Below, piece by piece: positions 1 to 64,000 of a DNA stretch of 64,000 nucleotides. How positions within the stretch are numbered: position 1 is the first letter of the stretch; each line of letters begins with the position of its first letter. Below the pieces are notes generated by a model, which saw nothing but the letters and a program-made list of their open reading frames with translations, had not been told where the DNA came from and ran no database searches. The DNA is from Nitrosomonas sp. Is35 (GTDB lineage Bacteria; Pseudomonadota; Gammaproteobacteria; Burkholderiales; Nitrosomonadaceae), in the NCBI RefSeq assembly GCF_033063295.1, contig NZ_JAWJZH010000001.1:1922001-1986000 (forward strand), in the 5' to 3' direction. The position numbers were made by a program, and so were the translations under genes.

Positions 1-329
1 TCACTGATGATCTTGCCATCTTTCCAGTGCTGTACCGCTACTTGATCAAACTTTTTGTGGCCTAAATCTTTATGCTTGTATTCATAATGCCACTCGGTCA
101 TCGTGACGTTTTCTCCTACGGCGGTCGATACAATTTCGGATTTGAGCCATACTTCAACACCTTCGAATAATTCGGATTCTCGATCTTTGGCTTGTTTCAA
201 GCCTTTCGCCACCACATCATTTCTTTCGACTACGATGCAATCGGGATGGTAATACTTATCCATCGATTCCAATATCTCGCCATTTAAAATCATCCGATTT
301 AAGTCGTTAAGTTTTTCTTCCAAGGTCAT
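1..329 (-). CDS. SnoaL-like (NTF2-fold) protein, 3' end outside window
   Basis: Open frame from an ATG at 329-327 that runs off the left edge without a stop. The translation begins MTLEEKLNDLNRMILNGEIL and includes DKYYHPDCIVVERN, EVWLKSEIVSTAVGEN and MTEWHYEYKH, ending AVQHWKDGKIIS. This alternation matches the SnoaL / nuclear transport factor 2-like small alpha-beta barrel family (polyketide cyclase-like or DUF4440-like proteins), often about 120-140 residues, so only the last residues should be missing. The substrate cannot be deduced. It lies on the same strand as the pirin gene but upstream sequence separates them, so co-transcription is possible but not shown. Confidence 0.7.
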   Translation of the reverse strand, partial: MTLEEKLNDLNRMILNGEILESMDKYYHPDCIVVERNDVVAKGLKQAKDRESELFEGVEVWLKSEIVSTAVGENVTMTEWHYEYKHKDLGHKKFDQVAVQHWKDGKIIS

Positions 330-393
330 TTTTATTCCTAATTCTTCGCTTTCTAAAAGGACTGCAACTTAGAAACAAGACTGATTTGTGAGC

Positions 394-1299
394 TTATGTG
401 GAAGGGATTGGTGCTATTTTGCCCATCTTGCCGCTCTGGTAGTCTATCTTGGCCTGGCGAATTTCCTCCGCAGTATTCATGACAAATGGGCCGCTGCCTG
501 CAATGGGTTCTTCGATGGGCTCACCACTCAACAAAAGTGCGATGGTATCGGGTTTGCTGCTGATACAGATATGATCACCTGCCCGATCGAACAAGCCAAC
601 CTCCGCGGTAGCGAGGATTTCCGAATCATCGATGCAAATTGATCCCTTGAGCACTGCCAACAATGTGTTGTAACCATCCGGCACAGCAAGGTTAATAGAC
701 TGATCACTGGTCAAACGCAAATCCCATACATTAATCGGCGTAAAGGTATGCGCTGGCCCAGTAGTTCCATCGAATTCACCCGCAATGACGCGCACTCTTC
801 CTTGATCCTCTGGGAGATTGACTGCGGGAATCTGGTTATCCAGAATGCTTTGATAATGAGGTGGCGACATCTTATCCTTAGCGGGTAAATTCACCCAAAG
901 CTGCACCATCTCAAGTACACCACCATGCCTTGCAAAATCCCGGCCATGAAACTCTTCGTGAACCAAGCCAGAAGCTGCGGTCATCCATTGCACATCGCCA
1001 GGACCAATCCTGCCGCCGCCACCAGAACTATCTCGATGCTCCACTTCACCGCTATACACGATAGTGACCGTTTCAAAACCGCGATGTGGATGTTCGCCTA
1101 CACCATGGCGTTGCTCAGTCGGTGAGAATTCCATGGGTCCAGCATAATCAAACAGCAAAAAAGGACTGATCATGGGGCCCAGCACTGAATAGGAAAATAG
1201 TGTGCGTACAGGAAAACCATCACCAATCCAGTGCTGATCTGTATTCCGTTGGATGCGTAACAGCTTCTTAACGGATGGATCAGATTTTAATGTCTGCAT
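394..1299 (-). CDS. Pirin family protein (bicupin, putative quercetinase-like)
   Basis: 301 residues, typical for bacterial pirins. The N-terminal cupin (about residues 25-130) carries the metal-ligand pattern of human pirin: HPHRG gives His70 and His72, and VHEEFH gives His114 and Glu116. A second cupin occupies about 170-280. Family members bind Fe and some (YhaK, YhhW) act as quercetin dioxygenases or redox sensors; the substrate here is unknown. The gene is divergent from an HxlR regulator 106 bp away, the usual context for redox-responsive pirins, so control by that regulator is likely (inference). Confidence 0.9.
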   Translation of the reverse strand: MQTLKSDPSVKKLLRIQRNTDQHWIGDGFPVRTLFSYSVLGPMISPFLLFDYAGPMEFSPTEQRHGVGEHPHRGFETVTIVYSGEVEHRDSSGGGGRIGPGDVQWMTAASGLVHEEFHGRDFARHGGVLEMVQLWVNLPAKDKMSPPHYQSILDNQIPAVNLPEDQGRVRVIAGEFDGTTGPAHTFTPINVWDLRLTSDQSINLAVPDGYNTLLAVLKGSICIDDSEILATAEVGLFDRAGDHICISSKPDTIALLLSGEPIEEPIAGSGPFVMNTAEEIRQAKIDYQSGKMGKIAPIPST

Positions 1300-1341
1300 G
1301 GCTTATTATCCCCCAACAAGATTTTGTGTTTACGTGATAGA

Positions 1342-1360
1342 TTAATACCGTCAGGATTAA
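1342..1360. promoter_or_regulatory. Inverted repeat in the pirin/HxlR divergent promoter region
   Basis: TTAAT, nine spacer bases, then ATTAA, centred between the divergent pirin and HxlR genes (intergenic 1300-1405). Winged-helix HxlR dimers bind AT-rich dyads in their own promoters, so this is a candidate operator. The arms are only five bases and AT-rich, so chance is not excluded. Confidence 0.3.
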
Positions 1361-1405
1361 TTACAAGTACGCACAAAAAGGATACTGCCACGCGAAGGAT
1401 GTCAA

Positions 1406-1726
1406 ATGCCAAAGAAAGAAGCCTGCTGTCCCGTAGAAGTGACGTTGAAGGTGATTGGAGGGCGTTGGAAAGTTCTGATTATCCATAGCCTATTAAACGG
1501 TACGATGCGATTTAATCAGTTACAAAGGGATTTAACAGGAATTACTCACCGTACCCTCAGCCGACAATTGCGAGAAATGGAAGCAGACCAATTAATTATC
1601 AGGAATAATTTCAACGAAATTCCCCCGCACGTTGAATATTCATTATCTCCGTTAGGACATTCACTTAAAACTATCCTGTATGCGATGGATGAATGGGGAA
1701 AGAATTATGATGCAGGAGGCAAATAA
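1406..1726 (+). CDS. HxlR/DUF24 family winged-helix transcriptional regulator
   Basis: 106 residues, the normal size. The HxlR core is clear: GGRWKVLIIHSLLNGTMRF, then FNQLQRDLTGITHRTLSRQL for the recognition region and VEYSLSPLGHSL for the wing. Two cysteines at residues 7-8 (ACCPVEVTL) sit where YodB/HypR-type regulators carry their redox-sensing cysteine, suggesting thiol-based control by quinones, diamide or electrophiles (known for the family, inferred here). Neighbours fit: divergent pirin and, 114 bp downstream on the same strand, an FMN-dependent reductase of the kind YodB-like regulators control. Confidence 0.9.
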   Translation: MPKKEACCPVEVTLKVIGGRWKVLIIHSLLNGTMRFNQLQRDLTGITHRTLSRQLREMEADQLIIRNNFNEIPPHVEYSLSPLGHSLKTILYAMDEWGKNYDAGGK

Positions 1727-1840
1727 GTGAGTACTTTAAGTGTGTTACGAGCTGCATCAGCTACTCTCAACTCACTTGTGCTACACAGTGCCGTTGCAAA
1801 TAGCCTATTTTCAGGTTTATCAACATAACAGTGAGACATC

Positions 1841-2413
1841 ATGATAAATATCATCGGAATTACAGGAAGTCTACGTAGCGGTTCGTACAATACTGCACTG
1901 CTACGTATGGCCGCAGGACTAATGCCGAACGAAGCCAAGTTGGAGATCGCGACACTCAAAGGCATTCCGCTCTATGATGAAGATGTCGAGGTCAATGAAG
2001 GTATTCCTCAAACAGTTATTGCGCTGCAAGAACAAATTGCTGCTGCGGATGGATTATTGCTGGCTACCCCAGAATACAATAATTCCATACCGGGCGTGCT
2101 CAAAAATGCGATTGACTGGCTATCTCGGCCATCAAGCAGTATTGCACGAACTTTCAGTGACCGTCCAGTTGCACTGATGGGAGCATCGCCCGGCGGATTT
2201 GGCACAGTCCTGTCTCAGAATGCCTGGCTCCCTGTGCTACGGGCATTAGGCATGCGTCCATGGTTCGGTGGACGGTTGCTCATATCACGAGCACATCACG
2301 TCTTCAATGAATCGGGTGAAATGGTAGATGAGGCAGCACGTGAGCAACTCCGAAGTTTTCTTGCTGGGTTCGCCGAATTTATCCAAGCTAGCAGCAGCCG
2401 CGCTGGAGATTGA
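1841..2413 (+). CDS. NADPH-dependent FMN reductase (ChrR/azoreductase-like flavodoxin fold)
   Basis: 190 residues. The flavodoxin-like phosphate loop GSLRSGSYN lies at residues 9-17 and the second FMN-contact motif PEYNNSIPGVLKNAIDWLSR follows at about 75-95. These are hallmarks of the SsuE/ChrR/azoreductase-type family, soluble enzymes that reduce quinones, chromate or azo compounds with NAD(P)H. The ATG at 1841 opens directly into the first beta strand (MINIIGITGSLR). Being downstream of an HxlR regulator with N-terminal cysteines supports a role in electrophile or quinone detoxification. Confidence 0.85.
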   Translation: MINIIGITGSLRSGSYNTALLRMAAGLMPNEAKLEIATLKGIPLYDEDVEVNEGIPQTVIALQEQIAAADGLLLATPEYNNSIPGVLKNAIDWLSRPSSSIARTFSDRPVALMGASPGGFGTVLSQNAWLPVLRALGMRPWFGGRLLISRAHHVFNESGEMVDEAAREQLRSFLAGFAEFIQASSSRAGD

Positions 2414-2446
2414 GTGTTGCCTAGAACCATTTGACTATGTGCTTGC

Positions 2447-4114
2447 TCAGCGTAACGGGCGCCCGAAACGGGATGCCTGCAGGGTGACATCTGCACGCTC
2501 CCAAGCTTTTTTGAAGCGCGCTTCGATAAGCCTTGCCTGATCATCCTTTTTTTGCGCGCGCAATGCCTGTATCAGTCCGTAGAGCGCCCAACCATTGTTA
2601 CGATTTCGCCGCAAGTCTTCCCAGTAAACGGTTTCCGCTTCAGTTGGCTGACCTGCTTCCAGTAAGATAGCGCCCAGTGCCAAGCGTGGCGGGAGATGAA
2701 ATTCTGATGGCTCTGTATATACCAGGGCATCCTCTAGTCGAACCGCTTTTTCAAGGTGTGCAATAGCCTGATCGAATTGACCGTGAGCAGCGGCAATTTC
2801 ACCTGCCAGCACTTCAGGTGCGATACTGAGTATGGTGCTGGTGGTATTTTTAGACAACAGCGGATTGTCTAGTGACGGGTTTTTCATGATCTTGCGCAGC
2901 GCTATTAACTCCTGCTCAGCTTGTAGCGGTTGCCTCATCGCAACAAATGCTAGACCGCGTACATAATGCCAGCTCCCTGTCAAAAATGGATTGGTTGACG
3001 GCGGCGCAGGTTGTTCAAGAATTTCTTGCCAATGTCCAAACCTGGCTAATGCCCAATAAGGTGTCACGCGAAAAATTGCCGTCAATGGAATCGCTTTTAG
3101 CACTTCATCGTCAATTTTGCCAGCAGCTTGTTTGGCAGACTCAATCGCAATCTTGCTTTGACCATCCATTGTGGCTGCGAACCAGAGAAAGTGAATATTG
3201 TGCGGATAATAGACCATCGGGTATAACCCTTGAGCATGGCACTGCGTGATGTAATTTTCGTCTGCCGCGATTGCCAATTGATTGCTTTTCATGGAATCGG
3301 CGTAGCGTCCGATCCGCTGATAAATATGCGATGCCATGTGTATCATGTGCCCTGCTTCCGGCATTAAGTTCAGCAAGGTATCGGCGGCCTTCTCTGCACG
3401 CTCAGGTGTACTGGTCGGCTCAATCAGGTGAATATACATGTGCAGCGCGCCAGGATGTTGCGGATTGCGCTGTAATACATCTTCAGTAAGCGCGACGATT
3501 TCGGCTGTGCCTTCATACGGAGTACCGTCGAGCATCCAGTAGCCCCAAGGTCGCAAATCCATCATGGACTCGACATACAGCACCGCGATATCCGCATCAT
3601 CCGGAAAACGCTGATGTACCTCCCGCATTGCCTCCGCGTAAGCCTTATCATTCGTTGTTCTGTGTTCGGTTTTTCCTGAATAGCGCTTTTCCAGTGCGCT
3701 GATGAGTGCTTGTTCCTTTGGCGAAGCATTTATCATCAGTGACTTGGCTTGCTGCATAATTTCCAAAGCCTGCGGCTCTTCGTTCGGCTCCATCATGGCG
3801 TTGATATTAGGACCGAGTACGAGTGCCTGACCCCAGTAAGCCATCGCAAGTCCGGGGTCAAGTCTTGCCGCCTCACGAAATGCGCGGCGCGCCTCAGCAT
3901 GATTGAATGCATACGCTAGATTGAGGCCCTGGTTGATATATTGCTGTGCTAGTGGATTGCGTGTACTGACTGGAAATATGTGCGTACCCAGATTTTGCAG
4001 TCTAGGTATAAGCTGGCCGTCTGATTCAGTTGCTGCAAATGATTCAAAAGTACTTGCGACAACCAGGGTCAGAGCTAGTATTGCAAGGCGAAAAGTATGG
4101 GGTTGCATAATCAT
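2447..4114 (-). CDS. Exported tetratricopeptide-repeat protein
   Basis: 555 residues. The N-terminus (about 1-28, LAILALTLVVASTFESFA) is a Sec signal peptide. TPR-like helix pairs follow, for example the stretch from GLNLAYAFNHAEARRAF to RLDPGLAMAYWG near 65-95 and FDQAIAHLEKAVRLEDALVY near 440, ending with a third block before the C-terminus. The central region (HMYIHLIEPTSTPERAEKAADTL, MIHMASHIYQRIGRY) is typical of a periplasmic TPR family of unknown function found in many proteobacteria. It lies 49 bp downstream of the DUF4242 gene on the same strand, so it probably belongs to the tetR-DUF4242 transcription unit. Confidence 0.8.
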   Translation of the reverse strand: MIMQPHTFRLAILALTLVVASTFESFAATESDGQLIPRLQNLGTHIFPVSTRNPLAQQYINQGLNLAYAFNHAEARRAFREAARLDPGLAMAYWGQALVLGPNINAMMEPNEEPQALEIMQQAKSLMINASPKEQALISALEKRYSGKTEHRTTNDKAYAEAMREVHQRFPDDADIAVLYVESMMDLRPWGYWMLDGTPYEGTAEIVALTEDVLQRNPQHPGALHMYIHLIEPTSTPERAEKAADTLLNLMPEAGHMIHMASHIYQRIGRYADSMKSNQLAIAADENYITQCHAQGLYPMVYYPHNIHFLWFAATMDGQSKIAIESAKQAAGKIDDEVLKAIPLTAIFRVTPYWALARFGHWQEILEQPAPPSTNPFLTGSWHYVRGLAFVAMRQPLQAEQELIALRKIMKNPSLDNPLLSKNTTSTILSIAPEVLAGEIAAAHGQFDQAIAHLEKAVRLEDALVYTEPSEFHLPPRLALGAILLEAGQPTEAETVYWEDLRRNRNNGWALYGLIQALRAQKKDDQARLIEARFKKAWERADVTLQASRFGRPLR

Positions 4115-4163
4115 TACTCCCTTGATGAAAAATATTTTTCATGAGCGGCAAAATTTTTGCATG

Positions 4164-4436
4164 CTATTCAGCCGTAGTTGGATCAATCACGGATCTGACT
4201 TGAGAAATACGATTGGCTGGAAACTCGCCTTGTTCAGCATGTGCTCTAACGGTGGCCTCATCGGGGGCAATGTAGACGCAATAGACTTTATCGTCAGTCA
4301 CATAACTTTCCAGCCACTGGATTCGTGGCCCCATACTGTTTAAGATACCGCATGATTTCTGCGAAATGGCTTTTAGCTCTTGTTGTGTCAGTGAACCTGC
4401 TCCAGGAATTTCGCGTTCAATAATATATTTTGGCAT
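4164..4436 (-). CDS. DUF4242 family small protein (SCO4226-like, putative nickel-binding)
   Basis: 90 residues beginning MPKYIIEREIPGAGSLTQQEL and containing WLESYVTDDKVYCVYIAPDE and VRAHAEQGEFP. This ferredoxin-like alpha/beta pattern is typical of DUF4242, whose structurally known member SCO4226 binds nickel; function is otherwise unknown. The promoter region (4437-4500) contains a GACCGGTC-centred operator shared with the upstream tetR gene, so it is very likely a direct target of that repressor. Confidence 0.75.
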   Translation of the reverse strand: MPKYIIEREIPGAGSLTQQELKAISQKSCGILNSMGPRIQWLESYVTDDKVYCVYIAPDEATVRAHAEQGEFPANRISQVRSVIDPTTAE

Positions 4437-4464
4437 TTTTATCCCCTCTAAAATTGAATTAATA

Positions 4465-4480
4465 ATATGACCGGTCGTCT
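4465..4480. promoter_or_regulatory. Putative TetR operator upstream of the DUF4242 gene
   Basis: ATATGACCGGTCGTCT. It is 14/16 identical to the site at 5107-5122 upstream of tetR, and both are near-palindromes around ACCGGT (ideal ACGACCGGTCGT). NemR-type repressors use GACCGGTC-like dyads, and the adjacent regulator is NemR-like. Confidence 0.7.
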
Positions 4481-4500
4481 ATTTATTCGATAAAAAATAA

Positions 4501-5097
4501 TCAAGCCTTAAAATAATCTTCCAGCAAATCCTGACAACATTGCTTAACCGGCGCAGATGATTTCTCTATTTGCATTCGCAGTAAAGCTCCTTGCCAGGCA
4601 TTGATCAGCAAATCAGCCATTGCTTCGGACGATTTGTCTGACCTTACTGTTCCTTGCTGTTGCGCTTTGGCCAATCCAGACTGCAATAAATCTCGATAGC
4701 GCCTGATAGCCGATTGCAGGGATTGCTGACAAACATCGTTGGTGCTGCCGATTTCTCCCATCAGATTACCCAGCAGGCAACCGCCTTTAAATTGGTTATT
4801 TTCGAGTTCCACAATTAGCTCATCAAAATATCTCCTGATTGCATTTAGCGCGTCCGTGTCGGCTTTGCTCAGATGTGTGGACAACCTCACAATAAAAGGA
4901 TCAATATAGTGCTGAATGACCTCAGCACCAAAATCTTCTTTACTGCCGAAATAATTATAGAAAGAACCCTTTGGAACGCTCACCGCATCGAGAATTTCCT
5001 GCAACCCGGTACCGTGATAACCTTGCTCAATAAATAAAGCGACGCCTTGGTTTAAGAGGTTTTCTCTATTGAGTTCTTTTTGGATCGATTTAGCCAT
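4501..5097 (-). CDS. TetR/AcrR family repressor (NemR-like)
   Basis: 198 residues. The N-terminal helix-turn-helix is at about residues 12-58 (LLNQGVALFIEQGYHGTG, then ILDAVSVPKGSFYNYFGSKE), with close stylistic similarity to NemR/AcuR-type regulators that sense electrophiles such as N-ethylmaleimide or reactive aldehydes. The C-terminal ligand domain contains GCLLGNLMGEIG, the family signature with a conserved Cys (about residue 99) in the sensing region. The ATG at 5097 follows an operator at 5107-5122, implying autorepression. It is the first gene of a likely three-gene unit with DUF4242 and the TPR protein. Confidence 0.9.
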   Translation of the reverse strand: MAKSIQKELNRENLLNQGVALFIEQGYHGTGLQEILDAVSVPKGSFYNYFGSKEDFGAEVIQHYIDPFIVRLSTHLSKADTDALNAIRRYFDELIVELENNQFKGGCLLGNLMGEIGSTNDVCQQSLQSAIRRYRDLLQSGLAKAQQQGTVRSDKSSEAMADLLINAWQGALLRMQIEKSSAPVKQCCQDLLEDYFKA

Positions 5098-5106
5098 ACG
5101 CGCACA

Positions 5107-5122
5107 ATACGACCGGTTGTCT
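5107..5122. promoter_or_regulatory. Putative TetR autoregulatory operator
   Basis: ATACGACCGGTTGTCT, ten bases upstream of the tetR start and matching the site at 4465-4480 at 14 of 16 positions. The two mismatches are each symmetric half-site deviations from the same ideal palindrome ACGACCGGTCGT. Confidence 0.7.
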
Positions 5123-5225
5123 TAATTGTCAAATAAAATTTTTCTAAACGCTTTCGCGATAAGACGTCAACTTAATGCATTTAGATTTCCAGCATTCTTA
5201 ATCGCTTTGATTGATTGCAACTCAT

Positions 5226-6116
5226 CTATGCAACTAATTTTTCCATCAACTCAATGATATGTTCGGATTCCATCATTCCCTGCATTGGGTGCTCATCCTC
5301 AGACAGAATAGCTTCCTTTAACTTATTCAATTCAGCGGGGTTGGTATCTGTTTTTAGCAGAACATAGTAGATTAATTCATACCTGATCTGGCATAGGTTT
5401 TCTGTAACAAACACAAATCCGTTACGCTGTACACAGGCTATCATGGCTCTTCGTTGCAGCCATAAATCTTTAGTCCAAATATCAGGTACATCTTCCAGGT
5501 TTGTTAACGCAATTTCCTGAATGATGTCAGAATCACTGTGGTGGTTGATGAGGTATGACAGTGCAAAGGATAATGCTGGATATAATGCATGGAATTTGTT
5601 CCATTCAGCAAGGGTTGCACTGACAATGGGATCCTCGATTTCTGTTTCTTCTATCTGTTCTTCTGGTTCGCTTTTTTCTTTACCAATACCGAGAAGCCAC
5701 CAGTCATAGTAGAAATTCAGCAAATCTATAGCATATTTGCGAGTTCTCTCTTTGTCCGCAATAAACCGATTCCAGTAGACTTCATCTTTTAACAGGTTTA
5801 TATCACTGAGTTCCGCTTGGAATGCACTAGAGCAGGCTTGTCTTCTGCCGAGGTAAGATTGGACGGCTGCATGTCCAAATTTATCTTGCAGGGTATTGAA
5901 TAACCCGGAATCAAAGCCGTGCGAGAAGTAGTGATCGTACAAGCGGCAGAATGTCAGATCAATCAGCGGTTCCGGGTTGTTGGGATCTTCTAGTTGTTGT
6001 ATTTCGGCTTTAATATCATCCGATTCCTGGAGATAACTAAACCGGTAACCTTTTGTACCTCTTTGACCAGTTTCCACAACATGCAACATGATGCCTTCGT
6101 AACAATATCCACACAT
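5226..6116 (-). CDS. Hypothetical protein, 296 aa, next to an integrase
   Basis: Not recognised. A GTG at 6125 is possible, but AGGTGA sits five bases before the ATG at 6116, so that start is preferred and gives MCGYCYEGIML. The protein is soluble, acidic and helix-rich with many aromatic residues (DLLNFYYDWWLLGIG, LAEWNKFHALYPALSFALSYL), has a CxxC at its N-terminus and a Glu-rich segment in the middle (EPEEQIEETEIEDP). It abuts the integrase on the same strand and may be island cargo. A degenerate fragment of a relative lies at 22395-22470, so the family exists in more than one copy in this genome. Confidence 0.6.
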   Translation of the reverse strand: MCGYCYEGIMLHVVETGQRGTKGYRFSYLQESDDIKAEIQQLEDPNNPEPLIDLTFCRLYDHYFSHGFDSGLFNTLQDKFGHAAVQSYLGRRQACSSAFQAELSDINLLKDEVYWNRFIADKERTRKYAIDLLNFYYDWWLLGIGKEKSEPEEQIEETEIEDPIVSATLAEWNKFHALYPALSFALSYLINHHSDSDIIQEIALTNLEDVPDIWTKDLWLQRRAMIACVQRNGFVFVTENLCQIRYELIYYVLLKTDTNPAELNKLKEAILSEDEHPMQGMMESEHIIELMEKLVA

Positions 6117-6201
6117 CTCAATCACCTATTTTTATTTAGTTATAGAAAAAACAACGCTCTTTCTTAAATTAGTGGAATTGGGCTTGTTAATACGGTGTCG
6201 T

Positions 6202-7491
6202 TTAGGATTTAGAATCTGCTGTCAAATTGTTGCAATAATCTGCCCAGTCATCCATCAGTTTTATGCGCTTATCAAATAGGTCTCCCCGGCGATACGCGGC
6301 TTCGACTTTATTGGCAATGGTGTGAGCTAACGCCATTTCACAGACTTCTTGCGGGTAGGCAGTGGTTTCACTCGCCCAATCCCGGAATGTGGATCGGAAT
6401 CCATGTGCTGTCAGATTACCGCGTTCCATGCGTTTCAGTACGGCTGTCAGACTCATATCCGATAGCGGTTTATCTTGCTTGGTGCCCGGAAAAACAAATT
6501 CGGATACGTGATTTTCTTTCATGCGTTCCAGTATCGCTATGGCTGCATCGGATAATGGAATGCGATGTTCCCGTCCGGCTTTCATTCTATCTGCGGGAAT
6601 CAGCCATAATCTTTCCACTATGTTGATTTCCGGCCACAATGCGCCTCTAACCTCACCAGAGCGGGCTGCGGTCAGAATTGCAAATTCCAATGCAGCAGCA
6701 CCGATGCCGGGTTGATTGCGCAATTGCTGCATGAATTCCGGAATTTCCTTGTAGGATAAGGCAGTGAAGTGATTGACCTTGGCGATCTTGGAAGGTGACG
6801 GTAATAATTTATCTAAATGCCCTTTCCATCTGGCTGGGTTCTCGCCTTCGCGATAGCCTCGCACGGTTGCCCAATCCAAAACGCTTTCAATGCGTCCGCG
6901 TAAACGGGTGGCCGTTTCTGTTTTGGTTTTCCAGATCGGTTCCAGAACTTTCAATACCAGACCGGTATCCACATGCGCCACATTGAGATTGCCGACAACC
7001 GGACAAGCATACGTTTCTAACGTGCTCCGCCACTGTGCCCGGTGTTTGGGATTTTTCCAGGCATCGCCATGTGCATCCAGATAGCTTTCGATACAATGTT
7101 GAAACTTGACCCGCTTACTATGCGCTTTTTTGTTAGTATCTATCTGCTTTTGTTTGTCTTCCAGGGGATCAATGCCCTCTAAAACCTGCTTTCGATAGTT
7201 GCTGGCTTTATGGCGGGCTTCTTCCAATGAGAAATCGGAATAGCTGCCTAACCCCATATCGCGGCGGCGGCCAGAAAAAGAATACCGATAGATCCATGAG
7301 GCTGCGAAAGTGGGATTCATATCGGTGGAATTGGGATTCGTATTGACGCAAAGATACAAACCCGGCACCCCCCCTACGGCGTGCATGCCTGGTACTTTAG
7401 AGAGTTTTTTAACACCCAGGGCCGATATGGCAGACTTAATTTTTCCCATCATCCGTCCCATCAAAATGTTTGGGATTTGATGATATAGCAA
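6202..7491 (-). CDS. Tyrosine-type site-specific integrase (P4-like, DUF4102 arm-binding domain)
   Basis: 429 residues. N-terminal DUF4102-type arm-binding domain at about 15-115 (GVPGLYLCVN, YRYSFSGRRRDMGLGSYSDFS, ARHKASNYRKQVLEGIDPL), core-binding domain at about 125-225, catalytic domain at about 240-420. All catalytic positions are visible: Arg277 (TAARSGEVRGALW), His363 and Arg366 (HGFRSTFRDWASE), His390 (ALAHT) and Tyr400 (VEAAYRRGDLF), so it appears functional. Methionines at 12, 14 and 15 offer alternative starts. It integrates or excises mobile islands. It points away from a second, broken integrase 300 bp to the right, so two integration events probably share this locus; no tRNA target is seen nearby. 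Confidence 0.93.
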   Translation of the reverse strand: MLYHQIPNILMGRMMGKIKSAISALGVKKLSKVPGMHAVGGVPGLYLCVNTNPNSTDMNPTFAASWIYRYSFSGRRRDMGLGSYSDFSLEEARHKASNYRKQVLEGIDPLEDKQKQIDTNKKAHSKRVKFQHCIESYLDAHGDAWKNPKHRAQWRSTLETYACPVVGNLNVAHVDTGLVLKVLEPIWKTKTETATRLRGRIESVLDWATVRGYREGENPARWKGHLDKLLPSPSKIAKVNHFTALSYKEIPEFMQQLRNQPGIGAAALEFAILTAARSGEVRGALWPEINIVERLWLIPADRMKAGREHRIPLSDAAIAILERMKENHVSEFVFPGTKQDKPLSDMSLTAVLKRMERGNLTAHGFRSTFRDWASETTAYPQEVCEMALAHTIANKVEAAYRRGDLFDKRIKLMDDWADYCNNLTADSKS

Positions 7492-7519
7492 GAAACTTTT
7501 TGGAACAACGAAAACTTAT

Positions 7520-7538
7520 AACTAATTAATAATTAGTT
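7520..7538. promoter_or_regulatory. Perfect palindrome upstream of the integrase gene
   Basis: AACTAATT, AAT, AATTAGTT: eight-base perfect arms 29 bases upstream of the integrase start. Likely a regulator or integrase binding site in its promoter. AT-rich, so chance cannot be dismissed. Confidence 0.4.
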
Positions 7539-7690
7539 GGATAGGATACATCATGGGACATTGTGAAACCTGAAGCCAGCAGTCTCTCTCTCCGCCAAAG
7601 ATGTTCCAAACGTTGCCCAGCAATACCAACAAATCCCTTTAGAATAAACAATATTACGGTAATTTTGCCAATCCTTGGCAACCCTGAGTA

Positions 7691-7757
7691 AAGCGGGTAA
7701 CATTATCGAAAAGCGGGTAAAAAAGCGAGTAAAAATTTACCCGTATTTTTGTTACCC
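7691..7757. repeat. Cluster of GCGGGTAA repeats, candidate integrase arm or att site
   Basis: The 300-bp gap between the two integrases holds AAGCGGGTAA at 7691 and again at 7711, AGCGAGTAA at 7723, and the reverse-complement form TTACCCG at 7737 and 7752. The block 7711-7733 matches 11360-11382 at 21 of 23 positions. Short directly repeated and inverted sites beside a DUF4102 integrase are expected of arm-type binding sites or an attachment site. The rest of the gap (7539-7690) shows nothing identifiable. Confidence 0.5.
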
Positions 7758-8098
7758 GTTTTTTGTTTTGTTCTTCGGTATTCAGGGGGTTGCATGAAAC
7801 TTACCGATTCAATCATCAAAGCAGCAAAACCGAAGGATAAGCGTTACAACCTAGCCGATGGCAAAGGACTTGTTTTGCTGATACAGCCAGACGGTCAGAA
7901 AGCATGGCGGATGCGTTATTACTTTAACGAAAATGAAATATGCTTTCCCTTGGCTTCTATCCCACTGTGTCGCTAGCAGCCGCAAGACTGGAACACGCCC
8001 GCTTCAAGCAATTACTGGCGCAAGGTATCGACCCTTCAGAAAACCGCAAAGAACAAAAACGGCAGGCAGCCATTGCAGCGGAGAACAGCTTTGAATTA

Positions 8099-8902
8099 GG
8101 GCCTGTTAACGCTATTTGATATAATTTGGTGATGGAAATCACCGAAACTCAATATCAACAGATCGAGCACTGCCTGCCGCGTCAGCGTGGCAACGTCAGC
8201 CATTCCAATCTGCAAGTTCTCAATGCCATTCTTTACGTTGCCGAGCATGGCTGCAAGTGGCGAGGACTGCCCAAGCGATTCGGCAACTGGCATACCATCT
8301 ATACCCGCATGAATCGCTGGGCAAAGAGTGGTGTACTGAGCCATGTATTTGGGCAACTTCAGCATCAGCAAATCATCCGTATCCGTATTGAAACTGTTTC
8401 GCTGGACAGCACCAGCATCAAAGTCCATCCCGACGGTACGGGTGCGTTAAAAAAAACGGCCCCCAATCCATCGGAAAATCTCGAGGTGGATGGACCACCA
8501 AAATTCATCTGGTTGCCGCAGATTCCAGAACAACCATAGGCTTTGCCCTCTCGCCCGGTCACGCCCACGATGCGCCAGAGGGCAGGCAGCTTTTGCTTTC
8601 CCTCGGTCCCGTCAATACGCCCACCTACCTGCTGATGGATCGTGCTTATGAGGGCGACCAAACCCGGCAACTGGCACTAGATTTGGGTTACATCCCGGTT
8701 GTTCCGCCCAAAGCAAATCGCTTGTCACCCTGGGAATACAACCGTGCCATGTACAAAAAACGCAACGAGATCGAACGATTGTTCAGAAGGCTCAAGGGAT
8801 TTCGCCGCATCTTCTCCAGGTTCGATAAGCTCGATGTCGTCTTCATCTCCTTTATCCACTTCGCTCTCATCGTCGAAGCAATCAGATTGTGTTAACAGGC
8901 CC
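8099..8902 (+). mobile_element. IS5-family (IS427-like) insertion sequence, copy 1
   Basis: 804 bp bounded by perfect terminal inverted repeats GGGCCTGTTAAC and GTTAACAGGCCC, flanked by a TA duplication (8097-8098 and 8903-8904). It encodes a two-phase transposase and interrupts an integrase gene. A copy of the same length with identical encoded proteins lies inverted at 50698-51501. Confidence 0.95.
8132..8895 (+). CDS. IS5-family transposase made by -1 frameshifting
   Basis: The first frame (ATG at 8132, MEITETQYQQIEHCLPRQRG) ends at 8539. The second frame reads on through IGKSRGGWTTKIHLVAADS and GFALSPGHAHDAPEG to 8895. The two overlap at TTAAAAAAAAC (8448-8458), a classic slippery run; a -1 slip there joins DGTGALKK to NGPQSIGKSRGGW, giving a transposase of about 255 residues. 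DDE residues are visible: Asp in SLDSTSIKVHPDG, Asp in LMDRAYEGD, and Glu in KKRNEIERLFRRLKGF. IS427-group elements are known to use this strategy. An upstream GTG or TTG start is possible. Confidence 0.9.
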
Positions 8903-9884
8903 TAGTAGCGCGCCAATGGTGGAATCACTGGAAGCACGATAAAAACGAACGTCATGCAGGCTACACGATCCGGCGCATGGAAGCGGATATATTCCCGGTT
9001 ATTGGTGCAAAACCGGTTAATGACATCACAGCCGCGCAGTTAATAATTATGATCCGCAAGGTCGAGTCGCGCGGTGCGCTGGATATTGCCAAGCGCGTAT
9101 TAACCATGTGCGGTCAAGTCATGCGCTATGCCGTGGCGCACGGGCTAGCAGAGCGAAACCCGGCCGCAGATATAAAACCTTCCGATGTATTGAAACCTAC
9201 CAAGAAAACCAACCACGCGCGATTGAGTGAAAAAGAATTGCCCGAGTTATTGCGCAAGATCGATAGCTATGACGGACAGCCCCTCACCCGCCTTGCATTG
9301 CAGCTTATGGCGTTAACGTTTGTTCGCACCGGCGAATTGATCGGTACCCGATGGGACGAAATCGACACGATCAAAAGAGAATGGCGTATTCCAGCTGAAC
9401 GCATGAAGATGAAAACCCCGCATATTGTCCCCCTATCCGATCAGGCTTTAGCGGTACTGGAAGAAATCCGCAAGCTGGAGGCCGATGATGTTCTATTGTT
9501 TCCAAGTGAACGAAGAGATGGCAAATCAATGAGTAATAACACAATTCTTTACGCTCTTTACCGATTGGGGTATCACAGCCGTATGACCGGGCACGGCTTC
9601 AGAGGGATAGCGTCAACGATCCTTCACGAACAGGGATTCAATCATGATCATATCGAATTGCAGCTTGCACACACTCAACGCGATGCAGTTAGCGCGGCAT
9701 ACAACCATGCGCTTTACTTGGAACCACGGGCACGCATGATGCAGGAATGGGCAGATTACTTGGATAAGTTAGAACGCAATATGTAGTGAATTGTTGCACA
9801 CAAAATTCAACCTATGGTAATCTTAGCCAAAAATCGTACAAGACTATTTTAAAAGATAAATTGTAAGAATTACTAGCGTTGTTT

Positions 9885-9906
9885 ACAGTATTTGGGAGAA
9901 TACTGT
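9885..9906 (+). promoter_or_regulatory. Hairpin presenting the transposase ribosome-binding site in its loop
   Basis: ACAGTATT, TGGGAG, AATACTGT: an 8-bp perfect stem whose loop is the Shine-Dalgarno sequence, with the ATG of the IS481 transposase two bases after the stem. It also overlaps the inner end of the terminal repeat. The same structure is at 54262-54283. It could restrain translation of read-through mRNA. Confidence 0.5.
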
Positions 9907-9908
9907 AG

Positions 9909-10724
9909 ATGAACATACACAAACGCACCCGATTAACTTTATTAGATCGTCAGGAAATCTGGCGGCTTTATCAAACCCGGCTGTGGAAGGTGGCGCATTT
10001 GGCGGAACGCTTTCATGTCAGCCGGCCAACGATTTATGATGTACTGAAACGCGCGAGACTGCAGGAATTTACGCCGCGTGACAGCACCAATCAGCGGTTC
10101 AAGACGTTGCAATACGGTCTTAAGCGCCTGGCTAAGGTCGAACAAGCCATCCAGGAACGGCTCAAGCGTGAAGCCAAACGCTATAACAAGTCTTACCCAG
10201 GTGAGCTTGTTCACTTTGATACCAAGCGGCTTTCCTTGTTGAAAGGGCAATCCGCCAATGAACCTCGCGAGTACCTGTTTGTGGCCATCGATGATTTTTC
10301 CAGGGAGCTGTATGCCGATATTTTTCCCGATAAAACTCAACACAGCGCAGCTCGCTTTCTCATAGACACTGTCATTGCCCAATGTCCGTATCAGATCGAC
10401 TGCGCTTATTCCGATAACGGCAAGGAATTTAAAGGAACTGACGGCCATGCTTTCGGCAAAGCTTGCACACAACACGGTATCGGACAGAAGTTTACCCGCA
10501 TCAATCGTCCGCAAACCAATGGCAAAGCCGAACGAGTCATCCGCACCCTGATGGATATGTGGCACAGCCAGATTTCCTTTAAAGACTGCGCCGATCGGCG
10601 CATTCTGCTTTCCCGTTTCATTAACTTCTACAATACCGTCAAACCTCATAAGAGTTTGAATAATGCTACCCCTTATGAAATACTTCACGCTTATTTCAAT
10701 CAACCTCTCTGTAAACAACCCTGA
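9909..10724 (+). CDS. IS481-family transposase
   Basis: 271 residues. N-terminal helix-turn-helix at about 5-55 (RLTLLDRQEIWRLYQ, then AERFHVSRPTIYDVLKRAR). The integrase catalytic core (rve) follows from about residue 95. DDE residues are Asp in ELVHFDTKRL, Asp in DCAYSDNGKEFKG and Glu in INRPQTNGKAERVIRTL. The C-terminus NFYNTVKPHKSLNNATPYE is the usual rve ending. Full-length compared with the copy at 54 kb, so this copy is the likely active source. Confidence 0.95.
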   Translation: MNIHKRTRLTLLDRQEIWRLYQTRLWKVAHLAERFHVSRPTIYDVLKRARLQEFTPRDSTNQRFKTLQYGLKRLAKVEQAIQERLKREAKRYNKSYPGELVHFDTKRLSLLKGQSANEPREYLFVAIDDFSRELYADIFPDKTQHSAARFLIDTVIAQCPYQIDCAYSDNGKEFKGTDGHAFGKACTQHGIGQKFTRINRPQTNGKAERVIRTLMDMWHSQISFKDCADRRILLSRFINFYNTVKPHKSLNNATPYEILHAYFNQPLCKQP

Positions 10725-10928
10725 GATTTCTTACAGATAAATTTTATTAACACATATGCAGGGGGTGATAGCACTTTTTTGTGTTATCGAGAGAGTGAAA
10801 AATCCAAAGGAGAAACGTAAGTATGGTTATCAAATAAATATGCAATAAGAAGTAGATAGGAAAGAAGCTTCAAATTCCCTGACACATGATCAACCTAACG
10901 CCGTGATGGCGCTGGAGAAAAAGTAGAC

Positions 10929-11153
10929 ATGAAAGAAATTTCAAATTCACCTGACACAATTCCAAAGTTAGGCAAATCCCGTTGGTCGAAAATCGCTAAA
11001 TTTTCACCATTTTCTAAAGAAAAATTCAGACAATTATCAAAAGCAGGAAAAGCACCGCAGCCCGAGCGCATGGGCGTACGCTGCACTTTCTACGATAATG
11101 CGGAGCTTCACCGCTGGCTTGCTGACCCGATCAATTACCGGGCGGGGGAATGA
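10929..11153 (+). CDS. AlpA-like phage/island regulatory protein
   Basis: 74 residues with a winged-helix/AlpA-type layout: SRWSKIAKFSPFSKEKFRQL for the helix-turn-helix, KAGKAPQPERMGVRCTFYDN for the wing, and AELHRWLADPINY at the end. Such proteins act as DNA-binding regulators or excisionase-like factors in P4-type islands and ICEs. It is followed after 3 bp by a primase zinc-finger fragment, the normal island gene order, and lies downstream of two integrases. A weak GGAGAAAAAGT precedes the ATG. Confidence 0.65.
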   Translation: MKEISNSPDTIPKLGKSRWSKIAKFSPFSKEKFRQLSKAGKAPQPERMGVRCTFYDNAELHRWLADPINYRAGE

Positions 11154-11156
11154 GCC

Positions 11157-11369
11157 ATGCAGAAATCCACAAAAAAGCCGCACCCGGCGGGGGTAGCGGC
11201 TGGAATAAACTCACACACGAATTATAGCACCCATGACATATTGAACGAAATCACAAACCGTTTAAAGGGCGTTATCAAACGTCACAATGGCGGTATGCTG
11301 GCATTCTGCCCGAGTCACGATGACCGGAAAGGCCGCAGCCTTGGAGGGTGCTTTTCTAAAAACGGGTAA
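11157..11369 (+). pseudogene. Truncated phage/island primase, zinc-finger N-terminus only
   Basis: 70 residues. HDILNEITNRLKGVIKRHNG followed by MLAFCPSHDDRKGRSLG matches the start of island DNA primases (the CPxHDD zinc-binding motif). The several-hundred-residue Toprim and helicase parts are missing. The reading frame stops inside the GCGGGTAA repeat at 11360-11382, so the truncation coincides with a recombination-like junction. Starts 3 bp after the AlpA-like gene. Confidence 0.6.
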
Positions 11370-11382
11370 AAAAGCGGGTAAA
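11360..11382. repeat. Direct repeat matching 7711-7733, candidate island end
   Basis: Matches 7711-7733 at 21 of 23 positions around the core CGGGTAAAAAAGCG. The pair brackets the broken integrase, both insertion sequences, the AlpA-like gene and the primase stub, as attL/attR or a deletion scar would. Confidence 0.45.
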
Positions 11383-11489
11383 TTTCAATAATTGAAAATA
11401 AAAACCATCATGGATAATTGATTACAGAGAATCATATGAATCCCTCTCTCGCACTGATTCTCCAGTGTATGTCATCATTCCTGCTTTTA

Positions 11490-11921
11490 TCATTCCTCGC
11501 CAATCTTACTGCGGAACGATTTTCTTTCGCTCTGTACCGATTTACTTTCCAAGCGTTTTATTTGAGAAGCTTTGGTCGGCTTGGTGGGTACCCGGGTTTT
11601 CAGTACAATCGTGACACTTTTAATCATTTCACGTAAGCGGTTGAGTGCATCTTCCCGGTTCTTAACTTGACTGTTAAACCGCTGCGCTTTGATGATAATG
11701 ACACCTTCGCTGCTAATGCGGCTATCCTTTAATTGCAATAGCTTGTCCTTGTAGTGTTCGGGCAATGATGACGCCTGTATATCGAATCGCAGATGAATCG
11801 CGGTCGCCACTTTGTTGACATTCTGCCCGCCGGAGCCTTGCGAGCGGACAGCAAAAATCTCAATCTCAGTCAATGGTATTGTGAGATTGTTTGTTATTTT
11901 CAGGAAGGTTATTTTATGCAC
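11490..11921 (-). CDS. arfB: Peptidyl-tRNA hydrolase ArfB (YaeJ), ribosome rescue factor
   Basis: 143 residues, the expected size. It contains the catalytic GGQ motif in AVRSQGSGGQNVNKVATAIHLRFD (residues 25-48) and a basic C-terminal tail (KTRVPTKPTKASQIKRLE, then KSFRSK) that enters the mRNA channel of stalled ribosomes in E. coli ArfB. It releases nascent chains from non-stop complexes. The given start is GTG at 11921 with no good ribosome-binding site; an internal start near LTIPLTEIEI would also fit the family. It stands alone between the island remnants and a dead copper ATPase. Confidence 0.92.
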   Translation of the reverse strand: MHKITFLKITNNLTIPLTEIEIFAVRSQGSGGQNVNKVATAIHLRFDIQASSLPEHYKDKLLQLKDSRISSEGVIIIKAQRFNSQVKNREDALNRLREMIKSVTIVLKTRVPTKPTKASQIKRLESKSVQSERKSFRSKIGEE

Positions 11922-12179
11922 GAAAAAGACAATAATATTTTTATCAATTGGTTACGATAGCAATCGCCGGACTATTCCGATTCCATGCCTCAATATAACT
12001 CTAAGTGATATCTCGCAAGGCAGTATTCAATAACACCAAACTTCAATAATTGGACAATCGCCTTAATTCACTTTACTTAGGATTGAAGACAGAGATTACC
12101 CGAGCATAGAAATACAATCGGCAGCAAAAGTTTATATTAATGGCATCAGTGTTATCGCGTTCTAAAAAAACTGCAAGTT

Positions 12180-12629
12180 ATGACGCATGATCATCACGAA
12201 CATCAACAACATGATCAGCAAGCTTACTATTTCTATTTTACCCATTGCCACGGCAAATTTGTGGCTGAACCCAATACCTATCTAACCGGCAAGTCCCCAA
12301 CCGGGTACGCCATTTACTCCTGCCCCATGCATCCGGGAATGTGGCAAGCCAGGCCGGGAATCTGTTCGGTTTTCGGCAGTCATTAGAACCGGCGGTAGTA
12401 TTACTCAGTACTGGACCGAGCGCGGAACTGACGGACAGGATCCGCCGCTTCTGAGTTGGCTTCATATTGACCGCACCCGTTTTTATCCTGGAAATGGGCG
12501 GTCATTTGATCGGGCTGGCGCACTCCGGAGACATCTTGCCATCTCCGTTTTTTGCTGCGGCAGCGGTCGCTATTTTCTGTGAGCGTGATCGTCAATGCAT
12601 TGCGGCTACGTGCATAACCAAGCTGGAGT
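12180..12629 (+). pseudogene. Remnant of a copper-transporting P1B-type ATPase N-terminus
   Basis: The frame at 12180 begins with a His-rich tail, then a YHS-like segment (CHGKFVAEPNTYL) and the heavy-metal-binding motif CPMHPGMWQARPGIC, ending at a stop at 12386. The neighbouring frame continues ALEPAVVLLSTG, ELTDRIRRF, a stop, then VGFILTAPVFILEMGGHLIG and LAHSGDILPSPF to a stop near 12627. Together these reproduce the start of a CopA/CopB-type ATPase up to its first membrane helices, with a frameshift and a nonsense codon, and the catalytic body (DKTGT) missing. Clearly non-functional. Confidence 0.8.
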
Positions 12630-12749
12630 AAGTATGAAAAGTTTAAGAACAACATTTCTCAATTTTTGATTTTATATATTATATAAAGCGAGTACTATCT
12701 AATTTCGGCAAAGTTTTAGTTCACAACCCCATCAATCAGGAGGCGTGCC

Positions 12750-13352
12750 ATGGCAAAAATTCTCGTCTTGTATTACAGCATGTATGGTCATATCGAAATT
12801 ATGGCCAACGCGGTAGCTGATGGGGCACACAGCGTCGAAAATACCGAGGTTGACGTTAAGCGTGTCCCCGAACTCATGCCGGAAGAAGTGGCGCGAAGGG
12901 TCGGTGCCAAGCTTGATCAGCCAGCACCCATTGCGACCGTGGATGAGCTGACTAACTATGATGCCATTATTTTCGGCACACCTACACGCTTCGGCAATAT
13001 GTGCGCGCAAATGCGCAATTTTCTCGATCAAACAGGCCGCTTATGGCTTAACGGCGGACTGATCGGCAAAGTGGGTAGCGTATTTACGTCTACAGGCACT
13101 CAGCACGGCGGCCAGGAAACCACAATCACCTCGTTTCATACTACCTTACTCCATCATGGCATGATCATCGTGGGTGTTCCCTACTCCTGCCAGGAAATCA
13201 TGAACATGAGTGAAATCACCGGCGGTTCACCGTATGGGGCAAGCACGCTGGCCGGTGGCGATGGCAAACGTCTGCCATCAGACAATGAAATAAAAATAGC
13301 GCACTTTCAGGGGACTCATGTCGCCAAAGTAGCCAACAAGCTATCTCGCTGA
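12750..13352 (+). CDS. wrbA: NAD(P)H:quinone oxidoreductase WrbA
   Basis: 200 residues, standard for WrbA. FMN phosphate loop [12 protein letters not shown] (residues 8-19), [18 protein letters not shown] (about 75-92) and [17 protein letters not shown] (about 108-124) are diagnostic. It is a tetrameric soluble flavoprotein making two-electron quinone reductions. GGAGG lies nine bases before the ATG. Its position before an extradiol-type dioxygenase and an aromatic oxidation cluster suggests quinone handling, though WrbA is also a general stress protein. Confidence 0.95.
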
Positions 13353-13411
13353 TGAGGTAGTACACTGAGTTAACAAACGCTCGTACTTTATTTCAGCGGA
13401 AGTTTTTAATC

Positions 13412-14230
13412 ATGAGCAACATTTCACAAACGCTATCGCCCGTTTTGTTTTTACCGCATGGTGGTGGGCCACTACCGATACTTGGTGACAAAGGGCATGA
13501 AAAGATGGTTGCTTTTCTAAAAGAAATAGCAACTAAGCTGGGCGAGCCATCCGCGATTTTAGTCATCAGCGCTCACTGGGAAGAGGAACAAGCAACCATA
13601 ACGAGCAATAGTCATCCCGGAATAATCTATGATTACTATGGATTTCCTGCTGAGGCCTACCAAATTCAATATGCAGCACCGGGTAATCCCGAGCTGGCGA
13701 ATGATATTTGTACACAGTTAACAGCGAGCGACATACCGGCGAGACTTGATGAGCAACAAGGTTTTGATCATGGGTTGTTTGTGCCGCTCAAACTGATGTT
13801 TCCGCAAGCCCAGATTCCTTGTCTCCAGTTATCATTACTGAAAAATTTAAATCCTCGATTGCATATTGCACTTGGAAAAGCAATTGCATTTTTACGCGAG
13901 AGGAATATCCTGATTATCGGTTCAGGCATGTCATTTCACAATTTGAAAACATTTTTTTCGAACGATATCGATAGCGGCAAAGAAAATAAGGGATTTGATC
14001 ACTGGTTGATTGAAACTTGTACCGATCCGGAGATTCTATCTGCAGCGCGTGAACAGCGATTGATTGAATGGGAAAAGGCACCGTTTGCCCGATTTTGTCA
14101 TCCGAGAGAAGAACATTTATTGCCTTTACATGTTTGCTACGGTATCGCCTGCGCCAGTACGCCAATAGCAAAAATTGTATTTAATGAGGAGGTGATGGGG
14201 AAAAAAGTGACGAGCTTCCTGTGGCAGTAG
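13412..14230 (+). CDS. DODA-type extradiol ring-cleavage dioxygenase (YgiD/LigB family)
   Basis: 272 residues, normal for YgiD. Metal ligands are visible in FLPHGGGPLPIL (His16), SAHWEEE (His about 53) and GFDHGLFVPLKLMFP; GSGMSFHNL near residue 170 is conserved. Family members are Zn or Fe enzymes that open catecholic rings such as L-DOPA (plants and E. coli YgiD); the physiological bacterial substrate is often unknown. Located 60 bp after wrbA and 115 bp before the cresol-type oxidation cluster, so a catechol-processing role is possible but unproven. Confidence 0.85.
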   Translation: MSNISQTLSPVLFLPHGGGPLPILGDKGHEKMVAFLKEIATKLGEPSAILVISAHWEEEQATITSNSHPGIIYDYYGFPAEAYQIQYAAPGNPELANDICTQLTASDIPARLDEQQGFDHGLFVPLKLMFPQAQIPCLQLSLLKNLNPRLHIALGKAIAFLRERNILIIGSGMSFHNLKTFFSNDIDSGKENKGFDHWLIETCTDPEILSAAREQRLIEWEKAPFARFCHPREEHLLPLHVCYGIACASTPIAKIVFNEEVMGKKVTSFLWQ

Positions 14231-14344
14231 AATCATGGTATTTTGATGCTGATTTTCATTGTTGGCCATCAGCCATGAGCATTTGAATTAACCGCACCAA
14301 GCTGCCAGCTTATTATCATCTCAATGAAATACTGGAGAATCAGT

Positions 14345-14674
14345 ATGGAAAAATCAAAATTGGAAAATTGGCTATTCGGTTTCATGTTCACAGTCATTTT
14401 TGCGGCAAGCAATGCATGGTCAGCGCAAGATGAGAAAAACAGTCCCGGATTTGCATGGAAGGATGGCGCAGAAATTTACGCCAAAATTTGCGCATATTGT
14501 CATGAAGCCCAAGTCGGACCGCACATTCGCCATCGTGACCTTCCCGCAGCTTATATCCGTGCAGTCGTTCGCAATGGTAACCGGGCCATGCCGGCCTTTC
14601 GTCCTTCAGAAATCGACGACGAATCGTTAGTCAAACTGGCGGATTTCATTGCAACCAAAGATGCACAGCGTTAA
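14345..14674 (+). CDS. Periplasmic c-type cytochrome (PchC-like subunit)
   Basis: 109 residues from the ATG at 14345, which has GGAG seven bases upstream; an in-frame ATG 21 bases earlier lacks one. Residues 1-27 form a Sec signal peptide ending NAWSA. Heme motif CAYCH at 49-53, axial Met82 in AMPAF. Size and position 15 bp before the Tat protein and upstream of a PchF-like flavoprotein match the cytochrome subunit of p-cresol methylhydroxylase, which takes electrons from the flavin. The short signature GPHIRHRDLPAAYIRAVVRNG is close to that subfamily. Confidence 0.85.
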   Translation: MEKSKLENWLFGFMFTVIFAASNAWSAQDEKNSPGFAWKDGAEIYAKICAYCHEAQVGPHIRHRDLPAAYIRAVVRNGNRAMPAFRPSEIDDESLVKLADFIATKDAQR

Positions 14675-14688
14675 GGAGATCACATTCC

Positions 14689-15618
14689 ATGGATGAAACG
14701 CGACGTAGCTTCATCAAAGGCATGCTGACTGGTGGAACCTTGTTGGCCTTCGGTATTCCTACCGTCACTCAAGCACTATCCACCAGCAAAACACCTTCCG
14801 GTAATATGCGCAATTGTCACTTGTTACTGGGGAATACCCCCATAGACGAAGCCTTTGCCAAAGGCGCCCAAGCCGCGTATACCCGTTTCAGCAGCTTCAA
14901 CCAAGAAGGCGCATTACCGGCATTTCAATTTGCAGATGAGCTACTAACCAACCCCCTACGAATAATCGATCTATTAACACAATCCCGGAATATGCGTTGG
15001 GTAGCCATCATGGATTATGCCAATGCGGCCATATTCACTGAGTTGGTGCGAAACTCTGAACGGCATCTCCTCGCATTAGGCTCGCATATGTTCGCACCCA
15101 GCGATAACACCTCCCTCCCGCAGCGCCATGTATGGACTACCGCGTCACCGGCATACAGCGCCGGAGGATTACTTGCCTCCCTGCTTACCCATAATCAGCA
15201 TGATTTCTCTATTGTCGAAAATTTTCTTGAACAAGCGAAAAAAGATAGTGCAATGAGCGATTCATCGTCAGCGGAGTTTTCGTCTTTTCGGTTGGCTGAA
15301 CAACCCTCGACGCATTTGCATTGCGCCGGGGTATCTCCGCTGGAAGCCAGTCAACGGATTGGCTGGAAGACATCAGAAAATTGGGAATCTGTACTCTCTC
15401 GCGAAGATAAAACAGCGAATGCTACAGCTATTGAACATCCCCAGTTCGAGAACTGGATAGAGAACACCGGCTATGCCATTGTTGCTACGGCATTGGGAAT
15501 GGGAGTGCAGCAAGCATCCTGCTCCAATCGCGCATTTGTACATCAATCGAATCAACGCAATTCGAACCATCAAGGGTTATCGGGAAAACATTTCGTTTCG
15601 TTTGTCATCGACGTGTAG
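14689..15618 (+). CDS. Tat-exported protein of unknown function in the alkylphenol-oxidation cluster
   Basis: 309 residues. Twin-arginine motif TRRSFIK at residues 4-10, hydrophobic stretch MLTGGTLLAFGIPTV, cleavage after TQA (about 30). The mature part shows no recognised cofactor motif; NCHLLLGNTP, VAIMDYANAAIFTELVRNS and HVWTTASPAYSAGGLLASLL are notable. There are three Cys in the mature part but no CxxCH. Tat export suggests folding in the cytoplasm or partnership with the flavoprotein. It lies 14 bp after the cytochrome and 12 bp before the flavoprotein, so it belongs to the same operon and may be a maturation or escort protein (inference). Confidence 0.7.
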   Translation: MDETRRSFIKGMLTGGTLLAFGIPTVTQALSTSKTPSGNMRNCHLLLGNTPIDEAFAKGAQAAYTRFSSFNQEGALPAFQFADELLTNPLRIIDLLTQSRNMRWVAIMDYANAAIFTELVRNSERHLLALGSHMFAPSDNTSLPQRHVWTTASPAYSAGGLLASLLTHNQHDFSIVENFLEQAKKDSAMSDSSSAEFSSFRLAEQPSTHLHCAGVSPLEASQRIGWKTSENWESVLSREDKTANATAIEHPQFENWIENTGYAIVATALGMGVQQASCSNRAFVHQSNQRNSNHQGLSGKHFVSFVIDV

Positions 15619-15630
15619 GGAGAAAACAGC

Positions 15631-17175
15631 ATGGCCAGTCAATATATCGCATTGCCCAAAGGCGTATCGGAAAAAAACTTCGATGCGGCCATCCGTGATT
15701 TTCGCAAAGTACTGGGCGACGCTGCTGTACTCACCAGCGCGGAACAACTTGCACCTTACATCAAGACGATGATGCCGGTTTCCGATGCCGAACACACCCC
15801 GTCTGCAGCACTATTGGCCACAACCGTCGAGCAAATCCAGAAAATTGTTGCGATTTGCAATCAATACAAAGTACCGATCTGGATGATTTCCACCGGAAAA
15901 AACCTGGGCTACGGCTCGGCAGCCCCGGCAGAGCGGGGTCAGGTAGTGCTTGACTTGAAGCGCATGAATCGCATTCTCGAAGTGGATAAGGATTTGGCCT
16001 TTGCCTTGGTCGAACCGGGTGTAACCTATCAGCAACTCTACGATTACATCAAAGAACACAAGTTGGGTTTATGGCTATCCATGCCCGCCCCTTCCGCCAT
16101 CGCAGGACCGGTTGGTAACACGCTGGATCGCGGCGTGGGTTACACGCCCTATGGCGAGCACTTTTTGTTCGCTTGCGGCATGGAGGTCGTGCTGGCGAAT
16201 GGCGAAGTGTTGCGCACCGGCATGGGCTCAGTGCCCAATTCCAACACCTGGCAGGTATTCAAATGGGGCTATGGCCCCTATCTGGATGGCATTTTTACGC
16301 AATCCAACTATGGCATCGTCACCAAATTCGGTTTCTGGCTGATGCCTGAACCACCGGCATTCAAGCCGTTTGTGATTCAATATCAGCATGAAGAAGATAT
16401 CGTTGAGATCGTCGAAACGATTCGTCCGCTGCGCATTAGCGGCGTCATTCCAAACGCTGTGGTCATTGCCCATGCGCTCTATGAGGCGCCGGTAAAAGCC
16501 AAGCGCAGTGATTATGTGTCCGGACCGGGTTCAATTCCGGATGAAGCGGTGTATCGTATTATGAAAGATCACAAACTGGGGATCTGGAACGTATATGCCG
16601 CGCTCTATGGCACGCAGGAGCAGATTGATGTGAACTGGAACATTGTCACGCAAGCATTCGGTCAATCGGGTAAAGCTAAGATACTAACGGAACAGGAAGC
16701 AGGTGATGATCCGGCATTTGCTTATCGCGCCAAGCTCATGCGCGGAGAAATGACGCTCACGGAATTTTCGTTGTATAACTGGCGTGGAGGTGGCGGGTCA
16801 ATGTGGTTTGCGCCCGTCTCTCAAGCGCGCGGCAGTGAAACCCTTAAACAAATGGCGCTGACTAAGCAGATACTGGCCAAGTACGGACTGGATTATTCCG
16901 GTGAATTTATCGTCGGGATGCGCGATATGCATCACATTGTCGATGTACTGTACGATAAGACCGACCCAGAGCAGACGAAAGCGGCCTATCAATGTTTCGA
17001 GGAATTGCTGACCGAATTCTCTGCGCGCGGGTATGGAACTTATCGGGTCAATACGGCATTTATGGACAAAGTCGCCGAAACCTATGGCCCAGTGCAGAGA
17101 AATGTTCACAAAATACTTAAAAAAGCGTTGGATCCCAATGGCATTCTTGCGCCGGGAAAATCAGGCATACGCTAG
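15631..17175 (+). CDS. VAO/PCMH-type FAD-linked oxidase, 4-alkylphenol methylhydroxylase-like (PchF-like)
   Basis: 514 residues, matching PchF, EugO and vanillyl-alcohol oxidase (about 520-560). FAD-binding PCMH domain at about 45-240: PIWMISTGKNLGYGSAAPA, VLDLKRMNRILEVD, GPVGNTLDRGVGYTPYGEH and MGSVPNSNTWQVFKWGYGPY are diagnostic of the vanillyl-alcohol oxidase / 4-cresol dehydrogenase group. C-terminal cap with WRGGGGSMWFAPVSQARG and final PNGILAPGKSGIR. I cannot assign the covalent flavin residue. The enzyme hydroxylates the benzylic carbon of p-alkylphenols via a quinone methide; with the neighbouring cytochrome, water is the oxygen source. AGGGAG precedes the ATG. Confidence 0.9.
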   Translation: MASQYIALPKGVSEKNFDAAIRDFRKVLGDAAVLTSAEQLAPYIKTMMPVSDAEHTPSAALLATTVEQIQKIVAICNQYKVPIWMISTGKNLGYGSAAPAERGQVVLDLKRMNRILEVDKDLAFALVEPGVTYQQLYDYIKEHKLGLWLSMPAPSAIAGPVGNTLDRGVGYTPYGEHFLFACGMEVVLANGEVLRTGMGSVPNSNTWQVFKWGYGPYLDGIFTQSNYGIVTKFGFWLMPEPPAFKPFVIQYQHEEDIVEIVETIRPLRISGVIPNAVVIAHALYEAPVKAKRSDYVSGPGSIPDEAVYRIMKDHKLGIWNVYAALYGTQEQIDVNWNIVTQAFGQSGKAKILTEQEAGDDPAFAYRAKLMRGEMTLTEFSLYNWRGGGGSMWFAPVSQARGSETLKQMALTKQILAKYGLDYSGEFIVGMRDMHHIVDVLYDKTDPEQTKAAYQCFEELLTEFSARGYGTYRVNTAFMDKVAETYGPVQRNVHKILKKALDPNGILAPGKSGIR

Positions 17176-17225
17176 TTTCATTTTGACCTTGAGTAAGACC
17201 TAACGATTCCAAAGCGGAGGTACCC

Positions 17226-18335
17226 GTGAAAAAAATCAAGGCAGCCGTCGTCCGCCAGAAAGGCGGGCCTTTTCAGATTGAAGACCTGATGCAGGATGAT
17301 CCGCGATCCGATGAAGTGCGCGTCCGTATCGTTGCGACGGGAATGTGCCATACCGATATGGTTGCGCGTGATCAGCTCTATGAGGTGCCACTGCCGGTGG
17401 TATTAGGGCATGAAGGCTCGGGCGTAGTCGAACAGATTGGTAGCCATGTGAAGAAAGTCGCTGTTGGCGACCATGTTGTGCTGACTTATATGTGGTGTGG
17501 TCACTGCAAGCCCTGTTTACGGGGCGATCTGACCTATTGCGAGCAATTTTATGCGCTGAATTTTGGTGGTGCACGCGAGGATGGCAGCATGTCAACCTTT
17601 ACAACAGGTAATACTTCAGAGCCGATTCACGATCATTTCTTTGGGCAATCGTCGTTTGGCACCTTTGCGCTCGTACATGAGCGTAACGTCATCAAAGTCC
17701 CCAAAGATGCGCCCTTGGAGCTTCTTGGCCCGCTGGGTTGCGGCATTCAGACCGGCGCCGGAGCCGTCATGAATGCACTCAAAGTCAATCCGGGCAGCAG
17801 TTTTGCAGCTTTTGGCGGCGGCGCAGTGGGACTCAGTGCCGTGATGGCGGCACGTGCTGCCGGCGCTACGACCATCATCTCGGCCGATGTGGTTCCTTCG
17901 CGCTTGGCCTTGGCGATGGAACTCGGCGCAACCCATACCATTAACAGCCGGGAAACCGATCCAGTCGAAGCGGTTCGCAAAATAACGAATGGCGGCTCTG
18001 ATTTCACGCTCGAATCGAGCGGACGCCCTGCGGTATTGCGTCAAGCCATTGATGCATTGGCTATCCGCGGGACATGCGGCATTGTCGGCGCACCGGCCTT
18101 GGGTACCGAAGCGAGCTTCGATGTAAACGGGGTGATGACGACAGGAAAACGCATTATCGGAATCGTTGAGGGCGATAGCAAACCGGATCTTTTTATTCCA
18201 GCACTGGTTGAACTTTATCAGCAGGGCAGATTTCCTTTTGACAAACTGGTGAAGTTCTATTCCCTCGATCAAATCAATCAAGCCGCTGAAGATAGTGAGA
18301 AGGGCATCACGATTAAACCGATCATTCGACTCTAA
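17226..18335 (+). CDS. Zinc-dependent aryl-alcohol dehydrogenase
   Basis: 369 residues, medium-chain zinc alcohol dehydrogenase. Catalytic zinc residues Cys41 ([11 protein letters not shown]) and His62 ([12 protein letters not shown]); structural zinc Cys91, Cys94, Cys97, Cys105 ([15 protein letters not shown]); NAD site [12 protein letters not shown] near 195. The overall pattern with [17 protein letters not shown] is that of benzyl-alcohol dehydrogenases (XylB/AreB group). GTG start with GGAGG five bases upstream. Placed between a PchF-like enzyme and an aldehyde dehydrogenase, it probably oxidises the (hydroxy)benzyl alcohol to the aldehyde. Confidence 0.92.
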
Positions 18336-18397
18336 TCCACAGTTATGTGCTTCACTTTGATTGGATTTTCCAAAAAAACACCCATGAGGAACGCCAT

Positions 18398-19900
18398 ATG
18401 GAAAAGAAATTAGCATCCCAATCGCCTTATTCAAATTTCGACCAGCTATTCATCAATGGCCAATGGCGCCACGGCAAGGGAGCAAAGATTCTGCGCGACC
18501 TCAATCCCTATGATGGCAGCACGCTGGTCGAAATACCCCATGCCAATCGCGATGACATGGACGAAGCCTATCGCGGCGCCGCCAAGGCGCAGCACGCATG
18601 GGCGGCATTAATACCGGGCGAGCGCGCAGCCATCATGCGCCGCGCGGCACAAATCATGGAAACACGCCGTGAAGAAATTGTGTCCTGGATCATTCATGAA
18701 TCCGGTGGCACGCGCATCAAAGCGAATCTGGAATGGCATGCCGTGCATGGCGTGCTGCTTGAGGCAGCCACGCTGCCTTATTTGGTGGAGGGCCGGATTC
18801 TTCCGGCAGACATTCCCGGCAAGGAAAGCCGCATGTATCGTAAACCCGTGGGGGTTGTCGGGGTGATCAGCCCCTGGAATTGGCCATTCCAGCTCACCGC
18901 TCGTTCCGCAGCACCCGCGCTCGCGGTCGGTAATGCTGTCGTGGTCAAGCCAGCCAGCGATACTCCAGTAACGGGCGGACTGTTGTTTGCAAAAATCCTT
19001 GAAGAGGCGGGATTGCCTGCGGGTTTACTCAGCGTTATCGTCGGTGCAGGCAGCGAGATTGGCGATGCCTTTGTCACCCACCCCATTCCTCGCGTCATAT
19101 CGTTTACCGGCTCCACGCCGGTTGGTCGCAATATCGCAAGATTGGCAGCTGAAGGACCCATGCTCAAGCGGCTTGAATTGGAATTGGGTGGAAATGGCCC
19201 GTTTGTGGTATTGAATGATGCCGATCTGGGGCAAGCCGTGGAAGCCGCCGTGTTTGGGAAATTTCTGCACCAGGGCCAGACTTGCATGAGCGTTAACCGC
19301 TTCATTATTGAGGACCGGGTTCACGATGAGTTTGTCGAACGCTTTGCCGATCGTGTGCGTCAATTGAAAGCAGGTGACCCGAATGCGCCTGATACGATGA
19401 TTGGACCCATTATCAATAAATCCCAGTTGAATGGCCTGCAACAACGGATCCACGACGCCATTTCATCGGGAGCCCACCAAATGGTGGGGGGTGACGCACA
19501 AGGCCTGGTGCTACCCCCTCATGTATTCTCTCAAGTCACCAATCAGATGCCATTGGCGCAAACGGAATCGTTCGGCCCCATCGCACCGATCATACGTGCG
19601 CGCAATGAAACGGATGCATTGAATATCGCCAACGACACCGACCTTGGGTTGGCTGCCGCGGTGTTTACACAAGATATTGAACGCGGCCTTCGGTTTGCAC
19701 AACAACTCGAATCGGGCATGGCGCATATCAATGACCAGCCGGTCAATGATTTACCTTATAACCCTTTCGGCGGTGAAAAGAACTCAGGAGTCGGTCGTTT
19801 CAATGGCGTCTGGGCCGTCGCAGCATTCACGACTGATCAATGGATAAGCGTTCAGCATACGCCGCGTCGTTATCCATTCAATGCGCAAGCCATTGGGTAA
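18398..19900 (+). CDS. NAD(P)-dependent benzaldehyde/vanillin-type aldehyde dehydrogenase
   Basis: 500 residues from ATG 18398, chosen because GAGGAA lies just upstream; an upstream in-frame start at 18347 lacks a site. Motifs: [19 protein letters not shown] (Asn of the active site), [24 protein letters not shown] (general-base Glu) and [11 protein letters not shown] (catalytic Cys). The ending [16 protein letters not shown] is typical of the family. Follows the aryl-alcohol dehydrogenase in the same direction, so it likely makes the aromatic acid (for example 4-hydroxybenzoate). No ring-cleavage operon for that acid is in this window. Confidence 0.92.
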
Positions 19901-19966
19901 TTTAATTGGAAATATGTAGATATAAAAACAGCCATTTTGCGATTTCTTACCATTTGCTTTTCAGAT

Positions 19967-22342
19967 CTAAAAATTTTCATAGCGATTGATATCAAAAATA
20001 CCTGCTATATGAGGCTCAAGTTCTTTTTGCCAGTCTGTAATGTCATGCAGGATTTCCCAGAACTGCGGATGCGTGCGCCGCACTCCCCATGTGCTCACAA
20101 TATGTTCGAAGTGTTCCTCCTTTTTGGCTATGCCTAGCAGCGATACAAATTCTTCAATATCCGAGGCGGGTACATCAAAAATGAAATTCGGATAGCTGCC
20201 GGTAATGCCGGGGTATACGGTCAGACGATCCTTTTCCGGTTGATACCGCAATTCCTCGCCCAGTATGAATGCAACGTTGCTATGCGCACGATCCCGCAAC
20301 AATGTATAGACGGTACGCTTATCCTGATCATGTTTAACTCGCACGAAAGTCACTTCCGGCAACCGGTTGATGCCAGCCAGATCGGCCGCCGGCCGGGCTG
20401 CGATGGCAGACAACGCTTGATCCGCTTTTTGTATCCAAAGCGGTTGATCCGAACGGACACAGTCGACCTGCTCACAACGATTAATCGGATCATCTGCCAT
20501 CGCATTGACGGATTCAAAACGCTGGAGGATCCGTGACACAAGTTCCTGCTTCGGATCATCAGTTGTGAAGTTCTCCGCCGAAGGCGATACATCGTCGATT
20601 TTTTCGTAAAAAATGCCGAATTTCAGTTTGCCTGAATGTTGATACCAATCGTGCAGAATATCCGTGCGTTGGCCATCCGGGATCAAACGCAAAAAGTTAT
20701 GTTCCGAGCTATTGCGTATCAGATCGAAATACAGCCTGGTCAGAAGTTGATGCGCGACATTGCCAAACACGTTGTAATTCACCACCAGGATGTAGTATGT
20801 ACGCTCAAGTAACGGATAATCCACGAGCCATAGCGTTTGAGGAATATCTCCGATCAATCCCCTTGTAACCGAAGCGCTATCGTAATGGCGGGTGATCGTC
20901 AGCAAGGCATCTTTATTCCGGCCATCGCCATCCCACAAGTGATCCAGCGATGCGCCGCCGGGGTATTGCAATACATACTGACTGCGGCGTTGTGCCAGAT
21001 AATCGTTGTGATGGCCGAGATAGTGCAGCCATTCTTCACCCATCGCCAGCAGATCGTCGTTTTGCCCAGGCATTTCCAGTAACGGAATCGCTTGATGCCG
21101 ATATGCGTTATTCGTAATAAAAGGATCGGATCCCGGATTCTGGAATAAAACCCAGAAACGGTCGCGCAGCACATCGGTGGCAATCTGACCACGGCATACC
21201 GGTCCGTGGATAACATTGCGCACATAGTATTCGGCATCATCCAGCATGAACCGGTAACGAGCATATGCCGGAATGGCCGCAAACGTGGCGAACGGATTCA
21301 CCCGTTCCGCATAGCTATAACCAGGCAAATCACCCAGCGGCCATTCCTGACTGAAAAATAATTCCTTGATGCGGCGGTATTTAGCTTGATCGAGAGGATA
21401 CGGAATCCGCCGTTTGTGCAGGATGCTGCCGGAAATCTGGCGTATACGATAGAAAAATGGCTGCCCGGGATCGTCATTGGGAAATACGGTGGAGATCGGG
21501 ATGATCTCCCTGCCTGGTGGTGTCGATGACCGGATTAACTCAAAAAACCGCAGCTCCCCATCCAGATCGGGAAAATACAGCGTCGCCATAAACAGGTGCT
21601 CATACAACCAGCGCGCCACCAGTTTGCCGCGCTTATCATCACGATTGAAAAATGCTTCCCATTGATGAAGCGATTCCTTCTCGCCATCGGTAAGCGTCAC
21701 CGGTTCATCGGTAATCACCGCGCCTTGCTTGACCCATCCAGACAGTAACGCATATTCCTGATCGCTGAGTCCGGTAACGGCAAACGGCATGCCGCTGCGC
21801 GGATAATCACGAGCATAACCGGAAAACTTCTCACTGGAAACACACTGATTTTTCCGGGTAATGCCCAGCTCGATTGAGTCCGGTATTTTGCTATTCGGTG
21901 GGAATGGATACTGTTTCGCCAGCGATATCATTCCCGCGATCAATGGTTCAGACTGTGCATTGTCGGATTGAAGAACAGAATGAAAACCGCGCTCGCGCCA
22001 TCCCGGAACAGTCAATTCGTCAATACCCAACCGGGTGGGCGGCATGGCTTCGACTCGTGCGCCACCATAAATCGATTCGCGAAAGGCGCCACGCAACAAC
22101 CCTTCGGCATTCTCCATCTTTAGCTGGCACGGCGCATCAAAACAACTGTGGCATGACAAGCACTTTGATTCGATGATTGGCCGGATTTCTTGGGCATAAG
22201 AAACCGGACGCTCAACCGGTGCTGGCAGTATTGCAGGGCTAGGAATCTGGTTATTGCCAGAAATTGCATCTTGATATTTTTGACAAGCAGACAATACAAA
22301 AAGCAAAGCAATGAGATATATACCTGAATAAACTATCCGCAT
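19967..22342 (-). CDS. cti: Fatty acid cis/trans isomerase (Cti), periplasmic heme lipoprotein-like
   Basis: 791 residues, matching Cti (about 760-790). N-terminal signal with a lipobox-like VLSAC (residues 16-20). A heme c motif CLSCH with flanking Cys (SCFDAPC) at about 60-70, and the family text RPIIESKCLSCHSC, GGARVEAMPPTRLGIDE, RYMLDDAEYYVRNVIHGPVCRG-like region and GGASLDHLWDG. Cti converts cis to trans unsaturated membrane fatty acids under solvent or heat stress. Adjacent, convergent, to the aromatic oxidation operon, which is a sensible pairing with exposure to phenolic solvents (inference). Confidence 0.92.
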   Translation of the reverse strand: MRIVYSGIYLIALLFVLSACQKYQDAISGNNQIPSPAILPAPVERPVSYAQEIRPIIESKCLSCHSCFDAPCQLKMENAEGLLRGAFRESIYGGARVEAMPPTRLGIDELTVPGWRERGFHSVLQSDNAQSEPLIAGMISLAKQYPFPPNSKIPDSIELGITRKNQCVSSEKFSGYARDYPRSGMPFAVTGLSDQEYALLSGWVKQGAVITDEPVTLTDGEKESLHQWEAFFNRDDKRGKLVARWLYEHLFMATLYFPDLDGELRFFELIRSSTPPGREIIPISTVFPNDDPGQPFFYRIRQISGSILHKRRIPYPLDQAKYRRIKELFFSQEWPLGDLPGYSYAERVNPFATFAAIPAYARYRFMLDDAEYYVRNVIHGPVCRGQIATDVLRDRFWVLFQNPGSDPFITNNAYRHQAIPLLEMPGQNDDLLAMGEEWLHYLGHHNDYLAQRRSQYVLQYPGGASLDHLWDGDGRNKDALLTITRHYDSASVTRGLIGDIPQTLWLVDYPLLERTYYILVVNYNVFGNVAHQLLTRLYFDLIRNSSEHNFLRLIPDGQRTDILHDWYQHSGKLKFGIFYEKIDDVSPSAENFTTDDPKQELVSRILQRFESVNAMADDPINRCEQVDCVRSDQPLWIQKADQALSAIAARPAADLAGINRLPEVTFVRVKHDQDKRTVYTLLRDRAHSNVAFILGEELRYQPEKDRLTVYPGITGSYPNFIFDVPASDIEEFVSLLGIAKKEEHFEHIVSTWGVRRTHPQFWEILHDITDWQKELEPHIAGIFDINRYENF

Positions 22343-22394
22343 GAAAAACCATCACTTAAATAAATTGAAAAGACGCTATCAGATAACGCATGAA

Positions 22395-22470
22395 TTGTTT
22401 CACAGTGCAATGCATACATGCTGGACACAATGTGCATTGAATTTATTCCATTCAGCGAGGGCGGCATTGT
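22395..22470 (-). pseudogene. Degenerate fragment related to the 296-aa hypothetical gene at 5226-6116
   Basis: Read on the minus strand, this stretch encodes NAALAEWNKFNAHC, against SATLAEWNKFHALY in the protein at 5226-6116, and nucleotide similarity continues about 25 bases further into TTGCACTGT. The frame then fails. It lies in the 210-bp gap between cti and hicA, in which nothing else is seen, and marks a decayed relative of that gene. Confidence 0.55.
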
Positions 22471-22552
22471 CACATCGAATGATGTATTGGATTCCGATAT
22501 TGTTGTTCCGGAATTTTTGTCTTGGATGATGCAGGTTTGTCCAGGCTACTTG

Positions 22553-22783
22553 CTACAAAATTTCGAATTCGCTTCTGGCAATTCCTGACTGGCGAATGAT
22601 GGACTGAAGTGTTCCAATGCGTATTTCGGAATGATTAAGCACAGGTACGGTAATCGTTGTGTTATCCATTTTCTTCTGCATCACCACATGACTGCCGCGC
22701 CGCCGGACTTCAATAAAACCATGTTGAGCCAAGATAGCGCACAGTTGCTGTCCGGATAAAACTCGCAACTTACCCAACGGCAA
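22553..22783 (-). CDS. hicA: HicA-type mRNA interferase toxin
   Basis: 76 residues with a dsRBD-like fold. LSGQQLCAILAQHGFIEVRRRGSHVVMQKK carries the conserved catalytic His of GSHVVM, and TITVPVLNHSEIRIGTLQSIIRQSGI is the family ending. Cleaves mRNA and tmRNA when free. The start is TTG at 22783, inside the last codons of hicB (14-base overlap), so expression is coupled to the antitoxin. Confidence 0.9.
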   Translation of the reverse strand: MPLGKLRVLSGQQLCAILAQHGFIEVRRRGSHVVMQKKMDNTTITVPVLNHSEIRIGTLQSIIRQSGIARSEFEIL

Positions 22784-22991
22784 TCTCTAGGCGGGTTATA
22801 TAAATCTCATCATGCAACCGCTGCTGAATTTCTTCCGCTGACGCGGTTTCGAAAAACAATTCCAGCGCTTCCCTCAGGTTTTCACGCGCTTCTTGAACGG
22901 TATCGCCTTGACTGGCGATATCGAGCTCCGGACAGAAAGACACATAACCGTCGCCTTCACGTTCAATGATGGCGGTCATTTGTTTATTCAT
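22770..22991 (-). CDS. hicB: HicB-type antitoxin
   Basis: 73 residues, the short form. MTAIIEREGDGYVSFCPELDIASQGDTVQEA is the partially degraded RNase H-like HicB fold, followed by NLREALELFFETA. No DNA-binding helix-turn-helix is added at the C-terminus, so autoregulation may need another factor. The order is antitoxin first, the reverse of classical hicAB, with a GGAG before the ATG. The 260 bp upstream (22992-23254) hold only the promoter. Confidence 0.9.
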   Translation of the reverse strand: MNKQMTAIIEREGDGYVSFCPELDIASQGDTVQEARENLREALELFFETASAEEIQQRLHDEIYITRLEIAVG

Positions 22992-23254
22992 GAGATTCGC
23001 TCCAAGGTTTGGTTTGCAAATAAAGATAAATCGATTTCATTGCACATCGTATTGTAAGTAAATTACATGGCCAGATTCAGCGTAATTCGAGTTTTAATGT
23101 GTAATTAAAAGAAATTTAATCCCGGGTGGCATAAGCTTATCAGGGCTACTTGTTGTTAAATCAGAGCTGCCGTTTGATACAAACTTTAATCATTCAGTAC
23201 TTGCAATTCAAGACAGTATCTAGCCCCTTGCGTGATCTTCGGCTTTACCCTTCC

Positions 23255-24853
23255 TCAGTATGAATACGCAAGCTCACTGACGAGAGCATCACCCTCTGCG
23301 AACATCTTATCAAGGCTTGTTTCGAGTCGGCCCATAACAAATTCATGCTTTTCGTGTGCATTGACTTTAAAAATATCAATCTTGTCAATAACATAAGCGA
23401 TAAAAGTAGTGGCCAAACCAGTAAGCCCGCCAGTCAGCACCGCAGTAAGAATATCGGCAAAAGGCTCTAGCCATGGTGCTGCTTTGATCATGTTGTCGAT
23501 ATGCTGCTCAACAGCAATGCCACCGATCACAGCCAAACCGGCTGCAATCAGCTTGGAGGCTTCGTGAGCTGCTTGTGCAATTGTCATGCCCTGAGGTGGG
23601 AAACACAACATCTTGATTGCTTTTAGTAATGAGTAGAACCCTTCTCTAATGACACGAACAATTCTCTTCCCTGTACGGACAAACATATTGATGATCACAG
23701 TAACTAGATTCGACAGAAACCCTGAAATGAACCCATCTCTGAAGGCTACGCATGCAACCTTCCATTTGGCGGCAACGCGTCTCGCAATGTGAGATAACCT
23801 CTCCTTCATTACAAGAAAAAAACGATTATCATCAAACCCAGCAGAATAGCCTTTAGCGTAGATGTCTTGAATCTCGTCAAATATCGCTTTGAAGAACTCG
23901 CAAAGAACAAGCCCCAGAGCTTGCTGTGTCCCCATCTTTGCACCTTCATGCGCACCAGTAGTGGCCATCCGCCCACTATAATATTTCACTTTGTCCAACT
24001 CAGTGGGAGCGTGCTTCTTGGCCGTAGCCTTCCCTTTCTCATAGCTGTCGTTCACTCGCTGACGATCTACTTCATAAAACTCCTCATTGGTCTGTTCGCG
24101 TTTGGCCTGCTTACTGTCAACCCATTCCTTCTTGTCATAATCATTCATCGACCGATTGATTTCCCTACGGGTTGACGCAAGATTATTGGTATCCGTTGCG
24201 AAGTCGGCCTTGCGCTCTGACTCCAGCATGAAGCCACCATCCTTATGGAATTCGGAATTCGAAACAACGTGATCTGGACTTGTATCGGAGCCTCTTTCAG
24301 TTCTTCCGGTATACGCGTCAACAAGGTTTTGTTTACGGTCAAGTTGAGAACGAGTGAATTCACTGCCGACGGAACTCTTACCACTGCCCTCAAATGACTT
24401 CCCCTCGCTGTTCTTCGCTCTGGTGTAGTCTTCCCGTTTATACTCGTCCTGCTCCATTGCATACACTTTTTCTTTGGCATTATGAATAGTGGTGACGTTT
24501 CCACCGTTCTTGTCCCCGCTAGACACGATACCTCCTAGACCGAAAGGACCAACGACCGCAGACAAAACCTCATTACGGCACGAAGTCAGAAGTAGTCGAA
24601 ACCGTTCATCATTGAACTCATTCTCCAATACTGTTAGATGTTGCTGAATCTCTTCGTCGCTCACCTCAACATTGAACTCGAATTCATACTTGGCATCCAG
24701 TTCCATTCGGGTTCTCTGAACTGAATCCCAATCAACCTCGGAGTGAAGAAATTCATCGATAAGCGCGTTGTCTACCACAACTGCCAAACCATGCCGTAAG
24801 TTTCGTTGTTCTTGTACTAATTTTCGTTTGAGAAATCTCTTTGTACTATCCAC
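23255..24853 (-). CDS. Large membrane-associated protein of unknown function, paired with a TerB-like protein
   Basis: 532 residues, GTG start with GGAGGTG seven bases upstream. Residues 1-100 are helical; 110-270 are charged, low-complexity and probably disordered (SEGKSFEGSGKSSVG, RTERGSDTSPDHVV, KKEWVDSKQAKREQTNEEF). The C-terminal half has long helices and two to four hydrophobic segments (IAQAAHEASKLIAAGLAVIGGIAV, DILTAVLTGGLTGLATTFIAYVIDKI). No Walker A, nuclease or protease motif is evident; GSGKSS near 157 lacks P-loop spacing. It starts 17 bp after the TerB-like gene and is clearly co-expressed. Function unknown; a membrane-acting stress or defence module is conceivable. Confidence 0.75.
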   Translation of the reverse strand: MDSTKRFLKRKLVQEQRNLRHGLAVVVDNALIDEFLHSEVDWDSVQRTRMELDAKYEFEFNVEVSDEEIQQHLTVLENEFNDERFRLLLTSCRNEVLSAVVGPFGLGGIVSSGDKNGGNVTTIHNAKEKVYAMEQDEYKREDYTRAKNSEGKSFEGSGKSSVGSEFTRSQLDRKQNLVDAYTGRTERGSDTSPDHVVSNSEFHKDGGFMLESERKADFATDTNNLASTRREINRSMNDYDKKEWVDSKQAKREQTNEEFYEVDRQRVNDSYEKGKATAKKHAPTELDKVKYYSGRMATTGAHEGAKMGTQQALGLVLCEFFKAIFDEIQDIYAKGYSAGFDDNRFFLVMKERLSHIARRVAAKWKVACVAFRDGFISGFLSNLVTVIINMFVRTGKRIVRVIREGFYSLLKAIKMLCFPPQGMTIAQAAHEASKLIAAGLAVIGGIAVEQHIDNMIKAAPWLEPFADILTAVLTGGLTGLATTFIAYVIDKIDIFKVNAHEKHEFVMGRLETSLDKMFAEGDALVSELAYSY

Positions 24854-24870
24854 AATTGCACCTCCACTTT

Positions 24871-25479
24871 CTATGCGACGGCTTTACGAAAAGCGTTCAA
24901 CAATGCTCTCTCTTTTTCTGACACTTTTCCATCACTGGCCGAAATGACCTCAATGACCGACTCGAATAGGTTCAGATCGATATTTTCCAGTTTTGATACA
25001 TACTCCATCGCAGTATTGAAGTTAGGTGGGTTATTTTTGAGCCTTGTGATCGTTTCCTTTACATGTGAAGGCAGGTTCGAGTGACCAATCCCCGCGATAA
25101 ATTCATCAAGATCAGCTATTTCTTCATCCGAGATGTCACTATCAGCATTTGCGGTTGCCATACCAACTGCGAAGAGTGCAATGAGCAATTCGAAGTATGT
25201 TTTGTCATCGCGGAGCCTTTCTTCCGCTACTTTAAGAGCATCTATAAGCTTCGAACACTTTTCCTCATACTTGGCCGTGGCTTTTTTTTCTCCAGAACAG
25301 TGAGCATCTTTCTTCTCTTCCTCATCAATAACGGAGGCGGCAGCACCAGCCAATGCACCAAAACCACCTCCAATGGCGGCACCCAAGCCAGTGACCGCTC
25401 CTATCGGTCCAGCCACTGGCAACGCTACCACTACGCCAACTCCGGCAGCGATTCCGCCAAGGATTTTCCAGAACCCCAT
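24871..25479 (-). CDS. TerB-like protein with N-terminal glycine-rich membrane segment
   Basis: 202 residues from the ATG at 25479, which has AAGGAG seven bases upstream; a longer frame to 25569 lacks a site. N-terminus (MGFWKILGGIAAGVGVVVALP, then GAVTGLGAAIGGGFGALAGAAA) is a glycine/alanine-rich hydrophobic stretch. The C-terminal 100 residues carry the TerB fold signature twice: ATANADSDISDEEIADLDEFI and VISASDGKVSEKERALLNAFR, with the acidic metal-site positions. TerB domains occur in tellurite-resistance and phage-defence contexts, usually as sensors. Partner gene immediately downstream. Confidence 0.75.
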   Translation of the reverse strand: MGFWKILGGIAAGVGVVVALPVAGPIGAVTGLGAAIGGGFGALAGAAASVIDEEEKKDAHCSGEKKATAKYEEKCSKLIDALKVAEERLRDDKTYFELLIALFAVGMATANADSDISDEEIADLDEFIAGIGHSNLPSHVKETITRLKNNPPNFNTAMEYVSKLENIDLNLFESVIEVISASDGKVSEKERALLNAFRKAVA

Positions 25480-25634
25480 CTCTCTTCTCCTTCTTATTTG
25501 TTGTTTTCTACGATTGCAAGGAAGGGATGCATAATTAAGAATTCTTATTCTTACCCATGATAATACCAACTTGCTATTGGTTGTGCCTGCGCTTTACTAT
25601 CGATCATGATTGTCATTTTCGTTCGCGTAGAAGT

Positions 25635-26522
25635 TTATCTTGCCAGCAGCTTCAATGCCTCCCGATACTTCTTTACCGTCTTTAGCAAAATATCCTCCGG
25701 TAATTCCGGCGCAGGCGCTTTTTTATTCCAATCCTGCGTTTCCAGCCAGTCGCGTACGAATTGTTTGTCGAAGCTTGGCGGGTTTTGGCCGGGTTGATAT
25801 TGATCGGCGGGCCAGAAGCGGGATGAATCGGGGGTGAGGACTTCGTCGATCAGGTAGAGCTCGCCTTGCTCATCCAGGCCGAATTCGAATTTGGTGTCGG
25901 CGATGATGATGCCGCGTTGCAAGGCATACTCAGCGGCTTCGGAGTAGAGCTGGATGGCTTTGGCGCTGACTTTGGCGGTCAATTCCCGGCCTAACAGTTT
26001 TTCCACCTCACTGACAGCGATATTTTCATCGTGCGCACCGGCAGCGGCTTTGGTCGATGGCGTAAAGATCGCGCCACCTGGCAGCTTATCGGCGAGTTTC
26101 AATCCAGGCAGCAGCGGAATGCCGCAAATTGCGCCATTTTGCTGGTAGTCCTTCCAGCCGGAGCCGACGACGTAGCCGCGCACGATGGCTTCGATGGGCA
26201 GCGGTTTCAGGCGGCGGATTACGAACGCGCGGCCTTCCACTTGCTCACGTTCATTTGCAGCAACAACCGATTCCGGTGCGATGCCGGTGAGGTGGTTCGG
26301 CAGGATATGCGCGAGTTTGCCGAACCAGAATTGCGATAACGCGGTAAGGATTTTTCCTTTGCCGGGCACGGCAGTCGGCAGGATCACGTCGAACGCCGAC
26401 AGGCGGTCGGTTTGCACGATCAGCAGTTTGTCATCGCCGACGGCGTAGATATCGCGGACTTTGCCGCGATGCAAAAATGGCAGGCTTTTGATGGCGGTTT
26501 CAAACAATGCAGTTTCGGTCAT
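25635..26522 (-). CDS. purC: Phosphoribosylaminoimidazole-succinocarboxamide synthase
   Basis: 295 residues, the longer (yeast Ade1-like) form common in betaproteobacteria. [78 protein letters not shown] and the DNKQ-type ending are diagnostic. Converts CAIR plus aspartate and ATP to SAICAR in purine biosynthesis. Last gene of purE-purK-purC, 10 bp after purK. Confidence 0.97.
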
Positions 26523-26532
26523 GGTGTTCGCT

Positions 26533-27666
26533 TTAACTTTGGTCGAGTTGTTGTTTAATATGCAGTGCTGCGCTCAATGCGGTCTCGATATCGCTGTTCA
26601 ATACGGTGAAATGTCCCATCTTGCGGCCGGTGCGTGCTTCGGCTTTGCCGTACAGATGCAGCTTGGCCGAGGGGTGTTGCAGCACGATGTTCCAGTCGGG
26701 GTCACCGTTGCGCCAGACGTCGCCGAGCAGGTTGATCATCACTGCGGGGCTGAGTTGCGCGGTCGAACCGAGCGGTAAACCACACAGTGTGCGCACTTGC
26801 TGCTCGAATTGCGACGTGACGCAGGCGTTGATCGAATAATGCCCGCTGTTGTGCGGACGCGGTGCGATTTCGTTGATCAACAGCGTATCGTCGTGCAACA
26901 CAAAAAACTCGACGCACAGCACACCCCGATAATTCAGTTTTTTAACCACCTGACCGGCAATCTCTTGCGCTTGCGAGGCTAATTGCGGCGAAATTCTCGC
27001 CGGGATGATGCTGACATCCAGGATGCCATTGACGTGCTGATTCTCGGCGACCGGAAACGTTTGCATTTCGCCAGCGCTGCCGCGTGCCACGACCACCGAG
27101 ATCTCGCTTTTCAGCGGCATGAATTTTTCCAGCACGCACACGGCGTGATTCAGCTGCTCATACGCCGCCAGTAATTCCGCGCCGCTGGATACCTTGATCT
27201 GACCTTTGCCGTCGTAACCGAACTGGCTGACTTTCAGAATACCGGGCAGCAACTCCGCGGCATCCTGATCGGCAAAGTCATCCGCCTGCTGTATGACCGC
27301 AAACGGGGCGACGGCAAAGCCATTGATACCGAGAAATTGTTTTTCCGCAATTCTGTTTTGTGCGACCGAAACGCTGTATGCATCCGGGCTGACGACACAG
27401 GATTTGGCCAGTTTTCGCAGCGAATTCGCGGGGATATTTTCAAATTCGGTGGTTATCGCCGCGCATTGACTGCCGAGTTTTTCCAGCGCTTCCGGATCGT
27501 CATAATTCGCACAAATGAATGCATCGGCAATGCGCCCAGCCGGGCTGCCGCTGTCCGGATCCAGCACCGTGACTGGGTAGCCCATTTGCTGCGCGGCTTG
27601 CACGAACATGCGCCCGAGCTGCCCGCCTCCCAGCACACCGAGCATCGCGCCAGGCATGATCACCAT
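26533..27666 (-). CDS. purK: N5-carboxyaminoimidazole ribonucleotide synthase
   Basis: 377 residues, ATP-grasp enzyme. [25 protein letters not shown] at the start, [11 protein letters not shown] and [25 protein letters not shown] are PurK signatures. Adds bicarbonate to AIR using ATP. Its ATG overlaps the purE stop codon by one base (TAATG), so translation is coupled. Confidence 0.97.
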
Positions 27667-28154
27667 TATTGCGGCAACTCGGCGTTCAGTACGGATTCGG
27701 TTTGTTTGCGCCGGTACTCGTCCAGCTGCGCGCTCAATTCACTGTTATTCACCGCCAATAGCGCCACCGCAAACAGCCCGGCATTCGCCGCCCCGGCTTC
27801 GCCGATGGCAAACGTGGCGACCGGTATGCCTTTCGGCATTTGCACAATCGACAGCAATGAATCCAAGCCTTGTAGATGTCTGGAATTCACCGGCACGCCC
27901 AGCACCGGCAGCGTAGTTTTGGCCGCAATCATGCCCGGCAGATGCGCCGCGCCGCCCGCACCGGCGATGATGCATTGAATGCCACGCGCCTTGGCTTCTC
28001 TGGCGAACTGAAACAGTAAATCCGGCGTGCGATGCGCCGAAACCACCTTGGCCTCGTAGGCGATATGAAATTCATCCAGAATAGCCACCGCATGCTGCAT
28101 CACATCCCAATCGCTTTTACTTCCCATCACTACGCTGATTAACGGTTTAATCAT
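27666..28154 (-). CDS. purE: N5-carboxyaminoimidazole ribonucleotide mutase
   Basis: 162 residues, class I Pur[61 protein letters not shown] and [32 protein letters not shown] define the active site of the octameric mutase that converts N5-CAIR to CAIR. First gene of the pur operon. Confidence 0.97.
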
Positions 28155-28382
28155 TTCACTGTAACTGGCAAAAAATTAAAAATAAATATCCAAGAGAATG
28201 TTGTACTATCACACCCTGAAAGCCCGGCTGGCTATTTTATAAGTCTGTGCAATAATCGTGTAATTTATTTCGATCGCTGCAACAAAAAACACAACTGGTA
28301 TTATACTCACCTGATTTAACAGCGAGCTTTTCATTGATTTGCGTTTAAAACGTTACCAGCTATCAATACAACCGGCATTTGC
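28155..28382. promoter_or_regulatory. Divergent intergenic region between purE and exbD
   Basis: 228 bp between the start codons of the outward-facing purE and exbD genes, so it must hold both promoters. No clear PurR dyad or terminator was identified. Confidence 0.4.
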
Positions 28383-28814
28383 ATGAATTTTCAACGCGGA
28401 AAACAAAATAACGATCCGGAAATCAATCTGATACCGATGATCGATGTATTATTGGTGATTTTGATTTTTTTGGTGGTGACGACGACCTATTCAAAATTTG
28501 CCGAGCTTGAAATCAGTTTGCCGGAAACCAGCGCGGAACAAGTCGATAAAAATATCGAGAAACCGAACAATATCGATATCACGGTAAGCGCGCTGGGCGA
28601 TTACACCATCAACCGGGTAGCCATTAAATCCGCCAGTATCGAGAGTCTGCGCGATGCCTTGATGGCTGCGGCCAAGAATCAGCCGGATCCGTTTATCATC
28701 ATCAATGCGGATGCAAAAGCAACGCACCAATCGGTGATCACGGTAATGGAAGCGGCGCGCTTGGCAGGCTACAATAAAATCACGTTCACCACGGAAACGA
28801 ACAATATCCCCTAA
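28383..28814 (+). CDS. exbD: ExbD/TolR family biopolymer transport protein
   Basis: 143 residues. Short cytoplasmic N-terminus with [27 protein letters not shown]: one membrane helix bearing the proton-relay Asp of the family ([11 protein letters not shown]), then a periplasmic domain ending [27 protein letters not shown]. Works with ExbB/TolQ, not present here. Standing first in a run with sod, hisG and hisD; the missing partner leaves TonB versus Tol role open. Confidence 0.92.
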
Positions 28815-28878
28815 GGGAAGTGATCAAATGTTTGATTTGTTAAAAAATTACACCAAAAAACTCACTAAGGAGACCCAT

Positions 28879-29520
28879 ATGTCCACTATTAATGTCGATA
28901 ATTTTTCCCAAGCTGCTCAAGCCGGTACCCAATATGTTCTGGCGCCCCTGCCCTACGCAAACACTGCGCTTGATCCGGTCATTAGCGCCAACACGCTGAG
29001 TTTTCACTATGGCAAGCACCACAAAACCTATGTCGATAACTTGAATAATCTGCTGGCGAATAGCGATCTGGCCGGTAAATCGCTGGAGGAAATTATCCGC
29101 GCATCCGCCGGGCAAGCGGATAAAGCCGCGATTTTCAACAACGCCGCGCAAGTCTGGAACCACATGTTCTATTGGCACAGCCTGAAACCGAATGGCGGCG
29201 GCGAACCTTCCGCAGCACTGAAGCAAAAAATCGAAGCATCATTCGGCAGTCTGGAAGCATGCAAAAAAGAATTCGCACAAGCGGCGCTGACACAATTCGG
29301 CAGCGGCTGGGCGTGGCTGGTTGTGGACGGCGGTAAAATTGCCATCGCTAAAACCGGCAACGCGGAAACACCGATCACCAAAAATATCCGCCCCCTGCTG
29401 ACCATCGACGTATGGGAACACGCTTATTACCTGGATTATCAAAACCGCCGCGCCGATTACGCCAATGCGATTTTGGATAAATTAATCAATTGGGACTTCG
29501 CGGAAGCTAACCTCGGATAA
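28879..29520 (+). CDS. sodB: Superoxide dismutase, Fe/Mn family
   Basis: 213 residues from ATG 28879, which has AAGGAG upstream; a frame from 28828 is longer but lacks homology. Metal ligands: His in [13 protein letters not shown], His in [12 protein letters not shown], then Asp and His in [22 protein letters not shown] after the second ligand and the cytoplasmic N-terminus favour the iron type, though metal choice is not certain from sequence. Detoxifies superoxide. Confidence 0.95.
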
Positions 29521-29531
29521 TTCCGGATTTT

Positions 29532-30176
29532 ATGACTGATATCACGATCGCCCTGTCAAAAGGGCGAATTTTTGAAGATACGGCGCCGCTGTTAAAAGCG
29601 GCGGGTATAGTCGCGCTGGGCGATCCAGAGTCGTCGCGCAAATTGATTCTATCCACTAACCGAGCCAATGTCCGCTTGATTATCGTGCGCGCCTCGGATG
29701 TCCCGACTTATGTGCAATACGGCGCGGCCGACTTGGGCATCGCCGGGAAGGATGTGCTGCAAGAACATGGCGGCGCCGGGCTGTATCAACCGCTGGATCT
29801 GAATATCGCACGCTGCCGCATGATGGTGGCTGTACCCAATGGTTTCGATTACGACTCCGCCGTGCGTCAAGGCGCACGGTTACGCATTGCCACCAAATAC
29901 GTGCAAACCGCACGCGAGCACTTTGCCGCAAAAGGTGTGTATGTCGACCTGATCAAGTTGTACGGTTCGATGGAACTGGCGCCCTTAGTCGGATTAGCCG
30001 ATGCCATCGTCGATCTCGTGTCCAGCGGCAACACCTTAAAAGCCAATAATCTTGTCGCAGTCGAAGAAATTATGCAGATTTCATCCCGGTTGATTGTCAA
30101 TCAGGCTGCACTGAAACTGAAACAGGATGCCATTCAGCCGGTGCTGGATGCATTTTCCGCTGCGGTGAAACAGTAG
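29532..30176 (+). CDS. hisG: ATP phosphoribosyltransferase catalytic subunit, short form
   Basis: 214 residues: the short HisG lacking the C-terminal regulatory domain, which in the family requires a HisZ partner (not in this window). [47 protein letters not shown] and [19 protein letters not shown] are conserved. First enzyme of histidine biosynthesis, 32 bp before hisD. Confidence 0.96.
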
Positions 30177-30208
30177 ATAGCCGCGCGCATCTGAAACCCA
30201 TTCATACC

Positions 30209-31516
30209 ATGATTCAAATAAAACGATTCAACTCCACCGATGCCGATTTCAATGCCTGTCTCGACAAGCTCCTGGCTTTTGAAAATGCCCAGGATGATGC
30301 TGTCGATGTCACGGTTGCCAACATTCTCACCGATATCCGCAGCCGCAGGGATGCCGCACTGATCGAATACACCAATCGCTTCGACCGGCTGGCCATTCAA
30401 TCCGCCAAAGACCTCGAACTGACGCAGGATCAATTGCAGCATTCGTTAGCAACATTGCCAGAAGCTGAGCGGACTGCATTACAGCAAGCAGCGGAACGGG
30501 TGCGCAGCTATCACGAGAAGCAACCGCTCAGTTCCTGGCAATACACCGATGCCGATGGCACGTTATTGGGCCAGAAAGTGACCGCGCTAGATCGTGCCGG
30601 TCTTTATGTGCCGGGTGGCAAAGCTTCGTATCCGTCGTCGGTGCTAATGAACGCGATTCCGGCAAAAGTCGCCGGTGTGCAAGAATTGATCATGGTTGTC
30701 CCTACTCCGGATGGCGAACGCAACGATATGGTGCTGGCAGCCGCGGCCATTAGCAAAGTGGATCGCGTTTTCACCATCGGCGGCGCGCAAGCGATCGGCG
30801 CATTGGCGTACGGCACCGAAACCGTGCCGCCGGTCGATAAAATCGTCGGCCCTGGCAATGCGTACGTTGCAGCGGCCAAACGCCGGGTGTTCGGTATCGT
30901 CGGTATCGATATGGTGGCTGGGCCTTCTGAAATCCTGGTGATTTGCGACGGCAAAACCGATCCCGACTGGATTGCGATGGATTTGTTTTCCCAGGCGGAA
31001 CACGACGAGCTGGCGCAGTCGATCTTGTTGTCGCCGGATGCGGAATTTCTCAATCAAGTCGCACAAAGCATCGACCGTCAATTGGCGGCAATGCCGCGCC
31101 ACAGTGTCATTCGCGCCTCACTGGAAAATCGCGGCGCATTGATTCAGGTGCAAGATCTGGACGAAGCTTGCGAGATCGCTAACAAAATCGCACCGGAACA
31201 CCTGGAGTTATCGGTTGAGCAACCGGAAAAATGGGTCGATAAAATCCGCCATGCCGGTGCTATTTTTCTTGGCCGTCATGCTTGTGAAGCGTTGGGCGAT
31301 TATTGCGCCGGCCCCAATCACGTGCTGCCGACCTCACGCACTGCGCGCTTCTCGTCGCCACTCGGTGTTTACGATTTTCAAAAACGCAGCAGTCTGATTC
31401 AAGTGTCGCAGCAAGGTGCCGAAAAGCTCGGGAAAATTGCATCGATACTGGCTAACGGGGAAGGATTACAAGCACACGCAAAATCGGCGGAATATCGCTA
31501 TATCAAGCACCGGTAA
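30209..31516 (+). CDS. hisD: Histidinol dehydrogenase
   Basis: 435 residues, standard. [67 protein letters not shown] and the zinc/catalytic region [39 protein letters not shown] are diagnostic. Oxidises L-histidinol to L-histidine using two NAD+. Forms a transcription unit with hisG. Confidence 0.97.
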
Positions 31517-31550
31517 TGACGCATAGCGTGAACCGACTCTCATAGCGGAT

Positions 31551-32384
31551 TTGCACCTCATGCCAGTCATTACGTCACGCGACCATCCGCTCATCAAACA
31601 ACTGATCAGACTGGAAGAATCGTCGCAATATCGCAAGAAAACCGGCTTAACGCTGCTCGACGGCATTCATCTAATTCAGATCTATTGCTCCGTGTTGGGC
31701 GCTCCGAAAAATCTGATTGTCAGCCAGGCTTATATTGACGATGCCGAGAATGAGCACTTTCTCACCATTCTTTTCGGCCATACCCCTCCCAAATTGACGG
31801 TGGTCAGCAATCTTTTATTTCGCGAGATATCTCCGGTCAAAACACCGTCCGGCATCCTCGCGCTGATTGCACTTCCCGCGGTGAAAAAAGATGTCAGTAA
31901 CGGCAAGGAGATGTTCAGCGTTCTGCTGGAAACTATCCAGGATCCCGGCAATCTTGGCTCGATTCTGCGTTCCGCCGCTGCCGCCAACGTTAAGGATGTT
32001 TACTTGTCCAAGCAATGCGCCGATGCCTGGTCGCCCAAAACGCTCAGAGCCGCGATGGGGGCGCACTTTTTTTTGCACATTCATGAAGACAGTGATTTGC
32101 AAAAGGTCGCACAGCAATTTTCCGGAACGGTCATTGCCACATCGATACAAGCCAACCGGAATCTTTTTGAAATCTCTCTGGTTGGCCCCACCGCTTTTGT
32201 ATTCGGTAACGAAGGCGCTGGATTGTCCAAAGAAATGATCCAGGCAGCAGACGAAAATATCGTGATTCCCATGCCCGGTAAAACCGAATCATTGAATGCG
32301 GCCGCCGCGGCGGCCATTTGTTTTTTTGAAAAGGTCCGCCAGGACAGAGCATACGCGGCGTCAACCGCTATTGGAACAAAATAA
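31551..32384 (+). CDS. SpoU/TrmH-family RNA 2'-O-methyltransferase
   Basis: 277 residues. N-terminal substrate-binding region (VITSRDHPLIKQLIRLEESSQYRKKTGLTLLDGIHLI), then the SPOUT knot motifs: motif 1 LLETIQDPGNLGSILRSAAA, motif 2 FVFGNEGAGLSKEM and motif 3 IPMPGKTESLNAAAAAAICFFE. Targets in this family are rRNA (RlmB-like) or tRNA; the exact nucleotide cannot be read here. Starts 34 bp after hisD. Confidence 0.92.
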   Translation: MHLMPVITSRDHPLIKQLIRLEESSQYRKKTGLTLLDGIHLIQIYCSVLGAPKNLIVSQAYIDDAENEHFLTILFGHTPPKLTVVSNLLFREISPVKTPSGILALIALPAVKKDVSNGKEMFSVLLETIQDPGNLGSILRSAAAANVKDVYLSKQCADAWSPKTLRAAMGAHFFLHIHEDSDLQKVAQQFSGTVIATSIQANRNLFEISLVGPTAFVFGNEGAGLSKEMIQAADENIVIPMPGKTESLNAAAAAAICFFEKVRQDRAYAASTAIGTK

Positions 32385-32434
32385 CAGGCGGTGTATGATA
32401 CCGCACCCATCAAAACAGTCACTTTGGAGCACTT

Positions 32435-32791
32435 ATGAAATTTTCTTCTTTATCTCTCATCGCCCTGATGGGATGTTTGTTGTTCAGTTCCGCCCAGGTC
32501 ATGGCCATTCACCATGAACCGCAAGATTCCCAGTCACCGCATGCATCCAGCGGAAAAATGGCGAATAACGAAGGAACCGTTGTCGATATCATCGATACTA
32601 CCGGCTATACCTACATGGAATTGGAAAATGCCGGCAACCGCTTCTGGATCGCCGCACCGACGACTAAAGTGAACAAGGGCGATCGCATTCGTTTCGTTCA
32701 AGACATGGTCATGACCAACTTCACCAGCAAAACGCTGAACCGCACTTTCGGCACGCTCGTTTTCGTTTCTTCCACCGAAGTGAAGAAATAA
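32435..32791 (+). CDS. NrfJ-like periplasmic protein
   Basis: 118 residues. Signal peptide 1-24 (MKFSSLSLIALMGCLLFSSAQVMA), then NEGTVVDIIDTTGYTYMELENAGNRFWIAAP and DMVMTNFTSKTLNRTFGTLVFV, the small beta-barrel NrfJ pattern of nitrite-reductase-associated proteins in proteobacteria. TTGGAG precedes the start. Role unknown, suspected in metal or heme handling at the cell envelope. It ends 6 bp from the convergent uvrB. Confidence 0.75.
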   Translation: MKFSSLSLIALMGCLLFSSAQVMAIHHEPQDSQSPHASSGKMANNEGTVVDIIDTTGYTYMELENAGNRFWIAAPTTKVNKGDRIRFVQDMVMTNFTSKTLNRTFGTLVFVSSTEVKK

Positions 32792-32797
32792 TCCTAC

Positions 32798-34828
<2,031 letters not shown>

Positions 34829-34906
34829 AGGTATAATTCCATCATTGAATTGTTTCTTTGTGTCATTTTAACATGCCGGTCTATCTATTTTAGTGCGAGG
34901 ATTTTT

Positions 34907-36100
34907 GTGGAACTCTCTAACCGCGTTCAAACCATCAAGCCATCTCCTACTCTTGCTGTCACCGCCCGGGCTGCGAAACTCAAAGCCGAAGGTAAAGACA
35001 TCATTGGATTGGGAGCTGGCGAACCCGATTTTGATACCCCTCAGCACATCAAGGATGCCGCTATTGCCGCGATCAATAAAGGTCAAACCAAATACACGGC
35101 GGTTGGCGGCACACCCGGTCTGAAAAATGCCATCGTGGCAAAGTTCAAACGGGAAAATAACTTTGTCTTCGATGCCAAACAAATTCTGGTTTCCTGCGGC
35201 GGTAAACAGAGCTTTTTTAATCTGGCATTGTCGGTGATCAATCCCGGCGACGAAGTCATCATTCCGGCACCGTATTGGGTTTCTTATCCTGACATTGTGT
35301 TAATCGCGGAAGGCAAACCGGTTTTCATCAATACCGGCATCGAGCAGAATTTCAAAATTTCCGCGGCACAATTGGAAGCCGCGATCACCCCGAAAACCAA
35401 AATGTTTGTCATCAATAGTCCGAGTAATCCATCCGGAGCGGTTTACACACTGGATGAACTGAAAGCATTGGGGGAAGTGTTACGCAAGCATCCGCAGATT
35501 CTGATCGCTACGGACGATATGTACGAGCATATTCTGTTATCGGGTCAGAAATTTATTAACATCGTCAACGCCTGCCCGGAATTATTTGCCCAGACCGTGG
35601 TTCTGAATGGCGTTTCCAAGGCGTATTCGATGACTGGATGGCGTATCGGCTATTGCGGCGGACCTGCGCACATTATTACCGCAATGGAGAATATTCAATC
35701 GCAAAGCACGTCCAACCCAAGCTCTATTTCGCAAGCAGCGGCTGAAGCGGCATTGAACGGTGATCAGTCCTGTATGAATCCGATGATCGCGGCGTTCAAG
35801 GAACGCAATATTTTTGTTACCGAGCAACTGAATCAAATCAACGGTGTGCGTTGCTTATCTTCCGATGGTGCTTTTTATGCCTTTGCGGATGCCCGTCAAT
35901 CGATCGATGATCTCTACAAGAAAAACCTGATCGGTGCAGCAAACGATATCGCATTTAGCGAATATCTGCTGGAAAAAGCCGGGGTTGCCGTAGTTCCCGG
36001 TTCCGCTTTCGGATGTGACGGCTACATGCGTTTGTCTTTCGCCACATCAATGGATAATTTAAAGCAAGCGCTCAGCCGCATCAAAGACCTGCTGAAATAA
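34907..36100 (+). CDS. Pyridoxal-phosphate aminotransferase, class I/II (aspartate-type)
   Basis: 397 residues from a GTG at 34907 preceded by GCGAGG; an upstream start at 34850 would add an unrelated tail. IIGLGAGEPDFDTPQHIKDAA, NSPSNPSGAVYT and the PLP lysine in NGVSKAYSMTGWRIGYCGGP place it in the type Ib aspartate (and prephenate) aminotransferase group. Ends YMRLSFATSMDNLKQALSRI. Divergent from uvrB with about 80 bp between starts. Confidence 0.95.
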   Translation: MELSNRVQTIKPSPTLAVTARAAKLKAEGKDIIGLGAGEPDFDTPQHIKDAAIAAINKGQTKYTAVGGTPGLKNAIVAKFKRENNFVFDAKQILVSCGGKQSFFNLALSVINPGDEVIIPAPYWVSYPDIVLIAEGKPVFINTGIEQNFKISAAQLEAAITPKTKMFVINSPSNPSGAVYTLDELKALGEVLRKHPQILIATDDMYEHILLSGQKFINIVNACPELFAQTVVLNGVSKAYSMTGWRIGYCGGPAHIITAMENIQSQSTSNPSSISQAAAEAALNGDQSCMNPMIAAFKERNIFVTEQLNQINGVRCLSSDGAFYAFADARQSIDDLYKKNLIGAANDIAFSEYLLEKAGVAVVPGSAFGCDGYMRLSFATSMDNLKQALSRIKDLLK

Positions 36101-36129
36101 CCGGATTGACTTGGCAAATTTATGTTTTT

Positions 36130-36666
36130 CTAGTGCAAATTAGCAAGCGCTGCTTTTTTCGTTTTCCCAGCACGCGAAGGAATATTGCACAAACCGCACA
36201 CATGGTTGGAATGAATCTCCAGTGAGTGCACGACAAAACTGCCGTGACAATTCACACAAGGCGCTATGCACAATACGCCGCTTTCCACAAAACGCACCAG
36301 AGTCCATGCGCGGGTCAAACTTAACACTTTCTCGAGTTGATGGACCGTGATGTGCTCGGTATAGAGCCGGTAACTCTTAATCAGCGCATCGATGCCGTCA
36401 ATCCCGGTATTTTTCGTTACATAATGATAGATATTGATAAATAACGAAGAATGCATATTCGGTTGCCAGCTCATGAACCAATCCTCCGAATACGGCAGCA
36501 TCCCTTTAGGTGGCGATACCCCTCTGATTTCCTTATAAAGTTTAACCAGTCTTTCACGGCTCAGATCGGTATTCATTTCCAGAACTTGTAACCGGGCACC
36601 CAATTCAATTAATTCTGTCGCCAACTGAATTTGCTTGGCTTCGGTGATAATGCTTCGATTGCGCAT
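36130..36666 (-). CDS. flhC: Flagellar transcriptional regulator FlhC
   Basis: 178 residues. The C-terminal zinc site is complete: CIAPCVNCHGSFVVH, then HSNHVCGLCNIPSRAGK. The N-terminus QLATELIELGARLQVLEMNTDLSRERLVKLYKEIRGVSPPKGMLPYSEDWF is typical. Partners FlhD in the FlhD4C2 master activator of flagellar genes. Encoded 31 bp downstream of flhD; no flagellar structural gene is in this window. Confidence 0.97.
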   Translation of the reverse strand: MRNRSIITEAKQIQLATELIELGARLQVLEMNTDLSRERLVKLYKEIRGVSPPKGMLPYSEDWFMSWQPNMHSSLFINIYHYVTKNTGIDGIDALIKSYRLYTEHITVHQLEKVLSLTRAWTLVRFVESGVLCIAPCVNCHGSFVVHSLEIHSNHVCGLCNIPSRAGKTKKAALANLH

Positions 36667-36697
36667 GATATTACTCCCTGATTTCGTCTATTGAATG

Positions 36698-37015
36698 CTA
36701 TGCAATCGCTTCTGCCGGTTTTCCTGCCATTAGAATCGCGGCATGCGATTTGGTAACCGATTGGTCGCGGGAATCGTTGGACAGCATATCGGCAATCAAT
36801 CGATCGTCAAAGCGGAAACGGCACAGTAACATATTGGAAGCCGCCATTTTGATCAGCTGTGCTGAACTCAGTTTTTCCAGTATATCAGCAATATCCTGAT
36901 TAATTCCCAATCGATACATGGCGGCTACTCTGTCATCCCGCAACATCTGTTTAGCCAGCAGCAAATAACTTAAATTGATATCTCTGATTTCGTCTAGCAG
37001 TTGATTGGTTTCCAT
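36698..37015 (-). CDS. flhD: Flagellar transcriptional regulator FlhD
   Basis: 105 residues from the ATG at 37015, with AAAGGGTG upstream; a longer frame to 37081 is disfavoured. DEIRDINLSYLLLAKQMLRDDRVAAMYRLGINQDIADILEKLSSAQLIKMA is the FlhD core. Master regulator with FlhC. Confidence 0.96.
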   Translation of the reverse strand: METNQLLDEIRDINLSYLLLAKQMLRDDRVAAMYRLGINQDIADILEKLSSAQLIKMAASNMLLCRFRFDDRLIADMLSNDSRDQSVTKSHAAILMAGKPAEAIA

Positions 37016-37160
37016 TTCATCACCCTTTTTAATTGAAAATATTTGAATTAAAACACCGTAACGCACAGGTGAGATTTTCAATTATGGGGCAGTGGAAGTA
37101 AATGGAAGATGAGCTTAATCGAGGTTAGGTAATCTTCTCATCAAAATGTAGGAATTTTAC

Positions 37161-37514
37161 CTACAGAAGAAGCGCTTCATAGAACGGGATTGGAAGACTC
37201 GTTGCTGACTGCCGGGATACGCCAAGAAACTTGAGTCTCCTGACCAAGACTACAGCCTCGGCAATAATCTCCAGATTTGCAAGATCGGCAATACTATCAC
37301 GTGTTATAGAACAGTCTATCTTAGGAATACCGGCGGAAAAGTGTTCTAAATTGCTAAAAATGCAAAATCCATCGGTACCGTGATCGATTGAGATACCCAT
37401 CGCATCGGATGGATACCACGCGGCAACATTATTTTCCTGTTCATCCCGCACTTGAGCTACAGAGGAACCAACGCTCATTGTGATTTTCACTTCCACTTCC
37501 GGAAATTCCGGCAA
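37161..37514 (-). CDS. Hypothetical protein
   Basis: 117 residues with TTG start, or about 105 from an internal ATG at 37478 that has GGAAGTG upstream. Not recognised. Contains SSVAQVRDEQENNVAAWYPSDAMGISIDHG and a hydrophobic region IADLANLEIIAEAVVLVRRLKFLGV. Lies alone between flhD and the methyltransferase gene. Coding status is uncertain because no family signature is visible. Confidence 0.35.
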   Translation of the reverse strand: MPEFPEVEVKITMSVGSSVAQVRDEQENNVAAWYPSDAMGISIDHGTDGFCIFSNLEHFSAGIPKIDCSITRDSIADLANLEIIAEAVVLVRRLKFLGVSRQSATSLPIPFYEALLL

Positions 37515-37706
37515 ATACTAAGTTGTGACTATTTTCAGGCACGGCAATTTTTGCCGGGTTTGCCGCTTGTTTGCACAAAAAAATCAAATATAAAAACGCA
37601 AACATAGTCTCTATATGCTTTGCTGCAGACTGGCATGATCGTTGCTCTTAGCATGTACAACAAAGTTTCCATTATTAACCGCAGCACTTATCGATCAGGA
37701 ATTCCT

Positions 37707-38672
37707 ATGCAAAATAAATTTGAGAGCTTGGAACTCGGCCAATTCATTCCTCTGCACTATCACCACAATATGCTGAACGACACTGCCCGCATGCAAGGGT
37801 TTAAAGATGCGATTGACCTCGCCGTCCAGCCGGGCGCCAAAGTGCTGGAACTGGGGGGCGGCACCGGCGTGCAATCGTTCTTTGCCGCACAAAAAGCGCA
37901 GAAAGTTTATTGTGTCGAGCGCAACCCGGAACTGATTAGCGCCGCGCGCAATCTGCTGGCGCAAAACAGTAACGGAGACAAAGTGGAAGTAATTCAGGCC
38001 GATGCCATGCATTACCTGCCGCCGGAACCGGTCGATGTGGTGATTTGTGAAATGCTGCATACCGGTCTGCTCCGCGAAAAGCAAATGCCGGTGATCGATT
38101 CGTTCAAACAACGTTACTTGAAGAAATTTGGCGGACCATTGCCTGCCTTTATTCCCGAAGCAAGCATTCAGGCGATCCAACCCATGCAACACGATTTTCA
38201 TTTTGCAGGATTCTACGCACCCACCATCCAGTTCCAGAACCCCTACGCCACTCAGGAACGCAGCAAGGGCTTGGGAGATCCCGAAGTATTCCAATTACTG
38301 GCCTATGCCGAACCGTATAGCCAAACTTGCCAATGGGACGGGGAAATTCTGATTACCGAAGACGGTCAACTTAATGCCTTGCGGCTCATTACCAAGAATT
38401 TACTGGCCATCAATATGGCAACATGCAGCACCATCGATTGGCACACGCAATACATCGTCTTTCCGTTAGCCGAACCCATCAAAGTTTCCAGAGGCGACCA
38501 AGTTTCCATCCGCTTCAGTTACCAAGGTGGCGCACCCCTGAATGCCCTGACGGATTCACTACAAGTCCGCCTAATAAGCAAGCAAACCCCAGTATTGGAA
38601 TTTGCTATGGAAGCAATGAATCGCTCAACAGAATTTCGCCCACAAGCCGCTGAAAATGCCAGTATCCTGTAA
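37707..38672 (+). CDS. SAM-dependent methyltransferase (PRMT-like fold)
   Basis: 321 residues from ATG 37707, chosen for the AGGAATTCCT upstream; earlier in-frame starts from 37620 lack sites. Motif I VLELGGGTGVQSFFA at 46-60, acidic residue in YCVERN, and DVVICEMLHTGLLREKQ similar to the double-E loop of protein-arginine methyltransferases. C-terminal beta-rich domain (FRYQGGAP-type region, IDWHTQYIVFPLAEPIKVSRGDQV) is also PRMT-like. Substrate unknown. The stop codon lies inside the first copy of a 213-bp tandem duplication. Confidence 0.8.
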   Translation: MQNKFESLELGQFIPLHYHHNMLNDTARMQGFKDAIDLAVQPGAKVLELGGGTGVQSFFAAQKAQKVYCVERNPELISAARNLLAQNSNGDKVEVIQADAMHYLPPEPVDVVICEMLHTGLLREKQMPVIDSFKQRYLKKFGGPLPAFIPEASIQAIQPMQHDFHFAGFYAPTIQFQNPYATQERSKGLGDPEVFQLLAYAEPYSQTCQWDGEILITEDGQLNALRLITKNLLAINMATCSTIDWHTQYIVFPLAEPIKVSRGDQVSIRFSYQGGAPLNALTDSLQVRLISKQTPVLEFAMEAMNRSTEFRPQAAENASIL

Positions 38673-39091
38673 TCACTTCTAACGGTATCAAATCTTTCCG
38701 GAGCCTTGCCAGGCGTCGCTTGGCAAGGCTCAATCATGTACCGGAGCAGCTGTTCTGTTCGCTCCTAAAAAACCGTATTTCATTCTACCCTTCGCTAATT
38801 TCTCCCGCCAAACCCTCTTCAATACGCCGCACTCTTAACAAAAAATTCACATTTATAACCCTAGCAAACGAACCGATTCCTGTAATCACCTCTAAAGGCA
38901 TAAAATCTTTCCAGAGCCTTGACAGATGTCGCTTGGCAAGTCTCAATGGAGTGCTGGAACAGTCGTTTTGTTCGCCCTTAAAAACCCGGATTTCATTCTA
39001 ATCTTCGCTAATTTTCTCCCGGCAAACCGTCTTCAATACCCGTGATTCTTAACAAAGAATTAACATTTAGGCCCTTATACTGGCCGCCCAA
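38666..39091. repeat. Imperfect tandem duplication, 213-bp period, two copies
   Basis: Copy 1 begins CCTGTAATCACTTCTAACGG at 38666 and copy 2 CCTGTAATCACCTCTAAAGG at 38879. Both contain the same hairpin, then GTTCTGTTCGC or GTTTTGTTCGC, TTTCATTCTA, CTTCGCTAAT and CTTAACA. The first copy starts within the last codon of the methyltransferase gene. The 540-bp gene-free stretch 38673-39214 consists of this duplication plus the promoter of the next gene. Confidence 0.85.
38701..38731 (+). terminator. Strong hairpin after the methyltransferase gene
   Basis: GAGCCTTGCCA and TGGCAAGGCTC form an 11-bp perfect stem with a 9-base loop, 28 bases after the stop. No clear U-tract follows, so a Rho-independent terminator is not certain. 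A mismatched version recurs at 38914-38944 in the second tandem copy. Confidence 0.6.
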
Positions 39092-39214
39092 TCAAAATGA
39101 AAGAGAGAAGCAAGGCATGCGACCTGATTAACAGCTGGATTGAGTCAGCAAGTGGAAGCTTCCATGCAATTTGATTGGAAATAAAATAACCTACTAAAAT
39201 GAAAGGAAGTCTGA

Positions 39215-40136
39215 ATGAAAAACATTCTTAACGAGGTACGTTCCGTTTTATTCGTTGGTGTGATTTTTTTTTGGTAGTGTGGCCTCATCTCAGGTTCTGG
39301 CACAAGATGCGGTAGCGCAACGGATTAAAGAACTGGAAGAACGATTGCGGGCCATGCAGAGTGGCATGCAAACGATGCAAAATGAACTGGAAAGCTTGAA
39401 AATTCAATCTTCCCAGGTAACCGGGAAAGTTGAAAAAATTCAACAAAACCCGCAAAACCAACAAATCCCTCAGCTAACTGAAAAAGTTAGAAAAATCCCG
39501 CAAACAGCAAGTTCAGCAGAAGCAAATCAGGAAGATCAAAAGAAAGGCAATATGGTATTTTTCCGCGGTGGCTTTGCGCATAGCTCGCAACATCGCGATG
39601 GCATGGTATTCCATAGTGATGTGGTCTCTGCCGGTGCACAAGACCGGCCCGATAAGAATGGCTGGTATTTCGGTGCCGGTTTCGATTGGAATCTCACCAA
39701 GAATGCCTGGGATCTGGCACCTAGAACCAATGTGTTAGCTGAATTGATGTTCGAGTACAAAGAATTCAGCTCACATGTGCAAGGTAATGCGTTGGCCAAT
39801 ATGCCGACCCAACTGATCGGCGGCGCCATCAATCCACACAGCGTGACAGTCAGCCAACTATCAATTTATGCATCGCCCAAAATCAAGTTTCTTGAAGGCA
39901 ACCGGTTCAGGCCGTGGATCATTCCGGCCGGTTTCGGCATGCACATCATCAGCCCGCCGGGCGAATCGGCCTCCTTTTTTATTCCCGGCGTCGTATTTGC
40001 CGGAGGAGCGGAATATCGAGTCTGGAAAGATTTTTACGCCGGTGTCGACGCTCGTTACCATATTACCGGTGGTAAAAAAGATGGTATCAATGTCGATGGC
40101 TTGACGGCTGGTGGTTATTTAGGCATCGGCTTCTAA
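39215..40136 (+). CDS. Outer-membrane beta-barrel protein with coiled coil; signal peptide out of frame at a T9 run
   Basis: From ATG 39215 (GGAAG upstream) the frame reads MKNILNEVRSVLFVGVIFFW and stops at 39275. With one T fewer in the nine-T run at 39264-39272 it would read on as IFFGSVASSQVLAQDAVAQRI into the long frame that follows, restoring a perfect signal peptide. The mature part has a heptad coiled coil (IKELEERLRAMQSGMQTMQ, about 25-75), then a barrel region with alternating aromatic strands and final GGYLGIGF ending in Phe, as in outer-membrane proteins. Could be a sequencing error, slippage-dependent expression or a mutation. The substrate or role is unknown. Confidence 0.75.
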
Positions 40137-40432
40137 CGTTCACATTTCATCAAACGATCTGAAGTCCCATGAAGTGAGGTAAGTGGCAATGCCGCTCACC
40201 TCGCTCGAGTGGGTAAATCAACCGATTTAATACCTGCATCATCCATTTCAAGTGCCAGTGGCATACAACTAATACGGCTTCACTCCGCTCATTAACCATC
40301 CCGCCGGGAAACATGTTAGCTTCCTGTTGCAATAATCGCAGCAATCACCCGGATTAGCGCCCCGTGCAGACCAAGAACCGGTAAGATCAGCAAAAAGCAG
40401 CGGTTAAAAAACAACAATGGATAAAAACTGAG
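40137..40432. other. Gene-free interval before the OFA transporter
   Basis: 296 bp. An open frame of 64 codons on the minus strand (40150-40344) shows no recognisable pattern and no ribosome-binding site. No hairpin or repeat was found; the promoter of the transporter is presumably here. Confidence 0.4.
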
Positions 40433-41686
40433 ATGACCCGGCACGATTTGAAATTATTCGGTATGGAAGCGGCAAAAGGCCGCTGGGTGTTTGTGGCGAT
40501 CGGGTTATTGATCAATGTGTGCCTGGGATCGATTTATGCCTTCAGCGTTTTCCGGAAACCATTGGAAGCTTTGTGGGGGATCACGTCGAGCCAGAGCGGA
40601 TATCCGTTCATGGTGTTTCTGGCGGTATTTGCCGTTGCGATGCCGCTGGCGGGCAATCTGATCGAGCGCTGGGGACCGAGAATGACAGCTACACTCGGCG
40701 GTTTACTGGCGGGAGCCGGGTGGATCGCGGCAAGTTTTTCCACGGATATCGCCACTTTAACGTTGTTGTACGGCGTCATCGGCGGCGCCGGGGTCGGCAT
40801 CGTGTACGGCTGCCCGATTGCCGTCGTGGTCAAATGGTTTCCACGCCACAGCGGGCTGGCGATTGGATTGACCGTCATGGGTTTCGGCGTATCGGCATTA
40901 TTGATTGCACCGCTGATGAAAGCGATGATTCTGCAACCGGAGATCGGGATCATGCATACGTTTCTGTATCTTGGTATTGCATTCACCATCGTCATCGCCC
41001 TGCTGGCGCAGTTATTGCGTTTCCCGCCGGACGCATGGAATCCTGCCGGATCCGGCACGCTGAACGCCGCGCCGGTTCCGCCCGCTTTGCATTTAAACCG
41101 GCAAGCCATGCTAAAAACCACCCGTTTCTATGCGCTATGGGCAACGTACACGATCGGTTGTGTGGCCGGATTGATGGCGATCGGCATCGCATCGCCGGTC
41201 GGTACCGAAGTGGCGCAGCTGGACGCGCCCACCGCAGCGCTTACGGTGTCATTGTTTGCGGTATTCAACGGACTGGGGCGGCCGCTGTTCGGCGCGTTAA
41301 CCGATAAGCTCGGCCCGAAGCACACCGCGATGGTTTCGTTTACCTTGATCCTGAGCGCGTCTTTGCTGTTGTTTTTTTTCGGACAAGGCAACGCCATGCT
41401 GTATCTGCTGGCATTCTGCGTACTGTGGATGTGCCTGGGTGGATGGCTGGCGCTCGCGCCCACCGCCACCGGCATTTTCTTTGGAAAACTGCACTATGCG
41501 CAAAATTACGGACTGATGTTTACCGCCTACGGTGCAGGCGCCATCTTGGGAACACTGCTGTCCGGCAGCATCAAGGACATCACCGGCAGCTATCTGCATG
41601 CATTTGCCGTTGTCGCGGGGCTGGCGGTTCTCGGGATGCTGATCGCCGCAATAGGACTCAACGCACCGGATAAACGCACATCTTGA
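40433..41686 (+). CDS. Major facilitator transporter, OFA (oxalate/formate antiporter) family
   Basis: 417 residues with about 12 membrane helices. WVFVAIGLLINVCLGSIYAFSVFRKPLE at the N-terminus is the OFA signature, followed by GNLIERWGPRMTATLGG (motif A), GGAGVGIVYGCPIAVVVKWFPRHSGLAIGLTVMGFG and GRPLFGALTDKLG in the second half. The family exchanges small carboxylates (oxalate, formate, pyruvate); substrate here is unresolved. No adjacent oxalate or formate enzyme. Confidence 0.9.
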   Translation: MTRHDLKLFGMEAAKGRWVFVAIGLLINVCLGSIYAFSVFRKPLEALWGITSSQSGYPFMVFLAVFAVAMPLAGNLIERWGPRMTATLGGLLAGAGWIAASFSTDIATLTLLYGVIGGAGVGIVYGCPIAVVVKWFPRHSGLAIGLTVMGFGVSALLIAPLMKAMILQPEIGIMHTFLYLGIAFTIVIALLAQLLRFPPDAWNPAGSGTLNAAPVPPALHLNRQAMLKTTRFYALWATYTIGCVAGLMAIGIASPVGTEVAQLDAPTAALTVSLFAVFNGLGRPLFGALTDKLGPKHTAMVSFTLILSASLLLFFFGQGNAMLYLLAFCVLWMCLGGWLALAPTATGIFFGKLHYAQNYGLMFTAYGAGAILGTLLSGSIKDITGSYLHAFAVVAGLAVLGMLIAAIGLNAPDKRTS

Positions 41687-41822
41687 ACTTGCCGCTGACC
41701 GCGGCGGCTCCACGGCCTGCCGCCGCTGATCTTCACTTTCATCCCGGTTGATAACAATTCGTTTCGTTTTAAATCTCCCCGTGATAACCTTCAACAAGGA
41801 ATGATCAAGGAAAAGCAATCAA

Positions 41823-42215
41823 ATGGATAAATTGGGACTTCCAATTGTTTTATTGGCGGCTTTATGGGGTGCTGTCAATACCACATTGAGTTTCTTTCAA
41901 TTCATCAACGCCAGACGCGACATGGTGTTTGAATTGATCGACAAATGCGGTTATTGCCCGGAACAAACGCTCGGTCCGGTGGAAATCTATCTGACCAATC
42001 TTCTGCCGCTGACGATCGGAAACATCATTTTTCTTTACCTGATCAGCTATGTCATTTTATCCATTCCACGCCACATGAAGATTGAAAATGAAGATGAGGC
42101 CAAACGGCTCAAGACCGCATGCAATTACATTGCGGTATTGCCTATTTTTGGCGCACTCTCATTTTGCGGCGGCGGGGTATTCGATCTGGTGATGCTGATT
42201 CACGCCTTGAAATGA
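41823..42215 (+). CDS. Small integral membrane protein
   Basis: 130 residues with three or four hydrophobic segments (IVLLAALWGAVNTTLSFFQFI, LLPLTIGNIIFLYLISYVILSI, YIAVLPIFGALSFCGGGVFDLVMLI). Not recognised. A Cys pair in DKCGYCPEQT lies between helices 1 and 2. Its stop overlaps the start of the hydrolase (ATGA), so the two are translationally coupled. Confidence 0.7.
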   Translation: MDKLGLPIVLLAALWGAVNTTLSFFQFINARRDMVFELIDKCGYCPEQTLGPVEIYLTNLLPLTIGNIIFLYLISYVILSIPRHMKIENEDEAKRLKTACNYIAVLPIFGALSFCGGGVFDLVMLIHALK

Positions 42216-43162
42216 GAAAAAATCTCCTCCCGGCACTCGCGCTGCTACTGGCGGTTTTAACTTCCGGCGGCTGTGCTGTCATGGATAAAAACATTCCCGG
42301 CTGGACGCAATACCAGAATCTGGACAAAACCAACGCACTGGAACTGGCATCCCGGAGCACCGGCACCGGCGAACCGGTATTGCTGATTCATGGTTTTGGC
42401 GCAAGCAGTTATAGCTGGCGGCATGTTATTGAACCGCTGGCGCAAAAGAACCGGGTCATCACCATTGACTTGAAAGGCTTCGGCGATTCTCCGAAACCGC
42501 GCGATGATGCGTATTCCGTTTACGAGCAAGCCAGACTGGTGAGAAACTTCATTCTCGAAAACAACTTAAAGAATCTCCACATCATCGGCCATTCCTATGG
42601 TGGCGGAGTCGCATTGGCGGTATCGATCTATTTGTCGGCATCCAATCCGGGGCTGCAAAAAAGCCTGGTACTCATCGACAGCGTTGCCTACCCGCAGGAA
42701 CTGCCCGGTTTCGTAAAAATACTCGCAACGCCAATATTGGGGCCATTGATCACTTATGCCGTGCCCAATACCTTCCAGGTGAAGAATCTGCTGAAGATCG
42801 TGTATTTCAACGATGACCTCATTCCGCAAGAAGCCATCGACCACTACGCCGCCGATCTCGGCAAACCCGACGCCAAATACGCGCTGCTCACGTCGGTACG
42901 GCAAATGCTGCCAACCGATTTGCAACAATTCTCGGAAAACTACGCCAGTCTGACCATTCCCACCCTGATTGTCTGGAGCCGGGAAGATGAAATCGTGCCG
43001 CTGGCTGTCGGCAAAAGGCTGCATGAAAATATACCGGATTCAAAGCTCGTCATCATGAGCGGTGTCGGTCACGCTGTGCAAGAAGAAAAGCCATCGCTGC
43101 TTTTGCCGCACTTGCGCAGTTTCCTGGAAGCCGGATCGCACCGCACGGCCGTCACCCCCTGA
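42212..43162 (+). CDS. Alpha/beta-hydrolase, probable lipoprotein
   Basis: 316 residues from the ATG at 42212, overlapping the previous stop. Lipobox-like LTSGGC at residues 17-22 after a hydrophobic stretch predicts membrane anchoring. Oxyanion region HGFGASSYSWRHVIEPLA, nucleophile elbow GHSYGGG with Ser, Asp in WSREDEIVP and catalytic His in SGVGHAVQEEKP. Esterase, lipase or haloalkane-type hydrolase; the substrate cannot be assigned. Confidence 0.88.
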   Translation: MRKNLLPALALLLAVLTSGGCAVMDKNIPGWTQYQNLDKTNALELASRSTGTGEPVLLIHGFGASSYSWRHVIEPLAQKNRVITIDLKGFGDSPKPRDDAYSVYEQARLVRNFILENNLKNLHIIGHSYGGGVALAVSIYLSASNPGLQKSLVLIDSVAYPQELPGFVKILATPILGPLITYAVPNTFQVKNLLKIVYFNDDLIPQEAIDHYAADLGKPDAKYALLTSVRQMLPTDLQQFSENYASLTIPTLIVWSREDEIVPLAVGKRLHENIPDSKLVIMSGVGHAVQEEKPSLLLPHLRSFLEAGSHRTAVTP

Positions 43163-43213
43163 ACACCAGGCGACCTGCATGATTCATTATTCACCGTTAA
43201 GAGCTAACCTATC

Positions 43214-45412
43214 ATGAGAAATATCAGAATCCTGACCATGAACATCCAAGCGCAAGCTTGGCCCGCAGGCCCTCATAGTGACGCCAAATGGCGCGCTGAA
43301 GCGGTGGTAAAAGCGCTCGATCCCGGCAATTTTGCTTTTGACGAGCATCCCGATGTGGTGGTGTTCAATGAAGCGGACAATGAAGATGCAAAAGAGATTC
43401 TGGAAAATGGACTGAAGCCTCTCTATCCGCATTACATCGTGTCGTTCAACGGCGGCAGCGGCGATCTGGACGACGGTGGACTGGCAATATTCAGCAAATT
43501 CGAGTTGCGCGAATTGCCGCCGTCGGACAACAATTTCTCCAATAACCGCAGCCGGTTTTATCCCTATCAAAGCGGTCTTTTTTACCCGATGAGCGCCGGT
43601 GATGACGGCTTGGCGGAAAAAGGCGTGGCCATCGTGCAGATCAGTACGGGATTACACTTTGAAGTCGTGACCATTGCTTTGACACATTTGCAGGCGTTTT
43701 ACGAAGAAGTCGGCGAACATCACACCATCCGCCTGCGCCAACTGAAAGTCATCGAAGGCGCGTTGATCGACCTCATCGGCGCACCGGAAGACAACGGCAA
43801 TTGGGACAAAGTCATCGTGCTGGGCGATTTGAACATCCGTGGCGATACGCCGCCCTATTCCACCGAGGGCCACGGCGAATGGACCAATGTATTCATCAAC
43901 AACGGCGGGCCGTACAACAATGCTTCGCAAGGCATCCCCTTCAGGCAAAACCAGCTGATTTTCACCGGGCAGCTGATCGACGGCTGGCGCACGCTCATGG
44001 CCCCGCCCGGCGCTTTCATGGAAGCGGACCCCGGTTTGACCAACACCAATCTGAAGGAAGGCGAGCATTTACCGGCGGGATTGAAAGAGCGGCTGGATTA
44101 CATCTGCTTTCCGAAGCAACGCACCAATGAGATAGGCGAAACGCCGCGCCGGCTGGTCGCGCAGCACATGCGGATTTTGCCGTCCAATTTTTCCGATCTG
44201 GATATGGCATTCGAAAGAATCCAAAGCGACCATCGCGGCATTTTGGCGCAGGTGCATTGGCAGTTTCCGTACAACACGCCGAACCAAGCCAAAATCCAGA
44301 GCGATTTTGTGCATTTTCAAGCGCCGGATTCATTGGTCAAAGTCAACATCGCCAACGACCTGAAGATTCCCTCTCCCGGTGTGTTTCAGTGGATTTATAT
44401 CCACGAACCAGGCACCTACACGTTCACTTACTCACCCAATCTGGAAGCCGCTTTTTATTACGACAACGCTATGTCCACCAAAATTGATCCGTTCAATCAA
44501 GTCAAATGGACTGAATTAGTACCCGACCACAACTGGCTGAACAGTTTGCAACACGAATTCCAGCTTGGCGAAACGGGTGATCAGGTCGACGTGCACCGGC
44601 CGATGTTCATCCGCCTGAAAGCTGCCGAGAGAGACGATCAATTCACCGGCAACATCGCTTTTTCCTTCATCAAGCACACCGGCGAAAACCGTTTCCTCGC
44701 CATCGGCCTGCAACCAAACGATATTCCCAAAGACCCGCGCTTGCCGGTGGGCCAGAAAAATGGCGCAAACGACGAATGCTGGTTCCGCGCGCCGCTAGCG
44801 GAGCAATTATTGAGCGGTAATCCTTATCCGGTGCAGTTTTACATCCAAAACGATTTTGCCCGGAAAATCCGCCTCAGCCTGTTCGAAGGCATCGCCGCCC
44901 CCGCGCCGTTTGAGCAAGTCTCCAATGAAGACAAACTCACCTTGATCGGCTACGACCGCGCCACCGACATCAAGGATGTATATATGCTGCTGGAACGCAG
45001 CCAGACCACAGATTATGAATTCCTTGCAGGCTACCGCTACAGTATTTCCTACCTGAATTACCTGGAAATCTATAGCATCGAAGACCAAAGCGGCCTGGGC
45101 GCGGATGAAATCCACCTCACTATGACCGCCGACGATATGACCACCAACTTCCTCGACTTCACCGACGAAGATTTTGACGACGATGAACGGCGGATGCTCA
45201 ATTCTTATTACCCGAAAAACACCGCTTTTGACAACCGGCTCAACATCACCGTGTTCGAACTGGATAGCGGCGAAGACGACGACGGCCCCTTCACCACCAC
45301 GATTCCCGCATTGAAAAAAGGCGAAAACAACCGCGAATCGTCGCTCATCATCGAAGCGGAAGGTGCGGAGTATCAAATCAGTTACAGGTTAAGCCGGAAT
45401 CCGAACCGGTGA
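43214..45412 (+). CDS. Endonuclease/exonuclease/phosphatase-fold protein with beta-rich C-terminal half
   Basis: 732 residues. The EEP domain covers about 1-350: Asn10 (TMNIQAQAW), Glu53 (VFNEADNEDA), THLQAFYEEVGEHHTIRLRQ, LGDLNIRGD and the final SDHRGILAQ, the layout of bacterial sphingomyelinases and related nucleases. The C-terminal 370 residues hold beta-rich repeats (FQWIYIHEPGTYTFTYS, acidic ends DFTDEDFDDDERR) resembling calcium-binding adhesion-like domains. There is no signal peptide, so secretion would need another route, or it is cytoplasmic. Its substrate (lipid or nucleic acid) is not decidable from sequence. Confidence 0.8.
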   Translation: MRNIRILTMNIQAQAWPAGPHSDAKWRAEAVVKALDPGNFAFDEHPDVVVFNEADNEDAKEILENGLKPLYPHYIVSFNGGSGDLDDGGLAIFSKFELRELPPSDNNFSNNRSRFYPYQSGLFYPMSAGDDGLAEKGVAIVQISTGLHFEVVTIALTHLQAFYEEVGEHHTIRLRQLKVIEGALIDLIGAPEDNGNWDKVIVLGDLNIRGDTPPYSTEGHGEWTNVFINNGGPYNNASQGIPFRQNQLIFTGQLIDGWRTLMAPPGAFMEADPGLTNTNLKEGEHLPAGLKERLDYICFPKQRTNEIGETPRRLVAQHMRILPSNFSDLDMAFERIQSDHRGILAQVHWQFPYNTPNQAKIQSDFVHFQAPDSLVKVNIANDLKIPSPGVFQWIYIHEPGTYTFTYSPNLEAAFYYDNAMSTKIDPFNQVKWTELVPDHNWLNSLQHEFQLGETGDQVDVHRPMFIRLKAAERDDQFTGNIAFSFIKHTGENRFLAIGLQPNDIPKDPRLPVGQKNGANDECWFRAPLAEQLLSGNPYPVQFYIQNDFARKIRLSLFEGIAAPAPFEQVSNEDKLTLIGYDRATDIKDVYMLLERSQTTDYEFLAGYRYSISYLNYLEIYSIEDQSGLGADEIHLTMTADDMTTNFLDFTDEDFDDDERRMLNSYYPKNTAFDNRLNITVFELDSGEDDDGPFTTTIPALKKGENNRESSLIIEAEGAEYQISYRLSRNPNR

Positions 45413-45495
45413 AGGCTGCGATGAATTTATTGTTTTGACGGTTTGTTTTCAGCTTGTAGGACGGATGCTCGGAGGGTGATTCGTCAAATCATGCG

Positions 45496-45528
45496 GGCGG
45501 AACGCTTTCAGCTTCCGCCTTACGCGGG
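45496..45528. repeat. Dispersed REP-like element, copy 1
   Basis: GGCGGAA, CGCTTTCAGC, TTCCGCC followed by TTACGCGGG. A 7-bp perfect stem. Related copies lie at 49111-49142 and 49833-49865, all intergenic. Confidence 0.7.
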
Positions 45529-45606
45529 TTCTTACGATAGCAAAAATGGGTGGTGAGTCAAACGTCACCTACAGCGATTTGTTGGACCCCATCAGCAAGA
45601 TAGCAA

Positions 45607-47292
45607 TCACGAGACTTTTCCCCTTCCTCCAACCAACAAGCCAATCTTTTTCATATGTGCAGCATTTATCTTGCTGGCTTTACTCTTAGTCATCCATTCA
45701 CAGTTCCCTGGAAAATAGCCTCCTGTCTTGTCCACTCGAGCGAAGGCCATTCCTTTAGCTGGCGGCTGCCCGTTGTCGGCCAGAAACTGATCGAAGTCTC
45801 TCCATGCATTAAAAAGCTCGATGCCTACAATGTATTCACTAGACTTTGGGTTGATAACACCATGCACCAGCCTGCTCCAGACTTTATAAGCTGGTGTTTT
45901 CACCAAGCTCTCGCCTGGCTTGGCTGGTTGTTTGACGTTTACTCTGCCTTTTCGGATGCGCGCTGCTGCGGCGTAAAGGCTAATTTCACGCGTTTCTGCT
46001 ACGTATGCCACCGCTGCCTTTATGCTTGGAAAGGTAATGCCATCCACCTCTATTGAACGAGAGTTAGAGCCCCCGCTTGTTCCGCCTGTAGAAATATTGA
46101 AACCAGCGGGCACCATAGTGCCCAATTTTTGGATCCACCTTCTTTCTTTGGCTTCAAGACTTCCTTTGCTGCTTCCCGTGTCGATTTGCTCAATGGTGAA
46201 TTCAGATTCGCCATATTTCCGTATTGCTGCGTGAAGCGATTGCTTATTTTTGATATGCCCAGCTCTCGCTTGGTCCAGGTGATACTCCCATCGTCGATCC
46301 AGCGATTGAACCGTGATGCCAACGTACTTTTTACCAGTGCCCTGGTGAGTTACGATATAAATGATTCCCTCACCGTAGCCTGGATTGGGTACTCGGGAAA
46401 AAGCCTTCTCTGCCGAAACGCCGGACTCAATCCATCGCGCAATAGTCGTTGAACTTGCTGGAGGACTAAGAGCCCGAATCGCCTCTTCCAGGTTGGGATA
46501 AATATCTCCGTGCACCGTCACACTTCTGACCTTTCGTGAAGCCCTCACGTATCCTTCGCTGAGAATTCTATCCTCGCTCATTCCTGCTTGGCGTCGCTTG
46601 AGAGCTCTCCAGTAATCGATTCCCAATTCTTCGCATTTTTGTTTGAACGTTCCGATCTTGCACAAATTCGTGGCGCATTTGGGGCACCCGCTACCTCGCA
46701 GGTGGTTGTTTGGACTTTGATGGAATATTCCGTGTTCAGGACAATGAATGATTCCCTTTGTTGTGGTATTTACATACTCAAATTGGTCGTAGCCATACTT
46801 TCCACCGTGAACGATCTGAACTCGCTCGCGAAAACTATCAAGCAAACGAGATTCATTATGCTCGGGCTTTAGATGACCTAGTCCCAGTGCATGCTTGAGG
46901 GATTTGCATTTGGGACACCCAACGTGGCCACGTTGATGATTACGAGGCTCCTGTAAAAAAACTAAATCGTGTGCAACACATCGAATTTTAACCTTCTCCC
47001 CAAAGGGCGGCAATTCATGGAAAAGACTATAATCGTACCGATCTCCAAAATGCGTTCTGGATCTAGAAACAAAATCTTCTTTCGTTACCTTTTGTGACTC
47101 AAAGAAACACTCCTTACAGCCAACTCCGTTGATGTGGTGTCCAGGCAGAATGAGGAACGGACCATGTTTCAGGCAGACCACCTCAACTTTCGCTGTACTG
47201 TTCGTGTAGTAGACATTGGAGTAATCGCAGCTGTCGCCATGCACTGCTTGAAATCCTTCTATCACTTCTGTCTGTAATTTCTTACGTGGCAC
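45607..47292 (-). CDS. Composite GIY-YIG endonuclease with zinc-ribbon repeats and NUMOD-like modules
   Basis: 561 residues. Three zinc-ribbon repeats at about 5-62, 70-129 and 150-206 share the pattern kYdYs, kv.i.C..Hg.F, then GC..C (for example HCPEHGIFHQSPNNHLRGSGCPKC). A NUMOD-like helix (VHGDIYPNLEEAIRAL) at about 260, the GIY-YIG nuclease at 309-400 (GIIYIVTHQGTGKKYVGIT, Arg and Glu in ERRWIQKLG), a second NUMOD-like block at about 412-450, and an AP2/HNH-like C-terminus near 470-545 (TGGYFPGNCEWMTKSKASKIN). This layout is seen in phage and mobile homing endonucleases. Chromosomal, free-standing; its start lies about 25 bp from repeat A. Confidence 0.85.
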   Translation of the reverse strand: MPRKKLQTEVIEGFQAVHGDSCDYSNVYYTNSTAKVEVVCLKHGPFLILPGHHINGVGCKECFFESQKVTKEDFVSRSRTHFGDRYDYSLFHELPPFGEKVKIRCVAHDLVFLQEPRNHQRGHVGCPKCKSLKHALGLGHLKPEHNESRLLDSFRERVQIVHGGKYGYDQFEYVNTTTKGIIHCPEHGIFHQSPNNHLRGSGCPKCATNLCKIGTFKQKCEELGIDYWRALKRRQAGMSEDRILSEGYVRASRKVRSVTVHGDIYPNLEEAIRALSPPASSTTIARWIESGVSAEKAFSRVPNPGYGEGIIYIVTHQGTGKKYVGITVQSLDRRWEYHLDQARAGHIKNKQSLHAAIRKYGESEFTIEQIDTGSSKGSLEAKERRWIQKLGTMVPAGFNISTGGTSGGSNSRSIEVDGITFPSIKAAVAYVAETREISLYAAAARIRKGRVNVKQPAKPGESLVKTPAYKVWSRLVHGVINPKSSEYIVGIELFNAWRDFDQFLADNGQPPAKGMAFARVDKTGGYFPGNCEWMTKSKASKINAAHMKKIGLLVGGRGKVS

Positions 47293-47316
47293 GATGGAGC
47301 TAAAATGAAGTTAGAT

Positions 47317-47506
47317 GTTCGAAATGACGTGATATGTTACGTCAAACGTAATCGATAATCCTACAGAAATCATTCTATCTCCCTATTTTTCATAGAATTG
47401 TTACATTTTTAGGTTTCATCGCAAGATATTGCCAGAAGGTATTAGATCTCTATTCCTGAATTCCATACCAGCGAAGCATACCCTCCAACCGCCGTCCCGT
47501 GCAATG
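47317..47506. repeat. 190-bp noncoding repeat, copy A
   Basis: Shares an ordered series of blocks with 51712-51893 and 55121-55311: TTACGTCAA near the left end, CATTCTATCTCCC, a GGTTTCATCGC or similar block, AGAAGG.. and TTAGA, AATTCCAT, CGAAGCATA and GTGCAATG. It lies between the endonuclease start and the GST gene. No open frame is conserved across the copies. Confidence 0.7.
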
Positions 47507-47590
47507 GATCGCCGAATCTGTGGATCAGCACTCATCATATCAACCCCGCTAAAATGCAATAATGCTTCCGTTATGCAATAAGGTGAAAAC

Positions 47591-48229
47591 ATGATTACTC
47601 TATATGGCATTGAATGGTCGCGCGCGAAATATGTATTGTTCACGCTGGCGGAGCTTGGTCTGGATTTCCAGCATGTCCGGATCAACCCATTTGAGAAAGA
47701 GAAGAATGCGCCCGAGTATTTAAAGCTGAACCCGCTGGCGCAGGTGCCCACGCTGGTCGATGGCGATCTGGTGCTGACCGAGGCGATGGCGATCAATTTT
47801 TATCTGTCGAGAAAATACGGCGCTGGGAAGCTGTGGGCGGACCGGCTGGAAGACGAAGCGCAAATCTACAAATGGAGTCTTTTTGCGGTCACTCAAATGG
47901 AAACTGCCTGTGTGGATCTGATTCTGCACCGGAAGGTTTTCGATGTGAAAATTAGAAACCCGGACATCATCCAGGCGGCGGAAAAGAAACTGGTGAAACC
48001 GCTTGAAGTCTTGAACAACTATCTCGCCGGTAAAGATTTTTTGGTGGCCGGCAAATTTACCGTCGCGGATATCCATATGACGGGTGTTTTGTCTTATGCG
48101 CTGGGCGGCGAATTTGATTTCTCGCCCTATCGCCATGTGGTGCGGTATTTGGATGCGATTTTATCGAGACCGGCATGCAGGAAAGCGGGAATTGCCCCCT
48201 ACAGCGAATCCAAATCTGCGCATCACTAA
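47591..48229 (+). CDS. Glutathione S-transferase
   Basis: 212 residues. Thioredoxin-like N-domain at about 1-80 (ITLYGIEWSRAKYVLFTLAELGLDFQHVRIN, NPLAQVPTLVDGDLVLTEAMAINFYLS), then the helical C-domain with KDFLVAGKFTVADIHMTGVL. An N-terminal Ser (SRAK) occupies the catalytic position. Convergent with the RIO kinase gene, overlapping by 4 bases. Confidence 0.92.
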   Translation: MITLYGIEWSRAKYVLFTLAELGLDFQHVRINPFEKEKNAPEYLKLNPLAQVPTLVDGDLVLTEAMAINFYLSRKYGAGKLWADRLEDEAQIYKWSLFAVTQMETACVDLILHRKVFDVKIRNPDIIQAAEKKLVKPLEVLNNYLAGKDFLVAGKFTVADIHMTGVLSYALGGEFDFSPYRHVVRYLDAILSRPACRKAGIAPYSESKSAHH

Positions 48230-49077
48230 TGGGGATGTAATGCCCGATACAGATTCCTTGCTTCTTCTTCCTTCAGCGTGTCATCAATTTCACGCAGAAC
48301 GCTTTGCAGGTCGATTGGTTTTTCAATACATTCGAAGTGCCCGGTCAAAACGCTGTCCGGATGGAGTTGTCCGCTTTGGTAGAGTGACCATATCTCCATG
48401 CCATAACTCGTCGTGAGCAATTCAGGCGCAGATTGGCCGAAATAAATCGCCAGGTTCTCGACATCGCGCAGCAGCATTTTGCACGCTTGGTTATTGGCGG
48501 CCGCGTCGATCGCTTGCGGCAAATCGATGATCACAGGCCCGTTGCTGTCGACCAGCACGTTATATTCGGACAGATCGCCGTGGATAATCCCTGCACAAAG
48601 CATGCGAACCACCTGCATTATTAGCGCGCGGTGATATTCACGCGCTAACTCGGCAGTCAGCACCAGTTCGCTGAGCCGCGGGGCTGCGTTGCCGTTGCTG
48701 TCAGTCACCAGATCCATCAGCAATACGCCCTCGTGAAAATGATGCGGCTTGGGCACACGCACCCCGGCAGCAGCAAGCCGGTACAGGGCATCCACCTCGG
48801 CGCTTTGCCAGGATTCTTCCTGTGCTTTGCGTCCGTAGCGGGTTCCTTTCTCCATGGCACGCGCACGACGGCTGTTTTTTACCTTACGGCCTTCGGTGTA
48901 GTCCATGCTTTGGCGAAAACTACGTTTGTTGGCTTCTTTGTACACTTTCGCGCAACGTATTTCTTCTCCACAGCGAACCACATAAACCGACGCTTCCTTG
49001 CCGCTCATTAATTGACGGATCACTTCATCGATAAAGCCATCCTGGATCAGGGGTTCAATTCTTTTTGGGATTTTCAT
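48226..49077 (-). CDS. RIO-family serine/threonine protein kinase
   Basis: 283 residues. GKEASVYVVRCGEEIRCAKVYKEANKRSFRQ (ATP loop and Lys), then MEKGTRYGRKAQEESWQSAEVDALYRL, catalytic loop IHGDLSEYNVLVDSNGPVIIDLPQAID. This is the bacterial Rio1-like group, found in many proteobacteria. Substrate unknown. Confidence 0.92.
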   Translation of the reverse strand: MKIPKRIEPLIQDGFIDEVIRQLMSGKEASVYVVRCGEEIRCAKVYKEANKRSFRQSMDYTEGRKVKNSRRARAMEKGTRYGRKAQEESWQSAEVDALYRLAAAGVRVPKPHHFHEGVLLMDLVTDSNGNAAPRLSELVLTAELAREYHRALIMQVVRMLCAGIIHGDLSEYNVLVDSNGPVIIDLPQAIDAAANNQACKMLLRDVENLAIYFGQSAPELLTTSYGMEIWSLYQSGQLHPDSVLTGHFECIEKPIDLQSVLREIDDTLKEEEARNLYRALHPH

Positions 49078-49110
49078 GGGGGTAAATACTACGCTTATAT
49101 TTTGAAATTC

Positions 49111-49142
49111 GGCGGAATGCTTTCAGCTTCCGTCTTACGCGG
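49111..49142. repeat. Dispersed REP-like element, copy 2
   Basis: GGCGGAATGCTTTCAGCTTC followed by CGTCTTACGCGG, matching copy 1 with two substitutions. In the gap between the kinase and VOC genes. Confidence 0.65.
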
Positions 49143-49171
49143 CTTAATTGAATTGCCAGACCGCTCGCGTC

Positions 49172-49657
49172 TCAACCGCGGAATGCCGCTTCGATTGCGG
49201 CAATGTCGATTTTCCTCATCGTCATCATCGCATCGAATGCTCGTTTGGCAGCTATGCGATCCGGGCTGGTGAATGCTTTCGTCAGGGCAACCGGCGTAAT
49301 CTGCCAGGAGATACCCCACCTGTCCTTGCACCAGCCGCAATCGCTCTCCTGACCGCCGTTGCCAACGATTGCATTCCAATAGCGATCCGTTTCACTTTGA
49401 TCCTCGGTCGCAACCTGAAACGAAAAGGCCTCGTTGTGTGTGAACGCAGGCCCGCCGTTGAGTCCGAGGCACGGGATGCCCATGACGGTAAACTCGACAG
49501 TCAATACATCCCCTTCCTTGCCCGATGGATAATCCCCGGGTGCCCGATGCACCGCGCCGACTGACGAATCGGGGAAGGTTCCGGCGTAAAATCGCGCCGC
49601 ACCTTCGGCGTCGTTGTCGTACCAGAGGCAGATCGTGTTCTTTGCAATTTTGGTCAT
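49172..49657 (-). CDS. VOC-family protein (PhnB-like glyoxalase/3-demethylubiquinone fold)
   Basis: 161 residues. TICLWYDNDAEGAARFYAGTFPDSSVGAV, LTVEFTVMGIPCLGLNGGPAFTHNEAFSFQV and DCGWCKDRWGISWQITP are the PhnB-type VOC hallmarks. Small metal-independent or metal-binding fold without an assignable reaction. Confidence 0.9.
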   Translation of the reverse strand: MTKIAKNTICLWYDNDAEGAARFYAGTFPDSSVGAVHRAPGDYPSGKEGDVLTVEFTVMGIPCLGLNGGPAFTHNEAFSFQVATEDQSETDRYWNAIVGNGGQESDCGWCKDRWGISWQITPVALTKAFTSPDRIAAKRAFDAMMTMRKIDIAAIEAAFRG

Positions 49658-49832
49658 GTCATAGCTCCTTTTTCGTTTAGAAAAACGCCGATTGATTCGG
49701 CAGACGAAATGAAGTTTCGCAGGACGCGATGACCGAAGGGTGATCCGTCAAATCAAAACCGGCGTCAACCTATCATGCAATGCTACCATCACGCTCACTC
49801 GGTGGAATCATGCGGATGAAACACTTTCATCC

Positions 49833-49865
49833 GGCGGAATACTTTCAGCTTACGCCTTACGCGGG
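49833..49865. repeat. Dispersed REP-like element, copy 3
   Basis: GGCGGAATACTTTCAGCTTA then CGCCTTACGCGGG. The 222-bp gap 49658-49879 also shares GTGATCCGTCAAATC (49740) with GTGATTCGTCAAATC just left of copy 1 (45476), so a longer unit is repeated. Confidence 0.65.
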
Positions 49866-50697
49866 TTGGGTGCGTTACCCTAAACCTTGTGGACTGGTAC
49901 TTTGTTACCAACAATCTGCTTAATGCGTGTAAGCGCACTCGACGGGGCATGGATCGATTCTATGAGATCGAATGGATTCCACCCAGGCACTGGATCATAG
50001 ATAAAGGCCAAGTCTTTTCGTGGAACGGATTTACCATCTACATCAAGTTGTCGATTCCAGAAGATAGAATCAACAGTAGCCAGACGTTGTTTTTCTGCAT
50101 CTGATAGCTCGCGACCCATCGGTCGACTGTTGATGCGTATATCGCCTGCAATCAGACGCCATTCCCTCTGACGATAGTAACCGAGTAGCTCACCGAGATG
50201 CAGATTGTCTGTTGGGCAGAACATGTTCAGAAAGACGCCAAGAACACCGATGCTATGGTCGAAAGGAATATTGTTAAACCCGACATGTTGAAGCACATTT
50301 TGCACGTGAGTAGCCGGAACCGCATATGTGGCAGCAACCTGCCCTGCCGCATCGGTGTTCTGTAAATCCAGCGTGTAGTTTGGAGCTACAGGCGAACCAA
50401 GCACCTGAGCCGCACTCTGTGGATTGCTAAGGTTCTTTAGCTGTTGGAGTTGCCCGAGCACGTACTTGGTGTGATAAGTACCGTTTACACAGAATGTGCC
50501 AATCAAGCTAAGGGGCGTAGAAAGGCCTTGCGGTATGTAAATGACGGGCATAGCTCCATTATCCCGGAGTTTTGCGTTGTCAAAAGAGAGCGCGAGTGGT
50601 CCAAAGACCTTGCTGTGATTTGGAAGATCTTCAACAGAGAGCTCTGTTAGGCACAATCTGCGCTGGAGAGTAAAGAGTGGTTTCTGGCCCGGTACTA

Positions 50698-51501
50698 GGG
50701 CCTGTTAACACAATCTGATTGCTTCGACGATGAGAGCGAAGTGGATAAAGGAGATGAAGACGACATCGAGCTTATCGAACCTGGAGAAGATGCGGCGAAA
50801 TCCCTTGAGCCTTCTGAACAATCGTTCGATCTCGTTGCGTTTTTTGTACATGGCACGGTTGTATTCCCAGGGTGACAAGCGATTTGCTTTGGGCGGAACA
50901 ACCGGGATGTAACCCAAATCTAGTGCCAGTTGCCGGGTTTGGTCGCCCTCATAAGCACGATCCATCAGCAGGTAGGTGGGCGTATTGACGGGACCGAGGG
51001 AAAGCAAAAGCTGCCTGCCCTCTGGCGCATCGTGGGCGTGACCGGGCGAGAGGGCAAAGCCTATGGTTGTTCTGGAATCTGCGGCAACCAGATGAATTTT
51101 GGTGGTCCATCCACCTCGAGATTTTCCGATGGATTGGGGGCCGTTTTTTTTAACGCACCCGTACCGTCGGGATGGACTTTGATGCTGGTGCTGTCCAGCG
51201 AAACAGTTTCAATACGGATACGGATGATTTGCTGATGCTGAAGTTGCCCAAATACATGGCTCAGTACACCACTCTTTGCCCAGCGATTCATGCGGGTATA
51301 GATGGTATGCCAGTTGCCGAATCGCTTGGGCAGTCCTCGCCACTTGCAGCCATGCTCGGCAACGTAAAGAATGGCATTGAGAACTTGCAGATTGGAATGG
51401 CTGACGTTGCCACGCTGACGCGGCAGGCAGTGCTCGATCTGTTGATATTGAGTTTCGGTGATTTCCATCACCAAATTATATCAAATAGCGTTAACAGGCC
51501 C
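50698..51501 (-). mobile_element. IS5-family (IS427-like) insertion sequence, copy 2
   Basis: 804 bp, same ends GGGCCTGTTAAC and GTTAACAGGCCC as the copy at 8099-8902, flanked by TA at 50696-50697 and 51502-51503. Inverted relative to copy 1 and identical at protein level, so transposition was recent. It splits an AbiGi-like gene. Confidence 0.95.
50705..51468 (-). CDS. IS5-family transposase made by -1 frameshifting (copy 2)
   Basis: Same two-phase organisation as the copy at 8132-8895. First frame 51468-51061, second frame to 50705, joined at the A-run (seen as T8 at 51144-51151 on the plus strand). DDE residues intact. Confidence 0.9.
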
Positions 51502-51711
51502 TAGTTCCTGTAGGTTCCATTCAAGGATTTCAGGTGCCAAAACAAGACCTATATCCCGGATCAACGCGAGGATGCCGAACGCCCGCTCTAGGGTGGCATC
51601 TTCATTTTCGTCGGACCTAGGACGAGGAAAGCTGTGGATCAGCTTTTTATGTGATGATGTATAGTTCATCGAATAACGATACTCGTGCCGAGACCCAATT
51701 ACAATTAAAAA

Positions 51712-51893
51712 TCCGAAACGACGCAATAGATTACGTCAGAAGAAATATCCAAATTCACAAAACTCATTTTATCTCCCCATTTCTTATGAAATTACCATTG
51801 ATTTAGGTTTCATAACAATGAGGTCATTAGATCCATAACCAAGAATTCTATTCTTGCGAAGCATAACTTCCAATCTCAGTTTCATGCAATTGA
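51712..51893. repeat. 190-bp noncoding repeat, copy B
   Basis: Matches copies A and C in ordered blocks (GATTACGTCA, CATTTTATCTCCCC, GGTTTCATAAC, TTAGATCCATAACC, CGAAGCATAAC, CATGCAAT). It begins just upstream of the AbiGi-like start. Similarity to copy C continues through the promoter into a broken ybiT start. Confidence 0.7.
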
Positions 51894-51983
51894 TTTTTAC
51901 ACCCTCCATACCCCAGCAATCCCCTTGAAAAACATTTAGAATGCACGCCCCTTTCTAGTAACCATCATCCGCAGGTACCTGTT

Positions 51984-52126
51984 TTGATTACAACCGCCAA
52001 TATCACCATGCAATTCGCCGCCAAGCCGCTGTTTGAAAATGTTTCCGTCAAATTCGGCGAGGGTAACCGCTATGGGTTGATCGGCGCGAACGGTTGCGGC
52101 AAGCCGACGTTCATGAAGATTCTGGG
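51984..52126 (+). pseudogene. 5' fragment of ybiT
   Basis: TTG start and about 48 codons matching the intact ybiT at 55406-55548 nearly base for base ([40 protein letters not shown]). The Walker A Lys-Ser is changed to Lys-Pro, and homology ends at TCTGGGGG followed by an in-frame TAG. The 230 bp after it (52137-52368) hold nothing recognisable. Confidence 0.9.
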
Positions 52127-52368
52127 GGTATTTTAGGTGAATGATCAGGGAAGCTCTGGATAACTTGCATTTGTCATGCCGGATGCAGTGAAAAATCTTA
52201 AATAATCAATGCAATAGATTCCAGATCTGACTCGAAATGACACTTGTTTAGGATTTCCTTAAGCACGCTTTGGCAAATCGTGGAGAATCGCAAATTCAAT
52301 GCGATTAATTGGTCATCGCAGCAGGTTACTCGCCGCCCGATTGTTAACCATATTTTTCTCGTTGATTA

Positions 52369-53793
52369 TCAACCATCCGGAAACAAGGTATTGGTGAACT
52401 CATATTTGTCGGCTCTGTAGTTTTGTTTTTCTTCCTTCCAATCTTTTTGCCTTTCCTTAAGCCTCTTTCCGCTTTCTACCTTCTCGGCTTCTTCCATCGT
52501 TTTTGGTATGGGTGTTTTATCTTTCGTGTGCCTTGTTATTTCGGATGTATCGGCCAGCGCATCCGTCACGGTATCCGCGAATTCAGCCTTGGCACTTTCT
52601 TTCGCTTCATCGTAGCGTGTTTCACTGGTGGACAATGTTGTAGTTCCCAGCTTATTGGTTCCTGCGGCATTGACCGGTATGCTTTCCATTGCGCGATTCA
52701 GGTAATTGCGTTTTTTCGCCACGGTTTCTTTAAATTTACCTGTCTGTTTCGCAGTTTCCGCTGTAACTGAATTGTTGAGGCCGATTTCGAGGGAATATTT
52801 TTCAACCTCGTCGATAAAGTCTTTATCGATGGTATCGTCTTCTTTAGTGACGGCAATGCCGACAGTCCCGGGATCGCGGCCGTATAGTCCATCCGTATCG
52901 ACGGATTTCTCAAATTGATCGGCCCATTTGTCTTCGGCTTCCTGGGGCCAGGCCACTACGTTCCACATATTGTCGGCGCCGCCCCACTCCCGTTTGATCA
53001 AATGCGCTCCAATCCATTTAAAACCAGGAGCGATGCGGCTGACATCGGCCGCTTGCGAAGTGCTTCTTCGCTTACCGGCTTCCTTGTCCCCTTCAATGCT
53101 GGCTCGCGTGCTGATCACATCGGTCGCGCTCTCATCTACATCTTCGAATCTTTTAAGAATCTCCGCCTTACGTTCCAAGAAATCTTTTCCCCGGAAATTG
53201 TCATCGGTATTATTATCTTGGGTTTTTTTGTAACTGGAAGGTAAGGGATACTCTTCGCGAAGCGTCGCCAGCATTGCCCCAACCGCGCGTTTCTTCGCCG
53301 ATTGACCGTCTTTTTCTTTCCATGGCTTCGCCGCGGTCGTCAACGAAACCCGCTTCTCAATGGAATATTTGGCACGCTGAATTACGCCGTGTGGTTCCGG
53401 TTGTTTACGAGAAGTATCACGCCTCATTTGCACCGCATTTTCTCCCGTCTTATCGGCTTCCTGCTCCGATCCCCGGTCGTCATTGGCAAACACTCCATCT
53501 TTCATTTGCATCGTTGGTTGCCGGCGCTGAGCCGAGAGAATAGCGCTGCCTTGCATGGCTTCCAGGATCTTACGTTGGGCAAGTTGTTTCGAACTGTTCT
53601 TGATCAAGTTTGCCGTCTTACTCTGAGCAAGCTGCCTCGGACTATGTTTGATCGAATCCGCCAATTTGCGCTGAGCGATGCTTTCCGGACGATTGTTTAT
53701 AAACCGGGCTTCCGGAGGCTTTGAAATAGTGCGAAGTGATTTTGCAGTGGGGTGCTGGTAATGTTCGAGCTGCGCTATTTTGGATGATTTCAT
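52369..53793 (-). CDS. Candidate eCIS/DUF4157-type effector with a His-Me-like toxin domain
   Basis: 474 residues. Residues 30-91 are four tandem repeats of about 16-18 residues: RPESIAQRKLADSIKHS, PRQLAQSKTANLIKNS, SKQLAQRKILEAMQGS, then AILSAQRRQ. Next comes MQMKDGVFANDDRGSEQEADKTGENAVQM (95-122). Both elements flank DUF4157 (eCIS core) domains in secreted effectors, but the metalloprotease core itself is absent. The C-terminal part has KWIGAHLIKREWGGADNMWNVVAWP at about 258-282, close to the H-x-x-x...N pattern of DNA/RNA non-specific nuclease toxins. No signal peptide. AGGACG precedes the ATG. Family match is pattern-based only; no injection-system gene is present here. Confidence 0.6.
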   Translation of the reverse strand: MKSSKIAQLEHYQHPTAKSLRTISKPPEARFINNRPESIAQRKLADSIKHSPRQLAQSKTANLIKNSSKQLAQRKILEAMQGSAILSAQRRQPTMQMKDGVFANDDRGSEQEADKTGENAVQMRRDTSRKQPEPHGVIQRAKYSIEKRVSLTTAAKPWKEKDGQSAKKRAVGAMLATLREEYPLPSSYKKTQDNNTDDNFRGKDFLERKAEILKRFEDVDESATDVISTRASIEGDKEAGKRRSTSQAADVSRIAPGFKWIGAHLIKREWGGADNMWNVVAWPQEAEDKWADQFEKSVDTDGLYGRDPGTVGIAVTKEDDTIDKDFIDEVEKYSLEIGLNNSVTAETAKQTGKFKETVAKKRNYLNRAMESIPVNAAGTNKLGTTTLSTSETRYDEAKESAKAEFADTVTDALADTSEITRHTKDKTPIPKTMEEAEKVESGKRLKERQKDWKEEKQNYRADKYEFTNTLFPDG

Positions 53794-54238
53794 GGTGCGT
53801 CCTGCCGTATGTACCGGAAAAATAAACCCCGCAAATGCTTAGGGAGAAAGTAGCAGGATCCGCATTAAGTGTCAAACTAAAAACCATGAATAATAAAGCA
53901 TATGTGTATACTTTTCTGTGTAAATCTTATGAGTTATCACACAGCATTTTAAGTTATTACAATTCCCCATTCTTCACTTGCGAATTCATTCAGCTTTATG
54001 GGACGAATAAAGCATTTTGAGCTCGCCTGATGTATGCCAAAACCACTTGTCGCCAGCAGTCCTTGAAGTGACCTCGGAACACGTTGTTCAGGAAGTGATT
54101 GCTAATCCCATGCGGAGGCTCCGAAAAGCGTTGCGACAAATCAGGTATGTCCGTGGAGATATATTTAGTGATGTCGGGAGCCAGGAGCTTGCTAAGGATT
54201 TTAGGATTCCACTACATTGAAATCTAACTAAAATTAGG
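53794..54238. other. Gene-free interval left of IS481 copy 2
   Basis: 445 bp. Short open frames (53835-54020, 54017-54220) have no family signature. Apart from the AATTAGG target site at the right end, nothing is identified. Confidence 0.4.
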
Positions 54239-55111
54239 TGTAAGAATTACTAGCGTTGTTTACAGTATTTGGGAGAATACTGTAGATGAACATACACAAA
54301 CGCACCCGATTAACTTTATTAGATCGTCAGGAAATCTGGCGGCTTTATCAAACCCGGCTGTGGAAGGTGGCGCATTTGGCGGAACGCTTTCATGTCAGCC
54401 GGCCAACGATTTATGATGTACTGAAACGCGCGAGACTGCAGGAATTTACGCCGCGTGACAGCACCAATCAGCGGTTCAAGACGTTGCAATACGGTCTTAA
54501 GCGCCTGGCTAAGGTCGAACAAGCCATCCAGGAACGGCTCAAGCGTGAAGCCAAACGCTATAACAAGTCTTACCCAGGTGAGCTTGTTCACTTTGATACC
54601 AAGCGGCTTTCCTTGTTGAAAGGGCAATCCGCCAATGAACCTCGCGAGTACCTGTTTGTGGCCATCGATGATTTTTCCAGGGAGCTGTATGCCGATATTT
54701 TTCCCGATAAAACTCAACACAGCGCAGCTCGCTTTCTCATAGACACTGTCATTGCCCAATGTCCGTATCAGATCGACTGCGCTTATTCCGATAACGGCAA
54801 GGAATTTAAAGGAACTGACGGCCATGCTTTCGGCAAAGCTTGCACACAACACGGTATCGGACAGAAGTTTACCCGCATCAATCGTCCGCAAACCAACGGC
54901 AAAGCCGAACGAGTCATCCGCACCCTGATGGATAGTGGCACAGCCAGATTTCCTTTAAAGACTGCGCCGATCGGCGCGTTCTGCTTTCCCGTTTCATTAA
55001 CTTCTACAATACCGTCAAACCTCATAAGAGTTTGAATAATGCTACCCCTTATGAAATACTTCACGCTTATTTCAATCAACCTCTCTGTAAACAACCCTGA
55101 GATTTCTTACA
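54239..55111 (+). mobile_element. IS481-family insertion sequence, copy 2
   Basis: 873 bp with the same terminal inverted repeats as the copy at 9862-10735 and a 7-bp target duplication AATTAGG (54232-54238 and 55112-55118). One base shorter than copy 1. Confidence 0.95.
54286..55100 (+). pseudogene. IS481 transposase, frameshifted copy
   Basis: Identical to the first copy until the single-base deletion near 54934 (GATATGTGG becomes GATAGTGG). The frame then changes after RVIRTLMD and stops at 55035, removing the last catalytic-domain helices. Two other base changes (AACCAACGGC, CGGCGCGTTC) distinguish it. Inactive but recent. Confidence 0.92.
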
Positions 55112-55120
55112 AATTAGGCG

Positions 55121-55311
55121 TTCAAAATAGCGTGATCTATTACGTCAAGCATAATAGTTAATCCCGCAGCATTCATTTTATCTCTTTACTTTTTATGAGG
55201 TTATCACTGTTTTAAACTTCGCCATAATATTTTGTCAGAAGATCTTAGACCCATACCTCAAAATTCCATGCTTACGAAACATACCCACCCAACCGCCGCA
55301 TCATGCAATGA
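55121..55311. repeat. 190-bp noncoding repeat, copy C, upstream of ybiT
   Basis: Shares its block order with copies A and B (TATTACGTCAAGC, CATTTTATCTC, TTAGACCCAT, AATTCCATGC, CATGCAATG). It forms the 5' flank of the intact ybiT, so copy B is a duplicate of this flank plus the gene start. Confidence 0.7.
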
Positions 55312-55405
55312 GTTAAATTAACTCGTACCATAACCCAGCAATCCCCTTGAAAAACGTTTAGAATGTGCGCCCCTTTCTAGTAACTATCATCCGTAGGTAT
55401 CCGTT

Positions 55406-57010
55406 TTGATTACAACCGCCAATATCACCATGCAATTCGGCGCCAAGCCGCTTTTTGAGAACGTTTCCGTTAAATTCGGCGGGGGTAACCGCTATGGGTT
55501 GATCGGCGCGAACGGTTGCGGCAAGTCGACGTTCATGAAAATTCTCGGCGGCGATCTGGAGCCGACTTCCGGCAATGTCTCGGTCGACAGCGGCGAACGG
55601 GTGGGCAAATTGCGGCAGGATCAGTTCGCGTTTGAAGATTGTCTGGTGATCGATACGGTGATGATGGGGCACGCGGATTTATGGCGCATCAAGCAGGAAC
55701 GCGACGCGATTTACGCCAACCCGGAGGCGACTGAGGACGATTACATGCGCGCCGCCGAATTGGAGTCCGAGTTCGCCGAACTGGACGGCTATTCGGCAGA
55801 AGCGCGCGCCGGGGAACTGCTGCTCGGCGTTGGCATCTCCACTGCCCAGCACCAGGGATTGATGAGCGCCATCGCGCCGGGTTACAAATTGCGCGTGTTG
55901 CTGGCGCAGGCGTTGTTTTCCAATCCCGACATCCTGCTGCTGGACGAGCCGACCAACAACCTCGACATCAATACCATCCGCTGGCTGGAAGATGTCATCA
56001 ACGCCAGCAAGAACACCATTATCATCATTTCGCACGACCGGCATTTTTTGAACAGCGTGTGCACCCACATGGCCGATCTGGATTACGGCGAGTTGCGCAT
56101 TTATCCCGGTAACTACGACGATTATATGACCGCTTCGACCCAGGCGCGCGAGCGTATGCTGGCCGACAACGCCAAGAAGAAGGCGCAGATCGCCGACTTA
56201 CAGTCGTTTGTCAGCCGTTTTTCTGCCAACGCGTCGAAAGCCCGGCAGGCCACCAGCCGCGCACGGCAGATTGAAAAAATCAAGCTGGAAGACGTCAAGC
56301 CGTCCAGCCGCCAGTATCCATTCATCCGCTTTGAATTTCACGACAAGGAAAAATTGCATCGCCTGGCCGTTTCCCTTCAAGCCATCGGCAAGCACTTTCC
56401 TGGCATGGATAAACCGCTGTTTAAGGATTTAAGCCTAAGCATCGAAGCCGGTGAGAAAGTCGCCATCATCGGCCCGAACGGCATCGGCAAAACCACGCTA
56501 TTGCGTTGTCTGGCTGGTGATCTCGCGCCGGATTCCGGCGAAATCAAATGGACCGATAAGGCGCGCCCCGGCTATTTCCCGCAAGACCATGCGGCCGATT
56601 TTGCGGAAGATTTGTCATTGATGGAATGGATGGATCAGTGGCGGCGAGGCAGTGACGACGATCAAACGATTCGCGGTACGCTCGGCCGATTATTGTTCTC
56701 CGGTGACGACACCAAAAAATCCACGAAAGTCATTTCCGGCGGAGAACAAGGCCGCATGCTGTTCGGCAAGCTGATCCTGCAAAAACCGAACGTGCTGCTG
56801 ATGGACGAACCGACCAATCACCTCGACATGGAATCAATCGAATCGCTCAATAGCGCGCTGGAACGATATACCGGTACACTGATTTTCATCTCCCACGACC
56901 GCGAATTCGTCTCCTCGCTGGCCACCCGCATTCTGGAAATGACACCGGACGGCATCAACGACTTCAAGGGCGATTACGAGGATTATTTGCGTTCGCAAGG
57001 GATTGAGTGA
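55406..57010 (+). CDS. ybiT: ABC-F protein YbiT, ribosome-associated ATPase
   Basis: 534 residues, near the 530 of E. coli YbiT, which it matches in style throughout. Two ABC domains: Walker [10 protein letters not shown] at 34-42 with signature in [33 protein letters not shown], linker [33 protein letters not shown], and second domain with [29 protein letters not shown] and [11 protein letters not shown]. Ends [13 protein letters not shown] start. ABC-F proteins act at the ribosomal E site. The gene is duplicated in broken form on both sides. Confidence 0.95.
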
Positions 57011-57177
57011 CGCTGAAGCCCCTGTAATCTCTAAGATATTGCTATATATTTCTCTTTGCTGGATTCGCGATGTGCAGATTTATGGAAGAAAGACGGGGAA
57101 ATTAAAAATAGGCGTTGCGCATTCAAGCATGTTCAGGTTCGCTTCAACCGGTCAACATGGATTGGAGAATCAAATTG

Positions 57178-57996
57178 ATGCGATTGAATGTATTTAGCCG
57201 GAATTCTGGATATGGTCATAAAATCCAAGAATTATCTCATGCATGGATAATCTCGCTCTGTCTATTGATGCTATTCCTGGCGCATACCATCGAGAAAGCA
57301 GAGGAACAATCGCTATTCATTGATCACGCCGGCAAAAACCAATGCGGGCAAAAATTCTCAATCCAAGGATTCTCTTCCGTTCATTCCGATGATTCGATTA
57401 TTTTGTACCAGGTGCAGGCCGATTCTTTAATCCAAAGCCCGCGGAAAGGTCAGAAATTCCTCTTTAAGAACTATTACGAACTTAATTTGCATAACATGGT
57501 GCTGGATCAACCTATCCATGGGCCCAGCTTGCAATTGGATTTTGAAAGCTTTAAAAAAACAACCGGGATCTCAAAGGAACGAATTAAATCAAATAAAAAC
57601 CTGGAAGGTTGTTGGTTAAATCGAATACTGATTGATGATATCCAAATCAACTTCAAACCGGTCAATGGTCAGGTCATGACATTAAGTGCAAGCCATGCAA
57701 GGATGACATCCGATACAACGAACCTGAAATTTGAACGCAATGTAATTTTTAAATCTTCTCAATGTACAATCTCAGCCGCATTGGCAATTTGGTCAAATAA
57801 TCATAATGGCTTGTTTTTTCCAGAAGCATATCAACTGAATGGCCATCATCACGGATCCGGTGATTTTTATCGATTCTTACACGACGGTAGCTGCCAATTG
57901 CACCAGATTTCCTCACCAGTCGAATACAACGATATTTTGGATGATGTCGAGGTTGAGTTATTTAATCATGTTTTCCAAAAATCCATTTGGTTCTAA
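57178..57996 (+). CDS. Membrane-anchored protein, LptC/LptA-like candidate
   Basis: 272 residues from the ATG at 57178 with GGAG ten bases upstream (earlier in-frame starts lack sites). One N-terminal membrane helix (AWIISLCLLMLFLAHT). The remainder is beta-strand-rich with LMTLSASHARMTSDTTNLKFERNVIFKSSQCTISAALAIW, a pattern reminiscent of OstA/LptC-type beta-jelly-roll proteins (sugar-lipid transport), though Cys residues are unusual. No Lpt partner genes are near. Next gene is 84 bp downstream in the same direction. Identification is weak. Confidence 0.5.
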   Translation: MRLNVFSRNSGYGHKIQELSHAWIISLCLLMLFLAHTIEKAEEQSLFIDHAGKNQCGQKFSIQGFSSVHSDDSIILYQVQADSLIQSPRKGQKFLFKNYYELNLHNMVLDQPIHGPSLQLDFESFKKTTGISKERIKSNKNLEGCWLNRILIDDIQINFKPVNGQVMTLSASHARMTSDTTNLKFERNVIFKSSQCTISAALAIWSNNHNGLFFPEAYQLNGHHHGSGDFYRFLHDGSCQLHQISSPVEYNDILDDVEVELFNHVFQKSIWF

Positions 57997-58079
57997 GCAA
58001 CTTTCAGATACGGCAATACAGTACAATGCAGCGTTAACTTTGGTCATTCTATTGATAACTTTTTAATGAGGAGAAAAAA

Positions 58080-58493
58080 TTGTTTTCAGCCATTAGAGAA
58101 CATCGTTTTTTGAAGCTGTCATTGGGTGCAGTATTGTTTGTCGCAACCATGAAAGCCGCTTATGCGGATGTAGTCGATGTTACACTCGAATGCCCAACAA
58201 CGATTACCCCAGGAGGCACATTAAATATCAAATTAAATTTGGTGAGTTATGCCGACACCAACATTGCCAAGAGTGGTCTTATTATTCATTTGGGAAGTTT
58301 GGATGTCAGAGGCCCTTATGTGATTCCAATTTCCGTGAAACTCAATCCATTTGAACGTGTTACAACCGAATATTTGACCACGAAATTTCCAGCTGACGCG
58401 CCTAAAGGTATTTTTTCAAATATAGGAGTCGGTGTTTACGGTGCAAATAACAAAAGACTTGGACAAAACTACTGCTTGATAGAAGTGCAGTAA
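58080..58493 (+). CDS. Exported protein, Ig-like fold
   Basis: 137 residues, TTG start with GAGGAG seven bases upstream. Signal peptide about 1-29 (KLSLGAVLFVATMKAAYA). The mature 108 residues have a beta-sandwich pattern (VVDVTLECPTTITPGGTLNIKLNLVSYAD, IPISVKLNPFERVTTEYLTTKFPADAPKGIF). One Cys pair, ECP and YCL, could form a disulfide. Not recognised by family. Same operon direction as the preceding membrane protein. Confidence 0.6.
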   Translation: MFSAIREHRFLKLSLGAVLFVATMKAAYADVVDVTLECPTTITPGGTLNIKLNLVSYADTNIAKSGLIIHLGSLDVRGPYVIPISVKLNPFERVTTEYLTTKFPADAPKGIFSNIGVGVYGANNKRLGQNYCLIEVQ

Positions 58494-58568
58494 AGATGCA
58501 ATGACATTACCCGCTAAAGCACGAGCGCAAACGTGCTGGCGGGGTGCGGAGTGATATCCCTTTTAAGT

Positions 58569-58985
58569 TTCCCCGGCATGGACAAGCCGTTATCGATGGC
58601 TTGAGCCTGGACATCGAAGCGGGCGAGAAAGTCGCCATCATCGGCCCGAACGGTATCGGTAAAACCACGCTGCTGCGTTGCCTTACCGGCGTTTAACTTC
58701 GGATTCCGGTGTGATCAAATGGGCGGAAAAACCCGCCCCGACTATTTATGCGGTCGATTCGCGGAAGAATTGTCATTGACCGAATGGAAGGATCAATGGC
58801 GACGGTTAAACGATCCATGACACGCCGGGCCAGTTACTGTTCTCCGCAGCGACGATGTGAAAAAATCTACGCACGTGATTTCTCGCGAAAAACAAAGCCG
58901 TATGCCGTTTGGCCAGCGGCTCCTTTAGAAATCCAATGTTTTTTGATGAACGAACCGACCAATCACCACTATCGCTATAGATAAA
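58569..58985 (+). pseudogene. Decayed 3' part of ybiT
   Basis: Corresponds to about 56397-56830 of the intact gene: [37 protein letters not shown], later RPDYLCG.., SLTEWKDQWRR and NEPTNHHYRY, but broken by several frameshifts, stops and deletions. Highly degraded compared with the 5' fragment at 51984. The following 270 bp (58986-59256) contain nothing recognisable. Confidence 0.8.
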
Positions 58986-59256
58986 TTTTGCCCTGGTCGC
59001 GAATTTTTGTTTGAATCTGAGGCACTACTTTTGGTCTTTAGGAGGAACTCACCCATCGAAGGCAGTTTGGATAATCAGGCAGTGGCACTCAAGGCGGAGA
59101 GTACTACGTTGTGGTAAACATCCATGCAAACTTAAATTGGCGAGATGAAGTATAGGGCTCTAAAATCAAAGCCTTTGAACAACAAAAAGACTTGAACTGG
59201 CAAACTCTTCACTCAATCAGCTAACTATCACATCTTACTTAGGGTTAATCAATCTT

Positions 59257-60141
59257 ATGAATTATATTTATCAGTCGACTATTTATCACAATTTATCGAT
59301 ACTACTTTTGATTACCAGTTTATCCTTCACTGGAAATACTCAGGCGGGCACTTTCAACTCCGCAACGGGCGAATTATTTCTGCCTCACTTGATAAATGGC
59401 ACTCAATCGTTATTGAATGCTGTCATAAAATTAAATCCGGATGGAACTTACATCATTCAAAGCGGCATCGAATCGGCACTGCCCTTTGTATGTAGCGGCA
59501 ATTTCACCAGTGCAACATTGGAACTCATCAAATCTGCCAAAGGTAAAGATGAAGCCAACTCCCTATTAGGATGCCACTGGTACAGCCAACAAAGGTCTTC
59601 GTTTAATAATGAGGAAAATGGTCCAGCTTTTTCCTGGCTGGATGCGTCTTGTCAAACACTCTCTGTCGGATTCGATCAATCATCTAACAGCGTTAGTTTC
59701 TCATCAGTCGAAAAAAATAAAATGGGATGTAATCTTTACACTGCTTTTTATCCCTACGATATCAGCAAAAAATTGTTTTACATACAATATGTAATAATAG
59801 ACAATGTTGCTACCGTATCCGATGTTTACATCAAATTCCACGATGGCAATCGATACGAGTTAGTCAGTTATTTAATCACGCCCAATAGCAATCCGCCTAC
59901 CGTATGCAACCTAATTACAGAAGCGGATTATCATGCCATTAATACATCGATGTCCCCCGATGACATCAGTAATTTATTAGGCTGCCAATGGGGAACGGCT
60001 TCAATCTCATCGGATGACCCAGCAAGTTTTGATAGTTATACATGGATTGATCATGAATGGAACCATTTATATTTTTCCCCCAAAGCATCTTTAAGCTCAA
60101 AAACCTTCTGGCAATTCAGGATCGGCAATACACCAGACTAG
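59257..60141 (+). CDS. Secreted protein with BLIP-like repeats
   Basis: 294 residues with a signal peptide (LSILLLITSLSFTGNTQA). The second half has TEADYHAINTSMSPDDISNLLGCQWGTA followed by YTWIDHEWNHLYFS, and the first half has a weaker copy (SGNFTSATLELIKSAKGKDEANSLLGCHWYSQQ). The Ala-Ile-x-x-Gly/Ser-Met, LLGC pattern is like BLIP/SmpA-type domains that bind proteins in the periplasm. Partner unknown. Solitary. Confidence 0.65.
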   Translation: MNYIYQSTIYHNLSILLLITSLSFTGNTQAGTFNSATGELFLPHLINGTQSLLNAVIKLNPDGTYIIQSGIESALPFVCSGNFTSATLELIKSAKGKDEANSLLGCHWYSQQRSSFNNEENGPAFSWLDASCQTLSVGFDQSSNSVSFSSVEKNKMGCNLYTAFYPYDISKKLFYIQYVIIDNVATVSDVYIKFHDGNRYELVSYLITPNSNPPTVCNLITEADYHAINTSMSPDDISNLLGCQWGTASISSDDPASFDSYTWIDHEWNHLYFSPKASLSSKTFWQFRIGNTPD

Positions 60142-60159
60142 AAAACATTTCATGGCTTC

Positions 60160-61030
60160 CGTTGTCTTTGGATTTCAGAGGAACGATTCAAGCTGTAACA
60201 CAGTGTGAATTTTGTCACGATGATCATTGCTCACGCTCGCAGCATCTGCAAAGTTGCTGCCTGTGGGATACCACGTGCTGCACATCATATAGGATCGCTT
60301 TGGCTTACCCGCGTTTCAAACCGGCCAATTTTTCAACCGCGACAAAATCAGACAGATCGAATTCATCCCAATTGCCATTCAGTATTAGGTGATGCGAATA
60401 AGTCCAGCGTCCGGCTGGGTTGATAATTGTAGGTGACATCAAACGCGGGCGCCAATGACCAGTTAACTTGCTTATCCACCAGGAACGCGATGATTTTGAC
60501 ATGATTGCCCTGGTTGCAGTCGACGACATTGAGCATCATACTCCTGAATTGCTGCCCCACGTCGCGCATGGGCAAATGCAGTCGTTTGATCACCTGCAGC
60601 ACTTGTTTGTAGCTGTAGGCGCACACCAGATTGTCATCTTAATGTGCCAGAGCGCCCAAAGATTGCATGTGCAATTTGTCACCATCGTCGAGACGATCAA
60701 AACGTTTAGTCATGAAATGACGGCGTTCTTTTTCTTCCAGCAAACGGCATTCGTTCATATGGATACCGGCAGCACACGTCATCCGGCAATAGGCATACTC
60801 AATCTCACCATAGCCTTTGGGATCTTCCAATTCTTTGTCCTTGTTGCCGCTAGCGCCGTCAAACTTCAGCAAAAAATAACCGAAGTCTTTCAGCACCTTC
60901 ACCTAGCCGGAGCGCGCTTCGTTGGTTACAGGATTCCAGGTAATCACCTCCTTGGCACCGGCACTACCAGCCAAATTTTGATTTGAAATCTGTTCCAATT
61001 CCCTATCATCTTCAACAATATTTTCACAGC
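60160..61030 (-). pseudogene. Shattered HipA-type kinase gene
   Basis: On the minus strand, in several frames: SAGAKEVITWNPVTNEARSG, a stop (Gln to TAG), VKVLKDFGYFLLKFDGASGNKDKELEDPKGYGEIEYAY, AAGIHMNECRLLEEKERRHFMTKRFDRLDDGDKLHMQSL, YSYKQVLQVIKRLHLPMRDVGQQFRSMMLNVVDCNQ, VNWSLAPAFDVTYNYQP, then KLAGLKRG and AKAILYDVQHVV. This is a full HipA Ser/Thr kinase sequence with nonsense and frameshift lesions and no HipB partner seen. Dead toxin relic. Confidence 0.85.
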
Positions 61031-61241
61031 AATTCTCATGTGTGACGTTGAGAATGCGCTGTCTATTTTATAGGCAAATGTGTACAATCAGCGGCAATGC
61101 CCTTTGTATCCCTGTCCTGCCATTTTCCGGTTTCTTCCATGCCAGCGGTTATCGAGTGAACAGACGGTTGACGTGCCGCTGAAATCTTCCGGTTAGCCTG
61201 TCAACCAATCTGGCGCATATTCATATTTTTATAGAGGTTCT

Positions 61242-62003
61242 ATGTGCTGGAGCGGTGAAGCATCTGCTGTGCTTGCGGTGACGGGTCTTGCCAGTACCGC
61301 CTATTTTTACCGGAAAGGCGAGTCTGGCGTGTTGTGTGCCGCGCTGGCGTATTTTTCGTTGATGGAATTGTTGCAAGCGTATACCTATACAGTGATCGAT
61401 CAGTGCGCGGATCCGCGTAATCAGATTGCCACGTTTCTGGGTTACATGCATATCGCTTTTCAACCGTTTTTTGTCAATGCAGTCGCGATGCATTTCATTC
61501 CGGACAGTTTGCGCCGCCGCATCGCGCCTGCGGTTTACACCATATGCGCCGCTGCTGCGGTTGTCTTTATGATGCGTATTTATCCATTCGATTGGATGAC
61601 TTACTGCTTCGATAGAGACTACAACATGACATTTTTCACCAGCGCGAAATACACCATGCCGTTCTGCGGTAAAGAGATTTGCTCGACTTCGGGTGCTTGG
61701 CATATCGCCTGGGCCATTCCCGCCAACGGCAATGTGTACATGGCAAATGTTTACGGCTATACCGCTTTTGTACTGCCTCTGTTGTACGGTTCCTGGAAAA
61801 TGGTGGTGTACCATTTCCTATCGGGACCGTTGCTAGCCTATATGACCACTGATGACATGAACGAATGGGCAGCCGTCTGGTGCTTGTATTCCATCGGTTT
61901 GCTGTTGCTGATGATTAAAACACCGATCCGGCAATATTTGTATGTGAACAGCTGGTACGGATTACCGTTACCAAAATTTTTGCGCGCATCCTCGCACACT
62001 TGA
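61242..62003 (+). CDS. Seven-helix integral membrane protein (DUF5765-like)
   Basis: 253 residues with about seven hydrophobic segments (ASAVLAVTGLASTAYFY, LCAALAYFSLMELLQAY, IAFQPFFVNAVAM, IAPAVYTICAAAAVVFMM, VYGYTAFVLPLLYGSW, EWAAVWCLYSIGLLLLMI). MCWSGEASAVLAVTG at the start and the extracellular EICSTSGAWHIAW loop resemble an uncharacterised bacterial family named DUF5765; no function is assigned. GAGG precedes the ATG. Followed by a strong terminator-like hairpin. Confidence 0.7.
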   Translation: MCWSGEASAVLAVTGLASTAYFYRKGESGVLCAALAYFSLMELLQAYTYTVIDQCADPRNQIATFLGYMHIAFQPFFVNAVAMHFIPDSLRRRIAPAVYTICAAAAVVFMMRIYPFDWMTYCFDRDYNMTFFTSAKYTMPFCGKEICSTSGAWHIAWAIPANGNVYMANVYGYTAFVLPLLYGSWKMVVYHFLSGPLLAYMTTDDMNEWAAVWCLYSIGLLLLMIKTPIRQYLYVNSWYGLPLPKFLRASSHT

Positions 62004-62109
62004 AACTGCCTTAAAACAGCATCATCGCATCAAACGGTTGCGGCTCACTCGCACTAATCTAAGCCCCTCCGTTTCGGACATAACCCTTCTCAATCAAAAT
62101 ATCAGTCTA

Positions 62110-62147
62110 CTTTAGCGCACCGTTTGATCCGGTGCGCTAAAGCTTTT
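62110..62147 (+). terminator. Strong hairpin terminator after the membrane protein
   Basis: CTTTAGCGCACCG and CGGTGCGCTAAAG form a 13-bp perfect stem with a 7-base loop, followed by CTTTT. Typical Rho-independent form. Confidence 0.85.
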
Positions 62148-62215
62148 ACCTCATTGCATCGTTGTAAACAACGGGTTGTTTCCAGTCTATTTTTCAATTT
62201 TAAGGGACGATTGTA

Positions 62216-62845
62216 ATGAAAAATTTTTATAAATCTGTAATGAGCATTCTACTTGTAGCCCCGATATACGCTTCGGCTGCCGTCGATCTTGTCACTAACG
62301 GAAGCTTTGAAGCCGATTTGCAAGACAATGGCTCATGGAATCTCTATTCAACTTTGATTGGATGGAGCGGCGCTCCGGATATCGAACTGCGCAACAATGT
62401 CGCCGGATCCGCTTTTGATGGCTCAAATTTTATCGAATTGGACACAAATTCAAACAGTTCTATTTCTCAGTTATTGATTGGCACGCCTGGCTTGTATCAA
62501 CTCAGCTTCTGGTTTTCGGCCCGCCCCGGTACCGCTAGTGACACCAACGATTTGTCGTTCACATTGGACGGCTCGGCTCCGGTCACTGTTTTGACCGGTG
62601 TCGGTGGAGGAAGCGATCATAATTGGCAAAATTATTCGGCGCTATTTAACTTTGATGGTGAGGCGCTACTGACTTTCAGTGCGGTCGGAAGAAGCGACAG
62701 TCTCGGTGGCTCACTCGATATGATTTCAATGACCAGCACGATACCTGAACCGAAAATTGTCGAGATGATACTGGTTGGTTTTTTATTACTGAGCCTTACA
62801 CTTCGCCGCACCAGTAAAGCTTATTTCTCAAGAAATAAGCTTTAA
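62216..62845 (+). CDS. PEP-CTERM anchored exported protein with a lectin-like/DUF642-type domain
   Basis: 209 residues. Signal peptide 1-22 (MSILLVAPIYASA within it). The mature domain (DLVTNGSFEADLQDNGSWNLY, IGWSGAPDIELRNN, GSNFIELDTNSN) is the carbohydrate-binding-like jelly roll common in PEP-CTERM proteins. C-terminus IPEPKIVEMILVGFLLLSLTLRR is the PEP-CTERM sorting signal: Pro-Glu-Pro, a hydrophobic helix, Arg-rich end. Predicts processing by exosortase, implying exopolysaccharide export in the organism. A 13-bp hairpin overlaps the stop codon. Confidence 0.88.
   Translation: MKNFYKSVMSILLVAPIYASAAVDLVTNGSFEADLQDNGSWNLYSTLIGWSGAPDIELRNNVAGSAFDGSNFIELDTNSNSSISQLLIGTPGLYQLSFWFSARPGTASDTNDLSFTLDGSAPVTVLTGVGGGSDHNWQNYSALFNFDGEALLTFSAVGRSDSLGGSLDMISMTSTIPEPKIVEMILVGFLLLSLTLRRTSKAYFSRNKL
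62816..62843. terminator. Perfect 13-bp hairpin spanning the end of the PEP-CTERM gene
   Basis: AAAGCTTATTTCT and AGAAATAAGCTTT separated by two bases. The stem covers the last nine codons of the gene. Without a U-tract, it may protect the mRNA 3' end or act as a bidirectional terminator. Confidence 0.6.
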
Positions 62846-62959
62846 GTCACCGTAGACGATAGAGATAAGTCGCGGGTCAAAAATATGACCGCATGATTCT
62901 TGCTCCGCGACCTTGCAATCAAGAATCCTGCTGTACCTTCCCTGCCAGAATCACCTCGT

Positions 62960-63012
62960 GTTTAATCCTGGCCAGACCTCAAAAGAACAGCTCAAGCCGT
63001 AACGCAGTATAA
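62960..63012 (-). pseudogene. Second relic of a hipA 3' end
   Basis: TCAAGCCGTAACGCAGTATA (62990 onward) matches TCAAGCTGTAACACAGTGTG at 60188 in the hipA pseudogene tail; encoded as IYTALRLELF on the minus strand. Only about 50 bp remain. Confidence 0.45.
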
Positions 63013-63042
63013 ATATTGGCACCGCATGGAATATGAAACAAT

Positions 63043-63077
63043 AAAAAACCCCGCTACCGTTAACAGCGAGGTTTTTG
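63043..63077. terminator. Bidirectional Rho-independent terminator
   Basis: AAAAAACCCCGCT, short loop, AGCGAGGTTTTT: a GC-rich stem flanked by A and T runs on both sides, so it can terminate both strands. It is beside the PEP-CTERM tail relic. Confidence 0.8.
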
Positions 63078-63094
63078 TTTGCCGGATAGAGAAA

Positions 63095-63169
63095 TTAACT
63101 ATTTCTGAATCGTCGACCGGCAAAACCGATAATACCGAGACCCGCCAGCAACATTGCATAAATTCTCGA
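63095..63169 (-). pseudogene. Relic of a PEP-CTERM sorting signal
   Basis: The minus strand reads SRIYAMLLAGLGIIGFAGRR then FRNS and a stop. This is the hydrophobic plus Arg-rich half of a PEP-CTERM tail; the Pro-Glu-Pro and the whole protein upstream are gone, replaced by a stop. The terminator just downstream is that gene's leftover. Confidence 0.7.
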
Positions 63170-63277
63170 TCATTTGACCGGATCATATGAGGGAAAGAAT
63201 CATACTGATGAAGCACTTTCACGCGGCGGAACCGATTTGACTTCCCCTTAAGATGCTTAACTTTGCCAACTGCATTT

Positions 63278-63541
63278 TTAGTTGCAGTAAACTATCACTC
63301 CAATTCCAGCAACTGCAATAACCGCAAAGAGAAAACTTAATAGATTAAAAAAAGAGGCGACAAAACCCAATGTTTTGCCTTTGTATCCGGTTCGGGTTCG
63401 AACAATTGAAGATCCCGAACTATGGGGCACAACACGCACTCTGAATCTAGCTATCAATATGCATATAACAAGACCACTGAGTGCAACTACATAAGCGATA
63501 TTAGTATATGTGCAGAAGTCGGCAGGTAAAGGTAAAGTCAT
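63278..63541 (-). CDS. Small membrane protein, unknown
   Basis: 87 residues with two helices (NIAYVVALSGLVICILIARFRV and GFVASFFNLLSFLFAVIAVAGIGVIVY). Start ATG at 63541 overlaps the stop of a possible upstream frame. Not recognised. Confidence 0.5.
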   Translation of the reverse strand: MTLPLPADFCTYTNIAYVVALSGLVICILIARFRVRVVPHSSGSSIVRTRTGYKGKTLGFVASFFNLLSFLFAVIAVAGIGVIVYCN

Positions 63542-63750
63542 AAACAGAACCCTAAGGTAACCACCGGCACAATTATTATGAGATTTCTCTGAAACATCTT
63601 TCTATCCTTATTATTATTCGATCGCGTGTTATACCAGAACGGTAAAACGTTGTCAGTTCCAGAATCAAGAGTATTCAATTCCAACAAAAACCAGCATCGG
63701 GTAATGAATCGCAGGTTACCCAAAACATAAACCCATTCACCGTTATACAT
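63538..63750 (-). CDS. Small hypothetical protein
   Basis: 70 residues ending MFQRNLIIIVPVVTLGFCL, overlapping the next gene by 4 bases (ATGA), which is the only support for its coding status. Could be only the final 19-residue hydrophobic peptide. Confidence 0.25.
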   Translation of the reverse strand: MYNGEWVYVLGNLRFITRCWFLLELNTLDSGTDNVLPFWYNTRSNNNKDRKMFQRNLIIIVPVVTLGFCL

Positions 63751-63757
63751 CCAATCA

Positions 63758-64000
63758 TCACTCTATCACCACCCTCTGCACCAACATCGGCCAAGTCCCT
63801 TTCTCAGTCGCTTGCCGGCCATCAAACACCAAATAGCTTTGCCGTCCGTAGTGCGGCAGCGGGCGGATTAGCGCTTCGAGCGATGCGGCATCTTGCGCGG
63901 AGATGATGGCGAGCGATGCGCCATCGGTGCGTGCCAATGTCCAGACTTGCGCGCTGCCTTTTTTACCGGTCTCATCCGGTCTGGGTGATAGTTGTTTGGC
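63758..64000 (-). CDS. C-terminal part of an unidentified protein, start outside window
   Basis: 81 codons open from the right edge to a TGA at 63758. Encodes QVWTLARTDGASLAIISAQDAAS, IRPLPHYGRQSYLVFDGRQATEKGTW and a short tail. The PLPHYG..SYLVFDG segment occurs near the C-terminus of some betaproteobacterial aminopeptidase-like proteins, but this is only an impression. GC-rich codons match the core genome. Confidence 0.6.
   Translation of the reverse strand, partial: AKQLSPRPDETGKKGSAQVWTLARTDGASLAIISAQDAASLEALIRPLPHYGRQSYLVFDGRQATEKGTWPMLVQRVVIE

Follow-up and report, generated by a model that had tools for sequence, protein, structure and literature searches.

In this study, the stretch at 14,324-19,900 of the window (the whole 64,000-nucleotide piece of Nitrosomonas sp. 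Is35 DNA analysed) was identified as a predicted p-cresol methylhydroxylase (PCMH) operon, encoding a PchC-like cytochrome, PchX, PchF, an alcohol dehydrogenase (ADH) and an aldehyde dehydrogenase (ALDH). PchX, which carries a twin-arginine (Tat) signal, would most likely act as a Tat "hitchhiker", escorting PchF, which has no signal of its own, into the periplasm after it has folded and bound FAD, because nearly all surveyed PchF copies with an adjacent cytochrome had a Tat-like signal either in cis or in trans and none had it in both positions. The probability of this reading is put at about three in four.

Gene cluster and PchF

The genes of the cluster, and two co-directional genes located 5' of it, are as follows.

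12750..13352, + strand: WrbA-type NAD(P)H:quinone oxidoreductase, 5' of the cluster (NF002999, 354 bits, cut-off 141)
13412..14230, + strand: homologue of LigB/DODA-type class III ring-cleavage dioxygenases, 5' of the cluster (PF02900, 109 bits)
14324..14674, + strand: PchC-like monohaem cytochrome c with a hydrophobic export signal (69.9 bits to 1dii_C; PF13442)
14689..15618, + strand: PchX, with a Tat signal (MDETRRSFIKG...) and a proposed role as escort of PchF in export (alignments, profile match, AlphaFold2 model)
15631..17175, + strand: PchF, p-cresol methylhydroxylase flavoprotein (776 bits to 1DII and 1WVE; active-site columns)
17226..18335, + strand: zinc-dependent dehydrogenase of aryl/benzyl-alcohol type (533 bits to 5TNX; 478 bits to 1F8F)
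18347..19900, + strand: aldehyde dehydrogenase, nearest to 4-hydroxybenzaldehyde dehydrogenase (NADP+) (680 bits to 9jw2; PF00171)

All five ORFs of the cluster were found on the same strand, separated in order by 14, 12, 50 and 11 bases, and ribosome-site-like AGGAGA and GGGAGA sequences overlapped the stop codons preceding the Tat gene and pchF (one each). The common direction, the short gaps and the enzyme types given in an earlier note on this DNA were confirmed by these coordinates and scores. Translation of the cytochrome may start at 14,324 or 14,345; its haem motif CAYCH lies at 14,489-14,503, and the PCMH cytochrome was its sole PDB match at E ≤ 0.001, which gives pchF a neighbouring partner gene for a monohaem cytochrome c. 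The two ADH matches are a zinc alcohol dehydrogenase (5TNX) and a benzyl alcohol dehydrogenase (1F8F). For the ALDH, a start at 18,398 (MEKKLASQ) is equally likely as that at 18,347, and no NCBIfam equivalog above its own cut-off was found among the 25 families listed of 44. The LigB/DODA homologue scored below the NCBIfam equivalog cut-off for 4,5-DOPA dioxygenase (141.6 vs 233).

By PDB bit scores, the flavoprotein is nearer to PchF (776) than to oxidases of the vanillyl-alcohol oxidase type; the next match scored 575 (9ffk), the eugenol and vanillyl-alcohol oxidases 390-463, and 9h40, likewise named p-cresol methylhydroxylase, only 318. The codon of the FAD-linking tyrosine is at 16,774-16,776 (Tyr382, corresponding to Tyr384 of PchF). 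With residue numbers counted on the alignment to Pseudomonas putida PchF (1DII), the window PchF keeps this tyrosine together with Tyr95, Glu380, Trp394, Glu427, His436, Asp440, Tyr473 and Arg474, as do all rows of the nitrifier clade described below in which the column is occupied (42 or 41). Arg512 is replaced by Lys in the window PchF and in every other aligned row with a residue at that column. The positions compared are active-site columns of PCMH. The earlier note proposed a route that converts a 4-alkylphenol into the acid; this was supported, since PchF keeps the PCMH residues except Arg512 and the ALDH is nearest to 4-hydroxybenzaldehyde dehydrogenase.

PchX and the location of the Tat signal

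At E ≤ 0.001 neither Pfam nor NCBIfam gave a match for the Tat protein, which had been regarded as a stand-alone unknown with no known role. Profile comparison instead places it in the PchX family, whose genes normally adjoin pchF, and comparison of the signals across relatives suggests as its likely role the carrying of PchF through the Tat pathway. A profile of nitrifier X proteins (A5) matched one of short X proteins (A4) at E 3.4e-17, the two being built from disjoint sets with the signal region included, and A4 finds P0172 of Methylocaldum marinum, a record named PchX, through which the family name is assigned; in P. putida, a gene named pchX presumably sits between pchC and pchF. The window PchX has 309 aa, whereas PchX of the examined non-nitrifier loci has 117-291 aa, and nitrifier copies have about 100 extra residues; in the alignments invariant Arg and His residues are kept. 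The AlphaFold2 model of the window PchX had a pLDDT of 80, and core elements followed the same order in models of the 309-aa and a 195-aa PchX. Twin arginines are encoded at 14,701-14,706, and a strand motif, FVSFVIDV, is located at the C terminus. The Pfam TAT_signal model, searched at E ≤ 1 with HMMER filters that drop most matches above 0.1, listed 5 of 10 PchX proteins, none above its cut-off and the window PchX not among them. The family also occurs in Campylobacterota, where one member (L145) is annotated as a twin-arginine protein.

In the proposed mechanism, PchF would fold and bind FAD in the cytoplasm without an export signal; PchX would bind the folded protein, and the twin-arginine signal of PchX would guide both across the membrane by way of the Tat translocon. 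Export of the cytochrome would be by Sec, with haem acquired in the periplasm, where PchF, released from PchX, would pair with PchC, which would accept electrons from FAD and pass them to the cytochrome c pool. Of the enzymes encoded, the p-cresol methylhydroxylase would be periplasmic, and the two dehydrogenases that complete the oxidation to 4-hydroxybenzoate would be cytoplasmic. From comparison we infer that PchX and PchF bind, are exported together and separate again, and that p-cresol is the natural substrate. The genome contains tatC, and the window PchF has no twin-arginine signal of its own.

The survey covered 118 PchF copies in 116 loci, 104 of them with an adjacent cytochrome; Tat signals were called by a custom motif scan (loose rule) rather than SignalP, and the check for Sec signals on PchF was purely visual. 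Among the 104 copies, a Tat-like signal was present only on the neighbouring ORF X (trans) in 87 and only on PchF itself, with X absent (cis), in 13; 4 had neither and none had both (Fisher p 2e-13, relatedness ignored). At 60% identity or above 81 of 82 were trans, and below 60% there were 13 cis, 6 trans and 3 neither. The loose rule was satisfied by 8 of 58 random windows, and a stricter one by 68 of 77 neighbouring positions vs 39 of 3550 other ORFs. PchF of the cis cases started with the Tat signal. For 12 of these 13, pchF followed the cytochrome gene directly, without an intervening X; in the other (L192) the cytochrome gene lay downstream. The copies with neither signal were L185 (38% identity), in which none was found by eye either; copy 1 of L058, a locus whose copy 2 has X; L191, on a short contig; and L150, whose X carries RRRF yet failed the motif rule. 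A Rhodococcus relative (L148) lacked cytochrome, X and signal. The 44 Nitrosomonadaceae genomes with a close PchF were the same 44 that have X. Two changes on the tree account for the cis signal, and X changes in the opposite direction in almost all random independent pairs (1.9 of 2). Against the escort reading, the copies share ancestry, and with just two independent swaps statistical significance is out of reach.

Two other explanations of these data were considered. PchX might be exported by Tat to act in the periplasm as an assembly factor that helps either to attach FAD covalently or to join PchF to PchC, with PchF exported otherwise. The invariant Arg and His are in its favour and, like the extra nitrifier residues, might be unneeded by a mere carrier; moreover, loss of X could instead accompany loss of covalent FAD, because the cis-signal PchF proteins without X also lack the FAD tyrosine (L, V or I in 14 of 14). 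However, the tyrosine was absent from all 10 "far" rows, and Tat ORFs adjoin PchF without it in L183, L184, L186, L188 and L189. An assembly role also leaves unexplained how folded PchF crosses the membrane and why a Tat signal appears on PchF just where X is missing, and is considered unlikely. It is highly improbable that the cytochrome and its signal peptide carry the signal-less flavoprotein and that PchX is incidental. PchF and PchC are complexed in 1DII and the cytochrome has its own signal, but c-type cytochromes receive haem after Sec export, so that no folded PchC is expected in the cytoplasm to carry PchF. Furthermore, X persists without an adjacent cytochrome gene in L147, L188, L189 and L194 (also in L046, at a contig end). 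The escort reading, in which PchX carries PchF, is preferred.

A 2025 paper describes P. putida PCMH as periplasmic although PchF has no signal, and credits export of the signal-less PCMH-type flavoprotein, as suggested for BpfAB, to the cytochrome's signal (PMC12724174). An escort role for PchX was not stated in the literature examined, a scope outside which the original P. putida paper falls. The escort model is a different, directly testable answer to PchF export; if true, it adds a family to the Tat hitchhikers and shows which gene periplasmic expression of PCMH-type enzymes must include.

Distribution among nitrifiers and possible function

Among the sequences compared, the window PchF and 41 close copies formed one clade of nitrifier-labelled genomes, comprising Nitrosomonas, Nitrosospira, Nitrotoga and Nitrospira, the last from another phylum. 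Since a single PchF clade spans nitrifiers of different phyla, the module appears to have been transferred horizontally among them. The earlier note considered the module unexpected in such an organism and proposed a search for further copies. The first point was not supported: of 125 Nitrosomonadaceae genomes searched, 44 had PchF of at least 84% identity together with the Tat protein, and other nitrifiers carry the pair as well. In a table of 41 nitrifier loci (21 Nitrosomonas, 4 Nitrotoga-type, 10 Nitrosospira-type and 6 Nitrospira-type; L005, a split locus, L043, a fragment, and the second-type loci L060, L065 and L080 omitted), cytochrome, Tat protein and PchF occurred together in all 41, which argues against a chance cassette. 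Counts of other neighbours, some loci being cut short by contig ends, were 11 of 21 Nitrosomonas loci vs 0 of 20 others for the WrbA gene, and 16 of 21 for the LigB/DODA homologue, with weaker matches (33-38%) in 3 of the 20 others.

The cluster would more probably serve detoxification with electron supply than growth on lignin compounds, because no 4-hydroxybenzoate 3-monooxygenase above cut-off was found in the genome (29.8 bits vs 538.7); for the same reason the recovery of lignin-derived compounds raised in the earlier note gained no support as a carbon source. That the operon supports growth on phenols, lignin-derived or other, is quite improbable. The side-chain route to the acid is complete, a LigB-type gene lies upstream, an intradiol dioxygenase homologue is encoded elsewhere in the genome (107.8 bits), and in Nitrosospira L031 such a homologue with a Tat-like signal lies directly 3' of the ADH gene; against this stand the lack of a hydroxylase above cut-off and the ALDH gene, nearby in 14 of 21 Nitrosomonas loci but only 0 of 4 Nitrotoga-, 2 of 10 Nitrosospira- and 1 of 6 Nitrospira-type loci. 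The substrate may rather be another 4-alkylphenol met by nitrifiers, such as plant phenolic nitrification inhibitors. Relatives use other phenols, one of them bisphenol F (PMC12724174), and among the sequences compared the close clade contains nitrifier-labelled genomes only. However, the tested PCMH residues, Arg512 apart, are kept, and an ALDH nearest to 4-hydroxybenzaldehyde dehydrogenase fits a one-carbon side chain; p-cresol is preferred, the alternative being somewhat unlikely.

Tentatively, and at somewhat less than even odds for the whole, PchX may found a new Tat hitchhiker family that differs in fold from the known helical one and is dedicated to the export of PCMH-type flavoproteins, and nitrifiers of two phyla may share a transferred, tuned PCMH module that guards nitrification from phenols of gut bacteria, plants or sewage and feeds cytochrome c. 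The existence of the nitrifier clade suggests that ammonia and nitrite oxidisers have in common a defence or side-metabolism directed at phenols, which is relevant for wastewater treatment and nitrification inhibitors.

Comparison with known systems

A precedent for the escort reading is the FAD glucose dehydrogenase of Burkholderia cepacia, whose gamma subunit is a Tat hitchhiker of a flavoprotein and needed for its secretion (PMC6719666). As in the window, a small Tat-signal protein stands there beside a signal-less FAD dehydrogenase and a cytochrome c subunit. That subunit has five alpha helices and stays in the complex, whereas PchX is predicted to be alpha/beta and is no named part of the solved PCMH (1DII). 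No sequence relation between the two was found, and the Pfam family of FAD glucose/gluconate dehydrogenase small subunits matched none of 10 PchX proteins at E ≤ 1, with the filters mentioned above.

PchCF of P. putida (1DII, 1WVE) resembles the window proteins in the flavoprotein, the cytochrome and the FAD tyrosine, and differs in having Arg512 in place of Lys; the window cluster also adds an ADH gene. Vanillyl-alcohol and eugenol oxidases share the flavoprotein superfamily but are oxidases without a cytochrome partner.

Gene cassette and encoded route

Seven genes running in one direction were identified between positions 12750 and 19900 by ORF calling and Pfam/NCBIfam searches, in a genome of 3.3 Mb in two contigs. 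They encode, in order, WrbA, a LigB/DODA-type dioxygenase homologue, a monohaem cytochrome c, a Tat protein, the flavoprotein PchF, a zinc alcohol dehydrogenase (ADH) and an aldehyde dehydrogenase (ALDH); the last five, described in the earlier note as an oxidation cassette, were all present as stated. Shine-Dalgarno-like runs overlap the stop codons preceding the Tat gene and preceding pchF, suggesting tight co-translation. The region includes:

6202-7491, minus strand, phage-type integrase, upstream of the cassette
8977-9786, plus strand, second integrase-like ORF, upstream of the cassette, with a match beginning inside the profile
9909-10724, plus strand, transposase, upstream of the cassette
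14689-15618, plus strand, Tat protein
19967-22342, minus strand, fatty acid cis/trans isomerase (CTI; 886.6 bits), on the opposite strand and facing the cassette
23255-24853, minus strand, 532-aa ORF with no Pfam match at E ≤ 0.001

Because an integrase, an integrase-like ORF and a transposase lie upstream, mobile elements have acted on the left flank of the cassette. Fatty acid cis/trans isomerase is a solvent-stress enzyme.

PchF matched the p-cresol methylhydroxylase (PCMH) of P. putida with 776 bits, compared with 575 for the second-best PDB sequence and 318 for PDB 9h40, likewise named p-cresol methylhydroxylase. PchC was the sole PDB match of the cytochrome at E ≤ 0.001. The FAD tyrosine and eight further active-site residues were conserved in the window PchF and every nitrifier-clade row with a residue there; Arg512 was Lys in every aligned row with a residue at that position. 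The nearest relatives of the ADH were 5TNX and benzyl alcohol dehydrogenase 1F8F, and that of the ALDH was 4-hydroxybenzaldehyde dehydrogenase (680 bits). The cassette is thus predicted to encode the route from p-cresol to 4-hydroxybenzoate; the enzyme family is ordinary and the operon is real. No 4-hydroxybenzoate hydroxylase over the cut-off was found in this genome, and an intradiol dioxygenase homologue is present elsewhere in it. At a Nitrosospira locus (L031:8743-9486), an intradiol dioxygenase homologue has its own Tat-like signal and a four-base overlap with the end of the ADH ORF, which suggests extracytoplasmic ring cleavage tied to the PCMH operon.

Distribution among nitrifiers

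PchF with at least 84% identity was found in 44 of 125 Nitrosomonadaceae genomes, PchX (the Tat protein; see below) in the same 44, and solely PchF-like matches (34-68%) in 7 further genomes. The PchF of one Nitrosomonas MAG was 99% identical to that of the window. In a phylum-wide draw of 398 genomes, 8 had a match at E ≤ 1e-80, own genome included. A Nitrosomonas MAG (L005) carries PchX-like sequence at two separate sites (G051:C1:2895536-2896363 and 1510084-1510791) covering residues 41-309 and 1-236, a matter of rearrangement, duplication or assembly error.

Among 80 loci kept from named genomes, 43 had at least 80% identity and nitrifier or nitrifier-compatible labels, four of them vague (L007, Proteobacteria; L022, Gallionellaceae; L026, Burkholderiales 'AOB4'; L030, Nitrospirae); L035, labelled Nitrosospira 'NOB2', clusters with Nitrospira. 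Two of the 43 were removed before tree building, and the window and the other 41 formed one clade (SH-aLRT 99). The Nitrotoga group (98) is nested within the Nitrosomonas group (98), and the clade also contains Nitrospira, a different phylum, whose PchF is 80-88% identical to that of the window; horizontal transfer is therefore needed. Nitrosomonas loci L060 and L080 carry a second PchF type, 67% identical, with its own X protein (the Tat-signal protein encoded beside PchF), outside this clade.

Within the clade PchF is much better conserved than PchX; median identities of the Nitrospira group to the window were 87% for PchF, 85% for ADH, 58% for the cytochrome and 38% for PchX. Among the 41 tabulated loci, some contig-shortened, 39 had an ADH relative (just 47% identical in L025) and only 17 an ALDH; therefore, other ALDHs may carry out the final oxidation to the acid.

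The Tat protein and the position of the signal

Searching with the Tat protein gave 136 homologues at E ≤ 0.001. Among the best 120 of these, most organism-named matches came from Nitrosomonas, Nitrosospira or Nitrosovibrio; one was from Candidatus Nitrotoga, and a few bore wider taxonomic names (e.g., Betaproteobacteria, Burkholderiales, Proteobacteria, Anaerolineales). In other bacteria, too, the gene adjoining pchF encodes a Tat-signal protein. These X proteins are 117 to 346 aa long; most contain the core GLxDDAxAxLxxELxRxxGxRxLxxGxH, and in many an FVSFVI(D/E)-type strand is found at the C-terminus. A profile built from 16 nitrifier proteins and another built from 14 short X proteins (12 non-nitrifier, 2 of the second Nitrosomonas type), with disjoint members, matched each other with E 3.4e-17 across 142 columns that take in the signal region. 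The short-X profile also retrieved an NCBI protein named PchX (Methylocaldum marinum), and the window Tat protein is accordingly assigned as PchX by sequence. R121, H133 and H147 were invariant in 57 aligned sequences, mainly of the longer type. AlphaFold2 models of the window PchX (pLDDT 80.3) and a 195-aa Methylobacter X (80.4) had the same core order, strand-helix-strand-helix-strand-helix-strand-strand-helix-helix-strand, with an insert in the long form; neither model had a confident solved structural relative.

Scoring of 118 PchF copies at 116 loci for an adjacent cytochrome and for a Tat-like signal on PchF itself (cis) or a neighbouring ORF (trans) gave the following. With an adjacent cytochrome (n = 104), 87 were trans only, 13 cis only, 4 neither and 0 both; without one (n = 14), 4 had neither signal, 4 were truncated where the contig ends, and the rest comprised 4 trans, 1 cis and 1 'both' (L147, whose cis call sits upstream of the annotated PchF start). 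Applied to 58 random windows, the loose rule used for this scoring flagged a Tat ORF in 8; under a stricter rule one was found in 68 of 77 loci vs 39 of 3550 other ORFs, and 7 of the 9 misses of that rule show an RR signal by eye (L036, L052, L054, L055, L057, L062, L063). When 10 PchX proteins were compared with Pfam TAT_signal, 5 matched at E ≤ 1, all below the cut-off and the window PchX not among them, so the signal is called from the twin-arginine motif together with the hydrophobic stretch; the X of L145 was annotated as a twin-arginine protein by the depositors' pipeline.

Twelve of the 13 cis loci have the cytochrome gene immediately 5′ of pchF and lack an intervening X; in L192 the cytochrome gene is downstream. 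On the PchF tree the cis state requires two changes, and X almost always moves oppositely in independent pairs, although two pairs are too few for significance. Three distant loci (L183, L184, L186) have their Tat ORF 3′ of the cytochrome, not 5′ of pchF, and L185 is a genuine misfit. In four loci of family f45 (L153, L166, L167, L168) PchF carries a lipobox-like LASC after its Tat-like signal and may therefore be a Tat lipoprotein. A gammaproteobacterial MAG has two adjoining PCMH copies (L058:5711-7542 and 8722-11562): in the first, the cytochrome ORF overlaps the PchF ORF and there is no signal ORF (X); the second has one. This is proposed as a natural case for a single escort serving two enzymes.

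Export of PchF

According to PMC12724174, PCMH is periplasmic though PchF has no signal, and that 2025 paper attributes export of the related BpfAB to the signal of the cytochrome. We propose that PchX, rather than the cytochrome's signal, carries PchF out: PchX would bind PchF, the two would be co-exported, and PchF would be released. A tatC gene was found in this genome. Given the invariant R121, H133 and H147, PchX may have a role beyond carrying; the cis group, which lacks X, likewise lacks the FAD tyrosine, so this role may lie in covalent flavinylation. Two points are new, the role proposed for the Tat gene and the nitrifier clade that spans two phyla; neither was found in the part of the open literature covered. 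Tat exports folded, cofactor-loaded proteins with which signal-less partners can ride along as 'hitchhikers' (PMC10924467), and the gamma subunit of FAD glucose dehydrogenase is such a hitchhiker carrier for a flavoprotein (PMC6719666).
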